DNA of 55,045 nucleotides from a virus: the IMG/VR virus record IMGVR_UViG_3300034168_000196, positions 1-55,045 of that record; one strand, written 5' to 3'. A program made the translations under genes and the position numbers. The notes under the pieces are model-generated. The model did no database searches. It was not told the DNA's origin and worked only from the letters and a program-made list of their open reading frames with translations. Shown here piece by piece: positions 1 through 55,045 of this stretch. Each line of letters begins with the position of its first letter. Within the stretch, counting starts at the first letter, position 1.

Positions 1-60
1 CAAACGTTTTCTAAGTTTAGGATCTAGTAATGCTAAAACATCTTCTACGCTAACTGACAT
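1..60 (-). CDS. Partial CDS at left edge, N-terminal 20 codons
   Basis: An ATG at 58-60 opens a frame that runs off the left edge of the window and encodes MSVSVEDVLALLDPKLRKRL and onward. A strong Shine-Dalgarno sequence (GGAGGATG) lies seven bases upstream, inside the last codons of the polymerase gene. The two genes overlap by 11 bases (50-60), as is usual in this tightly packed operon. Too little of the protein is visible to assign a family. Its position directly after the polymerase suggests a replication or recombination role, but that is inference. Confidence 0.6.
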   Translation of the reverse strand, partial: MSVSVEDVLALLDPKLRKRL

Positions 61-3000
61 GAACATCCTCCAAAGTTATAGTCCCATCTTTTGTTTTGCC
101 AAAATCAAATTTATAAATATTTCCTTCTTTAATATGCATATACGCTTTTGCAAAAGATGTTGGAAATACTGTTATAGAATGCAAATCTCTTGATGAATCT
201 GCTAATGTTAATAATGCCATCTTCTTTCCAGTCTTTGTTGTTCTTGGTTTAAAGGATACCACAAACATCTCTTCTTCTGCAAATGGCAATTGCTTATAAT
301 TTAAAAATCTAACCAACGCATTTGGCGAAGTTTTGATTTCGTCAACTGGGATAGCAGAAACAATTCTATTGTCAGATGCTAATAGTAAATATGTTTTACC
401 AATCTCAATAGTAGTATTCTCATCATCAAATATTCCAATTGATCCCGTTTTATCTAGCACATCAACACGAGACCATCCTGTTCCTCTTTTAATTGCTTTA
501 ATCATTCCCATTAAAATAAAAGATCCTTTTTCTTCAAAATCTTCTGTTGATTGAATAAAAGAATGATATTGTGTTGGCACTGTCATATTGAATTCTGGCA
601 GATTTAAATACTCATATAAATTCTCTTTAATTTCTTGATCATTTCTTGGGTTATCAGAAAAAGTAGCAGCACCAGTAATCCTTAGTGACTGCAAGGCTCT
701 ACTATTTACTCCATTTCCTTTTGTAAAGGTAAATTCTTCAAGTTGTTTGTATGAGGTAAATGGTCGTGCTTGGATATATCTTTCTGCAATTTTGTCAGAT
801 ATATATTTGACAGAACTAAGACCAAATCTAATACCTTTACCCTCAATTTTAAAATCCATATCCGAATCGTTAATGTGAGGTAATTTAATGCTAATGCCCA
901 TTCTTTTCGCCTCAATAAGATAATCAGTTCTTCCATCTTTATCCTTTTCATTTTTTAAAAGCGCAAACATAAATTCAAGGGGATAATAATACTTTAACCA
1001 AGCGGTCCAATACGAGACCGTAGAGTAAGCAACCGCATGAGACTTGTTGAACGAATACCCCGCATGTGCTTCAAAGTCATGCCATAAGTCCAAAGCAGAA
1101 TTAGGGCTAATGTACTTAGAAGCACCATTAACAAACTTTTCTTTAAACTGATCAAATTCTTTAGCATCTTTCTTCTTTCCAATAATTTTACGTACCTTAT
1201 CTGCTTCTGCCATTGTCATTCCACCAAGTTCAACACAGGCTTGCATTACCTGCTCTTGATATAAAACACAACCATATGTATCAATTGTAATGGGTTTCAT
1301 AACCTTATTTAAATAATCAATATTTTGCTTGCCATGCTTTCTTGCAATGTAGTCTTTGCCAATAGTGTTCATTGCTCCTGGACGAACAAGTGCATTAGAT
1401 GCTGCAAGTTCATTTAGATTCTTCACACCCATTTTAATTAAAAGGCTTGTGTATGGTGCAGCCTCACACTGAAAAACTCCTTTAGTGTATCCATCTGAAA
1501 TCATTTCATAAACTTTAGGGTCTTCTAAATCAATTTCTAATAAATTAATTTCTTTGTAATGATTCTTTTTAATTTCTGCAATAGCATCTTGAATAACACT
1601 AAGAGTTTTTAATCCAAGTGCGTCAATTTTGATTAAACCAATTCTTTCTGCTTCTTCCATATCAACACCAACCACTGGAATTCTTTCGTCAGATCCTGGA
1701 GATGATCGTGTTTCTAGGGGTGCATATCTAAAAATTGGGTTCTTGCTTGTTACAACTCCTGCAGCATGAATTCCAGTTCCACGAATACGTCCTCGTAACT
1801 GATCTCCATATACTTCTACTTCTGGATATTTTTCTCTAAACCATAAAGTTGTTTTTGAATAACAAAAATCTTCCCACGTGTCAACTTGCTTTAGCGCTTT
1901 GTTTACATCTGACAAAGGAATATTTAAAACTCTAGCAACATCTCTAACGACACCCTTGCCTTTAAACTCTAAGAAAGTAGCAATAGATGCAACGTGTCTA
2001 TATTGTCTAACTAAATAATCTTTTACTTCTTCACGACGAGTATCTTGAATGTCTGTGTCAATATCTGGAAAATCATTTCGTTCGGGATTAATAAATCGAA
2101 AAAACAAGAGTCCATATTTAATTGGATCAATGTCTGTAATTCCAAGTGCAAAGCAAACTAAAGATCCAGCAGAGGATCCACGACCTGGACCTACCATAAT
2201 TCCTTCCTTCTTTGCCCAAGCAATCATGCTTTGAACAACTAGAAAATATGGTGCAAATTTTTTATTCTTAACAATCTCTAACTCTTCACGTAATCTATTA
2301 ACATATTCTTCATTATCTTGCAGACCTTTAAGTGTCAAACCTTCAAACGCAATCTTTTCTAATTCACTATCTGGACTTTTATATTGAACTGGTAGTAGGT
2401 CAAGTCCATCTTGAATATCATAATCTTCTACTGTCTCTGCTAGTAGGAGTGTGTTTGAGTATATGTCTGATCTATCTATCCCCTGTTTTTCCATTGCTAA
2501 TTTAATTTCATCATATGACAGTAGATGTATATCAAATTTATTAAAAGTAATTTGACGATCTTCTCCGTACAGGTAGTCAAGTCTTTGCATCATATTGGTT
2601 TTCTTTTTAGACTTTTCATATGTTGCTTCTTTATTAACTTTGCCATGAGTATTCATCAATAACTTAAACTCTTGAATTTCTTTTTGTGAAGTATCTGAAT
2701 GGTGGCAATCTGGAGTTACAACAACCTTAATGTCAAATTCATCTGCAAGTTCAATTAAAGCCTTATTTATTTCTGGGGTATTGTGTGGCATTACTTCAAT
2801 ATAATAATCATTACCAAAATTATTCTTAAACCATTTAATATTTTTCTTTGCAATGGCAAATTCATTTTCTTCTAATGCTTTTACAATAACACTACTTGGA
2901 CATGCGGAAGTTACAATAATACCTTCACGATATTTTTCAAGTATCTCAAAATCAAATCTTGGCTTCTTAAAAAATCCATCAGTCCAGGAAACTTCACTAA

Positions 3001-3325
3001 TTTTATTTAAATTCTCTAAACCAACCTGATTCTTTGCTAGAAGAACAATGTGATTATAAACAAGATCTTGCTGACCTTCTCTTTCAGACTTATCTCGTGT
3101 ATCAGATATGTCTGCACACATATATCCTTCTAGCCCAAGAATTGGTTTAATACCTTTGGATTTTGCGGTACGATAAAACTCACGATGTCCTGAAAGTGTG
3201 CCGTGATCTGTTATTGCCAACGCTGGCATTTTAAGATCTACGGCACGACTTAGATACTCTTCTGGAGTTGCAATTCCATCAAACAGAGAATAGTGAGTGT
3301 GTACGTGCAGTCCTGCGTAGTTCAT
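50..3325 (-). CDS. dnaE: DNA polymerase III alpha subunit (DnaE-type), phage replicative polymerase
   Basis: This is a C-family replicative DNA polymerase. The N-terminus is a PHP domain (HVHTHYS at residues 7-13, then a DHGTLSG segment). The polymerase core carries the GPGRGSSAG motif and the catalytic aspartates of PDIDTD (about residues 420-425), followed by the tau- or helix-hairpin-helix-like region and a C-terminal OB-fold segment. At about 1,091 residues it is near the usual length for bacterial DnaE. I place the start at the ATG at 3323-3325, one base after the TAG of the ssDNA-binding protein gene. A longer reading begins at TTG at 3368-3370, inside the upstream gene. No clear Shine-Dalgarno sequence precedes the ATG, so translational coupling is likely. 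No clamp or proofreading subunit gene is visible, so the PHP domain or host factors may cover those roles. Confidence 0.95.
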   Translation of the reverse strand: MNYAGLHVHTHYSLFDGIATPEEYLSRAVDLKMPALAITDHGTLSGHREFYRTAKSKGIKPILGLEGYMCADISDTRDKSEREGQQDLVYNHIVLLAKNQVGLENLNKISEVSWTDGFFKKPRFDFEILEKYREGIIVTSACPSSVIVKALEENEFAIAKKNIKWFKNNFGNDYYIEVMPHNTPEINKALIELADEFDIKVVVTPDCHHSDTSQKEIQEFKLLMNTHGKVNKEATYEKSKKKTNMMQRLDYLYGEDRQITFNKFDIHLLSYDEIKLAMEKQGIDRSDIYSNTLLLAETVEDYDIQDGLDLLPVQYKSPDSELEKIAFEGLTLKGLQDNEEYVNRLREELEIVKNKKFAPYFLVVQSMIAWAKKEGIMVGPGRGSSAGSLVCFALGITDIDPIKYGLLFFRFINPERNDFPDIDTDIQDTRREEVKDYLVRQYRHVASIATFLEFKGKGVVRDVARVLNIPLSDVNKALKQVDTWEDFCYSKTTLWFREKYPEVEVYGDQLRGRIRGTGIHAAGVVTSKNPIFRYAPLETRSSPGSDERIPVVGVDMEEAERIGLIKIDALGLKTLSVIQDAIAEIKKNHYKEINLLEIDLEDPKVYEMISDGYTKGVFQCEAAPYTSLLIKMGVKNLNELAASNALVRPGAMNTIGKDYIARKHGKQNIDYLNKVMKPITIDTYGCVLYQEQVMQACVELGGMTMAEADKVRKIIGKKKDAKEFDQFKEKFVNGASKYISPNSALDLWHDFEAHAGYSFNKSHAVAYSTVSYWTAWLKYYYPLEFMFALLKNEKDKDGRTDYLIEAKRMGISIKLPHINDSDMDFKIEGKGIRFGLSSVKYISDKIAERYIQARPFTSYKQLEEFTFTKGNGVNSRALQSLRITGAATFSDNPRNDQEIKENLYEYLNLPEFNMTVPTQYHSFIQSTEDFEEKGSFILMGMIKAIKRGTGWSRVDVLDKTGSIGIFDDENTTIEIGKTYLLLASDNRIVSAIPVDEIKTSPNALVRFLNYKQLPFAEEEMFVVSFKPRTTKTGKKMALLTLADSSRDLHSITVFPTSFAKAYMHIKEGNIYKFDFGKTKDGTITLEDVHVS

Positions 3326-3326
3326 A

Positions 3327-3983
3327 CTACCAATCTGTATTGGTTGATGAAGTAGTTGATGGTGAGTCAAAGCCTAGATAAAAGGCTTCTTGTTCTGCAT
3401 AAGGAACTTTGCGAAGTGCAAGTTCTAGTTGGAATGGCTCAATACCAGTCCAGTCAAATGGTTCTTTATCTGGTGCTGCTGGAATCATTGTGTAATTTGT
3501 TTCAGTACCCTGACCATTACGCTTCATTTTCCAAACAACATTTGAAATGCTACCAGTCTCAAGTGCATATTCACGAATTGTATTAAAGGATGATTGCTTG
3601 CTAATTCCCATAGACCAAATGGCTACGTATGGTTTTTCAATTCCGTCATCAACTAATACGTTACAGTAAAAGCGGAGACGACCACGCCATCCAGCCTTTG
3701 GGTCTTTACGGTGCATTTCTTCTGCCCAGTCACGACCTTCTGTTTCCATAGTATCTACTGCTTTGCGTTTGTAATCTTTTGGATTTACGTGTTCTTTAAC
3801 AACTAAAGATAGACCACGAGATGCATTATAATTTGCAGAGTCTTCGTCTAGTTCTTCAATAAAGCGAATCTTTACTGATTGTCCATCAGCAAGTTTAAGC
3901 CATCTTACCTTTGGTGAGTTTTCATCGTATTTTGGTTTGTCGAGCAGGGCGTTGATGTTTTTTAATCCCTTTACTACGCTCAT
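3327..3983 (-). CDS. gp32-like single-stranded DNA-binding protein
   Basis: This 218-residue protein probably coats ssDNA during phage replication. The central region (about residues 90-150) has the pattern seen in gp32-like phage proteins: a basic RGRLRFYCNVLV strand, a hinge, then a YVAIWSMG strand and an S-x-x-N helix. The C-terminus is polar and rich in S, T and D, as in many SSB tails. I see no clear zinc-binding set like that of T4 gp32. The gene has a strong ribosome-binding site (AAAGGAGAAGG) and its own promoter at 4012-4040. It lies one base before the polymerase gene, which supports a replication role. The family call rests on pattern and context only. Confidence 0.62.
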   Translation of the reverse strand: MSVVKGLKNINALLDKPKYDENSPKVRWLKLADGQSVKIRFIEELDEDSANYNASRGLSLVVKEHVNPKDYKRKAVDTMETEGRDWAEEMHRKDPKAGWRGRLRFYCNVLVDDGIEKPYVAIWSMGISKQSSFNTIREYALETGSISNVVWKMKRNGQGTETNYTMIPAAPDKEPFDWTGIEPFQLELALRKVPYAEQEAFYLGFDSPSTTSSTNTDW

Positions 3984-4011
3984 ATCCTTCTCCTTTGTTT
4001 GTGTGTTATTT

Positions 4012-4040
4012 ATTTTATCATAGATAACAAGTTAATGCAA
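4012..4040 (-). promoter_or_regulatory. Sigma70-like promoter for the SSB-polymerase genes
   Basis: On the minus strand TTGCAT (4035-4040), a 17-base spacer and TAAAAT (4012-4017) form a promoter; the -10 is extended by TGA just upstream. The predicted start lies about 20 bases before the ribosome-binding region and ATG of the ssDNA-binding protein gene. It gives the SSB and polymerase genes their own transcription after the halogenase cassette. Confidence 0.6.
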
Positions 4041-5480
4041 CTATGATGATATTAAATGTAGAATCTCTTTGTGGTCTTTCCATTTAATAGATCTACTTTT
4101 AATAATATTTAGATATTTATAATATAGGATATCATCATACTTATCAATTACCCTATCATTTCTTAAGCCATTTCCATAATAAATCTTTATAAAATAATCA
4201 TTAAGGTATGATTTATCCTTATTTACAAAATCTGATAATTTTGGATTTGGAACTTCGCTTTCCATTATAGCAAGAAACTTTTCTATTTGTTTTGGCATTT
4301 TGTTATTCTTAGAAAAATTTTTCCAAAAATCATTATTAGTTTTATTTGTTACATAGTGTATGTATATTGCTGAAACAATGTCTTCTTCTATGTTTTTAGT
4401 GTAAAGATTTATTCTTTTAATAAATGCGTCTTTGTCTAAAAGATAGTCTTCAAAATTATCAGACACTTCTTTCATAACAGATATTACTGTCATAATTGCG
4501 CTTGCCTCTAGTGGTTCAAAAAAACTTCCAGATAGACCAATCGCTAAACAATTTCCAATAAAAGAATTTTTATAATATCCAGCATCATACTTTAATGATT
4601 TCACTGGTTCCCAATTTTTGTCAATCTTACTTTTCATTTCAAGAATTGCATCATCTTCTGAAATATAATTATTGTCAAAATTATACCCAACCCCATATCT
4701 ACTTGTTGTTGGAATTTCAAAAGACCATCCATAGTCTAGTGCAGTCATTTTACTGTATGGAGGTATATCTTTATCTATTTCTTTAGGCCCTACAATTGAT
4801 TGATTAATTGGCAAAGTATCATTTACACTTACCCATTTTTCTTTATAAAAATTTCCAATAACCAATCTGTTAAACCCAGAACAATCAAAAATAAAATCTG
4901 TTTCCATTTCACCATTAGATAATATTATTTTATTTATTATTTTATTTTCTACTTTAAAATCAAGAATTAAATCATCTATAATTTTAATATTTCTTTCTTG
5001 TGCTATTTTTTTAAAAAATTTAGAAGATAAAAATGCATCAAAGTGTATAGCGGATGGATACTCTTTTTCTTTTGAAATAATGGGTGGTACATTATTTTGT
5101 GTTGCAAAGAACCCTGTTTCGTCTAAATAATTTAATGTATTATCATTTTTTATAGCAGAAGATATAAGTTCTAAATAATATTTTGTATATACTTTATCCG
5201 CACTTCTAATTGGAATCCAAAAATCTATATTCTCATTATTCCATCCAGAAAACAAAGCGCCCATTTTTATAGTTCCATTGCTTGCTTTCATAAAACTAGA
5301 AAAATCAATATCTAATTGTTCAAGCATTGGCAAAAAGTTTCCAGAGGTTGCTTCACCTACTCCAATAATTCCAATATTTGAACTTTCAACTATTGTAATA
5401 TCATAGTGCGGAAACTTCTTTTGCATCATTAACGCTGTAATGCATCCAGAAGCCCCGCCACCTATAACAGTTATTTTCAA
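4041..5480 (-). CDS. FAD-dependent halogenase (tryptophan halogenase family)
   Basis: This 479-residue protein belongs to the flavin-dependent halogenase family, which uses FADH2, O2 and halide to make hypohalous acid and halogenate a substrate. Visible motifs: the nucleotide-binding G7-x-G9-x-x-G12, the GVGEAT segment (40-45), the likely catalytic lysine K72 in NGTIKMG, the FDCSGF segment, and EPLEAS (about 322-327) where PrnA has its catalytic glutamate. The signature W-x-W-x-I-P appears as W252-S-F-E-I-P, with Phe in place of the second Trp. The substrate cannot be read from sequence: it may be free tryptophan, a peptide, or another compound. No flavin reductase is nearby, so host FADH2 is probably used. 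The gene overlaps the AhpD-like gene by four bases (ATGA). The pair interrupts an otherwise pure replication operon. Confidence 0.88.
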   Translation of the reverse strand: MKITVIGGGASGCITALMMQKKFPHYDITIVESSNIGIIGVGEATSGNFLPMLEQLDIDFSSFMKASNGTIKMGALFSGWNNENIDFWIPIRSADKVYTKYYLELISSAIKNDNTLNYLDETGFFATQNNVPPIISKEKEYPSAIHFDAFLSSKFFKKIAQERNIKIIDDLILDFKVENKIINKIILSNGEMETDFIFDCSGFNRLVIGNFYKEKWVSVNDTLPINQSIVGPKEIDKDIPPYSKMTALDYGWSFEIPTTSRYGVGYNFDNNYISEDDAILEMKSKIDKNWEPVKSLKYDAGYYKNSFIGNCLAIGLSGSFFEPLEASAIMTVISVMKEVSDNFEDYLLDKDAFIKRINLYTKNIEEDIVSAIYIHYVTNKTNNDFWKNFSKNNKMPKQIEKFLAIMESEVPNPKLSDFVNKDKSYLNDYFIKIYYGNGLRNDRVIDKYDDILYYKYLNIIKSRSIKWKDHKEILHLISS

Positions 5481-6004
5481 GCAAACCTTCTGTCGTATCC
5501 CATAGAATTAATTTGTTCTGCAGCGGGAGCCCAACTTTCAGAATTTTCCTGAACTCCATGACCTTCAACAATTCTGTTAAAGAAATTAAATGCAGCACAA
5601 ACTGCAACAGCATCTTTAACTTGTTCTTGTGTAAATCCAGCATCGTAACATTCATCATATAATTTTTTAGTCATACTTGATGGATGTTTAGTTAGTTGTT
5701 CTACTAAATTAAAAATTGGGGTCAATCTATTAGGAACTGATTGAATTCCACTATCTAAAACCTCAATCTCAGCATTTATTGATTCTGCAAAAAGACGATG
5801 GGATCCATAGCAATACCTACATCCATTTAAATATGATGTATATGCTGCAACCATTTCTCTATCTTGTGGAGAAAGTGATGAAGCCTCTCGCAAAACTTCT
5901 TGTGCAAATGAAAGCATCATCATATATTTTTTTTGATTTTCCATAAAAACATCAACAATAGTTGCATTCTCTTTAAGTGAATCAAATACATTTTTTACAC
6001 TCAT
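5477..6004 (-). CDS. AhpD/carboxymuconolactone decarboxylase-like peroxidase-related protein
   Basis: The 175-residue protein has the full AhpD-type motif E-x11-C-x2-C-x3-H: E50, C62, C65 and H69. Such proteins are helical thiol-redox enzymes that reduce peroxides or peroxiredoxin partners. The start is the ATG at 6002-6004, preceded by GAGG at a good distance and lying two bases after the primase stop. The four-base overlap with the halogenase gene makes translational coupling likely. A plausible inference is that it removes peroxide released by uncoupled flavin turnover, or acts in the same pathway. Its partner reductant is unknown. Confidence 0.82.
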   Translation of the reverse strand: MSVKNVFDSLKENATIVDVFMENQKKYMMMLSFAQEVLREASSLSPQDREMVAAYTSYLNGCRYCYGSHRLFAESINAEIEVLDSGIQSVPNRLTPIFNLVEQLTKHPSSMTKKLYDECYDAGFTQEQVKDAVAVCAAFNFFNRIVEGHGVQENSESWAPAAEQINSMGYDRRFA

Positions 6005-6006
6005 GA

Positions 6007-6951
6007 CTACCTCAGCATTTCTAGTATAGAATTGTCAATTGAACTACTTAACTTAATTATATCAGAATCCTGCATATCTCCGATATCTTTATACTTGGTG
6101 TCTAGTTGTATTATTGATACCCTTGACTTTAACTTATCAATCATTTTTTTAGACATTGATTTTCCAGCCTCATCATTATCTGCTATTAAATAGATCTCAT
6201 TAAAGTATTTTTCTAATAACTCCACTTGATTTTTTGAAATAGTTGCTCCAAGAGTAGCCACTGCTGGCATGCCAACTTGATCTAATCTTATTGCATCAAA
6301 TGATGATTCAACAACATACACCTTATCATTTGCCTTTACTCTGTGCAAATTAAATAATGTTTTACTTTTTGGAAGTCCTGGAGTATTCTTAAAATCTTTT
6401 CCTTCAAGACTTCTGCCAACAAAACCAATTACCATTCCTTCTGGAGAGTGAACTGGAATTGTAACCATGTCCTGTTTCTCTGAATAACCTAGATTAAACT
6501 TATTAACTGATGACTTAGTTACTAGTCTGCCATCAAAGTATCTCATTGCTCTTGGTGATTCAAGCGCTTGTGAGTTCAATCTTTTAATAATAACTTCATC
6601 GTATTGTACAAATACAGGTGGGGTGTATAGTTGTTTTGCTACTATTTGAGTAATATCAGATTCTTGTTCTTTACTTTTTATGTACCGCAAACTTTCAAAA
6701 TATGATCTGTTGCTCATTTTCATTACTAATTCTTGTAGGTTAGCCACTTGTTGGCATCCAAAACAAAAGAACAATCCACTTTCTTTTGATACTTCTCCAG
6801 CAGGAGTCCTGTTGTTATTATGATATGGACAGAAAATTATGTAGTCGGAATCTACTTCTGATTGTATTGTGATTCCAGAGCCGATGAGAACTCTTTTAAT
6901 TTGGTCTTCTGTGTATATATCGGATTGTACCCGTCTGCTGCGATCATCCAT
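6007..6951 (-). CDS. dnaG: DNA primase (DnaG-type, CHC2 zinc finger plus TOPRIM)
   Basis: The 314-residue protein has a CHC2 zinc finger (C41-x2-H44-x18-C63-x2-C66) followed by a RNA-polymerase-like core. Its TOPRIM domain has the VYVVESSFDA glutamate strand and the IADNDEAG acidic motif. It makes RNA primers for the phage fork with the neighbouring helicase. It is much shorter than host DnaG (around 600 residues) and appears to lack the C-terminal helicase-binding domain. The ATG at 6949-6951 gives the 15-20 residues normally found before the zinc finger. That start lies inside the upstream gene, giving a 100-base overlap. I see no better in-frame start before the first zinc ligand. Confidence 0.93.
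   Translation of the reverse strand: MDDRSRRVQSDIYTEDQIKRVLIGSGITIQSEVDSDYIIFCPYHNNNRTPAGEVSKESGLFFCFGCQQVANLQELVMKMSNRSYFESLRYIKSKEQESDITQIVAKQLYTPPVFVQYDEVIIKRLNSQALESPRAMRYFDGRLVTKSSVNKFNLGYSEKQDMVTIPVHSPEGMVIGFVGRSLEGKDFKNTPGLPKSKTLFNLHRVKANDKVYVVESSFDAIRLDQVGMPAVATLGATISKNQVELLEKYFNEIYLIADNDEAGKSMSKKMIDKLKSRVSIIQLDTKYKDIGDMQDSDIIKLSSSIDNSILEMLR
6056..6064 (-). promoter_or_regulatory. Possible extended -10 promoter inside primase, upstream of AhpD-halogenase
   Basis: The minus strand reads TGATATAAT within the last codons of the primase gene, matching the extended -10 element found before many genes in this window. It lies about 50 bases upstream of the AhpD-like start. No -35 is apparent. 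It could drive the AhpD-halogenase cassette separately, but it is coding sequence and may be chance. Confidence 0.35.
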
Positions 6952-7193
6952 TCAATATTCTTTTTCCCTACGTAGATTCCATATACCGTCAATTTAAATT
7001 CAAACCAGTTTTTGCTTTCATTGTAGTATACCGTAAAGTCTGGCTCTATGTCAATTCTTGGAACATAGGCACTTTCTCTCATTTGTACTAACAATATTCT
7101 AATATATTCTTCTTTTAATCTATAGATGTCTGACTCATCTTTGATGTTGCCATCTAATTTAAAACATTTTATAGGCTTATGATGAATAGACAC
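6852..7193 (-). CDS. Hypothetical protein between helicase and primase
   Basis: A 113-residue protein I do not recognise. It is charged, with a helical N-terminal half and a beta-rich centre (DFTVYYNESKNWFEFKLTVYGIYVG). It has no signal peptide or membrane segment. The frame opens with GTG at 7191-7193, seven bases after the helicase stop, and an ATG two bases away is out of frame. Its last 33 codons overlap the start of the primase gene in another frame. Its place between helicase and primase suggests a replication accessory role, which is inference. Confidence 0.7.
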   Translation of the reverse strand: MSIHHKPIKCFKLDGNIKDESDIYRLKEEYIRILLVQMRESAYVPRIDIEPDFTVYYNESKNWFEFKLTVYGIYVGKKNIEWMIAADGYNPIYTQKTKLKEFSSALESQYNQK

Positions 7194-7199
7194 ATCTTA

Positions 7200-8426
7200 T
7201 TATAACTGCTTATCTTCATAATCCTTGTAACGATAGTAACCTTTGTCGAAATCTACCTGCACTAAGAACTCACCCATAAAGCCATTTCTATTTTTTCTGA
7301 AGGCACATTCAATAATATCGCTGTTAGATGCTCTGCCAAGAGCAATTACCCAGTCTGCATCATAGGCAATCTGTCTTGACCAAGCAGTTTGTCCAAGTGT
7401 TGGAACACTACTGAGATCATTTACATCATCTGGAGTTGCAGAAGATATTGCAATGATAGGAACTTCTTCTCCAATAGCCATTAACTTTAGTTCACGAGAA
7501 AGGTTTTTCATTCTTACTGTCTCATTGTCTGACTTCTGGTTTGGACTCATTAATTGTAGGTAGTCAACAATAACAAAATCTGGACGGTATTGATCTATTT
7601 TGCCACGTAGAACTGAAGGACTAATCTCCCCACCCTGATCATTTGAAATGATATGAAATGGATTCTTTCCAGTAACCTTATCTTTGTGCCAAGTTTTAAA
7701 CATCTCTGGCTCAACATGACCCTGACTAATCTTTCTATGTGACCAAAGACCTTCACCCATAATTGTAAATACACGGTTTCTAACCTCTGTCTCAGACATT
7801 TCAAGGCTGATTACTAATGGGGTTTTGCCTTGTTTCCATGCCTGTACCGCAAAATAAAGAGCAAGCCACGACTTACCAATGCCTGGATAGGCTAAAAACA
7901 CTCCCAGTTGGCCTGGAGCGATACCACTTGGAAGATAGTTATCAAATCCTGGCAAACCAGTTTTAATCCCTGTAATCCCAGCCTCTTCCATTTTACGTAA
8001 ATGATCAAAATAGGCAGCAGCGGATTCAAAATCAGTAGCATCAATATCTCTAACGGAGGATGTATTTTTTTTAAGTTCTGAGGTTTGAGTAATTAGAGAG
8101 TCTAGAGCAACTACTGAATTCCCACTTTGCACTTCTCCTGCTGCAGATCTTAAAATTGTTTTAAGACTATCGTTTAAATAATCACCCTGTAATTCTGAAA
8201 GGTGATGCTTCGTTGCTCCAATATCATCGACTACTTCAAAATCTCTAAACTTTTCAATTACTAAAGATAGTGGTGGAACAGAACTGTTTGCCTCAAAGTA
8301 TTTTCTAATGAATGTCCATACATCTAAATGTGTTCGTAGAAGTCCATCAACATTTGCCTGTAATAAAACATGGATCTGTTTATCTTTTAAGACTGCATTT
8401 AATACCTTTGATTCAATGCTAGCCAT
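7200..8426 (-). CDS. dnaB: Replicative DNA helicase (DnaB-type)
   Basis: This 408-residue hexameric helicase unwinds DNA ahead of the phage polymerase. An N-terminal DnaB-like helical domain (about 1-120) is followed by a linker and a RecA-like ATPase domain. That domain has Walker A (AYPGIGKS, about 179-186), the SLEMS motif (208-212), Walker B (VIVDYLQLM, about 285-293) and a C-terminal arginine-rich segment with RKNRNG. The ATG at 8424-8426 has GGAGTGG at good spacing and overlaps the upstream gene by eight bases. It is a little shorter than host DnaB (around 450-470). Confidence 0.94.
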   Translation of the reverse strand: MASIESKVLNAVLKDKQIHVLLQANVDGLLRTHLDVWTFIRKYFEANSSVPPLSLVIEKFRDFEVVDDIGATKHHLSELQGDYLNDSLKTILRSAAGEVQSGNSVVALDSLITQTSELKKNTSSVRDIDATDFESAAAYFDHLRKMEEAGITGIKTGLPGFDNYLPSGIAPGQLGVFLAYPGIGKSWLALYFAVQAWKQGKTPLVISLEMSETEVRNRVFTIMGEGLWSHRKISQGHVEPEMFKTWHKDKVTGKNPFHIISNDQGGEISPSVLRGKIDQYRPDFVIVDYLQLMSPNQKSDNETVRMKNLSRELKLMAIGEEVPIIAISSATPDDVNDLSSVPTLGQTAWSRQIAYDADWVIALGRASNSDIIECAFRKNRNGFMGEFLVQVDFDKGYYRYKDYEDKQL

Positions 8427-8727
8427 TGAGCCACTCCTTTGCCATCAATCTTCTCTCTGCACGTTCTCTATCATCTTGATCTTTATCTTTTTTAGCCTTG
8501 ATAATTTTTTCTGCCTGGTATGCAAAAGTATTCCAAGATGGACTCTCAGTAACCTTAAAATAGTATTCTAAAATATCGTAACATACTTCAATTCCATACG
8601 ACTGAATAAGAGCATCTGCTGCCCATTGTTCAACGTTAAGATTCATTGATGGCTTTACATCATATCTTTCTTTGTGGTATTTACTATACCTTGAAAGCAA
8701 AGCCATTCGGTCTTTGCGGTCTGGCAT
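8419..8727 (-). CDS. Small charged protein upstream of helicase, possible helicase accessory
   Basis: A 102-residue protein, highly charged and predicted helical, with a basic start (MPDRKDRMALLSRYSKYHKE) and a Lys/Asp/Arg-rich tail after residue 75. I do not recognise a named family. Its position before the helicase, with an eight-base overlap, and its size would suit a helicase-loading or primosome accessory protein. That is inference from context only. The start forms a TAATG junction with the preceding gene. Confidence 0.72.
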   Translation of the reverse strand: MPDRKDRMALLSRYSKYHKERYDVKPSMNLNVEQWAADALIQSYGIEVCYDILEYYFKVTESPSWNTFAYQAEKIIKAKKDKDQDDRERAERRLMAKEWLNG

Positions 8728-8933
8728 TATTCAGAGATTTCTGCTTTGGCTTCGTTAATTTTATCAGTTAGTTTATCTTCAACAAACTTGTAAACACGTT
8801 CCATTGCTTCGTTAGTTGTCTCTCCATCTTTCTTAGAGTCAACAACTCCAAGATCAAGTCTTAATGATTGGAAGTTTCCAAGATTAAGTGTATAGCCTAA
8901 AGTTACAGAAACCTTAGTGTTATCGTTTTCCAT
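8727..8933 (-). CDS. Hypothetical protein, 68 aa
   Basis: A short protein whose first half looks like paired beta strands (VSVTLGYTLNLGNFQSLRLDLGV). The second half looks like an amphipathic helix (residues 40-66) rich in E, K and D. I do not recognise a named family. It shares one base with the next gene (TAATG) and has a GGATG ribosome-binding site. The constant spacing in the operon supports it as a real gene linked to replication. Confidence 0.75.
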   Translation of the reverse strand: MENDNTKVSVTLGYTLNLGNFQSLRLDLGVVDSKKDGETTNEAMERVYKFVEDKLTDKINEAKAEISE

Positions 8934-8951
8934 TTTACATCCATTCAGTAG

Positions 8952-9494
8952 TTAGATAGATTCAGACCAGATAGGAATGAAGCGTCCATCTTCAGTTCTC
9001 GTATATGTAAGTATACCATCGCCCATTCTCCTAGTCAACTCTTGTTTAGTAGGAGTCATGTTGTTCGTTACAAGGCCATCTTTTCTTGGTTGACCAATAT
9101 GAATTGATGCCAATATGTCCCTTATTTCCCTTATGTGACTTTCTGAATAATAACATCTTATCTGCCAGCCACGCTTTCCACCTATGCTAGATCCTATTGG
9201 TGCTGGAATTGTTCCACGTTTAATAAGAGTAGGAATATACTTTTTATGTCTGTTAATAAGTATAGCAGTTTCTCCAATAGTATATGCCTTTTCTCTTTTC
9301 TTTTTAAATTCCGCAATAAAACAAGTTTCAATCCTATCTTTATTTATATTGTAAAGCGCAACAATTCCGTCTGATCTGTTTCTATGATGCACCTTGACTA
9401 AGTCATTATTTAAAAACCAAATAGTTTTATTGCCTGAAACTATAGCGGACTGATTGTAGTTTTGGCCCTCAATATTTCCTGTTGTAGAATCCAT
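8952..9494 (-). CDS. MerR/excisionase-like helix-turn-helix DNA-binding protein
   Basis: A 180-residue protein with a probable winged-HTH core. Residues 70-125 (AYTIGETAILINRHKKYI, TLIKRGTIPAP, YYSESHIREIRDIL) follow the MerR/excisionase layout of helix-turn-helix, wing and Y-x-x-x-x-I helix. The N-terminal 65 residues are unassigned. The C-terminus (QELTRRMGDGILTYTRTEDGRFIP) has an extra basic strand. The ATG at 9492-9494 is preceded by AAAGAGGGATC, a good ribosome-binding site, which supports this start even though it overlaps the zinc-ribbon gene by 55 bases. It heads the replication genes and may regulate them or bind an origin; neither is shown by the sequence. Confidence 0.72.
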   Translation of the reverse strand: MDSTTGNIEGQNYNQSAIVSGNKTIWFLNNDLVKVHHRNRSDGIVALYNINKDRIETCFIAEFKKKREKAYTIGETAILINRHKKYIPTLIKRGTIPAPIGSSIGGKRGWQIRCYYSESHIREIRDILASIHIGQPRKDGLVTNNMTPTKQELTRRMGDGILTYTRTEDGRFIPIWSESI

Positions 9495-9628
9495 GATCCC
9501 TCTTTGCTGCTGTCTGGTGGATGGTAAAATTTTCTTTTACCACAAATTACACAGTAAACTTCAATATGTTCTTTTGTGCTGTACTGCCTATCAACAAAAA
9601 CAATACCACCGCATCTTATACATTTCAC
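9440..9628 (-). CDS. Small zinc-ribbon protein
   Basis: A 62-residue protein with two CxxC pairs: CIRC near residue 3 and CVIC near residue 26, joined by a beta-rich loop. This is a typical zinc ribbon and implies nucleic acid or protein binding. The start is GTG at 9626-9628, overlapping the TGA of the upstream structural gene by four bases (GTGA). The 3' end overlaps the HTH gene by 55 bases in another frame. The cysteine spacing makes the frame believable despite the overlap. Confidence 0.68.
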   Translation of the reverse strand: MKCIRCGGIVFVDRQYSTKEHIEVYCVICGKRKFYHPPDSSKEGSWILQQEILRAKTTISPL

Positions 9629-10065
9629 TTAGTCGGAATTCCGATGGCAAGAACATTTACGTCAACAGTTGCCAATCCGTTAGTATTAAATCTGACAAGA
9701 AATGAAGCATTAGTGCTTGAAACTTGAGTAATAACAACTGAAACATTTTTTCCAGCATCTGTATTTCCTGCATTCCAAGGAGTTGCTACTACAATTGGTG
9801 GAGAATTAAAATTGTAGTCAACGTTAAAAGTTACTTCGTTATCAGTAGAAATAACATTTTTAGAAGTTGCAACACTTTTTGTAACACCATAAATAACTGC
9901 CCTTCCAGTTGCTACTGTTTTGGGAACTCCGCTACTTCCTTTAATTTCTGTAATACTTTGATTACTTCCAACAATCTCGCTTAGTTGATTAACCGTTTCA
10001 ACCAAAGAATACATATAAGAAACATCTAAGGGTTGCCCTCTTTGTGGTACTGTTAGTTTTGCCAT
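9625..10065 (-). CDS. Small virion protein with H-type-lectin-like C-terminal domain
   Basis: A 146-residue protein at the end of the tail gene run. Residues 75-144 follow the H-type lectin-like layout: an aromatic strand, NSPPIVVATPW, then alternating valine-rich strands ending in VNVLAIGIP. Small trimeric lectin-like tips are common at the ends of phage tails, so a receptor-binding role is plausible. The N-terminus (about 1-40) looks helical (YMYSLVETVNQLSEIVG) and may trimerise. The gene has a GGAGG ribosome-binding site and a TGATATAAT element just upstream. The lectin comparison is from pattern only. Confidence 0.7.
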   Translation of the reverse strand: MAKLTVPQRGQPLDVSYMYSLVETVNQLSEIVGSNQSITEIKGSSGVPKTVATGRAVIYGVTKSVATSKNVISTDNEVTFNVDYNFNSPPIVVATPWNAGNTDAGKNVSVVITQVSSTNASFLVRFNTNGLATVDVNVLAIGIPTK

Positions 10066-10074
10066 TATTCCTCC

Positions 10075-10083
10075 ATTATATCA
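10075..10083 (-). promoter_or_regulatory. Extended -10 promoter (TGATATAAT) before lectin-like gene and replication genes
   Basis: The -10 hexamer TATAAT (10075-10080), extended by TGA, lies nine bases before the ATG at 10063-10065. A GGAGG sequence sits inside that gap. A TTGACA exists further up, but at 21 bases spacing it is too far for a standard -35. If the start site is seven bases downstream, the mRNA would be almost leaderless and would lose the Shine-Dalgarno sequence. It may be the main entry for the replication operon. Confidence 0.5.
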
Positions 10084-10089
10084 TTTAAC

Positions 10090-10782
10090 TTATGCTACCG
10101 TTGTCAAAACAGACTCAAAAAGTTTTAATGAATTGTTTTGTGTTTTTAAAATTCCTTCAGGCTGAATCGTTACTCTAACATTTGTTGTTCCAGTATTTGG
10201 AAATGTATATGTAGTCACCTTGGTAATTGCATTTCCTACACTTGCGGTTCCGTGATACGAATAAGATGCTGCATTGTCAAACTTAACAAAAATATCATAT
10301 TTTTCTCTAAAATCAGTATCTTTCCAAGTAACAGACCAGGAGCCTCCACCACTTACTATGTTAACTTTATTTACAATAATGGATGTAACAATACCGGTTG
10401 TAGCAGCAGATGAAACTGTGCTTGAACCAATAAGAACTGTAAAAGTGTTTATTGTTGGAACAGTTAGGACTATTTGCGCCCCAGTAACTGCAGCAAACGG
10501 AGATATTGTGCTAGAAAAAGTAACAGTCTCTCCAACACTAATACCGTGTGCAGATGCTGTGGTAACGGTTACAGTACCAGAAGCAATTGATAAGTTAGTA
10601 ATGGATGTAGCAGTTGATGGAATAGGATAAGAATCAACATAATAAATTGAAGACCATGCGGAAACTTTGTTAAGGTTTTCAGAAATAACTCTATACCTTA
10701 CAACGTGTTGATTAGCGCTAGTGACTGGCGGTAAATCTTTTTTTAATAATAAAGATTTTGTAATGTTTTTATCTACTGCCAT
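10090..10782 (-). CDS. Minor tail or tail-tip structural protein
   Basis: A 230-residue beta-rich protein. The segment at about residues 55-120 (GTVTVTTASAHGISVGETVTFS) is a repeat type seen in phage tail and baseplate proteins. The C-terminal part (about 140-200, WSVTWKDTDFREKYDIFVKFD) looks like an Ig or fibronectin-like fold. It forms a TAATG junction with the upstream tip gene and is co-transcribed with it. A structural tail-tip role follows from position; the exact function is unknown. Confidence 0.7.
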   Translation of the reverse strand: MAVDKNITKSLLLKKDLPPVTSANQHVVRYRVISENLNKVSAWSSIYYVDSYPIPSTATSITNLSIASGTVTVTTASAHGISVGETVTFSSTISPFAAVTGAQIVLTVPTINTFTVLIGSSTVSSAATTGIVTSIIVNKVNIVSGGGSWSVTWKDTDFREKYDIFVKFDNAASYSYHGTASVGNAITKVTTYTFPNTGTTNVRVTIQPEGILKTQNNSLKLFESVLTTVA

Positions 10783-11906
10783 TATACAACGTTACCAATA
10801 TCTAAAGACATTCTAAATTCAACATAATTGTTTGTGTTTGGAGATTTTTCAATTGGCTCTGCATTAGCATTTTTAATAACAGAGTATCCAACTAATCCAT
10901 ATAGAGGATTAACAGTACTTACATTGTCAAACCTAATTGCATCAAAAGCAATATAGTGTGTCTCTACTACGGCTGATGAAGTTACAACACATGAGTACAA
11001 TTTAACAGAAGTAACAGATTCCCAAGAAAATCCTTCTTGTTGCACAAAATCTTGTAATGTTTTTTCAACTACAAAATATCTGTTAGTATCAAAATCAATT
11101 CCACCTGCTCCATCAACTAAATCAATTAAACATCTTGCATATTTAGTATCATTATTACTATTATTAATAAACTCTAAAATAATTTTTAAACTACCTGGTT
11201 TTGTATAAGTGCTTGCGTCTTTATTTACAAGAGAAAATGCAATTTTAATTTTATCTGATAATGAATTTTGAGATAAATTAATATTGAGTCCAGTTTTTGC
11301 TATATAATTTTTTCCAGATAAACTTGATGTTACATTAGTAATATCTTTAATAGTACTATAATTTCCTTTTACTAAAAGCATATTATTTAAAAATCTACAT
11401 CTTTCATTTTTTGTGTTTCTATTTGTTTTATAAAAAATTCTATTGTCCGCTGCTGCTTGAAACACACTGTTTGCTGTTGTAATAATGTTATCATCACTTT
11501 CATCAAGTGCTGAAGTTATTGATGGAATTGTTTTTAGTGTAGTATCAAGGTATTGCCATTGCTCTTCTTCTGTAAATAACAATAAACTTCTACTATCAAA
11601 TCCTGAAGCGGATGGATTTCCTCCTGCAGAATAAATACCTATTTCTGTAATTTCATATCTTTCTTGTGTTGGAAGTTCTGCAGTAAATACTATCTTGTTA
11701 ACACCCTCTTCTTTTACATACCCTCTTGAAGAAATTGGAACCCTGAACATTTCAAAATTTAATAGTTCTTTTTCTGAATAATCTACAGATGCAGCACCAG
11801 TTGCCAATGGTTTTTGTCCACAACCAAAAGCCATATATGATGCATAAGCAGGAGTTGTTCCAAGCAAGTATTTTGCTATAATTTCTTTTCCTTTATTTGT
11901 TATCAT
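10782..11906 (-). CDS. Tail-tip/baseplate-associated structural protein
   Basis: A 374-residue protein. Its N-terminal 100 residues (MITNKGKEIIAKYLLG, YMAFGCGQ, YEITEIGIYSAG) match the opening seen in phage tail-collar or fibre-adaptor proteins that end with an EIGIY strand. The rest is beta-rich. The start overlaps the stop of the preceding gene by four bases (ATGA). It probably joins the tip protein to the terminal receptor-binding proteins. That role is inferred from position and the N-terminal pattern. Confidence 0.72.
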   Translation of the reverse strand: MITNKGKEIIAKYLLGTTPAYASYMAFGCGQKPLATGAASVDYSEKELLNFEMFRVPISSRGYVKEEGVNKIVFTAELPTQERYEITEIGIYSAGGNPSASGFDSRSLLLFTEEEQWQYLDTTLKTIPSITSALDESDDNIITTANSVFQAAADNRIFYKTNRNTKNERCRFLNNMLLVKGNYSTIKDITNVTSSLSGKNYIAKTGLNINLSQNSLSDKIKIAFSLVNKDASTYTKPGSLKIILEFINNSNNDTKYARCLIDLVDGAGGIDFDTNRYFVVEKTLQDFVQQEGFSWESVTSVKLYSCVVTSSAVVETHYIAFDAIRFDNVSTVNPLYGLVGYSVIKNANAEPIEKSPNTNNYVEFRMSLDIGNVV

Positions 11907-12631
11907 TCCGTATCAACTCCAAGATCTGTTTCATATATTGTACCATTTCGCAGCGTTTCAATTTCAATCTTTTCTCCTGGATTTATATTTATGTTTTCTA
12001 TAACTAAGTTTCCAGTTGAAAAATTAATATAAACATTTGTTCCAGCAGGCCCATTTCCGTAATTTGGAATCTTTGTTTCTAATTTTATAGGAAAATTTAA
12101 AAAATATTTGTCAGATGTGTTTTGAAGAGCCAAGATGCCTTTGGGGTCTAAGGCTTGTTGTATTTCTGCCATATTAACAATTGGTTGATAATTTATACTT
12201 TCGGTATTTAAATTTGCATTGTTTGTAAGTGACAAAAGCATTGCACCATTAATTTGTTCAAAATATAACATTTTTAAAAAATCTGCGCTCTCTAGATTTC
12301 TATCATCTTTAAAATTAACATATTGAGGTGTTGCAATTTTAACTGAAGGTTTTGATGATGTTGATCCTGATCCCGCTACTAAATATACTTCTCCTCCAGT
12401 TCCACTCCCTCCACTACTTGGATTAGAAGGTGTTGGTGGCGTTGGTTCTACACGTTGTGCACCAGTTGATCCTGTTGATCCTGTTGATCCACTTGTTACA
12501 TCTTTGATGGGGGTTGAAAGACCTGGAATTGGGTTTAGCCACCATTCACTTGTCAAATTTATATCATCACCCTTTATATCTTTGACTATATTTACCCAGT
12601 CGTTTTCTTCTTCATTTCCATATATATCCAT
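11903..12631 (-). CDS. Tail-tip protein with Gly/Ser/Thr-Pro linker
   Basis: A protein of about 242 residues. The ATG at 12629-12631 follows a GAGGTG ribosome-binding site. A GTG 15 bases upstream lies on that same site and is less likely. After an acidic N-terminus there is a low-complexity linker (GSTGSTGSTG, then Pro/Thr and Gly/Ser-rich stretches, about residues 45-85), then a beta-rich C-terminal domain. The linker is encoded by nine-base DNA repeats near 12467-12494. It lies between the large tip protein and the collar-like gene, so it is probably part of the tail tip. No specific family was recognised. Confidence 0.68.
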   Translation of the reverse strand: MDIYGNEEENDWVNIVKDIKGDDINLTSEWWLNPIPGLSTPIKDVTSGSTGSTGSTGAQRVEPTPPTPSNPSSGGSGTGGEVYLVAGSGSTSSKPSVKIATPQYVNFKDDRNLESADFLKMLYFEQINGAMLLSLTNNANLNTESINYQPIVNMAEIQQALDPKGILALQNTSDKYFLNFPIKLETKIPNYGNGPAGTNVYINFSTGNLVIENININPGEKIEIETLRNGTIYETDLGVDTE

Positions 12632-12635
12632 TACG

Positions 12636-15600
12636 TTACACCTCACTCAAATATATAGTCATTTTTGGTCCATCTAGTCCTCTTGAATATTCTATGTTAT
12701 AAATAACAAAACGTGAACTAGAAGATGTAACAAGATCTAATCCATTATTATTCTTATAATCAATTGAAATAATATCACCAAGTTGAATTGTGGGGTTTGC
12801 AAAAATTTCTAGTCCAATTGCTTTTTTTGGAACCATTAATTTATCTACTAACCATCCCATTAAATTTTCTGCATCTTCTGTGGTTTGTATGTATTCTGCT
12901 TCTATAGAGAAAGCGCTTTTCCCATAATTCATTCTACTTAATTTAACATTATTGTATTTTTCTTTTTGTATGTTTGGAGAATAGACTATAACATCGCCAA
13001 TAAGTTCAGGGTCTGAAAAACTTGATTTCTTTTTAAAGTAATCATCTACGGTAAGTTCATTACTGCTATCACTTGTAAATGCAATACCTTGAATTTTTAA
13101 AAAGTTTGAAGTAGTTGTGCTTACGTCTAATAAAGTATCTGTTGCATTAAATATTAAAAACTCTGCTCCATATGCATTTGCTTCAAATCCAGAGATTGTA
13201 TATTCTTTTACTTTGTCTGGAGCATTTACTATTTTTGCATATAGTGCTGGATATGCATTGTCAAACTTTGCATTAATGTATGCACACTCTCTCATTATAG
13301 TTCCAAATTCTTCAAAATAAATACTATAGGTTGGAGGAGTCAAACTACTTATTCCCGTTAAGTATGATTCTTGTAAAATTCCACTCATTGCATATCTTCT
13401 TAATGATTGATCAACATTAATATCTGTTTTTGCAAACACTTTTCCAACTTGATCACTTACAATAAAACCAGCATCTTGTGAATAGTTGTTAGTTAGAGCA
13501 TAAAAATTTTCAAACATACACTTAGAAGATCCTCTAATAAATAAAGCAGTATTTGGATATGCTGGAAGTGGTGAAGTGTCATCAACTTGACCAATTAAAA
13601 CATTATTTATATATAGGTAAAATCTTCTTGTATTTTTATTTGCTAGGTCTTCATACTCTACTGCTAAATCATAAACTGTTGTGTATTGTTCAGCATATTT
13701 TCTTGATATCCCGACAAAATCTCCAGAGTCATATTGGATCTGTTCATTGAATGCATTAAACAATAATGTTGGAATGGCATTTGCTTCTCCAGTGCCTTGT
13801 TCAATTTTATAAAATATAATATTTGAAGTGTCTTTTGTGGCGCCGTCTAATGCGATAACCTCAAAATAATATCCATTATTAGTTTCTGAATTAAGAAGAA
13901 TTGCAAGTCCTCCAGAGTTTCCAGATATAACAACATTTTGTTCTGGCGATGGTGAATTATTTGTATAGTATTTCATTCCAGAAAGTGGGACTGCGGTAGA
14001 AATTACATTACCACTTTGTGTTTTTAATTCTCCTCCTATGTCACCAATAATACGCATTCTGGCTCCAAAGTGTTTAAACACTGCTTTGTCTAGTGTTTTA
14101 TAAACATATGATATGTGATCTATTGGTTTTGGATCTGTTGTAATAAACTCTTTACCTTTAAAAACAAGTGCTGATGATTGAACTAATCCTTTATTTTTAG
14201 CAGGGTCTATGGATTTTACAGATGATCTTTCTGTTTCTGTAAAAGGATGCTCTGATAAAAATCTTTTAATTACACCATTAACAAATGCTGAACTAGCAAT
14301 AGTATTTGAAATACCAGCAGAGCCAGCAACTGTAGTTCCACTAAAAGTAGTATCTCCAAATAAATATTTAGAGTCCATTAAACAACCTTTACGATTACTA
14401 GGATCGAACCAATAGTCATCTAATGCTGCTTTGTGAGAAACAATAGCCGTTCCAAACTGAGCCCTTCCATGTTGTGCTACGGCACCATTCTTCATTCTTG
14501 TCACTCCAGATACCGTTTCATAATAGGGCTCTGAGTATATTCTAACTTTTCCATTTGGATATATTTTGCCATTATATTTTAATTTATTTAAATAATTTTT
14601 GTATTCAGAATCACTACTTATCCATACATTTCCAATTCCCTCAACAAAATATTGAACTGCATCATATTTAATAACTTCACCATTAGCATAAAAATATCCT
14701 TGATTTCTTGAAATTAAATAAATACTTTCTCCAAAATCAATAATGTTATTTATTAGTTGATTAGCAACTACAGTTGGGGCTACTCCTTCAAGTTTTGAAT
14801 TTAATGCAATTGCTGACAATGTAAATCCACTTGATTTTTGACTTGACCCTTTTAGTTCTTCATAGTTAGATATTTCCCATAGAAGCGATGGTTTATATAC
14901 CCAAAATTTATTCTCTGCGCTTGATACCGTTTCTTCACCTATTGCTGAATATGTTTTATCAATGTATCTTGACGTATAATTAATTTTTCCATCATTATAA
15001 ATTTTTTTATCTTGAGAAGCAATTGAAATAATATTAGGAAGTTTTTTACCAGTAATTAATTTATTTTCAATAACACCAGTATCTTCATTTGTTTTTGATC
15101 CAATCAATGTTGTATCTATTGACCTCTTTGATGCTTCTGGTATTAAATAATTTTTGCTCATTGCAATAAAGTTATTGTATTCATCAAAAAACATTGCTGT
15201 TTGTGTTGAGACTGCTAAACTATTTAATACTTCTGCAACACTTTGATCTGGTCCCACAAAAAAATATGGAATTACTGGATCAATTTCTCCTTCTATTCTT
15301 TTATAAACATAATTACTAAATCCAATAGCATCTAGCAAAATTGATATTGCATAACTTACTGATATGTTTGTAAGAAAAAGTTTTGGGGCAAGCATTGATT
15401 CAAAATAAAAATAAAAATCTCTTAACTCTAAAGATATAGTTCCACCAGTTATATCTGCTTGTGGAAAACCTTCTGAATATAAAGTTTTAATTGGAACGCT
15501 GTAATCATTTCCAGATACATTTAAAAATGTTTCATAAAAATTAAATTTAATATTTTTTGTAACATATTTAGAAATAATACTATTTGTATTATTTTCATTA

Positions 15601-16994
15601 AATGCTTGGTCATCGTCAAATATTGAAATATTTCCAGTTGAGGCTAGAAGTTGTCCAACTGGCAAAGAAGTTGATCCAAGATCAGACAACTGTTTAGTTA
15701 CTTTGTAGTTAATAGTTTTATTTGATATGTTTGCAATTAGTCTTGGTGACATCTCAATTAAATCAAATGTTGAGGCAAATTTATTCATTGTCTCTGCAAC
15801 AATTCTAATTCCTCTAACATATTGAAATTCACGGTATGTAGTAATGTTATCTTTAATAAAATATTCTGGTGATGTAAAATTAGTAACAAAATTTGTTTCT
15901 TTAGTCAAGTCTGAATTTGTTAATTTCCAACCATACTCAGGAATAAACGTTTGATAAACTTTTGTTGTATTGTTCCAAATATGGTAAACTCCTTTATCTG
16001 TTGCTGATCCTACAACTAAATAGGCATAGCCATCAATTGATTTGTTTGGCAACAATGTTGTAGAGGATATCTTTTCAACATGAATAAATCTATTTTTATG
16101 CTCAATTGGGACAATTAATCCATAGGATAACTCTACATATCCATCTTCATTAATTATTGGAGTTGCGTCATCTCTTAGTGAATTAGCATTAAAAGTTTTT
16201 GCTGGTACCCATGAATTTCCAGATAAGTATTCTATTTTCCAATTAATAGGAACTTGTTTATTGGAGTTTCCATAAAGTGGATCTGCAATAGCAGTTGTAG
16301 AAGTATTAAAAGGGCCTAAATTTTTAGTTCCAACATGAGTTTGCATTTTAACTATAAGTCTATTAGCGGGAACATTTTCTTTATATACTACAAATGGTCC
16401 AACGTCTTCAATTGGATATTGGTTAGTTGTAGAATTTTTTGATATACCCCGTTCTGGTGAATTAGTGTCTGTCCCATTTTCTGTTCTATAAGACGTCCAA
16501 TATTTAAATTGATCATCTCTTGCTGGCATATAGTATCTTGGCCTTTGAGAAAAAGAACTAATAGTACTAATTGAATTATCAACAAGTTGTTGATTTTCAA
16601 TCAAATTAGTATTAAAATTATGAAGATGTCTTCCTGGAATATAAAGGGCTTTATTAATTCCAGATCTTGGACGAAAAGGTTTAACACAATCTTCTAATGA
16701 ATAAAACATATTATGTTTTTCTTTATCCTTAGAAAATAATGATGGGACATCCTCATTGTCATATCCATTATCAACTACAATGTCTGCATCCGTTGCTCCC
16801 GTGTAAGAAGCGTTAGTGTCATTTGCATCAAATGAAAGAGACGCTTTTCCAATTCCTGTATCTCTATTTCTATAATTTCCTAATTTAAAAATATTATCTG
16901 GAACATTCATATTCCATTCTGCTAATATTGTTGCACGGGTTTCAAGCGTTGAATTAGTTTCTATATGGTTTTTTAATGTTGTATTTACAAACAT
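12636..16994 (-). CDS. Large tail-tip/tail-associated protein (1,452 aa)
   Basis: The second gene after the tape measure in the tail operon, and very large. Its position matches the tail-hub or tail-fibre protein of siphoviruses. The central part includes segments with the look of tail-hub domains (about 480-640). Residues of about 965-1170 have a LamG/concanavalin-like pattern (GYYFEVIALD, FYLYINNVLIGQVDD, ALFIRGSSKCMFENFYAL), suggesting carbohydrate binding. The C-terminus (IGLEIFANPTIQLGDIISIDY, YNIEYSRGLDGPKMTIYLSEV) resembles the end of tail-hub proteins. The start abuts the stop of the distal tail gene (TAAATG). Host-receptor contact or tip assembly is likely; the exact role is inferred. 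Confidence 0.75.
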   Translation of the reverse strand: MFVNTTLKNHIETNSTLETRATILAEWNMNVPDNIFKLGNYRNRDTGIGKASLSFDANDTNASYTGATDADIVVDNGYDNEDVPSLFSKDKEKHNMFYSLEDCVKPFRPRSGINKALYIPGRHLHNFNTNLIENQQLVDNSISTISSFSQRPRYYMPARDDQFKYWTSYRTENGTDTNSPERGISKNSTTNQYPIEDVGPFVVYKENVPANRLIVKMQTHVGTKNLGPFNTSTTAIADPLYGNSNKQVPINWKIEYLSGNSWVPAKTFNANSLRDDATPIINEDGYVELSYGLIVPIEHKNRFIHVEKISSTTLLPNKSIDGYAYLVVGSATDKGVYHIWNNTTKVYQTFIPEYGWKLTNSDLTKETNFVTNFTSPEYFIKDNITTYREFQYVRGIRIVAETMNKFASTFDLIEMSPRLIANISNKTINYKVTKQLSDLGSTSLPVGQLLASTGNISIFDDDQAFNENNTNSIISKYVTKNIKFNFYETFLNVSGNDYSVPIKTLYSEGFPQADITGGTISLELRDFYFYFESMLAPKLFLTNISVSYAISILLDAIGFSNYVYKRIEGEIDPVIPYFFVGPDQSVAEVLNSLAVSTQTAMFFDEYNNFIAMSKNYLIPEASKRSIDTTLIGSKTNEDTGVIENKLITGKKLPNIISIASQDKKIYNDGKINYTSRYIDKTYSAIGEETVSSAENKFWVYKPSLLWEISNYEELKGSSQKSSGFTLSAIALNSKLEGVAPTVVANQLINNIIDFGESIYLISRNQGYFYANGEVIKYDAVQYFVEGIGNVWISSDSEYKNYLNKLKYNGKIYPNGKVRIYSEPYYETVSGVTRMKNGAVAQHGRAQFGTAIVSHKAALDDYWFDPSNRKGCLMDSKYLFGDTTFSGTTVAGSAGISNTIASSAFVNGVIKRFLSEHPFTETERSSVKSIDPAKNKGLVQSSALVFKGKEFITTDPKPIDHISYVYKTLDKAVFKHFGARMRIIGDIGGELKTQSGNVISTAVPLSGMKYYTNNSPSPEQNVVISGNSGGLAILLNSETNNGYYFEVIALDGATKDTSNIIFYKIEQGTGEANAIPTLLFNAFNEQIQYDSGDFVGISRKYAEQYTTVYDLAVEYEDLANKNTRRFYLYINNVLIGQVDDTSPLPAYPNTALFIRGSSKCMFENFYALTNNYSQDAGFIVSDQVGKVFAKTDINVDQSLRRYAMSGILQESYLTGISSLTPPTYSIYFEEFGTIMRECAYINAKFDNAYPALYAKIVNAPDKVKEYTISGFEANAYGAEFLIFNATDTLLDVSTTTSNFLKIQGIAFTSDSSNELTVDDYFKKKSSFSDPELIGDVIVYSPNIQKEKYNNVKLSRMNYGKSAFSIEAEYIQTTEDAENLMGWLVDKLMVPKKAIGLEIFANPTIQLGDIISIDYKNNNGLDLVTSSSSRFVIYNIEYSRGLDGPKMTIYLSEV

Positions 16995-17630
16995 TTAAAC
17001 CTCTTCCAGCGATACCGTAATATCCCAAAGATCATGATTGCTTTGTCCACGCTTAGATACTGTATATGAAAAATCAGAAACGTAAACTTGAACAATTTGG
17101 TTATACTGTTCTAAATGTGTATATGGTGCTGAAGTTCCGTCTTGTACATAGTTATTAAATTTGTCATAGGCTAGAAACATCCAAAATGGTCCCGTGTGGT
17201 TTTCATACCAGTCTAGCATTTCTACTCCGCCTGCGCCACCATCAACGGTGTATTCGGGGCTTTGTGATGTCATACCAGAGCCTGCTCCAGTAGTAGCCCA
17301 GTTTGGTACAGAATAATAAGATCTTGATGGTAGATTGTTCCAACCTACACTTAAAGTATTTTTATCAGCAATATGAAAAGACCTCATATTTCCATTAATC
17401 ATTCTTTGCCTTTGTTCAATTCTTTCTGTTTTAAATTGAAGTGGGCTGCGATTGTGATCAGATAAGATTAAAAATTTGTTAAGATTAGTAGTCTCTGTAG
17501 TATATGCTCCTATTTCAAATCCTTCTGGTACGTACATTCCATTTTCTAAAGTCCCTGGATTTTCTGACCATAGGATTCCTTGTGGTCTAGCATAACGCTT
17601 TCTTCCACTCATATATGCTGCGGTAGCCAT
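16995..17630 (-). CDS. Distal tail protein-like minor tail protein
   Basis: A 211-residue protein directly after the tape measure gene, sharing one base with it (TAATG). This is where siphoviruses encode the distal tail (Dit-like) protein that joins the tail tube to the tip. The sequence is rich in aromatics, Gly and Ser, with a C-terminal strand set (VQVYVSDFSYTVSKRG, WDITVSLEEV) suited to ring formation. I cannot show a Dit fold from sequence alone. Confidence 0.65.
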   Translation of the reverse strand: MATAAYMSGRKRYARPQGILWSENPGTLENGMYVPEGFEIGAYTTETTNLNKFLILSDHNRSPLQFKTERIEQRQRMINGNMRSFHIADKNTLSVGWNNLPSRSYYSVPNWATTGAGSGMTSQSPEYTVDGGAGGVEMLDWYENHTGPFWMFLAYDKFNNYVQDGTSAPYTHLEQYNQIVQVYVSDFSYTVSKRGQSNHDLWDITVSLEEV

Positions 17631-20600
17631 TAGAAACTCCTAATTCTTTGATTATCAACTTGTTTAATTTGATTAATAACGCTACGTGCAATATCATTTG
17701 GATTTGCACCACTATTACTCACATTAACGCTAAGGTTATAATTATACAGGGTTTTGGAATTATTTACTGCTGTTTTTGATCCATTAGAATTTCTAATAGA
17801 AGAAGACATTGAATCAGGCGATTTAAAAGTTGGTGAATTTATAGCGCTAAGTAGTGGGCCAAATCTTTGAGTTGCTTTTCTATTTACTATAAACTCTCCA
17901 GGAGTAAGCATTGCAGGAACTGTATCAGTACCCCTAGCAAATCCACCAGATGCCATGTATTTGGGAACCATTCCACCCATATTTCCATATTTAATTTTAT
18001 AATCTCTTTCAGCATTTGCTGCTGCTAAAACTAATGGAGAGTTAATATTTAAATGTGCAAGTGCTTTTTGATATGGGGCTTGTGCTGCCTTTATTGCTGC
18101 TGCTTGTTTTGCTGCTGCTGCTGCTGCATTTGCCTCTATACCACGAAGTGATTGTGCATCAACTGCTGTTTGTGTTTTTCCTGCTTTTGCAGCAGCCGCT
18201 GCTTGTGCTGCTTTTTGTGCTGCTGCAGCATCTGCTGCTGCTTTTACATCTGCTTGTTTACCTCTACCCATTGCGCCTGCAATATCAAATGCTGGAGCAG
18301 GTATATCCATTTTGGTAACTTTTGTAAGTGCTGCTTTTTGTTTGTCTGCAGTTACTGCATCTGCTGCTGCTTGTGCTTTTGCTTCGTTGTTTTTAACTCC
18401 AGCAAGCATACTTACATAATCAAATACTAAAGGATTTTTATTTATTGCTGGATCTATTCTTTCAAGTTTTTTAATTGCATCTGATTGTTTTGTTGCAGTT
18501 ATTTCATCTGCTATTCCTTTTGCAGTTGATTCTTTTTGTTTTTCTTGACCAAGTAAACTTACATAATCAAATACTAAAGGATCTTTGTTTATTGCTGGAT
18601 CTATGTTTTCAAGTTTTTTAGTTGCTTCTGATTGTTTTGCATTCATTAATAGTATTGCTTGCATACTGTGGGCATAAATACCATTCATTTCTGCAACTTT
18701 AAGACTTACTCTCTCTCCTGCATCTGCATTTGTTTTTGCATGTGCTTCTGCTGCTTTTACTGCAGCAAGAGCCTCTGCTGCTTTCATTTTATTTTCATTT
18801 GTAACTTTAGTTTGATGATCTGCCATAGCAACGGTTATGTTAGTTTTTGTTTGTTCATGTGTTTCTAATATTTGTTGAAAATTACGCTGTCTTGCTTCAT
18901 CTTTAGCATTTGCAACATCCATAGCAGTTGTAATTTCTTTTGCTGGGGATGACACACTTATGTTAATGTTTGATCCTGAAACACTAACTGATGCTTTTCC
19001 AGATCCACCAGTTGGTCCACCAGTTGATCCACCAGTTGGTCCACCAGTTGATCCACCAGTTGGTCCACCAGTTGGTCCATTTGGTGTATTAGTAGTTTTA
19101 GTTGGTAGTGTTGTACCTTTAGGAGTAGGTCTTGATCCTGGATCTTTTCCAATACCGGCAAGGTAGCGACCAAAAGCACTTGCCCAAGTATCCATTGCTG
19201 CTGCATTTGCAATAAGTGCGTCCGTTTGGGCTTTAAGATATGCTGGATCCATAAAATTTTGACCAGTTTTTTGAACTGCTGCGGTAAGGTCTTTATTAAA
19301 CTGTACCATTGCTTTATCTACTTTGAGTGAAGCAGCAGTTGTTGCTGTTGTAATTCCTTCGGCAGATTGTGAAATTAACAATGCTAGTTGTTCGTCATCA
19401 GCCTTAAACCCAGCAGCAATTGCAAGTCTATTAGCCTCTGCTACTCCTACTGCTTGTGCTTTTGTATATCCACCAATTTTCTTTAAATTTTCATCAATTT
19501 TTATAAATCTTAATCTAATCTTTTCATCAACATCAACTAATTCTTCATTAAGTATTTTGCTGCTATCTTCAAGTTGTTTTCTAGTTTGCCCTGCTGGACT
19601 TGTAACACCTTTAATAGCATTTTCTTTTGCTTTTTGTGTTGCTTCCATTCTTGTTTTTGCATTTTTTGCAATCTGTGCATTTCTATATTCTTGCATTGCA
19701 GATGCTGCTGCAGCCATATCTCCACTTGCAAGAGCAGAAGCAATGTCCATTTTTTTAGATTGAAGTTCATTTGATTGCTCTTGTAGTTTATTAATTTCTT
19801 CAAGTGCGGCTATTTGTGCATCGTATCTTTCATTTATTTTATCTTCTTGTCTTGTAATTAATTCTAATGCATATGCATTATCTGCTAACTTATTTGTTGC
19901 TGCGCTTTTTTGAAGAATATATTCATTCTCAACTAGTTTTTCTTGTAGTGCAGCATAAGCCATTAATGCTTCATTTTTCATGCTTTGTCTTACAAGCGCA
20001 TCTTGTTGAGCAATGGTTGTAACTCTATCGTATTTTTCTTCTGCTTTATTAACTGCAGTTTGGCTTGCTATAATTTCATCTAATGCTTTTCCTTTAAGTT
20101 TTCCATTAATTATTTGTTTGTTTGTAGAATTATTTGCAGCAATTTCCATTGCCACTTCATAAGAAACTCCTTTTTGTCTTAAAATATTTACTGCTTTAGT
20201 TTTGTCTGCTAACTCCTGCATCCTTTTAGCATTGTCTGCTACAAGATCGCCAGTAAATATTGCACTAAGAACTTTATTTAATACTGCTGCATCTTTTCCT
20301 ATTTTTAAAATTCCATCTTTTATAGATAATCCAAATTTACTAAAATTTTTCTGAATGTCTTCTGGAGACAACCCTTTAATATAATCAACAAACTCTGTTC
20401 CAACTTTTTTAGACTTTAATAATTGATTAGCAATTCCGTTAAATGCGTTAAACCCTCCACCTTTTTTAATTGGATTATTCATTGCTTTTCTTAATGCATT
20501 CATTCCGCCTAATGCATCAATAGATGCTTGTTGTACAAGTTTAAGTTTTTTAGCCATATCATCAAAGGTTGTATCTCTTTCTTTTTTAACAGCAGGAGTA

Positions 20601-23600
20601 GTAGGTCCAGTGCCACCACCAAAAGATGTATCAGACGTTGTTTCAGTAACCTTTTGACCTATTGCTTCTCTGTATTTAGCAAGTTGTGCTGGCAATGATA
20701 ATTTGCTATATTGAGCCCCGCCATATTTTCCAGTTTCTTTTTGCCATTGTAAAAAGTTTTTATCTTTCATTAATATTTCATTGTCATATGTTAATAATGT
20801 TCTAATTGTTGAAAGGTATGTATTACGTTGTTCTGGACTTGTTAATTTCTTTAAGTATTCTGGATCAACTGTTCCAATAAACTTTGGTTCAATTTCAGAA
20901 AGTATCTTTGTAGTAAAGACTCCTTTATTGTCTTCAATTGCTTTTAAATCTTTTGAAAGTTCTTTTTGTGCTTCTGGATTTTTTAAAAGAGTTTCTGTTT
21001 CAAGATCGAGTTCAAGAACTCCACCTAACCTAGAGAACTTTTGCATCATTGTAAGAAATTCATCTGCATCCTTACCTTTTTTAGTTCCTAGTTGAAGCAT
21101 AAAATCAGATTGCAAACTTTCAATTGGTTTTCCATTTGAATCTTGAAATGCCTGAACAATATCTAATGCTGCAGCACCATCTTCTCCACCTAATTTAGTC
21201 ATAATAGCAACTGTTTGTTGAAGATCTTCTTTCTTTGAAAATGTATTAAAAAGTTTAATAATTTCTGATGGGGCTATTTCTCCAGCACTTAGTTGAAGTT
21301 TAAGTCCTGCAACTTGAGTATCTTTTAAATTGCCCGTTTTTATTGCTTCTCCTAACATATCTTTTGATGCTCCAACAAAACCTTCTTCAGTTGTGCCTTT
21401 ATATTTTTTTGTAACTGCTTTATCAATTGCAGTATTTACTGAATTTCTTGTATTACCTTTTGTTGACTCATATGATTTTAAAACTGACTCTCTTTGTTTT
21501 AATCGTTCGGCATCAAGAATTGCTCTATTTTTATCATATTTGTCATCTAATTGTTTAACTTCTGAAATTTTTCCTTCAATAATAAGTTGTTCTCTTTTTT
21601 GTTTATATTGAAGTTCGTATGAATCTATAAGTTGTTTTGATTGTTCAAGCATATTTTGATTTTGAACAACAGCAGCACCACTTATTTCTGCAAGTTGTTT
21701 ATTATATTTTACTTGTGTCTTATATGCAATAAAACCTCCAGCAAGTCCACCAATTGCTGCACCTGCAGCCGTCCCAATTCCTGCTCCTAGTGCGGTTCCT
21801 GCTCCTGGAATTATACTGCCTATTGCGCTTCCAGCCATAGACCCCGCTTTTGCTCCTATAAGGGCACCTCCTGCAGCGCCTAGTCCTATTTTTGCTCCCA
21901 TTCCAAGTCCGTTGAAACCACCAAAACCACCTGAACCTTTAGCCTTTGCATTATTAAATAAAGCAGTTGAAGTTTTGGTAGAATCTTGCATTAGTTTTGT
22001 TCTAATTTCAATTCCAGTATCTAAAATATTTTCTCCATTTTGTCCAAAAATTCCTTGAAGTTCTCCAGCAACTTTAATTCCCATCATTGTGTCACCCATT
22101 GCTTGGCCTATATTAGCAGCAATTGAACGAGCCTGCTCTGAAGTAAGGGCTCCAGATAAAATAGATGTACTAAGTTGTGCTTTTAGATCTTCTGCTACTG
22201 ATCCTCTGGTATTTTTAGGATCAATAAGTTTTTGTTGAAATGCTTTTGCTTGCGCTATTCCACTGGCGCTGTTAACATAATTTTCTCCAAAAGTAGTTTT
22301 TCCAGTTACAGCAACAAGCCCACCTCGTGCTGTTTGTCTTTTTCTGTCCATTATTTGTGTTGAAGTTGCTTTTCCTGAAAACTCTGCATAAGATTGAATT
22401 GCTTTAGTGCTTGTTCCAGTTGCTTCTGTTAAGTCCATTGCAGCATTTTGGGCTTTGTCAAATTCCATTCTTAACTTAACCATTGCTCCTAAAAATGCCA
22501 TAACTGGAATTGCAAATGCACCTGTTTTTGTACCTAGCATTGGGGCAACCATTGACGCTACTCCCATGATGGGCGCAAGCGTCTGGCCAATTTCACCTGC
22601 TTTTCCAGGAGCCATAGCCAGCATTCCTGCTGCCATTGTTCCACCCATTAATCCACCGCTTATTCTTTGAGCACTTGCCCTTCTTCTTTCGGTTGCCATT
22701 TGTTTTGCAGTAGGTTGGGCGTTAGCATCTGGTGTGTCTGGTGTGCCAGATATGGGAGAACTTTGTATTGGCTTTCCATCTGGTCCAAGAAGTCCAGAAG
22801 GTGCGGAAGCCACAACGGGAGCAGGTGCTGCGACAGGCGTATAACGATTAGCAACAGCAGTCTTTCCTTTTTCTACTGCACTTGCTGCAACAGTTCTTGC
22901 TTTTTGAGCAGCATTTTTTGTTTTTTCTTTTGCTGCTTGAATTTTTTCTTGTTTTATTCTTTGTTTTTTATCACTTTCTGATTCCCAATGTCCTGTACCT
23001 TCCCAACCATCAGAATCGAGTGGACGCCATGTGTATCCAGGTCCAGGAGGAGTACCTGTTTTGCCGTCTTCATGCCCTGGAATATTATCAGATATCATGC
23101 CATTAATTAAAGCCCCATATTTCTGTGTCATATCTGCTGGAATAACTGATTCTCCAGGAGACAACATTGCAGGGACTACATCACCCGCACCCTTTGGACC
23201 TGGAACACTTACTATTCCGTCTGCAAATTTTCCAACTTTAACTGGACGCACTCTTGGAGTTATTGGCTTTGGAAATGCTCGATCTCTTAATGAAGCCTTA
23301 TGTCCTTTTTGACGTTTTTTTAGTGACGCCTTTTCTTCTTCTTTTCGAATTGCTGCTTCTGTTTTTTTAGGTACAACTTTAGGTTGAACTGCTATGTGGG
23401 TTTTATGTAATTCTCTCCAGTCTACAGACCTAGCCTCTTCAAGTCTTTTTATCATTGAATCGTATGCAATTCGTTCTTGTGGATCAAGAAGGCCAAAAGA
23501 AGATATTGTTGCCTTTAATTTAGGAACAATTCTTTCAATTTCTGCTTTCATTAATGTATGATATTCATCAGCAGTCATTGATCGTGCAATTGATGCTGTT

Positions 23601-26600
23601 GATAATGCAAAATCACTTCGTGCTCTAGAACCAATCGTTGAAGGGTCAAGCAGATTAATCATTGCTTGATTTTTTAATGAAAGCATTTGTGCAAAATCTC
23701 TTTTTCCAGAAGCACTTCCAAATACTCCTGCTGCGCCTACATCTGCAACAACATTTCCAGAAAGATTAGATTTTGTAAGATCTTTATCTCCACGAAGAAA
23801 TGATGCTACCGCTTGTCTAAAGAACTGTTCTTTTGTAAATGTTCCAGGCATATCCTGAAACTTAGAATCAACTGGAGACTCTAAAACAATTAATCTTCTG
23901 TCTGGATTGGTTGGATCTACCATTGTGCCAATAGTTTGTTTTGGAGAATCTAGTCCATGCACATCCCTTTGAATTCTTGTACTTCTTTCTTCTGCCATTG
24001 CAGATTTTAAATCAATTGCTGGTTTAACAAAAACTTGAGAGCCACCTGGTTTTTCATAAATACCACCAATTCCAGGAACTGGAAAACTTCTTCCACTTGA
24101 TTCTGCTATTAGTTTTCCATATTTTGTTGGTGTTGTTTTGGCAAGTTTACTTGATTGAACTTCTTCATCAATTGCGTCTAATAATAACTGTTGGGTTCTT
24201 ACTGACTGAACATCGCTAAAAGTATCTGGCATTCCTATAAATAGTTTTTTAACTTTTGCTTGTGCTTGTTCTTTTTCTCGTTTCTTTTTTAGATATTCTG
24301 TAGGAGCCCATGATCCTGGAACCGCAGGTGGCATATTTGGATCTTTTTTTACTTCTCCTGCTAACCAAGGATTTTTATTAGCCGATGGATTTGCAGTATA
24401 GCCAGGTTTAGCAATAGGAACTTGTTGAGCATTAGCAGCATTTGGCACACGATCATACATGTCTTCACCTGATATTGCGACTCTTCCAGAACCAGTTTGA
24501 ACTGTCCAAGTGCTACCATTTGGAAGTGGAATTGACACATAATTTACTGAAGTAACTTTTCCTGTGCTTTTTTTTATTCTATCTTTCTTTACTAAAACAC
24601 CTTTACTTTGTGCTTCTTCTGCCCCAATGTTTACTCTTACGTCTTTAATCTTGTTTCTTGATTTTGCAAAAGCATTTTTTAATGATGTACTTTTAATTTT
24701 TTCTCTTTCTTCCGCTTCAATCTTTGCAAAGTCCGATGACGTAATTTCTGGTGCAACTGCTGGTTGAGGTGCTGGAGGTGGTGGTGGCAAAAGGGCTTTT
24801 AATCTATTTGTTATGCGTTCGTCAAAGTCTGCAAGGGCTGGATCACCCGTTGGAAATTGGCCTGATGCATTGGCATTTTTTAGCGATCCACGCCATTTTT
24901 CTGGACCATGTTTTTCAAAATCTTCTAAAAAGTCAGCAAGTTTTACTGGTTCATTGCCTATCATATCGAAATTAAGTTTTGGACTTTGAGTAAATCCATG
25001 CGAGTTTACTATATTTACGGTATGGTTTGGTCCAAAAGTATTTTGAATACCTTTAAGTTTTTGAACTAAGCCTGCTCTATCTGCTTGAAATTCTGGAGAT
25101 CCTTTTTCAATTTCTGCCAATAAGTCTTTAACTGTTACTTTTTTAAAAGAATCTACGTGAGCAAAATGAGTGCCTTTTGGAGTTCTACCTTGTTCAAATC
25201 CTGGAATATTATCAGCAACAATACCTTGAATTAAAGATCCATATTTTTCACTCATTGGTGCAGGAATTACGGATTCTCCTGGAGAAAGCATTGCAGGAAC
25301 TATATCGCCTGCGCCTTTAGGGCCTGGAACACTTACTATTCCGTCTGCATATTTTCTAGGGGCACCTCCTTTAAATCCTGGCCTCATCATTCCTGGATTT
25401 GTTCTTGCAAAGTTTGCTCCTGCTGCAGTTGCTCTTTGATATGCTGCTGCAAGAGCATTTGTTGCTGCAACCTCTGATGTAAATGTTTGAATTAATCTTG
25501 AATGTGTTTGGTCTAGAGATGATGCAATTGCTGCTGCTTCCAATTGTTGAGTAGACATATACTGGGTTTGATTTCCAAGTATTTTAGACTGTCCACCAAG
25601 ACCTAAAAATCCATTTCTTAATGTTAAAAATAATTTAATTATATTTGCTGCACCGTTAGCAATTAAACCAAAAGTCATAAGCAGTGCTGGACCAATTAAT
25701 CCAACTGCTCCAACTAACATCACAATTGCTTTTTTACTTCCTTCTCCAAGCCCGTTAAATTTTTCTAATATTCTTCCAAAAAACTCTACAATTGGAGTTA
25801 TTGCTTTTAAGAACTGTTCTCCAACTGGAGCAAGTGCAAGTTTAAGACTTTCTAATGATTTTTTAAATTTAGTTCCAGTAGCATTTTCTACTTTTGCAAG
25901 TTCTCTTTCTGACAAAATTGCAAGTTCTTCTACTGAGGCACCTGCTAAATTTAATGTTCTAGATGCTTGAGTTCCATCTTTAGTTATGTTTTGAAACAAA
26001 GTTGATAGTCTTGAGAATTGAAATTTTCCAAATAGTTGTTCAATTGCTCTTGCTCTGTTTAAGGGATCAAGTGTGTCAAGTGCTTGTGCAAACTGTACAA
26101 CTGTGTTTTTAATATTACCTTTATTTCCTTCAACAATACCGTTAATATTTATTCCAAGATCAGCAAGAAATCCTGCTGCTTTTTTAGAGGGGTTAATTAG
26201 TGACGCAAGTCCAGATTTAAGTGCGTTGGCGCCTTCTGAAGCGTTAATACCACCCTCTTTCATGGCAGTCATAAAGAATGCAAGATCTTCTACGTCTCCG
26301 CCTAACTGTCTAATTACTGGTGCTGCTTTTGGAATTGCAATAGTTAAATCTTCAATATTTAAAACTGTTTGGTTTTCTACAGCGTTAAGAAAATCAATTT
26401 TTCCTTTTAATTCATCTGCTGCTATTCCAAATGCATTTGTTAAAGAAATTGTTGTTTCTAATGCTTGATTTTGTTCAATGTTTCCAAGAACTGCAAGTCT
26501 GGTTGCTTGAGAAACTTGTGCTAAAAGATCTGAACCCATTTTTCCACTTGCAGCAGCGTCTGCTGCCATTTCCATTGTTTTTTCAATTGCAACACCATAT

Positions 26601-27355
26601 TTTAAAAATTCTTTTGCTAAAAGTTGCACATCTTTTAATGCCTTGTCTGTTTCTGTGGAAGAAGTAAACATTTCACCATAAACACGTTTAAACCTAATTG
26701 CTTGTTTTTCTAATTCCATAAATGTTTTTGATGCTGTTGTACCAAGCATTGCAAGAGGTACTGTAAAACCAACCATTAACTGACGGCCAGCCCATTGTGT
26801 ATTCTTACCAAAATTTAAAAGGTTAGTAGAACCTTGTTTTAACAACTGTCCAAACAATTGTTGTTTCTGTGCAGCAAGAGCAGTCTTTGTTGCTAGATTG
26901 TCCATATCCAACGCAAGTGGTCTTATTGCTATTGATTGAATTGCACCATTTGCTGTTCTACCCATTTTAAGATACTGGGTTTGCATTGTTTTAAGGCGTT
27001 CTTCTGATACCTTGCCAATTGTGTCATACTCTGATTTAAAAAGTCTTCCAAATGTTTTTGTTGCACCACCAGCATATCTAAAATATTCTCTAGTGGAAAA
27101 TTTGTTTCTTTCTAATGAATCAGTAAAACTGTCAGCAGTACTTCTAACTTCTTGTAGACTGGCTCTAAATTTTCCAGTAGCATTTATTGAATTTATAAGA
27201 TTGGTTTGTAAACCAGCCTGTGCTTTTGCTGCTTGTGCACTTGTTGCTGCAATTGAAGAATGAAAATTAGATAATTGTCTTTGAAGTGCTTTTAGTTGTG
27301 CAAGTGCTTGAGAGGCATCAAGATTAACTTGAATATTAGATTGTACATCAGCCAC
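17630..27355 (-). CDS. Tape measure protein (3,241 aa) with inserted domains
   Basis: The tail-length ruler. It has the tape-measure core (about residues 205-400, with AIRFKRVYGEMF and EGGINASEGANALKSGL), hydrophobic segments (about 1560-1635), a glycine-zipper stretch (about 1818-1878), coiled coils (about 2460-2600), an Ala-rich tail and a C-terminal GTDTVPAMLTPGEF motif. Similar VPAMLSPGES motifs occur at about 690 and 1385, enclosing an unusual insert. Within it, residues 1095-1300 look kinase-like: VFVK1111P, KD1192LTKSN1197 and D1205-V-G. A Gly/Pro/Thr/Ser linker lies near 2760-2785. Translation begins at GTG (27353-27355) with AGAGGTG upstream. At the usual 1.5 angstrom per residue the full chain would imply a tail near 480 nm, but the inserts may not contribute to length. 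Confidence 0.93.
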   Translation of the reverse strand: MADVQSNIQVNLDASQALAQLKALQRQLSNFHSSIAATSAQAAKAQAGLQTNLINSINATGKFRASLQEVRSTADSFTDSLERNKFSTREYFRYAGGATKTFGRLFKSEYDTIGKVSEERLKTMQTQYLKMGRTANGAIQSIAIRPLALDMDNLATKTALAAQKQQLFGQLLKQGSTNLLNFGKNTQWAGRQLMVGFTVPLAMLGTTASKTFMELEKQAIRFKRVYGEMFTSSTETDKALKDVQLLAKEFLKYGVAIEKTMEMAADAAASGKMGSDLLAQVSQATRLAVLGNIEQNQALETTISLTNAFGIAADELKGKIDFLNAVENQTVLNIEDLTIAIPKAAPVIRQLGGDVEDLAFFMTAMKEGGINASEGANALKSGLASLINPSKKAAGFLADLGININGIVEGNKGNIKNTVVQFAQALDTLDPLNRARAIEQLFGKFQFSRLSTLFQNITKDGTQASRTLNLAGASVEELAILSERELAKVENATGTKFKKSLESLKLALAPVGEQFLKAITPIVEFFGRILEKFNGLGEGSKKAIVMLVGAVGLIGPALLMTFGLIANGAANIIKLFLTLRNGFLGLGGQSKILGNQTQYMSTQQLEAAAIASSLDQTHSRLIQTFTSEVAATNALAAAYQRATAAGANFARTNPGMMRPGFKGGAPRKYADGIVSVPGPKGAGDIVPAMLSPGESVIPAPMSEKYGSLIQGIVADNIPGFEQGRTPKGTHFAHVDSFKKVTVKDLLAEIEKGSPEFQADRAGLVQKLKGIQNTFGPNHTVNIVNSHGFTQSPKLNFDMIGNEPVKLADFLEDFEKHGPEKWRGSLKNANASGQFPTGDPALADFDERITNRLKALLPPPPPAPQPAVAPEITSSDFAKIEAEEREKIKSTSLKNAFAKSRNKIKDVRVNIGAEEAQSKGVLVKKDRIKKSTGKVTSVNYVSIPLPNGSTWTVQTGSGRVAISGEDMYDRVPNAANAQQVPIAKPGYTANPSANKNPWLAGEVKKDPNMPPAVPGSWAPTEYLKKKREKEQAQAKVKKLFIGMPDTFSDVQSVRTQQLLLDAIDEEVQSSKLAKTTPTKYGKLIAESSGRSFPVPGIGGIYEKPGGSQVFVKPAIDLKSAMAEERSTRIQRDVHGLDSPKQTIGTMVDPTNPDRRLIVLESPVDSKFQDMPGTFTKEQFFRQAVASFLRGDKDLTKSNLSGNVVADVGAAGVFGSASGKRDFAQMLSLKNQAMINLLDPSTIGSRARSDFALSTASIARSMTADEYHTLMKAEIERIVPKLKATISSFGLLDPQERIAYDSMIKRLEEARSVDWRELHKTHIAVQPKVVPKKTEAAIRKEEEKASLKKRQKGHKASLRDRAFPKPITPRVRPVKVGKFADGIVSVPGPKGAGDVVPAMLSPGESVIPADMTQKYGALINGMISDNIPGHEDGKTGTPPGPGYTWRPLDSDGWEGTGHWESESDKKQRIKQEKIQAAKEKTKNAAQKARTVAASAVEKGKTAVANRYTPVAAPAPVVASAPSGLLGPDGKPIQSSPISGTPDTPDANAQPTAKQMATERRRASAQRISGGLMGGTMAAGMLAMAPGKAGEIGQTLAPIMGVASMVAPMLGTKTGAFAIPVMAFLGAMVKLRMEFDKAQNAAMDLTEATGTSTKAIQSYAEFSGKATSTQIMDRKRQTARGGLVAVTGKTTFGENYVNSASGIAQAKAFQQKLIDPKNTRGSVAEDLKAQLSTSILSGALTSEQARSIAANIGQAMGDTMMGIKVAGELQGIFGQNGENILDTGIEIRTKLMQDSTKTSTALFNNAKAKGSGGFGGFNGLGMGAKIGLGAAGGALIGAKAGSMAGSAIGSIIPGAGTALGAGIGTAAGAAIGGLAGGFIAYKTQVKYNKQLAEISGAAVVQNQNMLEQSKQLIDSYELQYKQKREQLIIEGKISEVKQLDDKYDKNRAILDAERLKQRESVLKSYESTKGNTRNSVNTAIDKAVTKKYKGTTEEGFVGASKDMLGEAIKTGNLKDTQVAGLKLQLSAGEIAPSEIIKLFNTFSKKEDLQQTVAIMTKLGGEDGAAALDIVQAFQDSNGKPIESLQSDFMLQLGTKKGKDADEFLTMMQKFSRLGGVLELDLETETLLKNPEAQKELSKDLKAIEDNKGVFTTKILSEIEPKFIGTVDPEYLKKLTSPEQRNTYLSTIRTLLTYDNEILMKDKNFLQWQKETGKYGGAQYSKLSLPAQLAKYREAIGQKVTETTSDTSFGGGTGPTTPAVKKERDTTFDDMAKKLKLVQQASIDALGGMNALRKAMNNPIKKGGGFNAFNGIANQLLKSKKVGTEFVDYIKGLSPEDIQKNFSKFGLSIKDGILKIGKDAAVLNKVLSAIFTGDLVADNAKRMQELADKTKAVNILRQKGVSYEVAMEIAANNSTNKQIINGKLKGKALDEIIASQTAVNKAEEKYDRVTTIAQQDALVRQSMKNEALMAYAALQEKLVENEYILQKSAATNKLADNAYALELITRQEDKINERYDAQIAALEEINKLQEQSNELQSKKMDIASALASGDMAAAASAMQEYRNAQIAKNAKTRMEATQKAKENAIKGVTSPAGQTRKQLEDSSKILNEELVDVDEKIRLRFIKIDENLKKIGGYTKAQAVGVAEANRLAIAAGFKADDEQLALLISQSAEGITTATTAASLKVDKAMVQFNKDLTAAVQKTGQNFMDPAYLKAQTDALIANAAAMDTWASAFGRYLAGIGKDPGSRPTPKGTTLPTKTTNTPNGPTGGPTGGSTGGPTGGSTGGPTGGSGKASVSVSGSNINISVSSPAKEITTAMDVANAKDEARQRNFQQILETHEQTKTNITVAMADHQTKVTNENKMKAAEALAAVKAAEAHAKTNADAGERVSLKVAEMNGIYAHSMQAILLMNAKQSEATKKLENIDPAINKDPLVFDYVSLLGQEKQKESTAKGIADEITATKQSDAIKKLERIDPAINKNPLVFDYVSMLAGVKNNEAKAQAAADAVTADKQKAALTKVTKMDIPAPAFDIAGAMGRGKQADVKAAADAAAAQKAAQAAAAAKAGKTQTAVDAQSLRGIEANAAAAAAKQAAAIKAAQAPYQKALAHLNINSPLVLAAANAERDYKIKYGNMGGMVPKYMASGGFARGTDTVPAMLTPGEFIVNRKATQRFGPLLSAINSPTFKSPDSMSSSIRNSNGSKTAVNNSKTLYNYNLSVNVSNSGANPNDIARSVINQIKQVDNQRIRSF
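19002..19080 (-). repeat. 12-base tandem repeat inside the tape measure gene
   Basis: About six and a half copies of a 12-base unit, alternating ccaccagttggt and ccaccagttgat, encode G-P-T-G and G-S-T-G in the tape measure protein. It is a coding low-complexity linker likely to vary in copy number by slippage. Confidence 0.85.
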
Positions 27356-27381
27356 TCATAACACCTCTTTACTTTATTTTT

Positions 27382-27699
27382 TTATAGATTTAACAAAGAA
27401 GCGTCTTGAAGTTTAACTCCAGATGCTGCTTCAACAATCTTATAGACTGTTGGTAAATCTAAATTGTCTTCAAGATCCTTGACATTTTCTGCCAATTCTG
27501 GTTTATATTGCTGCATAGCAATCAAAACACATTCCATAAGAATGTTCATTGATTTCTCGTTGTCTTCTGCCACTGCTGCAATACCTTCAAATTTCTTCAT
27601 AAATGGACGAAGTAATGAGATCTTGAGTGGTCTTACTGCGATCTTTGTACCATCAATAAGTACAACGGTATCTTCGTCGGTTTTTGCTGTTGTTGCCAT
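27382..27699 (-). CDS. Tail assembly chaperone, short form
   Basis: A 105-residue protein just before the tape measure gene, the standard place for the gpG-type chaperone that coats the tape measure protein during tail assembly. It shares the pattern LKIs-x-R-x-FM, NILMECV, M-x-QY-x-P-x-L and YKI-x-EAASG with the upstream gene, so the two are paralogs. It lacks the C-terminal extension. Only 26 bases separate it from the tape measure gene, so there is no second reading frame for a G-T frameshift. AAAGGAG and its own TGATATAAT promoter precede it. Confidence 0.82.
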   Translation of the reverse strand: MATTAKTDEDTVVLIDGTKIAVRPLKISLLRPFMKKFEGIAAVAEDNEKSMNILMECVLIAMQQYKPELAENVKDLEDNLDLPTVYKIVEAASGVKLQDASLLNL

Positions 27700-27726
27700 T
27701 TGTTTCTCCTTTTGTTAAGTTAGTTA

Positions 27727-27735
27727 ATTATATCA
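27727..27735 (-). promoter_or_regulatory. Extended -10 promoter (TGATATAAT) for short chaperone and tape measure
   Basis: TATAAT lies at 27727-27732 with TGA directly upstream, in the gap between the two chaperone genes. The predicted start, around 27720, leaves a leader of about 20 bases that contains AAAGGAG. No matching -35 is seen at 17 bases. It would let the short chaperone and tape measure be expressed apart from the long chaperone. Confidence 0.6.
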
Positions 27736-27744
27736 TGAATAGGT

Positions 27745-28434
27745 TTATTTTTTAGTTAAATCTTCGTAATCTAAGCCCATTCCAATACCAAACCCTGCCC
27801 TTGCTGCATTAGGACCTTGTAATGATAGTACATCATTGCCATCACTTGTTTGTCCACCACTAAAGACTCTTGCTTTCATGTCTTCCCATTCTTTTTGTCC
27901 CTTGCCACTTTCAGAATTATTTTCTAAATCTACCCCTTGAATTGCTGCTAAGAATTTTTTTTCTTCATAATCTAATTCTCTTTTTGAAGACAAGGTTTGC
28001 ATAAGTTCTGGTATTGACAAAGAAGTCTCTAGTTCTTCATAGTTTTTCCATATACCCAAAGTAAATACTTCAGACTCTAATTTGGCTAAATCTAAATCAA
28101 ACCAACCTTCTTCTTTTTCTTTTGATTGTTCTTTAATCTCTACTTCTGAAGTTGAATTAAATTTAATACCCGCTGCTATTTCAATAATCTTATAAAGTGT
28201 ATTAAGGTCAATATGATCATCTAGATTTAAAAATAAATCTGGGCTATATTGTTTCATACAAACTTTACAGCATTCTAACAAGATGTCAATAGATTCTTCA
28301 TCATTTTTTGAGTTTTCAATAAGCACAAAAATATCCATAAACTCCCTCATATACTTAATCTTTAAAGGAGAACATGAGATTGTCTGATCATTAAGTAATA
28401 AAATGTCTAAAGTATTAAAAACTTTTGTAGCCAT
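27745..28434 (-). CDS. Tail assembly chaperone, long form with gpT-like extension
   Basis: A 229-residue protein. Its first 110 residues parallel the short chaperone (LKIKYMREFM, DILLECCKVCMKQYSPDL, YKIIEIAAGIKF). Residues 125-200 form an extension (WKNYEELETSLSIPELMQTL, EEKKFLAAIQGVDLE) like the T part of frameshifted G-T proteins. Here the long form is encoded in one continuous frame as a separate gene. The ATG at 28432-28434 lacks a Shine-Dalgarno sequence and sits exactly six bases after a TGC-extended TAAAAT, so a leaderless mRNA is predicted. It follows the tail-tube terminator. Confidence 0.78.
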   Translation of the reverse strand: MATKVFNTLDILLLNDQTISCSPLKIKYMREFMDIFVLIENSKNDEESIDILLECCKVCMKQYSPDLFLNLDDHIDLNTLYKIIEIAAGIKFNSTSEVEIKEQSKEKEEGWFDLDLAKLESEVFTLGIWKNYEELETSLSIPELMQTLSSKRELDYEEKKFLAAIQGVDLENNSESGKGQKEWEDMKARVFSGGQTSDGNDVLSLQGPNAARAGFGIGMGLDYEDLTKK

Positions 28435-28440
28435 TAGTTA

Positions 28441-28449
28441 ATTTTAGCA
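28441..28449 (-). promoter_or_regulatory. Leaderless extended -10 promoter for long chaperone
   Basis: The minus strand reads TGCTAAAAT, then six bases, then the ATG of the long chaperone. There is no Shine-Dalgarno sequence. The predicted transcript would begin at or next to the ATG. The element lies just past the T-tract of the tail-tube terminator. Confidence 0.55.
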
Positions 28450-28490
28450 TAAAACAACAAAACCCACTCCCGTTATGAGAGTGGGTTATT
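28450..28490 (-). terminator. Intrinsic terminator after the tail tube gene
   Basis: A perfect nine-base stem (AACCCACTC with GAGTGGGTT, 28461-28469 and 28479-28487) is followed on the minus strand by a U-rich run (TTGTTGTTTT). It lies directly after the major tail protein gene and would limit readthrough from a highly expressed gene. Confidence 0.85.
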
Positions 28491-28504
28491 GTTTACTTTT
28501 TTAT

Positions 28505-29170
28505 TTATGCGGTAGTATAGTTAGTGCCAGATCCATCATAGAAGGTACGATCAACGATCTTACCGTATGTTGCTGTTGTGTCATCTGGAAGCATACGGAA
28601 TGAAACTTCAAACATAGAAGCCTCTTCACGCTTTGCTGAAACTGTAACTGCCTCAATTGAAAGAGCACGATATCCAACATATACACGCTCTACTGAGTCA
28701 GACTTGTCTCCATCACCAGTTCCTGGACCACATGCAACAAGACCACGCTCAAGTGGTACTTCTCCAATATCTCCTGCTGAAAGTTGAAGAGTACGACCTG
28801 CTGATGTAGTTTTTGTTCCAGTCAATGCTGAATCTTTTCCTGCGGTTGCAAGAAGTAAATTTTCTAATGTTGCTTCAGCAAAAGCGGTAGCAAGAGAAAC
28901 TTGCATTCCCTGCTTGTATAGTTTAGCAACGTCAAGAACCTGATCTACGGCTACCTCGCCGAAATCTGGTGTGAAGGTCAATTCAAGACCATTCATTGTA
29001 TAGCCAACATTTGTAAAGTCTGGGTCTACAGAAAGTGTAGATTTGTAAGACTCTGTAGCAACAAATGATGGAATTGCTGTTGCACCTGTTGGTGTAAGTT
29101 TGTAGTCTGCAACGAAAATTGCTGCTGCACCTACGATAATATTTGTAGACGTACCACGTGAATATGCCAT
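28505..29170 (-). CDS. Major tail (tube) protein
   Basis: A 221-residue beta-rich protein between the tail-completion genes and the assembly chaperones, the usual place of the tail tube subunit. The sequence suits a tube-protein beta barrel, with an LELTFTPDFGEV segment, a loop near 120-140 and a C-terminal FEVSFRMLPDD strand. It has its own promoter about 70 bases upstream, a GGAG ribosome-binding site and a strong terminator downstream, as expected for an abundant virion protein. The assignment rests mainly on position, size and composition. Confidence 0.82.
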   Translation of the reverse strand: MAYSRGTSTNIIVGAAAIFVADYKLTPTGATAIPSFVATESYKSTLSVDPDFTNVGYTMNGLELTFTPDFGEVAVDQVLDVAKLYKQGMQVSLATAFAEATLENLLLATAGKDSALTGTKTTSAGRTLQLSAGDIGEVPLERGLVACGPGTGDGDKSDSVERVYVGYRALSIEAVTVSAKREEASMFEVSFRMLPDDTTATYGKIVDRTFYDGSGTNYTTA

Positions 29171-29212
29171 TTTTAACTCCTTTTTTCAATTTTTTTTCTA
29201 TATTAAGTTATC

Positions 29213-29231
29213 AAAGCATTATTAATGCCTT
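29213..29231 (-). promoter_or_regulatory. Hairpin in the leader of the tail tube mRNA
   Basis: AAGGCATT, three bases, then AATGCTTT form an eight-pair stem (one G-U pair) in the minus-strand leader of the tail tube gene, just after the predicted start. It is not followed by a U-run, so it is probably not a terminator. It may stabilise the message. Confidence 0.4.
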
Positions 29232-29240
29232 CTCTAAACT

Positions 29241-29249
29241 ATTATATCA
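29241..29249 (-). promoter_or_regulatory. Extended -10 promoter (TGATATAAT) for the tail tube gene
   Basis: TATAAT at 29241-29246, extended by TGA, lies 70 bases before the tail tube ATG. No -35 match is seen at 17 bases. The predicted leader is about 64 bases and contains the hairpin and the GGAG ribosome-binding site. Confidence 0.6.
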
Positions 29250-29255
29250 GCCTTT

Positions 29256-29861
29256 TTATGTATAATATGGATCTAGGTTATTAATAGTATGATAGTCATA
29301 CTCAATAATAAACTTATTAAGAGTAAGTCCACGAAGAGAGGATAGTTCCGTTAGGTCTCTAACCTCTTCAAGTTGATATACCTTGATGTCATGAAAATAT
29401 ACATTGTTTGTCAGTGGATTGTTTAAACTTTTTTCAAGAAGATCTTTATATAATGCTGTATCTGAATCGTTTTGATTAAGCCTGCACCAACGGTTCAGGT
29501 CTTCTGCTGATGCGTCTGCTCTATCTAGTAATTGAGACAAAATTGTGCTAACATCTAAAATTTTGCTGGGAGTTGAATATACATAGTATAATAACTGCTC
29601 GCACTTAAGAGGATACAAATTAGTTCTTCTATATCTAATAAGTCTATCATATTGAACAATTACGTCTGGTTGTTGACTTAATGCAATTCCCTCATCGTCA
29701 TACTGTGTTGGTATGTCTACTCTGTTTTTGCTTAAATCATCAATTGCTGCTGGATTAGATGGTATTGTTAAAACACTAAGCCCATATTCATTTAATACTG
29801 CTTGAATGTAAGCATTTATCCAAATTGGTGGAAATGGTAAATTTACTACATCTTTTGGCAT
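29256..29861 (-). CDS. Tail terminator-like protein
   Basis: A 201-residue protein just before the tail tube gene. In long-tailed phages this slot usually holds the tail terminator, which caps the growing tube. The protein mixes helices and strands, with conserved-looking segments PDVIVQYDRLIRYRR and LLYYVYSTP, and a C-terminal FIIEYDYHT strand. It is separated from the gene before it by one base. Family membership is inferred from gene order and size. Confidence 0.6.
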   Translation of the reverse strand: MPKDVVNLPFPPIWINAYIQAVLNEYGLSVLTIPSNPAAIDDLSKNRVDIPTQYDDEGIALSQQPDVIVQYDRLIRYRRTNLYPLKCEQLLYYVYSTPSKILDVSTILSQLLDRADASAEDLNRWCRLNQNDSDTALYKDLLEKSLNNPLTNNVYFHDIKVYQLEEVRDLTELSSLRGLTLNKFIIEYDYHTINNLDPYYT

Positions 29862-29862
29862 T

Positions 29863-30540
29863 TTACTCTACCCCCACATTAATATTTGTAATCCAACGAT
29901 AGCCGACTTCTCTACCCTTTGATTTTCCAATATTTGATCCTGCTTGTAAGTTTTTCTTGTACACTTGTGGATTGCTTAAATGATCATAAATTCCAGAAGC
30001 CCTTAGAAATGTTTGTTTAAAATAATAATTCATAAAGTTATCAAATGTTTTTTCATAGGACCCTTGAACCCAGTCTCCTCCAGGATTTGAAACATTAACT
30101 GGATTTTTTGTAAAAATTTGTTCTCCCCCAACATTAAAAGAAAGTACGGAAGCATTTCTTGGTTTAATTACAACTGGTTGGCCGTACTCCATAATTCTTG
30201 CTTTGTTGTAGAACGGAACCAAAGAACCTTGCTTAATTGATGTTGATTGTTTAAAATCAGACTTAATCGATAATCCAAGATTGCTTACGGTATGAGTAAC
30301 TTGAAAAAGTCTTTTAGATGCCATTCCAACCTTGCCCCATTCATAAACATGGTGCATAGACATTGGATCCATTTTTGCATTTGCATCAACAAACATCTTT
30401 AATGCTTCTACTGTGTCTTTTCCTAAGTTATTTAAAAATACTGTTTTTCCTTTTTGTGCCCCTTCAAAAAATCCAAAAGAATAATCAACAATATTATTCA
30501 TCTTTTTCATAAATTTTTTATCATCAAATTTAACTTGCAT
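29863..30540 (-). CDS. HK97 gp10-like neck/tail completion protein
   Basis: A 225-residue protein in the connector gene run. The N-terminal helix (MQVKFDDKKFMKKMNNIVDYSF), the central strand set near residues 120-150 (NASVLSFNVGGEQIF) and the F-x-x-Y-x-KQ-x-F helix match the general layout of HK97 gp10-like proteins, here longer than usual. A TAATG-like junction joins it to the gene before. The role at the head-tail neck is inferred from order. Confidence 0.58.
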   Translation of the reverse strand: MQVKFDDKKFMKKMNNIVDYSFGFFEGAQKGKTVFLNNLGKDTVEALKMFVDANAKMDPMSMHHVYEWGKVGMASKRLFQVTHTVSNLGLSIKSDFKQSTSIKQGSLVPFYNKARIMEYGQPVVIKPRNASVLSFNVGGEQIFTKNPVNVSNPGGDWVQGSYEKTFDNFMNYYFKQTFLRASGIYDHLSNPQVYKKNLQAGSNIGKSKGREVGYRWITNINVGVE

Positions 30541-30986
30541 TAGTCAGCCCCACTTTGGTTTTCTGTTCTTCGTAAAACAACCTTGTAGTAATCTATTGTA
30601 CCAAAAGGGTTTACTACTGGATCATAAGTAGCAATTTCATAAATTGTACCTTTTCCAGAACGCTCTCCAGAAGTTTCTTGATATATGAGTTCGTCCATAC
30701 TGTTTCTTATATTTGTAATAATAATGTTTGTAAGTGAGTTACTCTCTTTATTTGTTGATTTACGAATGTCATTTTTAATTCTTCCAATAAGCATGTTTTC
30801 ATTTTTTGTAAAAATCTTTGCCTTAATGTCTTCTGCTAATGCAGTTCCTCCTGAAGTAAAATTAACAATAACGCTTTTGTCAAAAATCCAATTCTTTAAA
30901 CCAGATCCATACATATCACGTTGAATAGTTGGATAGTATATGTCTGCAATCATTGGATACAAAAAATCTGTTGCTTCGCATGACAT
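30540..30986 (-). CDS. Head-to-tail stopper-like protein
   Basis: A 148-residue protein third after the capsid gene. The beta-rich layout (YPMIADIYYPTIQRDMYG near the start, VVLRRTE near the end) and position fit the head-closure or stopper proteins that plug the portal after packaging. It shares one base with each neighbour. No catalytic or binding motif is visible, so the call rests on context. Confidence 0.6.
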   Translation of the reverse strand: MSCEATDFLYPMIADIYYPTIQRDMYGSGLKNWIFDKSVIVNFTSGGTALAEDIKAKIFTKNENMLIGRIKNDIRKSTNKESNSLTNIIITNIRNSMDELIYQETSGERSGKGTIYEIATYDPVVNPFGTIDYYKVVLRRTENQSGAD

Positions 30987-31912
30987 TACAGCACACCAAT
31001 TTTAACTCTGGAATCTGCTATATACTTTGAAAGGATTTTATCAACTAAAAGATTTCCAGTACCATCTAATATTGATTTATGAAACTGAAGTTTAAATTGA
31101 TCTGTATTATAAGTAGTTACATATCTCTTATAGTAATCAAGTTTGCCACAACGAATGTCATCTATTAACATTAATGTTGCTTCTTTAATGTCAAGAGGAA
31201 CTACTTTAAATCCCGTTTCTAAAACAAAAGTAAAATCTGATTGGTTGTCAAAAGAGTTGCCGTAGCCGATTGGTCCAAGCCAGTCTGACTGGGCAGTTGG
31301 TAAAAACAAAGGAGCCTGCTCTGATCTGTTATATTCTTCTCCTGGCAAATCTTTAATAACCGCAGTTCCATTATCACTTAACTTAAAGGTAATTCCAAAA
31401 ATTGCTGGGGTTGCTAGACTGCTGTCATAGTGAAGAATGTTGTCTTGATATACTTTTAAAACTTTATGACTTTTATAGTTAATTGGTGCATAGTCAGTTC
31501 CAAGTCCTACATACTCAATTATTTTCTTTTTATAATAAAATCCCTCTTCAAGAACTGCGTCAATAATAGATCTTGCTAAAAATTCTTGTTTTTTATATTC
31601 TGCAATTTCAGTTGCTGTAGTTGCTAAATCATTTGGATCAGCATATGGTCTATAAATTTCAAGGCTATCTTGAACAACAATGTCTGCGCCTGCTCCACTT
31701 TCGGCTTCATAGATTGTAAGGGTATAAGATCCATCATATTTTACGTAGTCGTCATCTAAAACATAAGATACTTTTTTGTTGGCATTTGAGGTAACTTCTT
31801 CTTCAATTTCTGTAAAATCTGGGCTTTCAATAACTAATAAGTAATCAGCATAGGCACTTGGAACATCATAGGTGATAGTGATTGGGTATGGCGGAAGTCT
31901 CAGTACTTGCAT
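30986..31912 (-). CDS. Head-to-tail adaptor-like protein
   Basis: A 308-residue protein, longer than a typical head-tail adaptor. The first 95 residues look like an Ig-type domain (ITITYDVPSAYADYLLVI, SYTLTIYEAESG). The later helical part (about 100-130 and 235-300, with AEYKKQEFLARSIIDAVL and KEATLMLIDDIRCG) resembles the helical bundle of gp6/gp15-like adaptors. It is joined to both neighbours by one-base overlaps. An Ig domain fused to an adaptor would decorate the neck; this is inference. Confidence 0.6.
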   Translation of the reverse strand: MQVLRLPPYPITITYDVPSAYADYLLVIESPDFTEIEEEVTSNANKKVSYVLDDDYVKYDGSYTLTIYEAESGAGADIVVQDSLEIYRPYADPNDLATTATEIAEYKKQEFLARSIIDAVLEEGFYYKKKIIEYVGLGTDYAPINYKSHKVLKVYQDNILHYDSSLATPAIFGITFKLSDNGTAVIKDLPGEEYNRSEQAPLFLPTAQSDWLGPIGYGNSFDNQSDFTFVLETGFKVVPLDIKEATLMLIDDIRCGKLDYYKRYVTTYNTDQFKLQFHKSILDGTGNLLVDKILSKYIADSRVKIGVL

Positions 31913-32136
31913 TATTTAATACCATAGTGCTTTGCAAGTTCTAAAGCGCTGGCCTCTCTAACTGATTTGTGTTGTAAATAAATATCAATAAATTCTGTTT
32001 TAACAATATTATAGCCTTGATCTATGTGTCCATACTTATCAAAATGAAGATTTTTATCAGAGTAAATTACTGCCTGACTATTTTGTTCTTTAACTTCAAC
32101 AACCTTTTCTGGTGTTGTTTTTTTTACAGTTGACAT
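31912..32136 (-). CDS. Small head-module protein, unknown
   Basis: A 74-residue protein just after the capsid gene and its terminator. It has a charged N-terminus and a C-terminal helix (REASALELAKHYGIK). I do not recognise a family. It has an AAAGGAG ribosome-binding site and its own TGATATAAT promoter. The frame is tightly linked to the adaptor gene (TAATG). Confidence 0.72.
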   Translation of the reverse strand: MSTVKKTTPEKVVEVKEQNSQAVIYSDKNLHFDKYGHIDQGYNIVKTEFIDIYLQHKSVREASALELAKHYGIK

Positions 32137-32153
32137 TTTACTCCTTTGTTATT

Positions 32154-32162
32154 ATTATATCA
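32154..32162 (-). promoter_or_regulatory. Extended -10 promoter (TGATATAAT) for connector genes
   Basis: TATAAT at 32154-32159 with TGA upstream lies 17 bases before the ATG of the 74-residue protein gene, just past the capsid terminator. The predicted leader of about 11 bases keeps the AAAGGAG site. It restarts transcription for the connector genes. Confidence 0.65.
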
Positions 32163-32170
32163 GATTTAAT

Positions 32171-32201
32171 TAAAAAGGGCAGAGAACGAATCCCCTGCCC
32201 T
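32171..32201 (-). terminator. Intrinsic terminator after the major capsid gene
   Basis: A seven-base stem (AGGGCAG with CTGCCCT, at 32176-32182 and 32195-32201) is followed on the minus strand by TTTTTAATT. It lies 17 bases after the capsid stop and would separate high capsid transcription from the connector genes. Confidence 0.82.
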
Positions 32202-32218
32202 AGATAATTGCTTAATGA

Positions 32219-33331
32219 TTAGGAAGCAGCAATGTCCTTGTAGGCAATTGCATCTTCTTCTTCAATTTGAACACCAAAACGTACAAATACGGTGTATTCA
32301 ATTGTATCTTTCTTTGGAACATATTGACGATTGACGGTAATATCCCGTTGGAATCCCCAAATACGGTTCTGTGGGAAAGTAAGATCGACATAATCTGCTG
32401 GGTAGTAAGGAACTTCCATTACGTCAACGCCAAGTACACGAGTGGTACGGGCTCCTCCGAATGTTTGTCCTACGCCATCAAGATAGTCTTGACGATTTGC
32501 TTGTGTGCTACCGTTACGGCTTGAGAAAGCCTCAGAAATAGCATCTGCAAGAGTACCGTTGTTACGTACGATGCTTTGGAAAACATCTGTACCTGCATAG
32601 AACTTAAGATTGTTCTTAAGTGCACGATACTTACGTGGCATTGCATTGATAATGCCTTGCATAACTGGAGTTGTCCAGTTATCGCTTGTAACTGCTGGAA
32701 GAACTGAATCGTGTGCATCTCCATTAGTTGTGATTTTGTTAACAAAACCATCCATAATAGAAAGGAATGATCCTGTTGAACCATCTCCGTTAATAGCCAA
32801 GTCTTCGATATCATTACCGAATGCGTTGGTCATCAAACGAACAAGATGATCTTCAAGAGCAGCCCCTTCAATATTATCTTCTAGACCTTCTGATGTAACT
32901 TCCCAATCAAGACGAATCTTTTTGGTTGTCAATTCTACTTTAGAAAAAGTAGCACCAGCGTTTGTATATGCACCACTGCCTTGAGCAGCAGCACGAATTA
33001 CACGCTCACCAACGTTAACTTTTTCAAGTTCCATTGTATTTGCTCGCATTGTAACTCTACGTCCGTCTTTTGCAAGAACAGTTGCATCCCAAACATAGTC
33101 AATAAATTGACGAGCCTGTTCAGGTCGTAGAATTCCACTACCTGCTGCACCCGAAGGATTTACAGCGTTTGGTCCGGATGTGACTCCAGAAAGAGCAGTA
33201 GGAATATTTCCTAAAATTCCTGATGCTGGAGTTGCTACTCCACCAATTCCACCGGAGGCAAATCCACCCTCAGCGTTATAAGCGCCTGGTACGGAAACTC
33301 CTGGTTGATTTTTAATGATTTCTTCTGACAT
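32219..33331 (-). CDS. Major capsid protein (HK97 fold)
   Basis: A 370-residue protein following the prohead protease gene, the standard place for the HK97-fold capsid subunit. The first 60 residues are rich in Gly, Ala and Ser, which may be a processed or flexible arm. The core has the expected N-arm, E-loop-like strands (RVTMRANTMELEKVNVG) and a P-domain helix (GAALEDHLVRLMTNAFGNDIEDLAINGDG). It ends with an A-domain (PRKYRALKNNLKFYAG) and a C-terminal FVRFGVQIEEEDAIAY strand. The ATG at 33329-33331 has a very strong GGAGGTG site; an in-frame TTG 15 bases upstream is not needed. A terminator follows. Confidence 0.9.
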   Translation of the reverse strand: MSEEIIKNQPGVSVPGAYNAEGGFASGGIGGVATPASGILGNIPTALSGVTSGPNAVNPSGAAGSGILRPEQARQFIDYVWDATVLAKDGRRVTMRANTMELEKVNVGERVIRAAAQGSGAYTNAGATFSKVELTTKKIRLDWEVTSEGLEDNIEGAALEDHLVRLMTNAFGNDIEDLAINGDGSTGSFLSIMDGFVNKITTNGDAHDSVLPAVTSDNWTTPVMQGIINAMPRKYRALKNNLKFYAGTDVFQSIVRNNGTLADAISEAFSSRNGSTQANRQDYLDGVGQTFGGARTTRVLGVDVMEVPYYPADYVDLTFPQNRIWGFQRDITVNRQYVPKKDTIEYTVFVRFGVQIEEEDAIAYKDIAAS

Positions 33332-33354
33332 ATTGTTCACCTCCAAGTGAATTT

Positions 33355-34653
33355 CTACTTAAACAGGTCGGAGTCTGTGAGGAACCGTCCGCCCCATATT
33401 GATTTTTGAACCATCTCTGGTTCCTGAACAATCTCACCGAGATCGCCAGACTTGCGGAAAGCGGTGTCTTGCTCTACAGCATCCACTCTCTTTCCAAATT
33501 CATTGTAAGAATCCTTAACTTCTTTAACCTCACCGGAAATGTTTTGGATTGACTTACTTAGATCAGCAATTTGAGCCTGTAGGCTTAATACAGTCTCTTC
33601 ATTTAATGATTTAACCATTGCTGTTAGATCGCCAAAGGCATTAGCAAGAGTATTCTTGATTTCAGCAATTGCTTCAACTGCAGTGTCATCAGATTTAGCG
33701 ATCTCTTCTGTTTTTTCAACAGTCTCGACAACTTCTTCTGATTTAACAATCTCAGTTTCAACAACTGCCTCATTTGTTTCAACTGCAACAGTTTCTGCAA
33801 CTTCAGCATCTACGCTTTTAGTTACAACTGTCTCAGTTGCCTCTGGTACGACCTCAACATTATCAACAACGTTTGTTGTCTCTTCTGTCATAGGACTTAC
33901 CTCCTTTTGCATCTTAATTGCACTAATGCCTTTTGCACTATCAACTAAGAACTTTATCATTTTATCTTTGTCTGTATCAGACTTTTCAACAAAACCTATA
34001 TTTTTCATTTGACTTCCACTTGTAGGACTTAATTCAAAATCATTATCTGAAATCATAATTAGTCCAGATTCTTTATCCCAAAAAACATTTTCTACGGCTA
34101 GATCGGCGATGTCGCCTTTCATAACGTTTATTCCATCAACTTTTTCAATTGACACAACACTAGCAAATTGATTTGCTGGGCTATCAACAAGAGATAGTTC
34201 AAATAAATCATAATCTTTAATAATTCTAATTGGACGATCTACCTTTTCATCATATCCATCATCCCATTTATTCATAATTCCACCGATTGAAAATCCAGAA
34301 AGGGTGCCATCTAAAACCTTTTCCCAAGTGTTTTGCGCTCCTTTTGAAACGTAAGCAGAAACAAAAACTCCTGAGTAAAACTTTTTTGAGTCGGCATCAA
34401 AGTACTTATCTTCTTTAAATGAAACCATCTTGCCAACTGCAGATGGTTGATGCATTTCTCTTATATTTCCTTTAAAAGCAGCAAATGCTTTTATGCTTGC
34501 ATCGCTTGTTACAATGTCATTTTGTTTGTCTAAATTATCAAGAGTTGCAAATCCCGAAACAATTCTGCGCTCTTGATCAATCTTTGAGATTGGCATAGAC
34601 AATCTAAGATTGTTGCCATCCGATTTCCAATGCGCTTTATTAATGATATCCAT
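33355..34653 (-). CDS. Prohead protease fused to a scaffold-like C-terminal region
   Basis: A 432-residue protein. Residues 1-180 are an HK97-type prohead protease with the likely catalytic histidine H68 (REMHQP) and serine S122 (SGFSIGG), then a FELSLVDSPAN strand. Residues 255-330 are rich in Val, Glu and Thr. Residues 330-405 form coiled coil (LSLQAQIADLSKSIQNISGE), the usual delta or scaffold domain that guides capsid assembly and is then digested. The total length is that of a fused protease-scaffold. The start is nine bases after TGGTATAAT, with AAGGA between them. Confidence 0.88.
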   Translation of the reverse strand: MDIINKAHWKSDGNNLRLSMPISKIDQERRIVSGFATLDNLDKQNDIVTSDASIKAFAAFKGNIREMHQPSAVGKMVSFKEDKYFDADSKKFYSGVFVSAYVSKGAQNTWEKVLDGTLSGFSIGGIMNKWDDGYDEKVDRPIRIIKDYDLFELSLVDSPANQFASVVSIEKVDGINVMKGDIADLAVENVFWDKESGLIMISDNDFELSPTSGSQMKNIGFVEKSDTDKDKMIKFLVDSAKGISAIKMQKEVSPMTEETTNVVDNVEVVPEATETVVTKSVDAEVAETVAVETNEAVVETEIVKSEEVVETVEKTEEIAKSDDTAVEAIAEIKNTLANAFGDLTAMVKSLNEETVLSLQAQIADLSKSIQNISGEVKEVKDSYNEFGKRVDAVEQDTAFRKSGDLGEIVQEPEMVQKSIWGGRFLTDSDLFK

Positions 34654-34662
34654 ATCCTTACT

Positions 34663-34671
34663 ATTATACCA
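34663..34671 (-). promoter_or_regulatory. Extended -10 promoter (TGGTATAAT) for protease and capsid genes
   Basis: TATAAT at 34663-34668 with TGG upstream sits nine bases before the protease ATG. AAGGA lies in the gap. No -35 is seen at 17 bases. Depending on the exact start site, the message is either nearly leaderless or carries a very short leader. Confidence 0.55.
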
Positions 34672-34690
34672 ACTATTTTAATACTTTTTA

Positions 34691-36298
34691 TTAATTAGAA
34701 GATCTGCCTTCGCCTTGTGCATTTCTTCCAGCAATTGTGGATGGGCTATCAGAATTATTGTTTGCTCTTTGGGAATCTCTTTCTCTATTCCCTGCTAAGT
34801 TTGCTCTAGCATCTGTTTCTTGTCTTGGACTCATTTCAAATGGGATATCTCCATCTTTAATTTGTGGCAATCCAAGTTTCTCTCTTGCTTCATTTGGCAT
34901 CATTACTTGGGTCTTAACATACCGTTCAAGAATTTGAGACTGAGAAATTTCATCAGTAAGCGTAAGTTCGTTAAATTTAAGTTCAAGAATGTCGGTTTTT
35001 TCACGAATAATTTTGTTAATTAGTTTTGATATTTCATTCTGTGCTGGACGAGAAACCTGTTCTTTAAATGTGCGATCCTGTGCAAGTGCGTTGGCAATTG
35101 ACCCAGAATCTCCTCCACCCAATTTAGACAATGGAACCTGATGGGCCACTAGAATATCGTTTCTGTTTTGAAGTCTATATTCTTTAAAAGATCCTTCTTG
35201 AACGCCATTTTCAATTGGCTTCATGTCAAACTCAACTTTACTATTTTCAGTATCTCCTGGAAGCGGAATATACAAAGTTCTGTGAGACTGACCTTTTAAT
35301 CCAGTTTGTAAAAATCTAAACATTTTGTCTTCTGCATCTGCACTTAACTTAGCGCCTTTAAGTGTAATGATATATCTTGGCACTGCCTTGTTCTCAAAGT
35401 AATCAATATTGTAGTTTGATGCAAGTTGATCACCAATAAGTGAAGCAAGGGCTGAAATAATATCTGGAACTCCATAATAAGTATTTAATGGAGAGTATTG
35501 CTTAAAATGAATAACCTCATTTGGTCTCGTATCTGTTGTTACAGGGTTTTGATTCTTTGCCCCAAAATTTCTAAAGTATGTAACTGATGGCTGAATAATC
35601 TGAACATATCCGTCATTTAATCTGCGAACACGCATTGTTGTTGATGGAATATGACCAATGTAACCAATCTCTCCTGTTACTTTACGACCAATTTCCATGT
35701 ATCCATTTCCAGTTGCCTGCACATCTACATAAATCTTTTCCATAATTTTTGTAAAACTGTCGTCATCGTTAAGGGTTTCTAACCAATCACGCATTTCAAT
35801 CTTTGCTCTTTCAATTCTTTTACGAGCACGACCAAGAGAATTTTCATCCTCAACGTTTTCAAGTTTTAGCATGGTACGTGAAGAAACAACAAAATCATAG
35901 CCAAGACCAACGACGTTTTCTACTTTAGCGTCGATAGCAGCATGGTTTGCAAAAGATGTATCGTAATAGTTTGCTAATTCATAAAGGTTATAGGGGGGTG
36001 TAATTACATCAAAAAGCCCATAACCATTTCTAACTGCTGTTCCTGGATTGATGGCTTTTGATTTTGTGTTATCTGTACCAGACTGAACTGCATTTGCGCT
36101 ATCTAAATATGCGGAAGTTGGATCTACTGCCTTGCCAAGAGTACGAGCAGTGCGCCTTTTAAAATTTTGATCAAGATTGTTTAAATTTTTAATAAAATCC
36201 CAGTTTTTATTAAAAGGATCGTTCTTTTTAAATTCATCCTCTTTGTCTGCAAGATTATCAATACTTGCTCCAAGATAGTACTCTTCTTCATCAATCAT
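34691..36298 (-). CDS. Portal protein (PBSX-like family)
   Basis: A protein of about 535 residues forming the dodecameric portal through which DNA is packaged. Typical segments are NLYELANYYDTSFANHAAIDAKVENVVGLG split over residues 105-135, EVIHFKQYSPLNTYYGVPDI with ISALASLIGDQLASNYN (about 265-300), and SFKEYRLQNRNDILVAHQVP (about 375-395). The C-terminal tail is long, polar and probably disordered. I choose the ATG at 36296-36298, ten bases after GGAG. Another ATG nine bases upstream would leave only one base after that site. The start overlaps the stop of the upstream gene. Confidence 0.9.
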   Translation of the reverse strand: MIDEEEYYLGASIDNLADKEDEFKKNDPFNKNWDFIKNLNNLDQNFKRRTARTLGKAVDPTSAYLDSANAVQSGTDNTKSKAINPGTAVRNGYGLFDVITPPYNLYELANYYDTSFANHAAIDAKVENVVGLGYDFVVSSRTMLKLENVEDENSLGRARKRIERAKIEMRDWLETLNDDDSFTKIMEKIYVDVQATGNGYMEIGRKVTGEIGYIGHIPSTTMRVRRLNDGYVQIIQPSVTYFRNFGAKNQNPVTTDTRPNEVIHFKQYSPLNTYYGVPDIISALASLIGDQLASNYNIDYFENKAVPRYIITLKGAKLSADAEDKMFRFLQTGLKGQSHRTLYIPLPGDTENSKVEFDMKPIENGVQEGSFKEYRLQNRNDILVAHQVPLSKLGGGDSGSIANALAQDRTFKEQVSRPAQNEISKLINKIIREKTDILELKFNELTLTDEISQSQILERYVKTQVMMPNEAREKLGLPQIKDGDIPFEMSPRQETDARANLAGNRERDSQRANNNSDSPSTIAGRNAQGEGRSSN

Positions 36299-36665
36299 CG
36301 GAACCATGCTCCTTTATTGTTTGCTGTGCTGCATGAACTGCGCCCAAATCATTCATATTGGGAATAAGTCCTTCTTTCATTCTGGCAATCTGCTCAGAGT
36401 ATTCCATCTCACTTACACGATTTACGCCAGGATGAAAAACTGGTTTTCCTTCTGGCTGACCCCAATATTCTGCTGCTTTGCGTAATTCCATGATCTTTTC
36501 AAGATCACCTTTACGTGCAGGAATGTTTAAAAGGTTTCCGTGACCATCTCCAAAAACCTTGCCATTGGGTTTTTCCCAAAAATATAAACCCCAATCATAG
36601 TTTTTTTCAATAAGTTTTATCTTAGACTTACCAACTTCTCCTGGTTTTTTCTCTCTCATAACCAT
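36291..36665 (-). CDS. Conserved protein upstream of portal, unknown
   Basis: A 122-124 residue soluble protein with WGLYFWEKPNGKVFGDGHGN near residues 25-45 and a helical C-terminal half. I do not recognise a family. The slot directly before the portal often holds terminase or packaging helper genes, but nothing here shows such activity. Two starts are possible, ATG at 36663-36665 or the third codon ATG at 36657-36659. The second lies seven bases after a TGGTATACT element, so a leaderless message from that ATG is likely. Confidence 0.75.
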   Translation of the reverse strand: MVMREKKPGEVGKSKIKLIEKNYDWGLYFWEKPNGKVFGDGHGNLLNIPARKGDLEKIMELRKAAEYWGQPEGKPVFHPGVNRVSEMEYSEQIARMKEGLIPNMNDLGAVHAAQQTIKEHGSDD

Positions 36666-36666
36666 T

Positions 36667-36675
36667 AGTATACCA
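36667..36675 (-). promoter_or_regulatory. Extended -10 promoter (TGGTATACT), probably leaderless, before portal operon
   Basis: TATACT at 36667-36672, extended by TGG, lies one base before the first ATG and seven before the second. With a normal six- or seven-base distance, the transcript would start on the A of the second ATG. No Shine-Dalgarno sequence is present. Confidence 0.6.
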
Positions 36676-36677
36676 TA

Positions 36678-39600
36678 TTATGCTACAGTTGATGTAGAAC
36701 TTGTCCAAATTGTATCTTTAAATACCTTTAAATAGTCAGTCTCTATATAAATACCTTCATCGTCATCTATAATATATTTATTTGTTCCAACATAGTTTTT
36801 ATATACTTCTCCAGCATTAACGATATACCGGCTATTTCTGCTTTTAATTAAAACGTTATTCCAATCTGAATCATCCCAGTAGTTCCAATTTTGGTCGTTT
36901 ATTTCTCCCCACGTTCTAAACAAAATTTGCTGCTCAAGTTGTGAATTAGTACCTTTATAAAAAGATATGTTGTTAAAAGTCATTAGATGTTTTAAATTTA
37001 TTTTTCCATTATAAGAGTTTAAATTAAAGTTAACTGGGAATGATATACCTAAAACAGTCCATCTTTGAATTGATATAGTTGGCTCTGTTACATAAAGTCC
37101 ATCTAGGTAATAATATAGTTCTGTAAATAATGTACTATTAGATTTTCTTTTAGCAAAAATAGTTGCTCTATCTGCATTTGATGAATTAGCCTGAATATAA
37201 AACTCAATGGTGTCATTTGCGTATTCTATTTCAAATATTAAAACTGGGTTTTGAGGAAATGCCCATAGGTCTGACCTGATAAACATTTGAATAGCACTTA
37301 GAGAATACTTAATGTCTAAACTTGGATTAATGTCAATACTCAACCCACGATTTAAATTGTTTAGTCCATCTCTTAATTCAATCCCGCTTTTTCTTGTAAG
37401 GTATAGGTATGGAACGCTTTCTTTGTCAATAACATATGGATTAACTCCTTTATAATCAGGGATACCACTTGCTAACTTGTATGGAACCAAGTCTATTGCA
37501 TATCTACTTTTTATTGGATTTGAATCATTTGCATTTAAACTTTTTGCTGCAAATTCTATTTTTCTTAAAGAAAGTTTATTATGTAATATACCAAATACTT
37601 TAAACCTAATAGAATAAACCATTGATATAGTGTTAAAATCAATATCTTTTGATGGATAGATTAAATAATTATCAACAATCTCAAACCTTTCACTCTGCCA
37701 ATCTGCCTCAGTATTTAAATTTAATATTCTTTTCTTAATTGCTGGATTTGTTGTTGCATAGTCTGCGTCTGCTTGCGTAATGCCTTGAGAAATATCTTGA
37801 AAAGTAACATATACTCTTACGTTTGAATTGTTAGTATTTAATGAATCAGAATTGTCTACCCAATAGGTGTCTCCCTCTTCTTTTACTTCAGATGGTGCTG
37901 GATAGTCAATATTAAACTGAATAAAATCAATATCTGTTATAGTCTCTTCATCTTCATCTAAAACATCTTTTGCAAGTACTGATAATGGAATGTAGTCTTC
38001 CCAGTAACCAAAAACTGAAATATCAATAAAAAACTTTCCATAATCTTCAAAAGAAAATAGAGTATAACTAGAAACATGATCAATAATAGAGTTTGAAAAA
38101 TTAAAAGTACCGTCATCATAAAAGTATGAGTCTAAAGTAAAAGATGTATGTTTATATGTGTTAATTCCAACGCTATATATATTTCCAGTAAACATATTTT
38201 CTTTGTTTGGTTGGCTTCCAATGTATAATTTTAATAATCCTGGATTTGCAAAAAATTGAGCAAGACCACCTGTTGTATTGTTTGCAACTAGTTTTGAAAT
38301 TTGAATTCCGGCAGTAAAAATTCCAACGGGACAAGTATGCGATCTAATCGTAGTTGAAACTCCAGCATAAGTAAAAACATAGTTTAGTAGAGTAGATTCT
38401 TTTTTGATGGCAAAACTGTTTACTCCGTCTGTTATGTACAAGAACATAGCATCTTGATTTTCTGTTAATTTAAATGTTCCAACAATAGAATCTATAGCGT
38501 TTGAAATAAATGAAAGACTTTCAAAATATATATAAGAATCAGTTCCCCAAGTTCCAGATGGCTTCAAACTAAAAAATTTAGATCCTGTAGTTTGAATTAA
38601 TTTATTGGCAGCCTCTAGTTCGGTTATGGTTTTATTGTCAGATAGAATAAAATTAGGCAATTCATAGTCCGGAGTTTTAAGTGTTGATATTCCAGGAATT
38701 AAATTATCCTCAATTCCAGAATCCCAAGATCTTGTAGTTGGATATGTTATGTTATTGCTATATTCTGCAAATGGATAGTCTATTTCTACTGTTGATCCAC
38801 CATAATAATTATCTATAATTTCTGGTGTTGTTGGAATACCCTGACCTAAAATATAATGAAATTTTCCTGCATTTGTTGAAATAGAATATGGATATAAAGA
38901 AATACAATCAATCTTAATTTGATCCACATATGTTTCATATGCATAGAAAGCAATCCAGTCATTGCTTTTACTTGTCTGTATTTCGTCGTATTGTGAAGGA
39001 AGATTAATTAATGAGGTGTCAATTACCAAAGATCCAACTTCTTCACCATTAACAAAAAGCATTGCTTTGTTTTTAATAAGTTTAATATGAACAAGCATTG
39101 GTCTATACCATTCACCAACAAAATGTGAAACAAAATCTCCATCAATTACTAAAGTTAAGAAACAATCTTTTACATACAATCCATCTGTTGATGCTATTGG
39201 TCCTAAAATTCTTTTTGCATCTGTTGTATTTACATCTGCCTGTAACCAAAATTCTAAAGTATAATCGTTGTATCTGCCAAATTCATTTAAAAATCCATAG
39301 CCTGGAAAAATAAAAGATGGTTGGGTGTTTGTAATTAAGTCTGTTTCATCTACAAAATAATTAACATCTGTCCAAGAATCTTCTTCATTTTTCCAGTAAG
39401 ACCAACTTTCTTCAGCAACCTGTTCCCAAGTTCTATAATCAACTATTTCTGAGTGTGGGATTAATTGAACTGCTCTGTCTGATCCATAAACAAGCGGTAC
39501 ACCAAAATTTTTACCACTCAATGCATTATTGTCAACAACATAGTATCCACTGTTTGCATTAAGACCATAAGCATTTGCCTCAACTACTCCGTCTAAAGAT

Positions 39601-40241
39601 AAATTAATAGTTGCTGGACTTGAAAGTTTTGTTTGACCTAATGATGTTGCATTAAACTCTTCACTGTGTTGACCTGCAGTAATTCCATTAAAATGAATAT
39701 TATAGGCTGCAATATCTGCTCCTCCTGGAGAAGAAACAACTTTTATAACAAATTTAAATTCTTTGTCAAGGTCTGGAAAAGTAAATGTTGCTGAAATTGG
39801 AGTCCAAACCTCTGATTCAATAATTGTAAAATCTTTAAACTCTGATCCTCCATCATACTCATATCCAATAGATATTGAAACAATATTTGCACTTTCTGTA
39901 TAGTAGTATGTGCTTAAAGCAAAGGTTTGTAGTGTAGGATTTAAAGATTGAAAATTTACTAGGTTTGCACTTTTTATATAAGATGTTGTGTTTGACCCAG
40001 AAGGAAGCGTAGACCTAAAGACTTTACGATAACTATCTGGAAATGGTTGAATTTGGTTTTCCCCATTAAAAACTGGAGTTGATCCAGAAATAACTGTTCC
40101 TTCTGTTTTAGTCCAAGTATTAATATCCCTTTGTGCTTCTGATATTAAAGATATGTAGTCTGCGGAATCATCTAGTGGCCAAATTGCAAGCGGATGCTCA
40201 GCAAAAATTTTCTCGGCATATAAATTAGATGCAATATTCAT
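36678..40241 (-). CDS. Large LamG/concanavalin-like structural protein (1,187 aa)
   Basis: A beta-rich 1,187-residue protein. The start (AEHPLAIWPLDD) and residues of about 323-447 (YTLEFWLQADVNTT, MLVHIKLIKNKAMLFVNGEE) match the LamG jelly-roll pattern common in phage adhesins. Further jelly-roll-like segments follow to the end. It is probably a virion carbohydrate-binding or decoration protein. Placement between the nucleotide-metabolism island and the portal is unusual for a tail gene. The ATG lacks a Shine-Dalgarno sequence and lies nine bases after TGATAAAAT, so it may be read from a leaderless message. Confidence 0.75.
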   Translation of the reverse strand: MNIASNLYAEKIFAEHPLAIWPLDDSADYISLISEAQRDINTWTKTEGTVISGSTPVFNGENQIQPFPDSYRKVFRSTLPSGSNTTSYIKSANLVNFQSLNPTLQTFALSTYYYTESANIVSISIGYEYDGGSEFKDFTIIESEVWTPISATFTFPDLDKEFKFVIKVVSSPGGADIAAYNIHFNGITAGQHSEEFNATSLGQTKLSSPATINLSLDGVVEANAYGLNANSGYYVVDNNALSGKNFGVPLVYGSDRAVQLIPHSEIVDYRTWEQVAEESWSYWKNEEDSWTDVNYFVDETDLITNTQPSFIFPGYGFLNEFGRYNDYTLEFWLQADVNTTDAKRILGPIASTDGLYVKDCFLTLVIDGDFVSHFVGEWYRPMLVHIKLIKNKAMLFVNGEEVGSLVIDTSLINLPSQYDEIQTSKSNDWIAFYAYETYVDQIKIDCISLYPYSISTNAGKFHYILGQGIPTTPEIIDNYYGGSTVEIDYPFAEYSNNITYPTTRSWDSGIEDNLIPGISTLKTPDYELPNFILSDNKTITELEAANKLIQTTGSKFFSLKPSGTWGTDSYIYFESLSFISNAIDSIVGTFKLTENQDAMFLYITDGVNSFAIKKESTLLNYVFTYAGVSTTIRSHTCPVGIFTAGIQISKLVANNTTGGLAQFFANPGLLKLYIGSQPNKENMFTGNIYSVGINTYKHTSFTLDSYFYDDGTFNFSNSIIDHVSSYTLFSFEDYGKFFIDISVFGYWEDYIPLSVLAKDVLDEDEETITDIDFIQFNIDYPAPSEVKEEGDTYWVDNSDSLNTNNSNVRVYVTFQDISQGITQADADYATTNPAIKKRILNLNTEADWQSERFEIVDNYLIYPSKDIDFNTISMVYSIRFKVFGILHNKLSLRKIEFAAKSLNANDSNPIKSRYAIDLVPYKLASGIPDYKGVNPYVIDKESVPYLYLTRKSGIELRDGLNNLNRGLSIDINPSLDIKYSLSAIQMFIRSDLWAFPQNPVLIFEIEYANDTIEFYIQANSSNADRATIFAKRKSNSTLFTELYYYLDGLYVTEPTISIQRWTVLGISFPVNFNLNSYNGKINLKHLMTFNNISFYKGTNSQLEQQILFRTWGEINDQNWNYWDDSDWNNVLIKSRNSRYIVNAGEVYKNYVGTNKYIIDDDEGIYIETDYLKVFKDTIWTSSTSTVA

Positions 40242-40243
40242 TA

Positions 40244-40840
40244 TTAGTCTATTTTATCATACAAAGGGTTTCCCCAATTTACCTTTTCATATTCTAGTCC
40301 AGCATATGGGGAAGTTCCTGCTGGAGTATTCCAAAATTGTGACATAAGCAATGCACCGCTTTCTACCATAGAAATGGATCTTGCATATTTTTCTTTTTCT
40401 GGAATAATAATACAATCGCCAACGTTTAAATCTATAATTGAGCCATCAATAGTCATTTGTGCTCCAGTAAAATTATCCCCCCAATAAAATATTGCAGTAT
40501 AGCAATCTTCTGGTCTTCCTTTGTCGTATCCATTTCCAATTTGAGCCCCAGCATTATATCTTGCTATGTAACTTTTTCCTAAAATTGGAGGTCCATACTC
40601 AGTATTTTCTAAAACTCCCGTTTCTTCTTGCACTTTATTGCAAATCTTAATAAATGAGTCGACAATACTTTTATTTAAATCTCCATAAGTTATTAAATCA
40701 AAGTTTACATTCTCATTTGAAAATAATGGGTCATGTAGTGGAATGTGGTCTTCTTTTGTATTAAACTTTGCACTTCTGCAATAGTCAACAACTTCAAAAA
40801 TTTCTTTTTCATTTAAAATATCTTTAACAATTTTATACAT
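40244..40840 (-). CDS. 2OG/Fe(II) oxygenase-like protein lacking metal ligands
   Basis: A 198-residue protein with the double-stranded beta-helix layout of prolyl-hydroxylase-like enzymes: YIARYNAGAQ (91-100), TAIFYWGDNFTGAQM, a VGDCIIIP strand and a C-terminal LLMSQFW strand. The expected H-x-D iron site reads G104-Y-D106, and the distal histidine position reads Y152. It may be a pseudoenzyme or a sugar or protein-binding relative. The gene shares one base with the ribonucleotide reductase gene before it. Its last codons contain the promoter of the next gene. Confidence 0.65.
   Translation of the reverse strand: MYKIVKDILNEKEIFEVVDYCRSAKFNTKEDHIPLHDPLFSNENVNFDLITYGDLNKSIVDSFIKICNKVQEETGVLENTEYGPPILGKSYIARYNAGAQIGNGYDKGRPEDCYTAIFYWGDNFTGAQMTIDGSIIDLNVGDCIIIPEKEKYARSISMVESGALLMSQFWNTPAGTSPYAGLEYEKVNWGNPLYDKID
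40251..40259 (-). promoter_or_regulatory. Extended -10 promoter (TGATAAAAT) for the LamG-like gene
   Basis: TAAAAT at 40251-40256, extended by TGA, lies inside the final codons of the oxygenase-like gene and nine bases before the ATG of the large LamG-like gene. No ribosome-binding site lies between, which supports a leaderless or near-leaderless message. Confidence 0.5.
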
Positions 40841-42870
40841 TAAGACACCTTTATTTCACAATAGTCTGTTGTGCAATACATTTCTCCAACGGAATCAAGA
40901 TTCTCAATACCGTCATAAATTGCATCAAAATTAATGTGAGCAACTTTTCCAACATAGCCATCATACTCTTCTTTAGTAATCTGTGTATATGGCTGTTGTG
41001 GATAAGTGTGATTTCCCATTGGAAGGAAAGAAACTGCTTTTAATTGACCCTCGTACATATGAAGTGCTGGAGCAATATGTTTTGTTTCTGTTTCTTTGTC
41101 AAAAGATAAAGTCACAGATACTCCATTGTCTGACCAATACTTCTGTGTTGTTGCAGCAAGACCAATCTTTTCAAACAAACTTACATCCTTCTCTGATCTT
41201 GGATGTCCTGAAGATACTGGAAAGTATACTACTGTAGTATTTGCTGATACTAGATCGTCTTCAATTTTATACCCTGCTGCTTTAAATAAATGTAACATTG
41301 GATCTGTATTTCCAAAACGAATTGCACGTAAGAAATATTCTCCACCAACAGACCAATGAACTCCTGGAGATGCTCCAGAAAGCAATGACACAGATCCTGA
41401 AGGTTTTACTGTAGTTACACGAATTGATTCACGAACACATAGCCATTCTGAATACTGCTTGTCGTAGTGACGAATCTTATTGTATCCTTCGTCCATCCAT
41501 TCTCTGGTTGTTGGCATTCCATTAATATCGGTAAATGATGCAATACCAGTTAATGATGTTCCAATTCTACGGTTTCTTTGCATGATACCGTTTGTAATTT
41601 GCCAGTGTGTTGGAAGTAGAGTTACAGTTTTTCCATAAAGATATGCAAATTTCAAGGTACGCATAAAATCTTCTTTATCTGTATGACGATTTAAATGAAC
41701 CTCAACTAATGTACATAACTCATAAGATTCTAGTGGTTGTTCTGCACAAGGATTGAATCCCATAACACGATAGTCTTTTCCATCTGCTGGATCTGCTAGT
41801 CTTCCATAATTTCTTGCAACATCAAGCCAAATAAAACCAGGCTCTCCATTATCTGCAATTAAATCCACATAATCTTCATAATGAGTTCCAACTTCAGCAG
41901 AGATAGAGTTATTACTCATCCATGCCCAACCTGGATTTTCTGAATCAAACGAGTTACGATCTGGAAATAGTTCTGAATTTTTAAGATTAATAAAATCTTT
42001 ATCGTTTGGATTTCCAAGAGCAAGTGTTGCAGATCTGCGAACATTGCCAGAAACAACACACGTTCCAATAAGATTTACAATATCTACAATTGCTCTAGAA
42101 TCAAACTTCTCTCCTGCTCTAGAGCCAATTACTTTACGGATCATTGTATGTAGATCCATTAATGGTTTTGGACCGCTTGCAACGCCACCAAAGCCCTTAA
42201 TTGGGGCTCCTAGAGGGCGTATCAGATCATAGTTAAATTCTTGAATTGGCTGATTTGCTCTTAAGAATGAATTGAGCAAAAGTCTAACGGATTCTACCCA
42301 TCCTTCACGAGTATCTGGAATTTCATATACAGATGCTGGTTCTGTTGGTGCATAGATGGATAGATCTTTTTCTTGACCTACCGTGTCAAATCCAACTCCA
42401 ATACCAAGCATTAATGCATCCATAACCCAGGCAAATAAAGATCCTGGATCGTTACGATCAATGTCTCTTGTTGAAACCATTGCACAGTTTTGAAGAGATG
42501 CAGAGTTTTTTCTTTCCATTGTCATTGGGGTACCAAAAGCCCAAAGACCTCTTCCTGGAGGTGTCCACTTAAGATTAAACATACGGTCATATGCTTCTTG
42601 TGCTGATTTTTGTGCTTTATAGTCATTCCAAGGCAGTCTGTTTTCTTTTGCATGGTTCTTCTGTACTGAATACATACCCTCGATTACTCTTTTACAAACC
42701 TCATACCATCTTTCCTTAGTGCCGTCATCTTTTACACGGGAATAAGTACGAACAAAGGTAATCTCTCCTAATGAGTTTCCACCTGCATCTTTGAACCCAA
42801 ATGGTGGCTCAATCTCTATATATTTATTTACAAAATCATCAGAAAAGCGAAAAGAAAATACGTCAGACAT
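40840..42870 (-). CDS. nrdJ: Ribonucleoside-triphosphate reductase, adenosylcobalamin-dependent (class II, monomeric)
   Basis: A 676-residue class II reductase that makes deoxynucleotides for phage DNA synthesis using coenzyme B12. The active site reads N373-P-C375-A-E377 with the partner cysteine C386 eleven residues later, the same spacing as C408 and C419 of the Lactobacillus enzyme. LQNC near residue 128 supplies another redox cysteine, and SGNVRRSA is present. The C-terminal pair C666-x4-C671 is the shuttle that takes electrons from thioredoxin. It is shorter than the 739-residue model enzyme. B12 must come from the host. The gene has an AAGGGG site and its own promoter. Confidence 0.92.
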   Translation of the reverse strand: MSDVFSFRFSDDFVNKYIEIEPPFGFKDAGGNSLGEITFVRTYSRVKDDGTKERWYEVCKRVIEGMYSVQKNHAKENRLPWNDYKAQKSAQEAYDRMFNLKWTPPGRGLWAFGTPMTMERKNSASLQNCAMVSTRDIDRNDPGSLFAWVMDALMLGIGVGFDTVGQEKDLSIYAPTEPASVYEIPDTREGWVESVRLLLNSFLRANQPIQEFNYDLIRPLGAPIKGFGGVASGPKPLMDLHTMIRKVIGSRAGEKFDSRAIVDIVNLIGTCVVSGNVRRSATLALGNPNDKDFINLKNSELFPDRNSFDSENPGWAWMSNNSISAEVGTHYEDYVDLIADNGEPGFIWLDVARNYGRLADPADGKDYRVMGFNPCAEQPLESYELCTLVEVHLNRHTDKEDFMRTLKFAYLYGKTVTLLPTHWQITNGIMQRNRRIGTSLTGIASFTDINGMPTTREWMDEGYNKIRHYDKQYSEWLCVRESIRVTTVKPSGSVSLLSGASPGVHWSVGGEYFLRAIRFGNTDPMLHLFKAAGYKIEDDLVSANTTVVYFPVSSGHPRSEKDVSLFEKIGLAATTQKYWSDNGVSVTLSFDKETETKHIAPALHMYEGQLKAVSFLPMGNHTYPQQPYTQITKEEYDGYVGKVAHINFDAIYDGIENLDSVGEMYCTTDYCEIKVS

Positions 42871-42899
42871 AATACCCCTTAAATTTAATTATATGTTTT

Positions 42900-42908
42900 A
42901 TTATAGCA
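42900..42908 (-). promoter_or_regulatory. Extended -10 promoter (TGCTATAAT) for ribonucleotide reductase
   Basis: TATAAT at 42900-42905 extended by TGC lies 29 bases before the reductase ATG and leaves a short leader with AAGGGG. It sits in a 102-base AT-rich gap (42871-42972) that holds no gene and only a weak possible hairpin. Confidence 0.65.
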
Positions 42909-42972
42909 GAGTTTTTATTTTTTAATAACTCTCAATCTTTAGAATAGGTAGAGATTTAATTTTTTAAAAATA

Positions 42973-43626
42973 CTACTCCAGTAATTTCCAAGGATTGGGA
43001 ACAGTATTGGTCGGTGATGATCCATACAATGGTTGAATATCATAAGCAATTGTAATTCTTTGTTTATCAAAATACCAATCATCTCGTCCGTGAGGATGTC
43101 CCGTTTCTGAAACAATTAGCCTATTGTTTTTATTAACATTTTCAAATAATTCTGTTCCGTTAATTTTATAAAATGTAGTTGATGGTTCCGCATTTACACA
43201 GTAATAACCATGAAAAATTGGAGCACCAGTTCCTCCTACGTGATCATGAAAATGATTTTCATGTTTTATTGGTGATACCCCAGCAGTTCCTTTTGACGAT
43301 GAGTCTATATTAAACCAACCATGAATCATGTAATTGTGTTTTATAAAATCAATACCATAATATTCACAAGCCTCTTTTGTGGCATCAATTAATCCATTAA
43401 AAAGATTTTTAATATTTTCATTGTCAAAATCAAAGACATTGTAATAATGGTCTAATTGGCTTGGTGCTCCCTGACCCTTTTTTGTATATTTTTCAACTTT
43501 ATCTAGAGGAATATTGGCAAATTGCTTATTTATAATTTCATCTTCTTTTAAAGATAAAAAGTTAAAAAGATTGTCTAAATCATTATCTAAATACCGTTCA
43601 AAAAATTTATGTGGTTTTTTTAACAT
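42973..43626 (-). CDS. 2OG/Fe(II) oxygenase-like protein, copy 1
   Basis: A 217-residue protein of the phage 2-oxoglutarate/Fe(II) oxygenase type. It has the IHGWFNI strand, metal-binding H127-D-H129, an FHGYYCVNAEPS strand, a distal GHPH (H177 and H179) and an R190-ITIAYDI strand that would bind 2-oxoglutarate. It is a close paralog of the next gene: both begin KPHKFFERYLDNDL and share ACEYY, GWFNI and NKNNRLI segments. The substrate is unknown; phage relatives may modify proteins or nucleotides. It overlaps the other copy by seven bases. Confidence 0.75.
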   Translation of the reverse strand: MLKKPHKFFERYLDNDLDNLFNFLSLKEDEIINKQFANIPLDKVEKYTKKGQGAPSQLDHYYNVFDFDNENIKNLFNGLIDATKEACEYYGIDFIKHNYMIHGWFNIDSSSKGTAGVSPIKHENHFHDHVGGTGAPIFHGYYCVNAEPSTTFYKINGTELFENVNKNNRLIVSETGHPHGRDDWYFDKQRITIAYDIQPLYGSSPTNTVPNPWKLLE

Positions 43627-44228
43627 AAAGGAATCCAGTGTTGTTCTTGGCTCATTAAATCTCTTTGAAGATTTTTTAATGGAAGAATATCATATGCAAC
43701 TGTAATTCTTTTGCCTTCCCATTCCCAATCATCCATAGAATGTGGATGGCCCATTTCAGACATAATTAAACGATTATTTTTATTAACATTATCAACATGA
43801 GTACCATTAACACTATATTTAGTAATAGAAGGCTCTGCATTTACGCAATAATATCCATGAAAAAGATTTTCATTGCTTGGTCCATGATCATGCCAAGTTA
43901 ATTTTCCTTTATTTGCACTGTTTATATTAAACCAACCTTGAATGAAATAATTTTGTTTTGCAAAATCAATTTCATAATATTCACAAGCCTCTTTTGCAAG
44001 AGTTGAAATTTCTGTATATAAATTTCTTATTCCAGTAATATAAAATTGAAAAACATTATAATCTCTCCATTTAATTGTTGAAATACTGTTTGAAGATAGC
44101 CAGATGTCTTTTGTATTTACTTTATTGCCATCTTTAATAATATCGTATCTTTTAATTAATTCATCTGAAAGTTCTTCTAGGTCATTATCTAAATACCGTT
44201 CAAAAAACTTATGTGGTTTTTCTGTCAT
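43620..44228 (-). CDS. 2OG/Fe(II) oxygenase-like protein, copy 2
   Basis: A 202-residue paralog of the downstream gene with the same order: GWFNI, H113-D-H115, FHGYYCVNAEPS, GHPH (H161 and H163) and R174-ITVAYDI. The loop before the metal site is shorter than in copy 1, and the middle (about 30-60) differs. The two may form a heterodimer or act on different substrates. A GGGAG site and a TGGTATACT promoter precede it. Confidence 0.75.
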   Translation of the reverse strand: MTEKPHKFFERYLDNDLEELSDELIKRYDIIKDGNKVNTKDIWLSSNSISTIKWRDYNVFQFYITGIRNLYTEISTLAKEACEYYEIDFAKQNYFIQGWFNINSANKGKLTWHDHGPSNENLFHGYYCVNAEPSITKYSVNGTHVDNVNKNNRLIMSEMGHPHSMDDWEWEGKRITVAYDILPLKNLQRDLMSQEQHWIPLC

Positions 44229-44250
44229 TTAATCTCCCATTGTCTATATT

Positions 44251-44259
44251 AGTATACCA
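44251..44259 (-). promoter_or_regulatory. Extended -10 promoter (TGGTATACT) for the oxygenase pair
   Basis: TATACT at 44251-44256, extended by TGG, lies 22 bases before the ATG. The predicted leader of about 15 bases contains GGGAG. It adjoins the stop codon of the preceding gene. Confidence 0.6.
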
Positions 44260-45006
44260 TCATTGATATTGTTTTTTTTTCCAAAACTTTAATCTATATC
44301 CATTTTCAAAGGTCGAGCGTAAGTTTTTTCTTTGTTCATATAATAATCCAGTGTCAAAATCTTCATTAATTTTAGATTGCCATTTTTCTCTTTTGAATGG
44401 AATAACTTGAACTATTGGAGTTCCCTGTTTAATAACTCCTTTATAATTTTTTTTAACAAAATAAGATAGGAGTCCATCTGAATAAAAATTATCGCTATCA
44501 ATTATTGCTGGTACTGCTTGAATTGGCAAATCATGATGCATTGGTGGCATAAACAAAGTACTATATCCTTTTGGGGTTGACACAAGCCAAATTGGATGAA
44601 TTCTTAATAAATTATCTAAATATAAATCTTTATCTAATGGGTATTCAGATATTTGTAATGTAGGGTGAACTCCTAAAATTGGTTGATTTAATTTTCTAAA
44701 TGGTTCGGGAATTTCAATTAATGTTTTATTATCTGTTGTGTCTATATAAATATCAACTGGTGCTAGTAAAAAATAACCACTTGTCATCCCATCAAAAATT
44801 GCTTGACATTTTTTTACAGTTAATTGCATTACTCCATTTACCAAACTCCTATCATTATTATAATGACTAGGTTGTTTTTTATACCATTCGGGAACATTAG
44901 CAATTGCTGGCTTTGGTTCTGGAAATATTTTTATCATTTTTGGATAGGCAAGATCAAATTGAATAATAGGATCTTTATTAAACCATTTTATAACATTTTT
45001 TATCAT
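44260..45006 (-). CDS. Conserved phage protein of unknown function (248 aa)
   Basis: A 248-residue soluble protein of a type I recall from T4-like aquatic phages, without a known role. Recognisable segments are VPEWYKKQPSHYN near residue 38, the LTVKKCQAIFDGMTSGY segment, STPKGYSTLFMPPMHHDLPI, and GTPIVQVIPFKREKW near 200. The repeated aromatic and Pro pattern suggests a binding fold. It starts the auxiliary island ahead of the oxygenases and reductase. The ATG sits six bases after an excellent promoter and has no Shine-Dalgarno sequence. Confidence 0.72.
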   Translation of the reverse strand: MIKNVIKWFNKDPIIQFDLAYPKMIKIFPEPKPAIANVPEWYKKQPSHYNNDRSLVNGVMQLTVKKCQAIFDGMTSGYFLLAPVDIYIDTTDNKTLIEIPEPFRKLNQPILGVHPTLQISEYPLDKDLYLDNLLRIHPIWLVSTPKGYSTLFMPPMHHDLPIQAVPAIIDSDNFYSDGLLSYFVKKNYKGVIKQGTPIVQVIPFKREKWQSKINEDFDTGLLYEQRKNLRSTFENGYRLKFWKKKQYQ

Positions 45007-45012
45007 GTAATA

Positions 45013-45041
45013 AGTATACTACATTTGATCTTTTGTGTCAA
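45013..45041 (-). promoter_or_regulatory. Near-consensus leaderless promoter, TTGACA-17-TATACT
   Basis: TTGACA (45036-45041), a 17-base spacer and TATACT (45013-45018) form the best promoter in the window. The ATG of the 248-residue protein follows exactly six bases after the -10, with no Shine-Dalgarno sequence. The promoter lies inside the last codons and stop of the Hint-containing gene. Confidence 0.8.
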
Positions 45042-46269
45042 AAACCAACATATTATCTGTAAAGAAGTTGTCGTATGGCTCACAGTTAATAGAATAAACT
45101 GTTTCTTCATAATCAATTGCCTCTACAGAAATGATTGCTTCAAAATCAAATGCTGCATATGAATAAACAAAATATGTAGAATCAATTTCATCTGCTCTTG
45201 TAAACTTAACAACATCATCTTTTTTGGTTAAAACATAATGTGAACCAGAATATAAATCTCCGTTAATAGAATAGATCTTATCTGTTTGATGAAGATTAAT
45301 GCTTACAATTTCAGTCTCTACAACATTGTCAGAATTTAAAACAATATCAGAACTTTGCCAAGATGTCCAATCTAATACATTTTCAGATGGAATATTCATT
45401 CCATAAAGTTTGTCTCCAACTTGTAGTTCAGATGCTGGTTTTCTTCCATCAACTGTTAAAACTCCTGTATTTCTGGCAACTGAATATTCAGAATAGGATG
45501 GACCAAATGGAGTAAAACCAAATGGAGTAAAACCAAATGGAGTAAAACCAAAGGGTGTAAAACCAAAAGGGGCAAATGGTGTAAAACCAAAAGGGGCAAA
45601 TGGTGTAAAGCCAAATGGAGTAAAACCAAATGGGGCAAAACTAAATGGGCTAGGTGTTGTTACTGTATTAGAGGATGCTGAGTTTGCTGAGTTTCCATTA
45701 GCATTTGTTGAAAATACTTGATAGGATTGTGATGTACCTGCAGTTTCTGCAACTAATTTTGTTGTAACTGCTGCTCCAACGGCATATGTTGGTCCATCAG
45801 AAGAAACTACAGTATTCCCAGTAATTGCACTTCCACCATTGGCATTAATTGTCCAGTTAACTGTATCTCCTTGTGGAGCATCTCCACTTGTTGTAGTAGT
45901 TCCAATTGTTGGTGCTTGAGGCACTGTTGTTGCAGTGATAGAAGCAGATGCACTTGATGCAGCAGATGATCCATAAGCACTATTTGCTACTACCGTAAAT
46001 GTATATGCTGTGTTTGATTGAAGTCCAGTAATTGTAAGTGGTGAACTAGCACCAGTGACTGTATAAGATCCAGGAGATGATGTAGCAGTATATCCAGTTA
46101 CTATAGCAGTATTTCCTGTAGTTGCTGGAGTAAAGGCAACAGTTGCAGCACCGTTATTATATGCTCGTCCAGTTCCAACATTGGTTGCAGAAACTGCAGT
46201 TGGTGCATCTGGAGCAATAAAGTTATCTTGTGCTGCTGACTTAATACCTTTTTTTCTACCTGCTGCCAT
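45019..46269 (-). CDS. Fibre-like protein: two FN3 domains, GFTPF repeat linker, C-terminal Hint domain
   Basis: A 416-residue protein in three parts. Residues 20-210 are two fibronectin III-like domains. Residues of about 213-258 are an F/G/T/P linker of GFTPF repeats, some with an APF insertion. Residues 263-410 form a Hint (hedgehog/intein) domain: S263-V-A-R-N-T-G-V-L-T-V-D-G (block A with Ser instead of Cys), H344 in SGSHYVLT (block B), and a final NFFTDNMLVFD in place of a His-Asn end. There is no homing endonuclease and almost no C-terminal extein. Ser1 could still allow an N-O acyl shift and self-cleavage; that is a prediction. Its last 520 bases match the gene at 52728-53612. Confidence 0.8.
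   Translation of the reverse strand: MAAGRKKGIKSAAQDNFIAPDAPTAVSATNVGTGRAYNNGAATVAFTPATTGNTAIVTGYTATSSPGSYTVTGASSPLTITGLQSNTAYTFTVVANSAYGSSAASSASASITATTVPQAPTIGTTTTSGDAPQGDTVNWTINANGGSAITGNTVVSSDGPTYAVGAAVTTKLVAETAGTSQSYQVFSTNANGNSANSASSNTVTTPSPFSFAPFGFTPFGFTPFAPFGFTPFAPFGFTPFGFTPFGFTPFGFTPFGPSYSEYSVARNTGVLTVDGRKPASELQVGDKLYGMNIPSENVLDWTSWQSSDIVLNSDNVVETEIVSINLHQTDKIYSINGDLYSGSHYVLTKKDDVVKFTRADEIDSTYFVYSYAAFDFEAIISVEAIDYEETVYSINCEPYDNFFTDNMLVFDTKDQM
45038..45557 (-). repeat. 520-base near-identical duplication, copy A (Hint cassette)
   Basis: This stretch matches 52753-53272 at a constant offset of 7,715 bases with only two differences that I found, and no gaps. It codes for the start of the GFTPF linker and almost all of the Hint domain. 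The 3' boundary falls within the -35 of the neighbouring promoter. Confidence 0.93.
45505..45640 (-). repeat. 15-base tandem repeat encoding GFTPF linker
   Basis: A run of variants of aaatggagtaaaacc (plus strand) codes for repeated G-F-T-P-F units, with shorter nine-base APF units between some. The array is longer here than in the twin gene near 53218-53300. Confidence 0.88.
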
Positions 46270-46292
46270 TTTGTCCTCTTCCTTTTAATTTA

Positions 46293-48563
46293 TTATGCTG
46301 ACAAATCTCCCATTAATACCCAAGAGTCTGTTGCTCTCTTAAATAAAGTTGCAGAAGACCATTGACCACGTAACTTAGCACCAGGAGTGAAGTTTAATGT
46401 TACTCCTACTGCTTTATCAAATGTAACTTGTCCTGCTCCAATTTGAAGGAAATCAATGGATGTTCCAACTGGGAATGCTGTTGTTGCATTTGTTGGAATT
46501 GTTATAGTAAATCCACTTACTTTATTACATTCTACTAAAGTATCTCTTAATGCTAAACCACCAGTAGATAAATTATATGTATCAGTTATTGTACTAATAC
46601 TTGTTTGTGATGGAACGCCTACCTTTGTTTGTGTGCCGTCAGAAAATGCTACACCAGTTGCTGATGCTGTTACAAGACCAGAGAATGTTGGATTATTAAT
46701 AACAGAAACTTCATTTCCAGTAACAGAGATATTTGTTCCTGCTGTAACTGTTCCTACACCAGCAAATTGACTAAATGCTATTGCATCAGTTCCAACTGTT
46801 CCTACTATATTTGTTTGTACCCAGCCAGTATTATCATTAACAGTACCACCAGTTACGAATACAAAGTCTCCACCATCAATTTCTGCTGGTGCATCAAAAT
46901 CTGTTGCTCTTGAAGGAGCACCTGATGCTGCTACTACATAAATACCATTTTCAGATGCAGTTGATTGATTCTTAACAAGAATACGATTGCCTGTAGCAAG
47001 AGTAACTCCATCAAGAGTATCTCCATTTTCTACCGCTGTTGCAAGAGTGATATTAGCAGTTGTTGCTGCTACTACTGAAGCATGTACGTGCAAACCTTCT
47101 GCAAGTGAATCAACATATTGCTTTGTTGCTGCTCCAAGTGCTGTTGCTGGATCTGCAGCAAGAACTACTGCACCAGTAAATGTTGCACCAGAAAGTGCGG
47201 CTTTGGCAGCAAGATCTGTTGTTAAATTTGCAATTTTAGACTGTGCAATTGCTGCTGATGTATTAATATCTCCATCAACAATTGTGTCATTAGCAATTTT
47301 TAGGGAAGTTACTGCTCCATCTGCAATCTTTGCTTCTGTAACTGCTAAACCACCAATTTCATTAGTTCCAACTGAATCATCAGACATCATTGATTGTGAA
47401 ATTGTGTTTGCAGGCAGTGTTACTGTTCCTGTAAATGTAGGAGAGGCTAGTGGTGCTTTAGCATCTAATTGTGTTTGAATAGCAGAGGTAACTCCATCAA
47501 CATATCCAATTTCAGTTGAAGTTACAGTTCCAATTGAAGTATTTACAGGAAGAACAACATCTCCAGTAAATGTCTTTGCTCCTCCAAGTGTTTGTGCACC
47601 TGATTTAAGCACAATGTCGGATGTATCTGAAATACCGTGAACCTCTGTAGTGTCTGTTCTATGTGTCTCAATATCTGCAGCAAGTGCTACAGTTCCACTT
47701 GCGTCTTGAAAAGTAATTGTACGATCTGCTGTAGGATCTGTTATTGTTAGACTGGTTTCAAAATCATTTTCTGTAGCACCTTCAAAAATAATGTTAGTAT
47801 TAAAAATTAAATCATTAATATTTCCTGTTGTAATTATAGTTCCTGTTGCATTTGGCAACATAATTGTGCGGTCTGCTGTGGGATCTGTTACTGAGAGGGT
47901 AGTTTCATACTCATCTGCTGTAGTACCTTCAAAAGTTAAACTACCAGTTAGGGTTCCACCTGCTAATGGAAGATAAGAAGATATTGTGGAAGATATTGTG
48001 GTGTCTACATATCCTTTAGTTGATGCATCTGACTCTACTGTTGGTGTGCCAAGATTTGTAATTTTATTACTTCCCATTGCAATTGCAGCCTGCATTGTTC
48101 CACCATCTGATTTAGATAATTTTGTAGCAAGTGCGGCTGTAATTGTTGATGCATATGATGCATTATCATCAAGAGCATCGGATAGTTCTCCTAATGTATT
48201 TAGGGCTGCTCCTGCTGTTCCTATAAGGTCAGTAATATCTGACATTAATGCGACTGTTCCTGTTGCATCTGGAAGAGTGATGGTCCGATCTGCCGTAGGG
48301 TCTACTACTGCTAGGGTGGTTTCAAAAGCATTTGCTGTAGCACCTTCAAATTTAATGTTTGAGCCAAATTGGGGGTTTACTGTACTGTCTGCGTCCATAA
48401 AATAATCAAGGCTTAGCCAGTGGTTGGTGCCATCACCAATTTTAAATTTATTAGTATCTGACTCGTAGCCAATTTCTCCGGCTGCAAGAATTGGGCCATT
48501 GCCACTATTGGTTGATATCCATTGGGCTGCAGTGCCTCGTCTCTGTTGCATTCTTGTTGCCAT
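46293..48563 (-). CDS. Tail fibre protein with Mtd-like N-terminus (756 aa)
   Basis: A 756-residue fibre. The first 50 residues (MQQRRGTAAQW, GEIGYESDTNKFKIGDG) match the N-terminal domain of the major tropism determinant and related fibres, which attaches the protein to the tail. Three repeats of the FEGAT, TDPTADRTITLP and ATGTVAL type follow. Next come a YVDGVTSAIQTQLDAK segment and an ILVKNQSTASENGIYVV domain. The protein ends in a shared C-terminal module finishing in GDLSA. No reverse transcriptase or variable-repeat pair is visible. An AGGGGGA site and a TGTTATAAT promoter precede it. Confidence 0.82.
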   Translation of the reverse strand: MATRMQQRRGTAAQWISTNSGNGPILAAGEIGYESDTNKFKIGDGTNHWLSLDYFMDADSTVNPQFGSNIKFEGATANAFETTLAVVDPTADRTITLPDATGTVALMSDITDLIGTAGAALNTLGELSDALDDNASYASTITAALATKLSKSDGGTMQAAIAMGSNKITNLGTPTVESDASTKGYVDTTISSTISSYLPLAGGTLTGSLTFEGTTADEYETTLSVTDPTADRTIMLPNATGTIITTGNINDLIFNTNIIFEGATENDFETSLTITDPTADRTITFQDASGTVALAADIETHRTDTTEVHGISDTSDIVLKSGAQTLGGAKTFTGDVVLPVNTSIGTVTSTEIGYVDGVTSAIQTQLDAKAPLASPTFTGTVTLPANTISQSMMSDDSVGTNEIGGLAVTEAKIADGAVTSLKIANDTIVDGDINTSAAIAQSKIANLTTDLAAKAALSGATFTGAVVLAADPATALGAATKQYVDSLAEGLHVHASVVAATTANITLATAVENGDTLDGVTLATGNRILVKNQSTASENGIYVVAASGAPSRATDFDAPAEIDGGDFVFVTGGTVNDNTGWVQTNIVGTVGTDAIAFSQFAGVGTVTAGTNISVTGNEVSVINNPTFSGLVTASATGVAFSDGTQTKVGVPSQTSISTITDTYNLSTGGLALRDTLVECNKVSGFTITIPTNATTAFPVGTSIDFLQIGAGQVTFDKAVGVTLNFTPGAKLRGQWSSATLFKRATDSWVLMGDLSA

Positions 48564-48595
48564 AATTTAATCCCCCTAGATTTTATTCTTTCTTT

Positions 48596-48604
48596 ATTAT
48601 AACA
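48596..48604 (-). promoter_or_regulatory. Extended -10 promoter (TGTTATAAT) for the 756-residue fibre
   Basis: TATAAT at 48596-48601 with TGT upstream lies 32 bases before the fibre ATG and leaves a leader with AGGGGGA. No -35 match is seen at 17 bases. Confidence 0.6.
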
Positions 48605-48609
48605 TATGA

Positions 48610-49080
48610 TTAATTAAAGTTATCTAACGGACTTCCGCCATCATAACTAGTTAACCACTCTACTGAATCGTAAAACCCTGCAATTTGTGTTGAAGAGAAT
48701 ACATCATCATATGCTCCTGCATCTTGAAAAACGGTAGTAATAAGTCCCGTTCCATCAATTGCAGTATCGTGAATATGTTGTCTCAAGTTTGCAGTATCAT
48801 CAAAAGTAGCAATCATGATCCAGTCAGCAGCATCTGTTGAATATATCGAAAGATGTTGCGTAACTGTATCAAAATATATTTGTCCATCTACTGGTGCAAC
48901 TGGAGCAGTTGATTCGGTTGGGACAACGTTTGCATTTCCAGCAACCGTATCAACATACAACTTAGTTGCTGCGTGTGCATTTAAAGTTGGGGTAGCAACT
49001 GTAACAGTTCCTCCGAAAGTACCAGTTGTGGCTACATTTAAGCCATTCTTGACCTTGAAGTCTTTATCTGTTGTTGGCAT
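48610..49080 (-). CDS. Small fibre-related structural protein
   Basis: A 156-residue protein opening with DKDFKVKNGL, the same opening motif as the next fibre gene. A segment near 60-95 (VAPVDGQIYFDTVTQHLSIYST) is typical of short head or tail decoration proteins. The C-terminal 50 residues are unassigned. It lies between two fibre genes and has a GGGGGT ribosome-binding site. Confidence 0.72.
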   Translation of the reverse strand: MPTTDKDFKVKNGLNVATTGTFGGTVTVATPTLNAHAATKLYVDTVAGNANVVPTESTAPVAPVDGQIYFDTVTQHLSIYSTDAADWIMIATFDDTANLRQHIHDTAIDGTGLITTVFQDAGAYDDVFSSTQIAGFYDSVEWLTSYDGGSPLDNFN

Positions 49081-49104
49081 TTACTACCCCCTACTTTTTA
49101 TTTG

Positions 49105-50850
49105 TTAAGCCTCGATGTATGTTTTGTGAACTTTAACAACTGTATCTGCTGCAGCACCAGTTACTTGAAGAAGAACGTTTCCAGCACTGTAAACAGCGTT
49201 TGTTGTTCCTAGTTCAGCATTGCTAACTACATCAGCATACTCTGTTAAGTAAACGTTATTTGATCCATCAATAGTAACAAGCAATTCAATTACTTCAATA
49301 TCAGTACCCTTTTTCATTTGAACGATATATTTAGCGCTTGAGTATGTGCTTGCTGACCAAGTATCAATAGTTGTTGCAGTTGCAGCAGCGGTTCCTGTTG
49401 CAGATCCAACAAGAGTATCTGGAAGAGCAATGCTTGTTGCAGTTGCTGCGCCAAGTACTGGGGTAACAAGAGTTGGTGTATTAGCAAATACTAATGCGCC
49501 TGTTCCTGTCTCATCTGAAATAACTCCTGCAAGTTCTGAAGATGATGTTGCAGCAAGTGCTGAAATTTTACTTGTTGTATAAACACCATTTGTAACTGTT
49601 GCAGCATTTCCTGTATATTCTGTTGCAGAAAGAACCTGAGTTCCATTAATTTTTAATACCTTGCCAGAAGCAAGATCCATGTGCTCAGAAGATGTCCATG
49701 CATCAGTTGCATCAATCCATGAGAAGGTCTTGTCTGTAGTACCCTTAAGAGTAAGACCACCACCGTCTGCACCTGCATCTGTTGGAGTTGCTACTGAACC
49801 AAGTGTAAGGTTCTTGTCATCAACTGTAATTTCTGTTGAGTTAATTGTGGTTGTTGTACCGTTTACTGTTAAATCCCCTGACAAAACAAGAGATGTACCA
49901 GTTGCAGCACCAATGTTTGGTGTTACAAGTGTTGGGGTATTAGCAAAAACAAGTGCTCCAGTACCAGTCTCATCAGAGATGATTCCAGCAAGTTCTGAAG
50001 AAGATGTTGATGCAAGTACGTTCAACTTATCTGTTGTTACAACAAGAGTCTTTGTGCTTGGAATGCTTGTACCATTGATAGAATCAGCAGTTGCAACACC
50101 AAGTGCTGGAGTTGTAAGAGTTGGGCTTGTAAGAGTCTTGTTTGTGAGAGTCTGTGTATTTGTTGTTCCAACTACTGCACCAGTTGCACCGTGTGCTGTT
50201 GTTGATCCTGTATGTGTTGTAAGATCTGCATCAGCAGCCTTTGCATTTAATTGAGTCTGAATTGCTGATGTCACACCATCTACATAATTAAGTTCTGTTG
50301 TAGAAAGAGTTGCTCCATCAAGAATATTAAGTTCTGTAGAACTTGCTGACATAACAACATCTTCGTTAATCTTTGGTGATGTTAATGTTTTGTTTGTAAG
50401 AGTTTGTGTGTTTGTTGTTCCAACTACCGCACCAGATGCGCCGTGTGCTGCTGTTAGGTCTGCGTGAGTTGTAACGTCTGAAGTAAGTGCTACTGTACCT
50501 GTAGCATTTGGAAGTGTGATTGTCCGATCTGCGGTTGGATCTGTGACTGTAAGTGTTGTCTCATAGTCGTCTGCTGTTGCGCCTTCAAAAGTAATTTCTG
50601 TTTGAAATACACCAACTGCTGCTGGATCTGACCATTGAACGCCATATGTTGCACCTGACGCTGCAGTGAGGACCTGTCCGTTGCTTCCAACGCCAAGACG
50701 TGCTATTGCATCATTTGCACTACCAACAATTAAATCACCTTTAGCATCTACAGTTCCTGCGGTAATAACATTTTTACCATTAACAGTTGCTGTTTCTCCT
50801 TGAACAATTAAACCATTTTTTACTTTAAAATCTTTTTCTACTGTTGCCAT
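49105..50850 (-). CDS. Tail fibre protein with repeated modules (581 aa)
   Basis: A 581-residue fibre starting EKDFKVKNGL. It has one FEGAT/DPTADRTITLP repeat like those in the 756-residue fibre, then two TNTQTLTNKTLTSP repeats and two SSSELAG-ISDETGTGALVF repeats. Its C-terminal domain (about 495-581, YIVQMKKGTDIEVIELLVT) parallels the whole C-terminal part of the next gene. The repeats suggest a long trimeric shaft. A GGAGAT site precedes the ATG. Confidence 0.8.
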   Translation of the reverse strand: MATVEKDFKVKNGLIVQGETATVNGKNVITAGTVDAKGDLIVGSANDAIARLGVGSNGQVLTAASGATYGVQWSDPAAVGVFQTEITFEGATADDYETTLTVTDPTADRTITLPNATGTVALTSDVTTHADLTAAHGASGAVVGTTNTQTLTNKTLTSPKINEDVVMSASSTELNILDGATLSTTELNYVDGVTSAIQTQLNAKAADADLTTHTGSTTAHGATGAVVGTTNTQTLTNKTLTSPTLTTPALGVATADSINGTSIPSTKTLVVTTDKLNVLASTSSSELAGIISDETGTGALVFANTPTLVTPNIGAATGTSLVLSGDLTVNGTTTTINSTEITVDDKNLTLGSVATPTDAGADGGGLTLKGTTDKTFSWIDATDAWTSSEHMDLASGKVLKINGTQVLSATEYTGNAATVTNGVYTTSKISALAATSSSELAGVISDETGTGALVFANTPTLVTPVLGAATATSIALPDTLVGSATGTAAATATTIDTWSASTYSSAKYIVQMKKGTDIEVIELLVTIDGSNNVYLTEYADVVSNAELGTTNAVYSAGNVLLQVTGAAADTVVKVHKTYIEA

Positions 50851-50865
50851 TTTTTATCTCCTTTT

Positions 50866-51312
50866 TTATGCCTTTAATCCCATACGTGCATAACGTACGG
50901 TGATTGGGGTTATACCGATAACTGGAGTAACCGTTACGGATACTGTATTTCCAGCACGGGAGACGCTAATGGTGCCAATATTCCCATCATTGTCGATTGT
51001 TCCATACTCACTGACAGATACACCTGTAGTATCAGCAAGAATTGTCATTTCTGTTGCGTAATACTTGTTCTCGCCACCAGAAGTCTTTTTAATAGAGATC
51101 ATATACTTAACTGCTCTATATTCAGTTGCATCAAAATTATCAATTACTGTAGCAGTTTCAATGCCGTTGATTGTTGACTCATTGTTTCCTGCACTACCCA
51201 AATCTGTTGCTTGAGCGCTTGCTGTGTCAATAAAATCTTCAAAGTCCGTCTGTGAAGGACGATCTCCTGTTTGAAATCTTAACTTTAAGTTTGCTAGTGA
51301 TAGACGGGCCAT
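50866..51312 (-). CDS. Short fibre/tail protein sharing the C-terminal domain of the long fibre
   Basis: A 148-residue protein. After a helical N-terminus (LANLKLRFQTGDRPSQTDFEDFIDTA split over 5-30), residues 60-146 have the same domain as the end of the 581-residue fibre (RAVKYMISIKK, ATEMTILAD, VSEYGTI). It is probably a separate fibre tip or adaptor. The ATG lies six bases after TGTTATAAT and has no Shine-Dalgarno sequence. Confidence 0.72.
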   Translation of the reverse strand: MARLSLANLKLRFQTGDRPSQTDFEDFIDTASAQATDLGSAGNNESTINGIETATVIDNFDATEYRAVKYMISIKKTSGGENKYYATEMTILADTTGVSVSEYGTIDNDGNIGTISVSRAGNTVSVTVTPVIGITPITVRYARMGLKA

Positions 51313-51318
51313 GTTTAT

Positions 51319-51327
51319 ATTATAACA
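51319..51327 (-). promoter_or_regulatory. Leaderless extended -10 promoter (TGTTATAAT)
   Basis: TATAAT at 51319-51324, extended by TGT, is followed after exactly six bases by ATG. There is no Shine-Dalgarno sequence and no -35 at 17 bases, so a leaderless message is predicted. Confidence 0.65.
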
Positions 51328-51335
51328 TAATTTTA

Positions 51336-51653
51336 TTACAAGATATAGTTAGAAAAACCAATTATCTGCAGACCAATTCCTGGGGGATTCAAAGGATCTA
51401 TACCTTCAATACCTATATTAGTTATCTTTAATCTGAATGGAAGTATTGCATTTATTGATACCTTTTTAGAATAGTCAACTGTTTTTATACCCGAAGATTT
51501 AAAACCTTTTATTGGAGTTATTTTGGTTTTTGTTTTAACATCAGTTAAAGTTGTTTTTGAATAGTTAACAGTTTTAATTTTGGAAGACTTAAAATCTTTT
51601 ACTGCAGTTACTTTTGTTTTTGCCTTAACGTCAGTTAGTGTTGCTTTAGCCAT
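51336..51653 (-). CDS. Small structural protein with internal 30-residue repeat
   Basis: A 105-residue protein. Two direct repeats of about 30 residues (TLTDVKAKTKVTAVK and TLTDVKTKTKITPIK, each followed by a KSS or GFKSS and KTV-x-YSK segment) fill residues 4-64. The C-terminal part (LKITNIGIEGID, PPGIGLQIIGFSNYIL) is a pattern I recall from aquatic phage structural proteins. It starts three bases after the preceding stop with no Shine-Dalgarno sequence, so translation is probably coupled. Its function is unknown. Confidence 0.7.
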   Translation of the reverse strand: MAKATLTDVKAKTKVTAVKDFKSSKIKTVNYSKTTLTDVKTKTKITPIKGFKSSGIKTVDYSKKVSINAILPFRLKITNIGIEGIDPLNPPGIGLQIIGFSNYIL

Positions 51654-51656
51654 TTC

Positions 51657-52073
51657 TTATGACTGATCTGTAACTTCGCCAAGCATGATCATTTCTCCTT
51701 GACATACAGTCCAAACCCTTGTAGCATCTGTAAGTTGAACATCAAAAACATCACCAGTTCTTAGTTGTTTAGATTGAGCGGGAGTTAAAGAAACTAAAAA
51801 CTCTCCATCTCCATCAGTTACTGATTGTACTGGTACTAACTCAAATATTAAATCATCTCCAACGTTGTCAGAGTACCGTCTAAAATCGACCTCAATGTCC
51901 CAATCATCAACTACAATTGGATCTCCTGCATCATCTTGTACATATATTCTAAAAGAGGCGCTATCGCCAATTACAACCGTCCAGTTAACCAATGGTGGCT
52001 TATTTCCAATATTGTAGGTAGAAGGAGCCTTTACATCCATCTCTGATTCGTCTGGATTGCGGTATTTAGCCAT
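51657..52073 (-). CDS. Ig-like (BppU N-terminal-like) virion protein
   Basis: A 138-residue beta-rich protein. The layout (NWTVVIGDSASFRIYVQDD, strands, then VSLTPAQSKQLRTGD and VFDVQLTD) resembles the N-terminal Ig-like domain of baseplate upper and similar phage proteins. The ATG lies six bases after TGATATAAT and lacks a Shine-Dalgarno sequence. It is probably a virion adaptor or decoration protein. Confidence 0.72.
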   Translation of the reverse strand: MAKYRNPDESEMDVKAPSTYNIGNKPPLVNWTVVIGDSASFRIYVQDDAGDPIVVDDWDIEVDFRRYSDNVGDDLIFELVPVQSVTDGDGEFLVSLTPAQSKQLRTGDVFDVQLTDATRVWTVCQGEMIMLGEVTDQS

Positions 52074-52079
52074 AAAGAA

Positions 52080-52088
52080 ATTATATCA
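52080..52088 (-). promoter_or_regulatory. Leaderless extended -10 promoter (TGATATAAT)
   Basis: TATAAT at 52080-52085 extended by TGA is followed after exactly six bases by the ATG of the Ig-like protein gene. There is no Shine-Dalgarno sequence. It faces away from the plus-strand promoter about 20 bases away. Confidence 0.68.
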
Positions 52089-52103
52089 CATTAAGTCTTT
52101 AAG

Positions 52104-52133
52104 TTGACTCAATATCCAAATCCATGATATACT
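52104..52133 (+). promoter_or_regulatory. Plus-strand promoter for the lysozyme-like gene
   Basis: TTGACT (52104-52109), an 18-base spacer ending in TGA, and TATACT (52128-52133) form the only clear plus-strand promoter. The predicted start lies about 52140, at the first base of the hairpin that follows. It is divergent with the leaderless promoter at 52080-52088. Confidence 0.7.
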
Positions 52134-52140
52134 AGTGAGT

Positions 52141-52167
52141 AACACCATAACTTTATGGTGTTTTTGT
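52141..52167 (+). terminator. Terminator-like hairpin at the start of the lysozyme leader
   Basis: AACACCAT and ATGGTGTT pair around a short AACTTT loop and are followed by a U-rich tract (TTTTTGTTT). The stem would begin with the first bases of the plus-strand transcript. It has the form of an intrinsic terminator placed between promoter and gene, so it may attenuate expression, or serve as a 5' stabiliser. AAGGAGG follows at 52172-52178. Confidence 0.6.
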
Positions 52168-52185
52168 TTCTAAGGAGGAACAGTC

Positions 52186-52731
52186 ATGACAACTAATAAG
52201 ATAGTGATTGGAATACTCGCAGCAGTAACTGGAATTGCTTTGTTCTCTAATTCTAGTGCTAATGCTGAAAATAACTTGAGTAGTACCGTGTCAAAAAGTG
52301 AAACCCAAACCGCTGAGGCGGTTTTTTCAGTTTCTAAAGAAGAAAATAATAAAACTAAGAAAAAGTACAAATATGGAACCCCTCTTGAAAAAGATGAACT
52401 AATTAAAATATTAAAGTCTGTAGGGTTTGAAGGCTATGCACTAAAAGTTGCTTGGGCAACAGTAATGAAAGAATCTATGGGTACTCCTAACTCTTGGAAT
52501 CCAAATAGAAACACTGGAGATAATTCTTATGGCCTATTCCAAATCAATATGCTAGGATCAATGGGTCAAGATCGACGGGATAAATTTAATTTAGAATCCA
52601 ATGAAGATCTATTCGATCCCGTTAAAAATGCAGAGATTGCTTATCATATGAGTGATGGTGGTAAAGACTGGTCTGCCTGGAAGGGTATTACTTGGAAGAC
52701 TAAAGAGTGGCTTGCAAGGTATCCTGATTAA
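52186..52731 (+). CDS. Exported lysozyme/lytic transglycosylase-like protein
   Basis: A 181-residue peptidoglycan hydrolase of the SLT/lysozyme-like fold. Residues 1-27 are a signal peptide (basic start, hydrophobic IVIGILAAVTGIALF, likely cut after ANA). Residues 30-65 are a polar linker. The catalytic domain has E96 (VMKES) and GLFQIN (116-121), as in transglycosylase and goose-type lysozyme families, and ends about residue 180. It is the only plus-strand gene, with its own promoter and a strong AAGGAGG site. It may serve as an exported endolysin, or as a wall-modifying accessory gene. No holin was recognised nearby. Its stop overlaps the stop of the Hint gene tail to tail (TTAA). Confidence 0.85.
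   Translation: MTTNKIVIGILAAVTGIALFSNSSANAENNLSSTVSKSETQTAEAVFSVSKEENNKTKKKYKYGTPLEKDELIKILKSVGFEGYALKVAWATVMKESMGTPNSWNPNRNTGDNSYGLFQINMLGSMGQDRRDKFNLESNEDLFDPVKNAEIAYHMSDGGKDWSAWKGITWKTKEWLARYPD
52307..52328 (+). terminator. Terminator-like hairpin inside the lysozyme coding sequence
   Basis: A perfect seven-base stem (AAACCGC with GCGGTTT) and a four-base loop are followed by a run that makes six Ts in total. It lies in the codons of the linker (residues 41-48), before the catalytic domain. Unless it is suppressed, plus-strand transcription could stop here. On the minus strand the U-run is weaker (TTTGGGTTT), but it might also limit readthrough from the Hint gene. Confidence 0.6.
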
Positions 52732-53612
52732 TTATTTGTTTTATCTTTACTATCAAAAACCAACATATTATCTGTAAAGAAGTTGTCGTATGGCTCACAG
52801 TTAATAGAATAAACTGTTTCTTCATAATCAATTGCCTCTACAGAAATGATTGCTTCAAAATCAAATGCTGCATATGAATAAACAAAATATGTAGAATCAA
52901 TTTCATCTGCTCTTGTAAACTTAACAACATCATCTTTTTTGGTTAAAACATAATGTGAACCAGAATATAAATCTCCGTTAATAGAATAGATCTTATCTGT
53001 TTGATGAAGATTAATGCTTACAATTTCAGTCTCTACAACATTGTCAGAATTTAAAACAATATCAGAACTTTGCCAAGATGTCCAATCTAATACATTTTCA
53101 GATGGAATATTCATTCCATAAAGTTTGTCTCCAACTTGTAGTTCAGATGCTGGTTTTCTTCCATCAACTGTTAAAACTCCTGTATTTCTAGCAACTGAAT
53201 ATTCAGAATAGGATGGACCAAATGGAGTAAAACCAAATGGAGTAAAACTAAATGGAGTAAAACCAAAGGGTGCAAAAGGTGTAAAACCAAATGGTGCAGG
53301 GGATGCAGCAGGAGTAGCCGAATTGCTTGAAGCAGATTCTAATGATGTAGCAACACCGTTTCCTAATTTTACTTTAAATGTATAGGCTGTTCCATTTGAT
53401 AAACCACTAACAGTTATTGGAGAGGTTGAAGATGTTCCAGTTATACTAGATGGAGTTGAAGTTGCAGTATAAGTTGTTCCCGTTGGTTTTCCTAAATATG
53501 AAGGGGCTGTAAAAGTAATTGATGCACTAGCATCTCCTGCTGTTGCGGTTCCAATTGTTGGAATTCCTGGTTGTATTCCTCCACTACCTGAAGATATTGG
53601 TGGTAATGGCAT
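52728..53612 (-). CDS. Fibre-like protein: one FN3 domain, short GFTPF linker, C-terminal Hint domain
   Basis: A 294-residue protein. I place the start at the ATG at 53610-53612 (MPLPPIS), forming TAATG with the preceding gene; a TTG 30 bases upstream is less likely. Residues 10-95 are fibronectin III-like. Residues of about 100-135 are a GFTPF/APF linker. Residues 139-287 are the Hint domain, nearly identical to that of the gene at 45019-46269, with Ser139 at the Cys1 position and an FD end. The C-terminal tail (SKDKTNN) differs from the twin. The gene is convergent with the lysozyme-like gene. Confidence 0.8.
   Translation of the reverse strand: MPLPPISSGSGGIQPGIPTIGTATAGDASASITFTAPSYLGKPTGTTYTATSTPSSITGTSSTSPITVSGLSNGTAYTFKVKLGNGVATSLESASSNSATPAASPAPFGFTPFAPFGFTPFSFTPFGFTPFGPSYSEYSVARNTGVLTVDGRKPASELQVGDKLYGMNIPSENVLDWTSWQSSDIVLNSDNVVETEIVSINLHQTDKIYSINGDLYSGSHYVLTKKDDVVKFTRADEIDSTYFVYSYAAFDFEAIISVEAIDYEETVYSINCEPYDNFFTDNMLVFDSKDKTNN
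52753..53272 (-). repeat. 520-base near-identical duplication, copy B (Hint cassette)
   Basis: The partner of 45038-45557, with two differences seen: one near 53190, and one in the linker near 53249. The sequence diverges beyond both ends, where each gene has its own N-terminal domains and C-terminal tail. Confidence 0.93.
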
Positions 53613-54436
53613 TATGCACTCAAGTCGCCAATTGCAATCCAAGTATTGGTTGCTCGTTTAATTAGTGTGCAGGACGAATACTGTGCTCTTAATTTTGCTG
53701 CATTTGAAGAAATTTGAGGTGTACAATTTAATGTAACTCCAGCAGAAACTGTTACTGTTGTTGCTCCAGTTCCAGTTTGAATAATTGTAATCTGTGAACC
53801 AGTTGCAAAAGCCTGAGTTGAATTAGTTGGAATGGTAACTGTATTTGCAGTTGATGTTAAATTCATTTCAATAATTTTATATCCATCTGACAAAACCAAT
53901 GTATGATCTGCTGTTTTTTCTAAAATAGTAAAATTTAATGCAGACGTGCTCTCTGCAACTGTTTTTACTGCAGTTGGTGTTGCTGCTTTAACTGATGAGG
54001 TTTCTGATATTGAATCACTTAGTTGAACACTTCCCACAACAGATGTGGTTGCTGCAGTTACCGCAGGTGGTGCCCATTTAACTCCAAGTGTTTCTGCTGT
54101 ATCTGCTGTTAAAAGATATCCGTTACTTCCTCCTGGAATTGATAAATTATCTAATGCGTTGTTACCAGATCCAACAAAAAGATCTCCTTTTGCGTCCATA
54201 ACAGATTCTAAAACAACTGCGCTAGTGTCTGTAGAAATTTCAGCGATTGATGCTTCAATTTGTTTTAAATAATATGCAATACCTGCAGTTGGGGCTACGC
54301 CAGTTGCAATGGGAGTGTCTTGTCCATAATGATAATTTCTTAATGCAATCTGAATATCTGCAGCGTCAGTTAGCGCTGGCATTTTTGCAAGGGGATAGTG
54401 ATGAGTTTGATCAGTTCCAATGTTTCCGGCAGCCAT
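53612..54436 (-). CDS. Fibre-like virion protein (274 aa)
   Basis: A 274-residue protein with a helical N-terminus, a DAKGDLFVGSGNNALDNLSIPGG segment of the fibre type (about 105-127, shared in form with the 581-residue fibre) and a beta-rich C-terminus. The last 75 residues (TIPTNSTQAF, VTLNCTP, KLRAQYSS, TLIKRATNTW, GDLSA) match the C-terminal module of the 756-residue fibre. It is probably part of a fibre complex with the Hint gene that follows. The ATG lies six bases after TGGTATAAT with no Shine-Dalgarno sequence. Confidence 0.75.
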   Translation of the reverse strand: MAAGNIGTDQTHHYPLAKMPALTDAADIQIALRNYHYGQDTPIATGVAPTAGIAYYLKQIEASIAEISTDTSAVVLESVMDAKGDLFVGSGNNALDNLSIPGGSNGYLLTADTAETLGVKWAPPAVTAATTSVVGSVQLSDSISETSSVKAATPTAVKTVAESTSALNFTILEKTADHTLVLSDGYKIIEMNLTSTANTVTIPTNSTQAFATGSQITIIQTGTGATTVTVSAGVTLNCTPQISSNAAKLRAQYSSCTLIKRATNTWIAIGDLSA

Positions 54437-54442
54437 AGAAAT

Positions 54443-54451
54443 ATTATACCA
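54443..54451 (-). promoter_or_regulatory. Leaderless extended -10 promoter (TGGTATAAT)
   Basis: TATAAT at 54443-54448, extended by TGG, is followed after exactly six bases by ATG. There is no Shine-Dalgarno sequence. It drives the 274-residue protein and the Hint gene behind it. Confidence 0.68.
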
Positions 54452-54463
54452 TATTAATAAAAA

Positions 54464-54610
54464 TTATTCAGTTACCGTTATTGCGGTTGCTACTTGCGTT
54501 ACTTCTACTTCTTGGTCAATTCCAGTTAAATTTGGAGCGGTATTGAGAACAATGTTTAAATTTGGTTCATAAACAGTTATAGAGTCTTCATAAACAAAAA
54601 CTTCTGGCAT
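54464..54610 (-). CDS. Small acidic protein, 48 aa
   Basis: A 48-codon frame from the ATG at 54608-54610 to TAA at 54464. It begins MPEVFVYEDSITVYEPN and ends VATAITVTE. It shares one base with the stop of the upstream Ig-like gene (TAATG), the same coupling as elsewhere in this genome, which supports it as real. The composition is beta-prone and acidic, like a short virion or chaperone-type protein. No family was recognised. Confidence 0.6.
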   Translation of the reverse strand: MPEVFVYEDSITVYEPNLNIVLNTAPNLTGIDQEVEVTQVATAITVTE

Positions 54611-54987
54611 TATGCACCAGTTACGTCATCGGTTACTGTAATTGCTCCAGTTAAAAGTGTATATCTTAATGCAGCACTATTAAAGATTTCAACATCATAA
54701 TAATATGTTGATCCTCCAACCAAATCGGTTCTAGCACCTGGTTTAATTGTACAAGTAATAATGTCTGTACTTGTATTGATTACTGCAGAAAGTTTAGTTG
54801 TATCCGCAACACTATCAATTGATGTAGTTGGGCTGTCTCCTCTACTTGAAGCAATTGAAAAAATTGCTCCCGCAGCAGAATAGGAATCTAATGGGAAAGT
54901 TGCTCCAGCAGAAGTTTTTGGGGTAATTGTAAAAACAAATGTGTCTCCACGATAATAGTCAAAGTCATATGTTCCAGGAAATGCCAT
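54610..54987 (-). CDS. Ig-like (BppU N-terminal-like) virion protein
   Basis: A 125-residue protein opening with TYDFDYYRGDTFVFTITPK and continuing with AAGAIFSI and TYYYDVEIFN strands. This is the layout of Ig-like N-terminal domains of phage baseplate or head-decoration proteins and is related in form to the gene at 51657-52073. The ATG lies six bases after TGGTATAAT and lacks a Shine-Dalgarno sequence. Confidence 0.75.
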   Translation of the reverse strand: MAFPGTYDFDYYRGDTFVFTITPKTSAGATFPLDSYSAAGAIFSIASSRGDSPTTSIDSVADTTKLSAVINTSTDIITCTIKPGARTDLVGGSTYYYDVEIFNSAALRYTLLTGAITVTDDVTGA

Positions 54988-54993
54988 GATCTT

Positions 54994-55002
54994 ATTATAC
55001 CA
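54994..55002 (-). promoter_or_regulatory. Leaderless extended -10 promoter (TGGTATAAT)
   Basis: TATAAT at 54994-54999, extended by TGG, is followed after exactly six bases by the ATG of the Ig-like gene. There is no Shine-Dalgarno sequence and no -35 at 17 bases. Confidence 0.68.
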
Positions 55003-55045
55003 CTAAGAAATGTGGACTAAGATAGATTTGACTTTTACATCCCCG
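55003..55045 (-). CDS. Possible partial CDS at right edge, C-terminal end
   Basis: A frame enters from the right edge and ends in TAG at 55003-55005, encoding GDVKVKSILVHIS. A second frame stays open slightly further, to a TAA within the promoter. The stretch is too short to choose with confidence. The gene order suggests another virion protein upstream. Confidence 0.3.
   Translation of the reverse strand, partial: GDVKVKSILVHIS

Follow-up and report, generated by a model that had tools for sequence, protein, structure and literature searches.

Why does a phage carry a flavin-dependent halogenase and an AhpD-like protein among its replication genes, and do the two act together? The locus that raises this question lies in a 55-kb virus record; the window is the whole 55,045-nucleotide stretch analysed. 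We infer an actinobacterial host from its polymerase, 54% identical to the polymerases of BillNye and similar Streptomyces phages, and from its single-strand DNA-binding protein (SSB), whose only matches are in phages of Streptomyces and Rhodococcus. Relatives in lake phage and MAG data point to a freshwater habitat. The window is probably a fragment, because the longest close relative (the record holding L017) reaches 113 kb. Elsewhere in the window, positions 44263–44976 encode a phrog_7084/DUF6065-like protein of a kind that these phages often carry, with as many as 8 copies in one record. The proteins at 45019–46269 and 52728–53642 each match an fn3 domain and show a weak C-terminal intein-splicing match that falls under its cutoff, and the protein at 46293–48563 resembles the major tropism determinant at its N-terminus (Mtd_N match).

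Two overlapping genes in a replication operon

The minus strand reads, in order, a DnaB-like helicase, a small ORF, primase, the AhpD/CMD-family protein (AHPD), the halogenase (HAL), SSB and a DnaE-type polymerase. HAL (4041–5480; 479 codons, TTG start) and AHPD (5477–6004; 175 codons) are both intact. The first-pass annotation had described them as fused by a four-base overlap and placed between primase and SSB, and both points are borne out: read from the sequence, the AHPD stop and the HAL start share TTGA at 5477–5480, an overlap of genes rather than a fusion of proteins, which likely couples their translation. Primase (6007–6951; Zn_ribbon_DnaG, Toprim and phrog_47) lies 2 nt upstream of AHPD as the left flank of the cargo slot, and SSB (3327–3983; phrog_9721, 1.6e-42), the right flank, lies 57 nt downstream of HAL, ahead of the polymerase (DNA pol III; 50–3370).

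A possible promoter before the pair and a clear one after it had also been proposed, and only the latter stands. Consensus matches bearing on the upstream promoter are not above chance (32, against 28.7 ± 6.5 in shuffles). The 57-nt gap between HAL and SSB holds TTGCAT-17-TAAAAT with an extended -10 (4012–4040, minus strand), reading into SSB and the polymerase. As a lone pattern match this is weak, with 4 occurrences in the window against 0.87 expected, but promoter-like sequences recur at the same position in six other cassettes (L001, L005, L004, L033, L302 and L342), those of L302 and L342 with near-consensus TTGACA boxes. Slots that are empty or that hold the beta or gamma alleles described below are without this promoter-bearing gap before SSB. 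Cassettes of the promoter-bearing kind would thus carry their own promoter, keeping SSB and polymerase expressed.

HAL matches PF04820 over the whole protein (1.2e-74; 252 bits against a curated cutoff of 21) and phrog_2928 (2e-90). Residue alignment places GGGASG at the GxGxxG motif, K72 at the position of PrnA K79 and E322 at that of PrnA E346; this catalytic Lys and Glu are present in 54 of 55 aligned halogenases. The WxWxIP motif, a signature rather than a catalytic residue, reads W252-S-F-E-I-P, with Phe for the second Trp and the remainder intact, a variant found in 7 of the 55. The best Foldseek matches of the AF2 model (pLDDT 87.4) are BrvH, MibH and PyrH (E about 1e-37). For the loop by which free-tryptophan halogenases grip the amino and carboxyl ends of Trp (RebH Y454, Y455, E461 and F465), the C-terminal region of HAL gave no sequence alignment to PrnA; fold rank favours BrvH. 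That enzyme is without these loop residues, and its open site accepts indole, not tryptophan (PMC5945002). Family and residues together predict halogenation activity for HAL.

AHPD matches the CMD domain PF02627 above its cutoff (3.3e-9; 37.1 bits against 23) and NCBIfam peroxid_rel (TIGR01926) below it (3e-20; 72.7 bits against 81.8), with no match in PHROG. Its motif E50-x11-C62-xx-C65-xxx-H69 is complete and occurs in 14 of 14 phage relatives, and its AF2 model (pLDDT 85.8) has VIA Z scores of 17.4 to 3c1l and 16.7 to 6k40 AhpD. Family membership and the complete E-x11-CxxC-x3-H motif are consistent with peroxide handling. Neither a flavin reductase nor an AhpC-type reductant gene was found among those window proteins that were scanned. 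The nearest cellular relatives, in freshwater Actinomycetota MAGs, are about 50% identical and sit beside sugar-catabolism genes without a halogenase; descent from a bacterial AHPD–HAL pair was considered and dropped, PF04820 hits there being N-terminal FAD-binding matches only. In other phages, AHPD neighbourhoods include P450 and 2OG-oxygenase genes. One phage contig, for example, has an AHPD relative near a cytochrome P450 gene (L193, 5959–8201).

Purifying selection acts on HAL, AHPD and primase, less strongly on the first two. Estimates of dN/dS are about 0.22–0.29 for halogenases of allele alpha (that of the window), about 0.09–0.25 for those of allele beta, 0.15–0.29 for AHPD and, for comparison, 0.01–0.11 for primase. 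The low values for both genes, and the recurrence of the pair as an identical copy in a second metagenome (L006), show that it is not a product of chance.

A mostly empty cargo slot between primase and SSB

Viral contigs anchored on primase and SSB gave 124 distinct loci among the matches listed; these derive from the best 80 matches per scan, with some loci coming from HAL and AHPD queries, and the counts are not population frequencies. Within this set the slot was empty in 100, with a primase–SSB gap of 21–54 nt. The filled slots held AHPD–HAL (10), a third gene, TM (8), TM–HAL (2), TM–AHPD (2), AHPD (1) or AHPD–TM (1), and a later find, L342, holds AHPD–TM–HAL. TM encodes a Trp-rich, hydrophobic protein of about 95 residues, predicted to be a membrane protein, with no match in Pfam, the PDB or named phages. 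Filled slots are dispersed across the primase and SSB tree. These comparisons make the primase–SSB junction of these actinophages a hotspot for cargo, with most slots empty. The genes resemble phage cargo, or morons, in being present or absent among close relatives and in having a predicted promoter at the end of several cassettes.

Halogenases are swapped between near-identical phages

The closest clade, with primases 96–100% identical, contains three halogenase alleles plus the empty state, a pattern absent from the first-pass annotation. Allele alpha occurs in the window and L006, beta in L010–L012, L015–L017, L022, L094, L174 and L175, and gamma in L013 and L014. The slot is empty in the sisters L021, L023 and L024 and in the more distant L025 and L044, so that cargo comes and goes at a single site. 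The halogenases are only 34–36% (alpha–beta) or 27% (alpha–gamma) identical.

L174 makes the exchange most visible. It matches the window at 99–100% nucleotide identity over positions 1000–6250 of the reverse complement, more than 5 kb, until a mosaic zone begins in primase. Beyond that point AHPD is 89–93% identical, HAL is about 34% identical in amino acids with no relation at the DNA level, and SSB returns to 95–99%. This mosaic indicates that homologous recombination within the neighbouring genes replaced AHPD–HAL. As the swap occupies the same slot, HAL appears to be the variable effector, and its helpers the more constant part. The beta and gamma genes begin within the 3′ end of AHPD, with a 17-nt overlap read directly at the junctions; an AHPD–halogenase overlap is kept with every allele. 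Together these patterns suggest an exchangeable chemical-modification module at the slot. An assembly artefact was judged unlikely: each allele is found in more than one metagenome with its junctions built alike, and alpha is repeated in L006.

The gamma protein (L013, 5777–7321; L014, 6509–8053) belongs to PF04820 but has R and D where other members have the catalytic Lys and Glu, and possibly represents a repurposed halogenase. An E-to-D mutant of such an enzyme retained low but observable activity (PMC8407142). With R and D at these positions, slot occupants need not all be ordinary halogenases.

HAL, AHPD, TM and the other alleles had no match among the PADLOC-DB models of anti-phage defence, and a defence-system reading by way of known models was dropped.

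AHPD and TM as partners of phage halogenases

The first-pass annotation had read the AHPD pairing as a working cassette, which could halogenate a host metabolite, peptide or defence signal, and proposed looking for the same adjacency across phage genomes. The recurrence part of this holds. Within the slot, AHPD precedes halogenases of three unrelated lineages; in other uncultured phages it is convergent with a halogenase (L183, L185, L187 and L191/L192), lies 1.9 kb upstream of one (L179) or ends a HAL–TM–AHPD run (L334). The pairing is nevertheless not general. Of 78 halogenase loci sampled from uncultured phages without regard to partners, 28 had TM and 3 had AHPD within 3 kb, leaving 75 without AHPD; the 70 named-phage records with a halogenase had no AHPD, and TM was likewise detected in no named phage. 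Being this rare, AHPD is an optional helper, neither required nor the defining partner.

TM is the commoner accessory partner by these counts, usually in a predicted overlapping HAL–TM operon. Outside the slot, HAL accompanies TM at 41 of 44 loci, in most cases with overlapping genes and in several separate halogenase lineages. In all, TM was seen at L252 (5001–5285), L004 (2695–2985) and about 80 further loci, where it usually overlaps the 3′ end of the halogenase gene.

Whole records show the same association. Among 40 flank-found records of at least 40 kb, HAL was present in 4 of 4 with TM or AHPD and in 1 of 36 without (Fisher 5e-5), and where long records have TM or AHPD with no HAL beside it, HAL lay elsewhere in 6 of 6 cases against the same 1 of 36 (Fisher 1e-6), although both P values overstate independence because the contigs share ancestry. 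The phrog_7084/DUF6065 neighbours were dropped as candidate module parts, since they occur in 20 of 38 long records, many without HAL.

The 113-kb record of L017 has a second HAL–TM pair (L371, 1271–5545; 20.5–26.5 kb of the record); a 2OG-Fe(II) oxygenase and a luciferase-like/2OG protein come next, and the region looks like a small tailoring cluster. With such a pair in a close relative, the halogenation module may be larger than is visible in the window.

A proposed module and competing explanations

Drawing on the comparisons of composition, exchange, constraint and catalytic residues, we read the pair as one configuration of an exchangeable halogenation module in which HAL halogenates, AHPD scavenges peroxide or acts on the product, and TM helps, an interpretation to which we give an even chance. 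As the comparisons show, the module in freshwater actinophages comprises a variable flavin-dependent halogenase with AHPD, TM or both as optional helpers, and other uncultured aquatic phages carry it with the same helpers. In the actinophages it sits in the replication operon at the primase–SSB hotspot, often closes with a promoter of its own that would sustain SSB and polymerase, and comes, goes and changes through homologous recombination in the replication genes on either side. Its biology, from halogenation to AHPD coupling and the role of TM, we infer as follows. During infection, HAL would take FADH2 from the host and, with O2 and halide, halogenate an aromatic or indolic group. The molecule that bears this group, made by host or phage, would be bound in an open active site of the BrvH/VirX1 type. 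Each allele would have its own substrates, and for this reason the halogenase would change while AHPD stays; the pattern of exchange speaks for substrates or targets that differ from host to host. Translated together with HAL, AHPD would use its Cys-x-x-Cys/His centre to clear the H2O2 or organic peroxides that uncoupled flavin chemistry releases, or might instead act reductively on the halogenated product. We favour scavenging, since a single AHPD lineage is found with widely differing halogenases; catalase was added to BrvH assays against peroxide intermediates (PMC5945002). TM may handle product or substrate at the membrane.

The same exchange could be taken further, to a rapidly exchanged modification system in which interchangeable halogenases, and halogenase-like enzymes such as gamma, are variable effectors directed at a target that itself diversifies. 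That target might be a competing phage, a surface component or a defence molecule of the host, and AHPD and TM would be shared helpers. We put this forward only tentatively and think it rather unlikely; were it true, recombination through replication genes would change the chemistry of a phage in a single step. AHPD might instead tailor the product, removing or exchanging a halogen or decarboxylating what HAL makes, so that the two enzymes take consecutive steps on one substrate. Bmp8, an AhpD-fold CMD protein encoded with halogenases and a P450, debrominates or decarboxylates their product (PMC7918430), the AHPD model matches it (Z 14.7 over 157 residues, rmsd 4.0), and the P450 and 2OG-oxygenase neighbours elsewhere fit such a role. 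By sequence, however, AHPD is nearer to AhpD/antioxidant proteins (6k40, 4e-19; 3c1l, 2e-18) than to Bmp8 (E 0.11), its Cys-x-x-Cys is complete, and the company of halogenases only about 30% identical speaks against tight substrate matching, so we hold a tailoring role to be somewhat improbable.

Two further accounts would dispense with the partnership or with the variable target. If HAL and AHPD were independent cargo in a shared hotspot, AHPD countering host oxidative stress and HAL doing an unrelated job, a slot that holds nearly every combination, including AHPD and TM without HAL, would be expected, and the sugar-catabolism setting of the closest cellular AHPD relatives would fit. Yet AHPD is found near halogenases outside the slot, HAL turns up elsewhere in the long TM or AHPD records that have none adjacent, and the gene overlap is retained through each swap; we consider independence unlikely. 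A plain auxiliary metabolic gene, whose product would adjust host metabolism by halogenating indole or free tryptophan, as has been proposed for cyanophages, accords with the family name and fold of HAL and with the role discussed for cyanophage halogenases (PMC10452541). HAL is short, however, at 479 aa, its best fold match does not take tryptophan, and a single fixed metabolite leaves the swap of such divergent enzymes in otherwise identical phages unexplained, which makes this account very doubtful. We therefore retain the exchangeable halogenation module as our working interpretation.

Comparison with known systems

Phage halogenases are already known from VirX1 and cyanophages, altered host metabolites being only a proposed role in nature. 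VirX1 has an open active site and broad substrates (PMC8407142). Its characterisation is in vitro, on non-natural substrates. In the open-licence literature we found no description of an AHPD or TM partnership or of halogenase exchange at one slot, and no paper that joins 'flavin-dependent halogenase' with 'AhpD'. Like HAL, VirX1 and the cyanophage enzymes (phrog_2928; PDB 6qgm) are phage-encoded PF04820 proteins with the catalytic Lys and Glu; they are only 20–33% identical to it, the named phages have no detectable AHPD or TM gene, and the papers found describe no exchange slot. HAL shares its fold and catalytic dyad with BrvH (PDB 6frl) and the tryptophan halogenases PrnA and PyrH, but is 21–24% identical to them in fold alignments and differs in the Phe of its WxWxIP motif.

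AHPD has the fold (Z 16–17), CMD domain and Glu/CxxC/His motif of AhpD and peroxidase-related proteins (6k40, 3c1l; TIGR01926), whereas its subfamily, under the TIGR01926 cutoff, is so far mainly phage and has no AhpC partner among the window proteins scanned. The nearest precedent for the pair is the bmp cluster, in which the halogenases Bmp2 and Bmp5 are encoded together with the AhpD-fold protein Bmp8 and the P450 Bmp7 (PMC7918430). That cluster is bacterial and biosynthetic, with ACP, adenylation and P450 genes, and Bmp8 is a remote relative of AHPD at 12–14% identity. Set beside these systems, two recurring small partners and the replacement of halogenases in near-identical phages offer testable clues to function, and TM provides an unannotated marker for locating more phage halogenase operons.

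Follow-up and report, generated by a model that had tools for sequence, protein, structure and literature searches.

The 520-nt repeat in the window—the whole 55,045-nucleotide stretch of viral DNA analysed here—appears to be an exchangeable C-terminal cassette, recently copied, on a fibre-associated protein, probably a fibre-tip protein, in which the heads stay in place, the cassette is replaced and the N-side chemistry of the Hint domain is live. We assign this reading a probability of roughly 0.6.

A shared C-terminal cassette at two fibre sites

An earlier note on this DNA had claimed a near-identical 520-base cassette with two differences in otherwise unlike surroundings, and both points were confirmed. 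Ungapped comparison at a constant offset of 7715 aligned 45038-45557 with 52753-53272, with mismatches at 45475 and 45534 (copy A numbering) and a longest exact identity of 437 nt; a repeat-family scan recovered the same repeat in pieces (families D1 and D3). Outside the repeat, identity on both flanks was at about chance level. The two encoded proteins agreed at 155/157 residues of the Hint part and at 23/75 of the first head residues, and their tails read TKDQM and SKDKTNN. The features, with their basis in brackets, are:

45038..45557, minus strand: repeat copy A, end of GFTPF linker and Hint domain (2/520 positions differ from copy B)
52753..53272, minus strand: repeat copy B, end of GFTPF linker and Hint domain (ungapped comparison with copy A)
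45019..46269, minus strand: gene A, 416 aa, with an FN3 head, a GFTPF linker, a C-terminal Hint and the tail TKDQM (ORF)
52728..53642, minus strand: gene B, 304 aa, with an FN3-like head, a GFTPF linker, a C-terminal Hint and the tail SKDKTNN (ORF)
45484..45651, minus strand: GFTPF-type linker of A (translation and 15-nt repeats; borders approximate)
53199..53306, minus strand: GFTPF-type linker of B (translation and repeats; borders approximate)
45037..45483, minus strand: Hint domain A, running from the Ser at intein position 1 to the Asp at the position of the intein C-terminal Asn (AF2 and structure alignment)
52752..53198, minus strand: Hint domain B, equal to A by offset 7715 (repeat comparison, AF2 model and structure alignment)
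46293..48563, minus strand: fibre gene A, 756 aa, immediately preceding gene A (Mtd_N; model pLDDT 93.5)
46296-46640, minus strand: C-terminal GDL domain of fibre gene A (GDL-domain profile match 5.6e-48)
53612..54436, minus strand: fibre gene B, 274 aa; its stop codon overlaps the gene B start (start context)
53615-53959, minus strand: GDL domain of fibre gene B (GDL-domain profile match 2.6e-41)
52186..52731, plus strand: lysozyme-like gene just beyond gene B, on the opposite strand (SLT_3 4.4e-16)

In gene A, Pfam placed fn3 above its cut-off (26.4 bits; cut-off 25) and Intein_splicing below (21.4 bits; cut-off 35.8); a second FN3 was recognised by eye. Both families scored below cut-off in gene B (fn3 20.0 bits, Intein_splicing 22.3 bits). 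The gene B ORF opens at TTG 53642, and ATG 53612, which overlaps the upstream fibre stop as TAATG, is probably its start. A PHROGs search gave gene B a single match, phrog_38766 (virion structural), and gene A none.

The earlier note had raised the concern that the twin might be an assembly artefact. An exact identity of 437 nt can mislead assemblers, the contigs of three loci (L013, L014, L028) begin or stop inside the cassette, and contig G002, which joins head B to tail A, could contain a false join. However, IMG/VR contig G003 has both copies (two fetched blocks match the window at 100%) and G001 runs from the last part of a tail-B cassette through the intervening 7 kb and copy A, so that the arrangement recurs in separate records, which as nearly the same strain count as separate assemblies and not as independent evolution. 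The copies also differ in heads, tails and the two positions. With the window's own assembly thereby cleared, an artefact is hardly credible.

Relatives were taken as the best 80 of 95. Their loci had been located with DNA seeds placed in the C-terminal motif, and conservation of that motif is therefore partly a selection effect. N-side seeds gave 27 loci, 24 of them on contigs already in the sample; of the three new ones, the motif is present in L145 and L161 and absent from L149. Sixteen loci were left out before counting: six from the window strain (L003-L008, among them the head B-tail A join), nine for which longer regions stand in (L009, L034, L035, L036, L056, L066, L075, L079, L083), and the divergent L149, which lacks the EPYD motif. 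The remaining 67 loci, together with 13 copies taken from the window and from six longer regions, gave 80 records, 65 of them distinct. The A2 search covered 50/76 loci; the other 26 lie on shorter records (≤18.8 kb), six of them searched with P0001. A crude head/linker table, which mislabels some heads (G026_481 and G042_3603 as FN3), was kept out of the counts.

At all 54 readable loci, the Hint gene follows a fibre gene with a conserved C-terminal GDL domain and lies directly downstream of it, the order that defines a gp37-gp38-like pair. Among 26 records that we chose from the longer ones, 16 have two GDL ends, the second followed by a Hint protein in seven and by a Hint-less repeat protein in nine. 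The related genomes with a single ordinary fibre gene, which the earlier note expected to refute its proposal, were thus found in part: 9/16 two-tip records have Hint at one site only. We dropped the rule that a GDL end is always followed by Hint. Its 49/49 score in 69 loci was a selection effect, because those loci had been fetched around Hint genes, and the 26 whole records gave 33/42. A Pfam search of the Hint-less proteins of G028 and G050 named no domain; those of G038 and G041 resemble each other, as judged by eye only.

Exchange of linker and Hint domain

At site B, comparison of the window with L070 revealed a replacement between intact flanks: summed over 60-nt bins and omitting three border bins (48, 47 and 48 of 60), identity was 561/600 upstream, 269/477 across linker and Hint, and 514/540 downstream, or 93-95% in either flank and 56% within the cassette. 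The conserved downstream flank is the lysozyme-like gene; similarity drops in the more distant upstream part of the fibre (33-36 of 54-60 in three bins). Site A offers a similar case, G014 and G013 being alike through the first FN3 and unlike beyond. Heads and cassettes accordingly re-pair in both directions. Nearly the same head carries different cassettes in window B and L070 (head 71/75, Hint 50%) and in G014 A and G013 A (head 71/75, Hint 41%), and different heads carry nearly the same cassette in window A and B (Hint 99%) and in L089 and L091 (head 15/75, Hint 91%). Likewise, the window's portal is 96-98% identical to those of G038, G041 and G028, yet its Hint is only 46% identical to those of G038 and G041. 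For the NCEPYDNFFT stretch as a crossover site we make no claim, as its identity of 42-52/60 is about that estimated for identical residues with free third positions.

These pairings suggest that the end piece is a module traded between fibre sites and between genomes of related phages. The swappable system proposed earlier therefore stands in so far as recombination re-pairs heads and cassettes, but its polarity seems reversed: linker and Hint move, and heads stay with their site. Nor were heads borne out as free adhesins on a common base. In Mantel tests that ignore shared ancestry, the head co-varies with the upstream fibre end beyond Hint (partial r 0.34), whereas Hint hardly does (partial r 0.08); head against Hint given the fibre end yielded 0.39, cassettes thus not being fully free.

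Recent duplication or gene conversion within one genome, producing two paralogous fibre units and no swapping between genomes, would account for the few differences in the window (2/520) and for the G002 head B-tail A join, which is expected from recombination between copies. It leaves unexplained, however, the between-genome replacement at one site in L070 and the single cassette behind FN3-like and PASTA heads in different genomes (L089, L091). Already disfavoured, this explanation is improbable. Less probable still is a mobile, intein-like selfish element spreading into fibre-associated genes. Such an element would fit the presence or absence of Hint at the second site (7/16 two-tip records) and the cassette common to both sites in the window, but a domain of ~153 aa would, judging from its length, have no room for an endonuclease; it is C-terminal in all 65 distinct genes; one pattern scanned in a prokaryote genome collection found no relative; and losing the splicing residues would be self-defeating.

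Of the earlier interpretation, the joining of one Hint domain to two dissimilar heads and an origin through recombination are borne out, whereas recent homogenisation is not general beyond the window's lineage. The expectation of higher identity within than between genomes did not hold generally: the own-genome partner was nearest in the window and in G042 and ranked first/second in G026, but fourth/sixth in G006, sixth/seventh in G013, and 29th/24th of 53 in G014, which carries two unlike cassettes (42% Hint identity). These last three genomes rule out general concerted evolution. Across five lineages, only the true pairing out of 120 permutations was as close as observed, to which phage lineage contributes too. 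Strong recent homogenisation within a genome is hence seen in the window's lineage only, where a recent double acquisition would fit equally.

A Hint domain with conserved N-side residues

The Hint domain was modelled with AF2 at a pLDDT of 91.8. Foldseek matched the model to 6y75_A (E 7.9e-08, TM 0.70), with 52 matches at E≤0.001, and structure alignment (VIA) reached Z 18.3 (rmsd 2.2, 137 aligned) among BIL, intein and Hedgehog structures, the best matches being BIL domains. Model range 6..154 aligns to 1..440 of the Mtu RecA intein, and position 6 of P0001 aligns with intein residue 1 and with residue 258 of 1at0. The domain thereby shows what marks the Hint superfamily: the fold over its whole length, a Cys/Ser nucleophile at position 1 and a block-B His, which we take to be H87 of P0001 from its motif and the conventional numbering. 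A profile search of PDB sequences gave no match at E≤0.01.

Ser1 (Ser6 of P0001), T11 and H87 are present in 65/65 distinct members (effective n 41.8); the Hint start was located by a pattern demanding Ser, and MAFFT alignments too have Ser in every covering row. In type B BIL domains, Cys is commoner than Ser at this position. On the C side, Ser occupies the block-F Asp position and Asp the block-F His position, and positions 153-154 read FD in 53 members, YD in 4, KD in 3, WE in 2, YN in 2 and MD in 1, and never His. Ser1, the block-F Ser/Asp substitutions and the lost C-terminal His are also compatible with a domain kept for its fold. With the C-terminal His-Asn lost and no more than 3-12 residues beyond the domain, splicing is unlikely; a class 1 splicing intein is ruled out by the missing penultimate His, the unconserved +1 residue and the lack of a C-extein. 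As for Hedgehog-type autoprocessing, the protein stops at those 3-12 residues with no sterol-recognition region, and with regard to type B BILs, which lack intein block G, the family has lost the block G His-Asn, cleavage uncoupled from splicing being putative. N-side self-processing is possible.

Alternatively, the domain could be catalytically dead, a stable beta fold retained as the end by which an adhesin contacts its receptor or closes the trimer, and swapped like a receptor-binding module. The replaced C-side catalytic positions point this way, as do the fall in identity to the window's Hint domain to ~40% among relatives—receptor-binding parts often vary—and the resemblance to the swapping of Ackermannviridae tailspikes described in PMC8432352. 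Yet a dead domain need not keep both Ser1 and the block-B His, which are fixed in 65/65 members despite the variability around them. We regard this alternative as a serious one, at somewhat less than even odds.

In the preferred reading of an exchangeable cassette with live chemistry, these phages commonly have two fibre sites, each with a GDL-ended fibre followed by a gene for head, repeat linker and, optionally, Hint. Comparison shows heads keeping to their site while recombination replaces the cassette between the two sites of one genome, as in the window, or between genomes at one site, as with L070. Each head may dock on the GDL domain that ends the fibre of its site, with linker and Hint distal, as gene order, co-variation and fold likeness indicate. 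Nine of 42 GDL ends have a Hint-less protein behind them. Hint would then activate or cut the bond before Ser1 through its retained Ser1 and block-B His, for which type B BIL or Hedgehog-like domains may serve as the model; self-cleavage or acyl transfer that matures the protein would be the most likely outcome. In a more specific version, which we consider unlikely, Hint would be a single-use acyl-transfer device whose Ser1, during assembly or on adsorption, takes the head-linker C-terminus as an ester and hands it on to a host-surface nucleophile or to one on a neighbouring fibre chain. A covalent bond would in that case tether the phage or lock its tip, and phages would trade a reactive end as a cassette between fibre sites.

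If the preferred reading is right, a group of uncultured phages has co-opted an intein-like domain as the exchangeable end of fibre-associated proteins, tying Hint-domain autoprocessing to the exchange of modules by which phage host range is shaped. With two sites in a genome, numerous natural combinations of head and cassette and a fixed Ser1/His pair, these proteins would make a compact test bed for self-cleavage maturation.

Comparison with known systems

Literature searches found no account of this architecture. In T-even phages, the fibre gene gp37 is followed at once by gp38, whose tip protein contains low-complexity repeats as well as variable parts. By description, the window's pairs share this arrangement of a fibre gene and a tip-like gene; gp38 is not known to have a Hint domain.

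Among annotated phages, homologous places were found only in Erwinia, Dickeya and one Yersinia phage, at ~24-34% identity. Erwinia phage pEa_SNUABM_2 (Alexandravirus; YP_010300551.1) has a C-terminal Hint in an annotated collagen-like virion structural protein within the tail/fibre gene region. Unlike the window's proteins, it has a collagen-like head and keeps Cys1, THEH and a C-side His-Asn-Thr, so it could cleave or splice fully.

Type B BILs are described in PMC4031507 and PMC7765530 as cleaving without splicing and occurring in variable regions of bacterial proteins. They share with the present family the Hint fold and the loss of intein block G, and BIL domains are its closest structural matches; here, however, Ser stands at position 1, the domain is C-terminal in phage fibre-associated proteins, and self-cleavage is putative. 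For phiCbK-like phages, the authors of PMC3556154 suggest that intein DNA in TerL may have served as homology for swapping a neighbouring protein domain; that is a true intein inside a terminase, whereas ours is a C-terminal Hint in a fibre protein.

The Ackermannviridae spikes TSP1-4 combine conserved anchor parts with receptor modules exchanged between spikes within a phage genus, as set out in PMC8432352, and the XD domains of TSP4 hold other spikes, according to PMC8825819. The GDL domain resembles part of TSP4 (Z 9.1). Their exchanged modules are beta-helix receptor-binding parts, whereas here a repeat linker and an intein-like domain would be exchanged. Mix-and-match evolution, already known for phage fibres, would thereby gain a new form in which the swapped module is an intein-like end piece.

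Two genes sharing a 520-nt repeat

The earlier note had described a nearly identical repeat flanked by unlike FN3 domains and C-terminal tails, and this holds. The copies lie at a constant offset of 7715 with 2 mismatches in 520 positions (45475 and 45534), and outside both repeat ends identity drops to near chance in an ungapped comparison at that offset.

45038-45557, minus strand: copy A, at the 3' end of a 416-aa ORF (gene A)
52753-53272, minus strand: copy B, at the 3' end of a 304-aa ORF (gene B)

The shared cassette comprises the last GFTPF repeats of a linker and a Hint domain of ~150 aa. Between genes A and B, 155/157 residues are identical in the Hint parts and 23/75 in the heads, and the tails read TKDQM (A) versus SKDKTNN (B). 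The probable start codon of gene B is the ATG at 53612, whose first base doubles as the final base of the upstream fibre gene's stop codon (TAATG).

Separate records agree on this arrangement. G003 (IMG/VR, 44.4 kb) holds both copies in the same order, with two fetched blocks 100% identical to the window, and G001 starts inside a cassette with tail B, followed by the intervening 7 kb and copy A; both represent the same strain as the window, or nearly so. G002 (locus L004, 4130-4670) fuses head B to tail A without the intervening 7 kb. Its switch point falls inside the 437 identical bases and the compared stretches otherwise match the window, as either a deletion between the copies or a false assembly join would produce. 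Counting the window, the strain's cassettes with both ends visible comprise three A-A, four B-B, one B-A and no A-B (head-tail). Copy B of L006 carries two private linker changes (53241 and 53268) absent from copy A; the sites can thus diverge from each other as well.

Beside site A, two adjacent overlapping minus-strand genes (42973-43626 and 43620-44228) contain diverged direct repeats, 80-87% identical in three blocks, and represent a tandem duplication; for the pair, Pfam returned only a weak sub-cut-off match, in 43620-44228. The minus-strand gene at 44260-45006 matches phrog_7084 (unknown; 1.9e-40), and look-alikes, judged by eye, follow the Hint genes at site A of many relatives.

Cassette replacement between genomes

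At site B, locus L070 matches the window at 561/600 positions over fibre end and head, at 269/477 over linker and Hint, and at 514/540 across the lysozyme gene and the bases immediately preceding it (summed 60-nt bins, three border bins excluded). BLAST left 53291-52841 unaligned, all but the first 19 bases of which lie within the stretch common to the window's copies. L051 starts to diverge from the window as L070 does, but with displaced DNA downstream. At site A, G014 and G013 share 80-100% per bin across the fibre end and first FN3 domain and ~35-60% from the second FN3 onward, except in the bin of the conserved C-terminal motif (48/60).

Single heads were found with two cassettes in window B/L070 (head 71/75, Hint 50%), G014 A/G013 A (71/75, 41%) and L031/L044 (72/75, 48%). 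Conversely, two heads share one cassette in window A/B (23/75, 99%) and in L089/L091 (15/75, 91%), the latter pairing an FN3-like head (below cut-off) with a PASTA head. Portal proteins of G041, G038 and G028 are 98%, 96% and 98% identical to that of the window (G028 over its first 491 residues), whereas the Hints of G041 and G038, the two covered by the Hint comparison, reach 46%; G013, with an 82% portal, has Hints at 55-57%. Cassette history thus differs from backbone history.

The earlier note had proposed that higher cassette identity within than between genomes would show ongoing conversion. Within-genome Hint distances (with the partner's ranks among 53) were 0.01 in the window (1/1), 0.26 in G042 (1/1), 0.26 in G026 (1/2), 0.32 in G006 (4/6), 0.33 in G013 (6/7) and 0.56 in G014 (29/24). 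Sharing therefore occurs in several lineages, but is recent in the window only and absent in G014. By eye, the two copies within G042, and likewise those within G026, also have the stretch just before Ser1 in common under unlike heads.

As to the backbone, the closest isolates for the portal (34691-36307, minus strand; 46%) and DNA polymerase (50-3370, minus strand; 54%) are Streptomyces phages. The host may accordingly be an actinobacterium despite a G+C content of 34.6%, although this is a guess. The fibre has its best places in Pelagibacter phages. Near the DNA polymerase gene, 4041-5480 (minus strand) matches the PHROG 'tryptophan halogenase' (2.3e-90), in our view an unusual phage cargo.

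The fibre unit and its optional Hint

The gene upstream is readable for 54 of 65 distinct Hint genes, and all 54 terminate in GDL followed by 2-3 residues. The 115-residue fibre end was modelled with a pLDDT of 93.5.

Fold matches of the fibre end
Match; Z
Pa223 capsid spike; 14.6
KP1 baseplate chain; 9.7
CBA120 TSP4; 9.1
Chain of chaperone-substrate complex, 6o38; 8.4
T4 baseplate chain; 8.0
T4 gp9, long-tail-fibre connector per PDB entry title; 7.9

According to PMC8825819, XD domains of TSP4 bind other tailspikes and T4 gp10 shares their folds. The matches also include a chain of a chaperone-substrate complex, however. As most Z values are near the tool's "common" level, the model's likeness to a docking domain is only a hint.

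A fibre-end profile found one end in 10, two in 16 and three in none of 26 longer records, with two in all seven records of at least 79 kb. A Hint follows both ends in 7/16 two-end records (G000, G003, G006, G013, G014, G026 and G042, the first two being one strain). In the other nine, a repeat protein lacking the Hint follows the second end; it has a PASTA-like head with Pro-rich repeats and Cys-rich parts in five (G029, G034, G037, G053, G055), and its head is of another kind in four (G028, G038, G041, G050). Of the two tested, G029 scored above and G034 below the Pfam PASTA cut-off; PASTA heads joined to a Hint (G026, L046, L069, L091) all scored above it. The Hint is therefore an optional part. 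The Hint-less proteins L162-L170 at the second fibre site combine Cys-rich inserts with long repeats of VTPPVTP, VTPAVTP or PTPTPA, or are of a different Cys-rich type.

Across 54 loci, distances correlated at 0.41 for fibre end and head, 0.25 for fibre end and Hint, and 0.45 for head and Hint; the partial correlations, each given the third part, were 0.34, 0.08 and 0.39. Mantel permutations ignore phylogeny and these correlations are descriptions, in which heads appear to belong to sites. The head-Hint value of 0.39 shows that cassettes do not move freely.

Hint residues, proposed mechanism and known systems

Pfam 'Intein_splicing' matches the cassette below its cut-off. An AlphaFold2 model of the domain (mean pLDDT 91.8; 38 aligned input sequences) gave BIL, intein and Hedgehog domains as top Foldseek PDB matches, with VIA-align Z values up to 18.3 over 137 residues. 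Model residue 6 falls opposite intein residue 1 and residue 258 of Hedgehog 1at0, and residue 154 opposite 440, the final residue of the Mtu RecA intein, which we take to be its Asn. Ser6, Thr11 and His87 are invariant in 65/65 distinct relatives (effective number 41.8); loci were retrieved via DNA encoding VYSINCE or PYDNFFT, which inflates conservation of that stretch, and these three residues lie outside it. By motif and intein numbering, His87 presumably represents the block-B His, and Ser136 and Asp143 the block-F Asp and His positions. At the His-Asn place (residues 153-154) the 65 relatives carry FD (53), YD (4), KD (3), WE (2), YN (2) or MD (1), and 3-12 residues follow the domain. A divergent viral Hint protein with C-terminal ITHNK (L149) was retrieved with N-side seeds.

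Type B BILs, which have no block G, cleave but do not splice, and inteins ending in Asp or Glu exist (PMC4031507). Given this precedent and the residues kept and lost, we do not expect splicing and regard chemistry on the N-side as conceivable.

The mechanism that we consider most likely comprises, in order of support, cassette exchange, head anchoring and Hint self-processing. Comparison shows that linker and Hint form a cassette exchanged by recombination, whose 5' border lies within the repeat linker, close to it or at an FN3 border, and whose 3' border lies at the conserved C-terminal block. Gene order, co-variation and fold suggest that the protein is anchored by its head to the end of the fibre at its own site. 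Finally, judging from its residues, the Hint may process itself at Ser1, a reading roughly as probable as a structural role.

Our search, covering few subscription journals, found no publication on a swapped Hint cassette in fibre-associated proteins. Databases hold Hint domains in structural proteins of Erwinia, Dickeya and Yersinia phages, and BFVD has uncultured-phage entries named 'Fibronectin type III', 'PASTA_pknB' and 'Hint domain'. In the one Erwinia phage collagen-like protein read (L135, 2993-4435), the C-terminal Hint keeps Cys1 and His-Asn-Thr, making it a cultured-phage candidate for active processing. Ackermannviridae swap receptor modules between spikes (PMC8432352), and intein DNA was suggested as homology for a domain swap in phiCbK TerL (PMC3556154).
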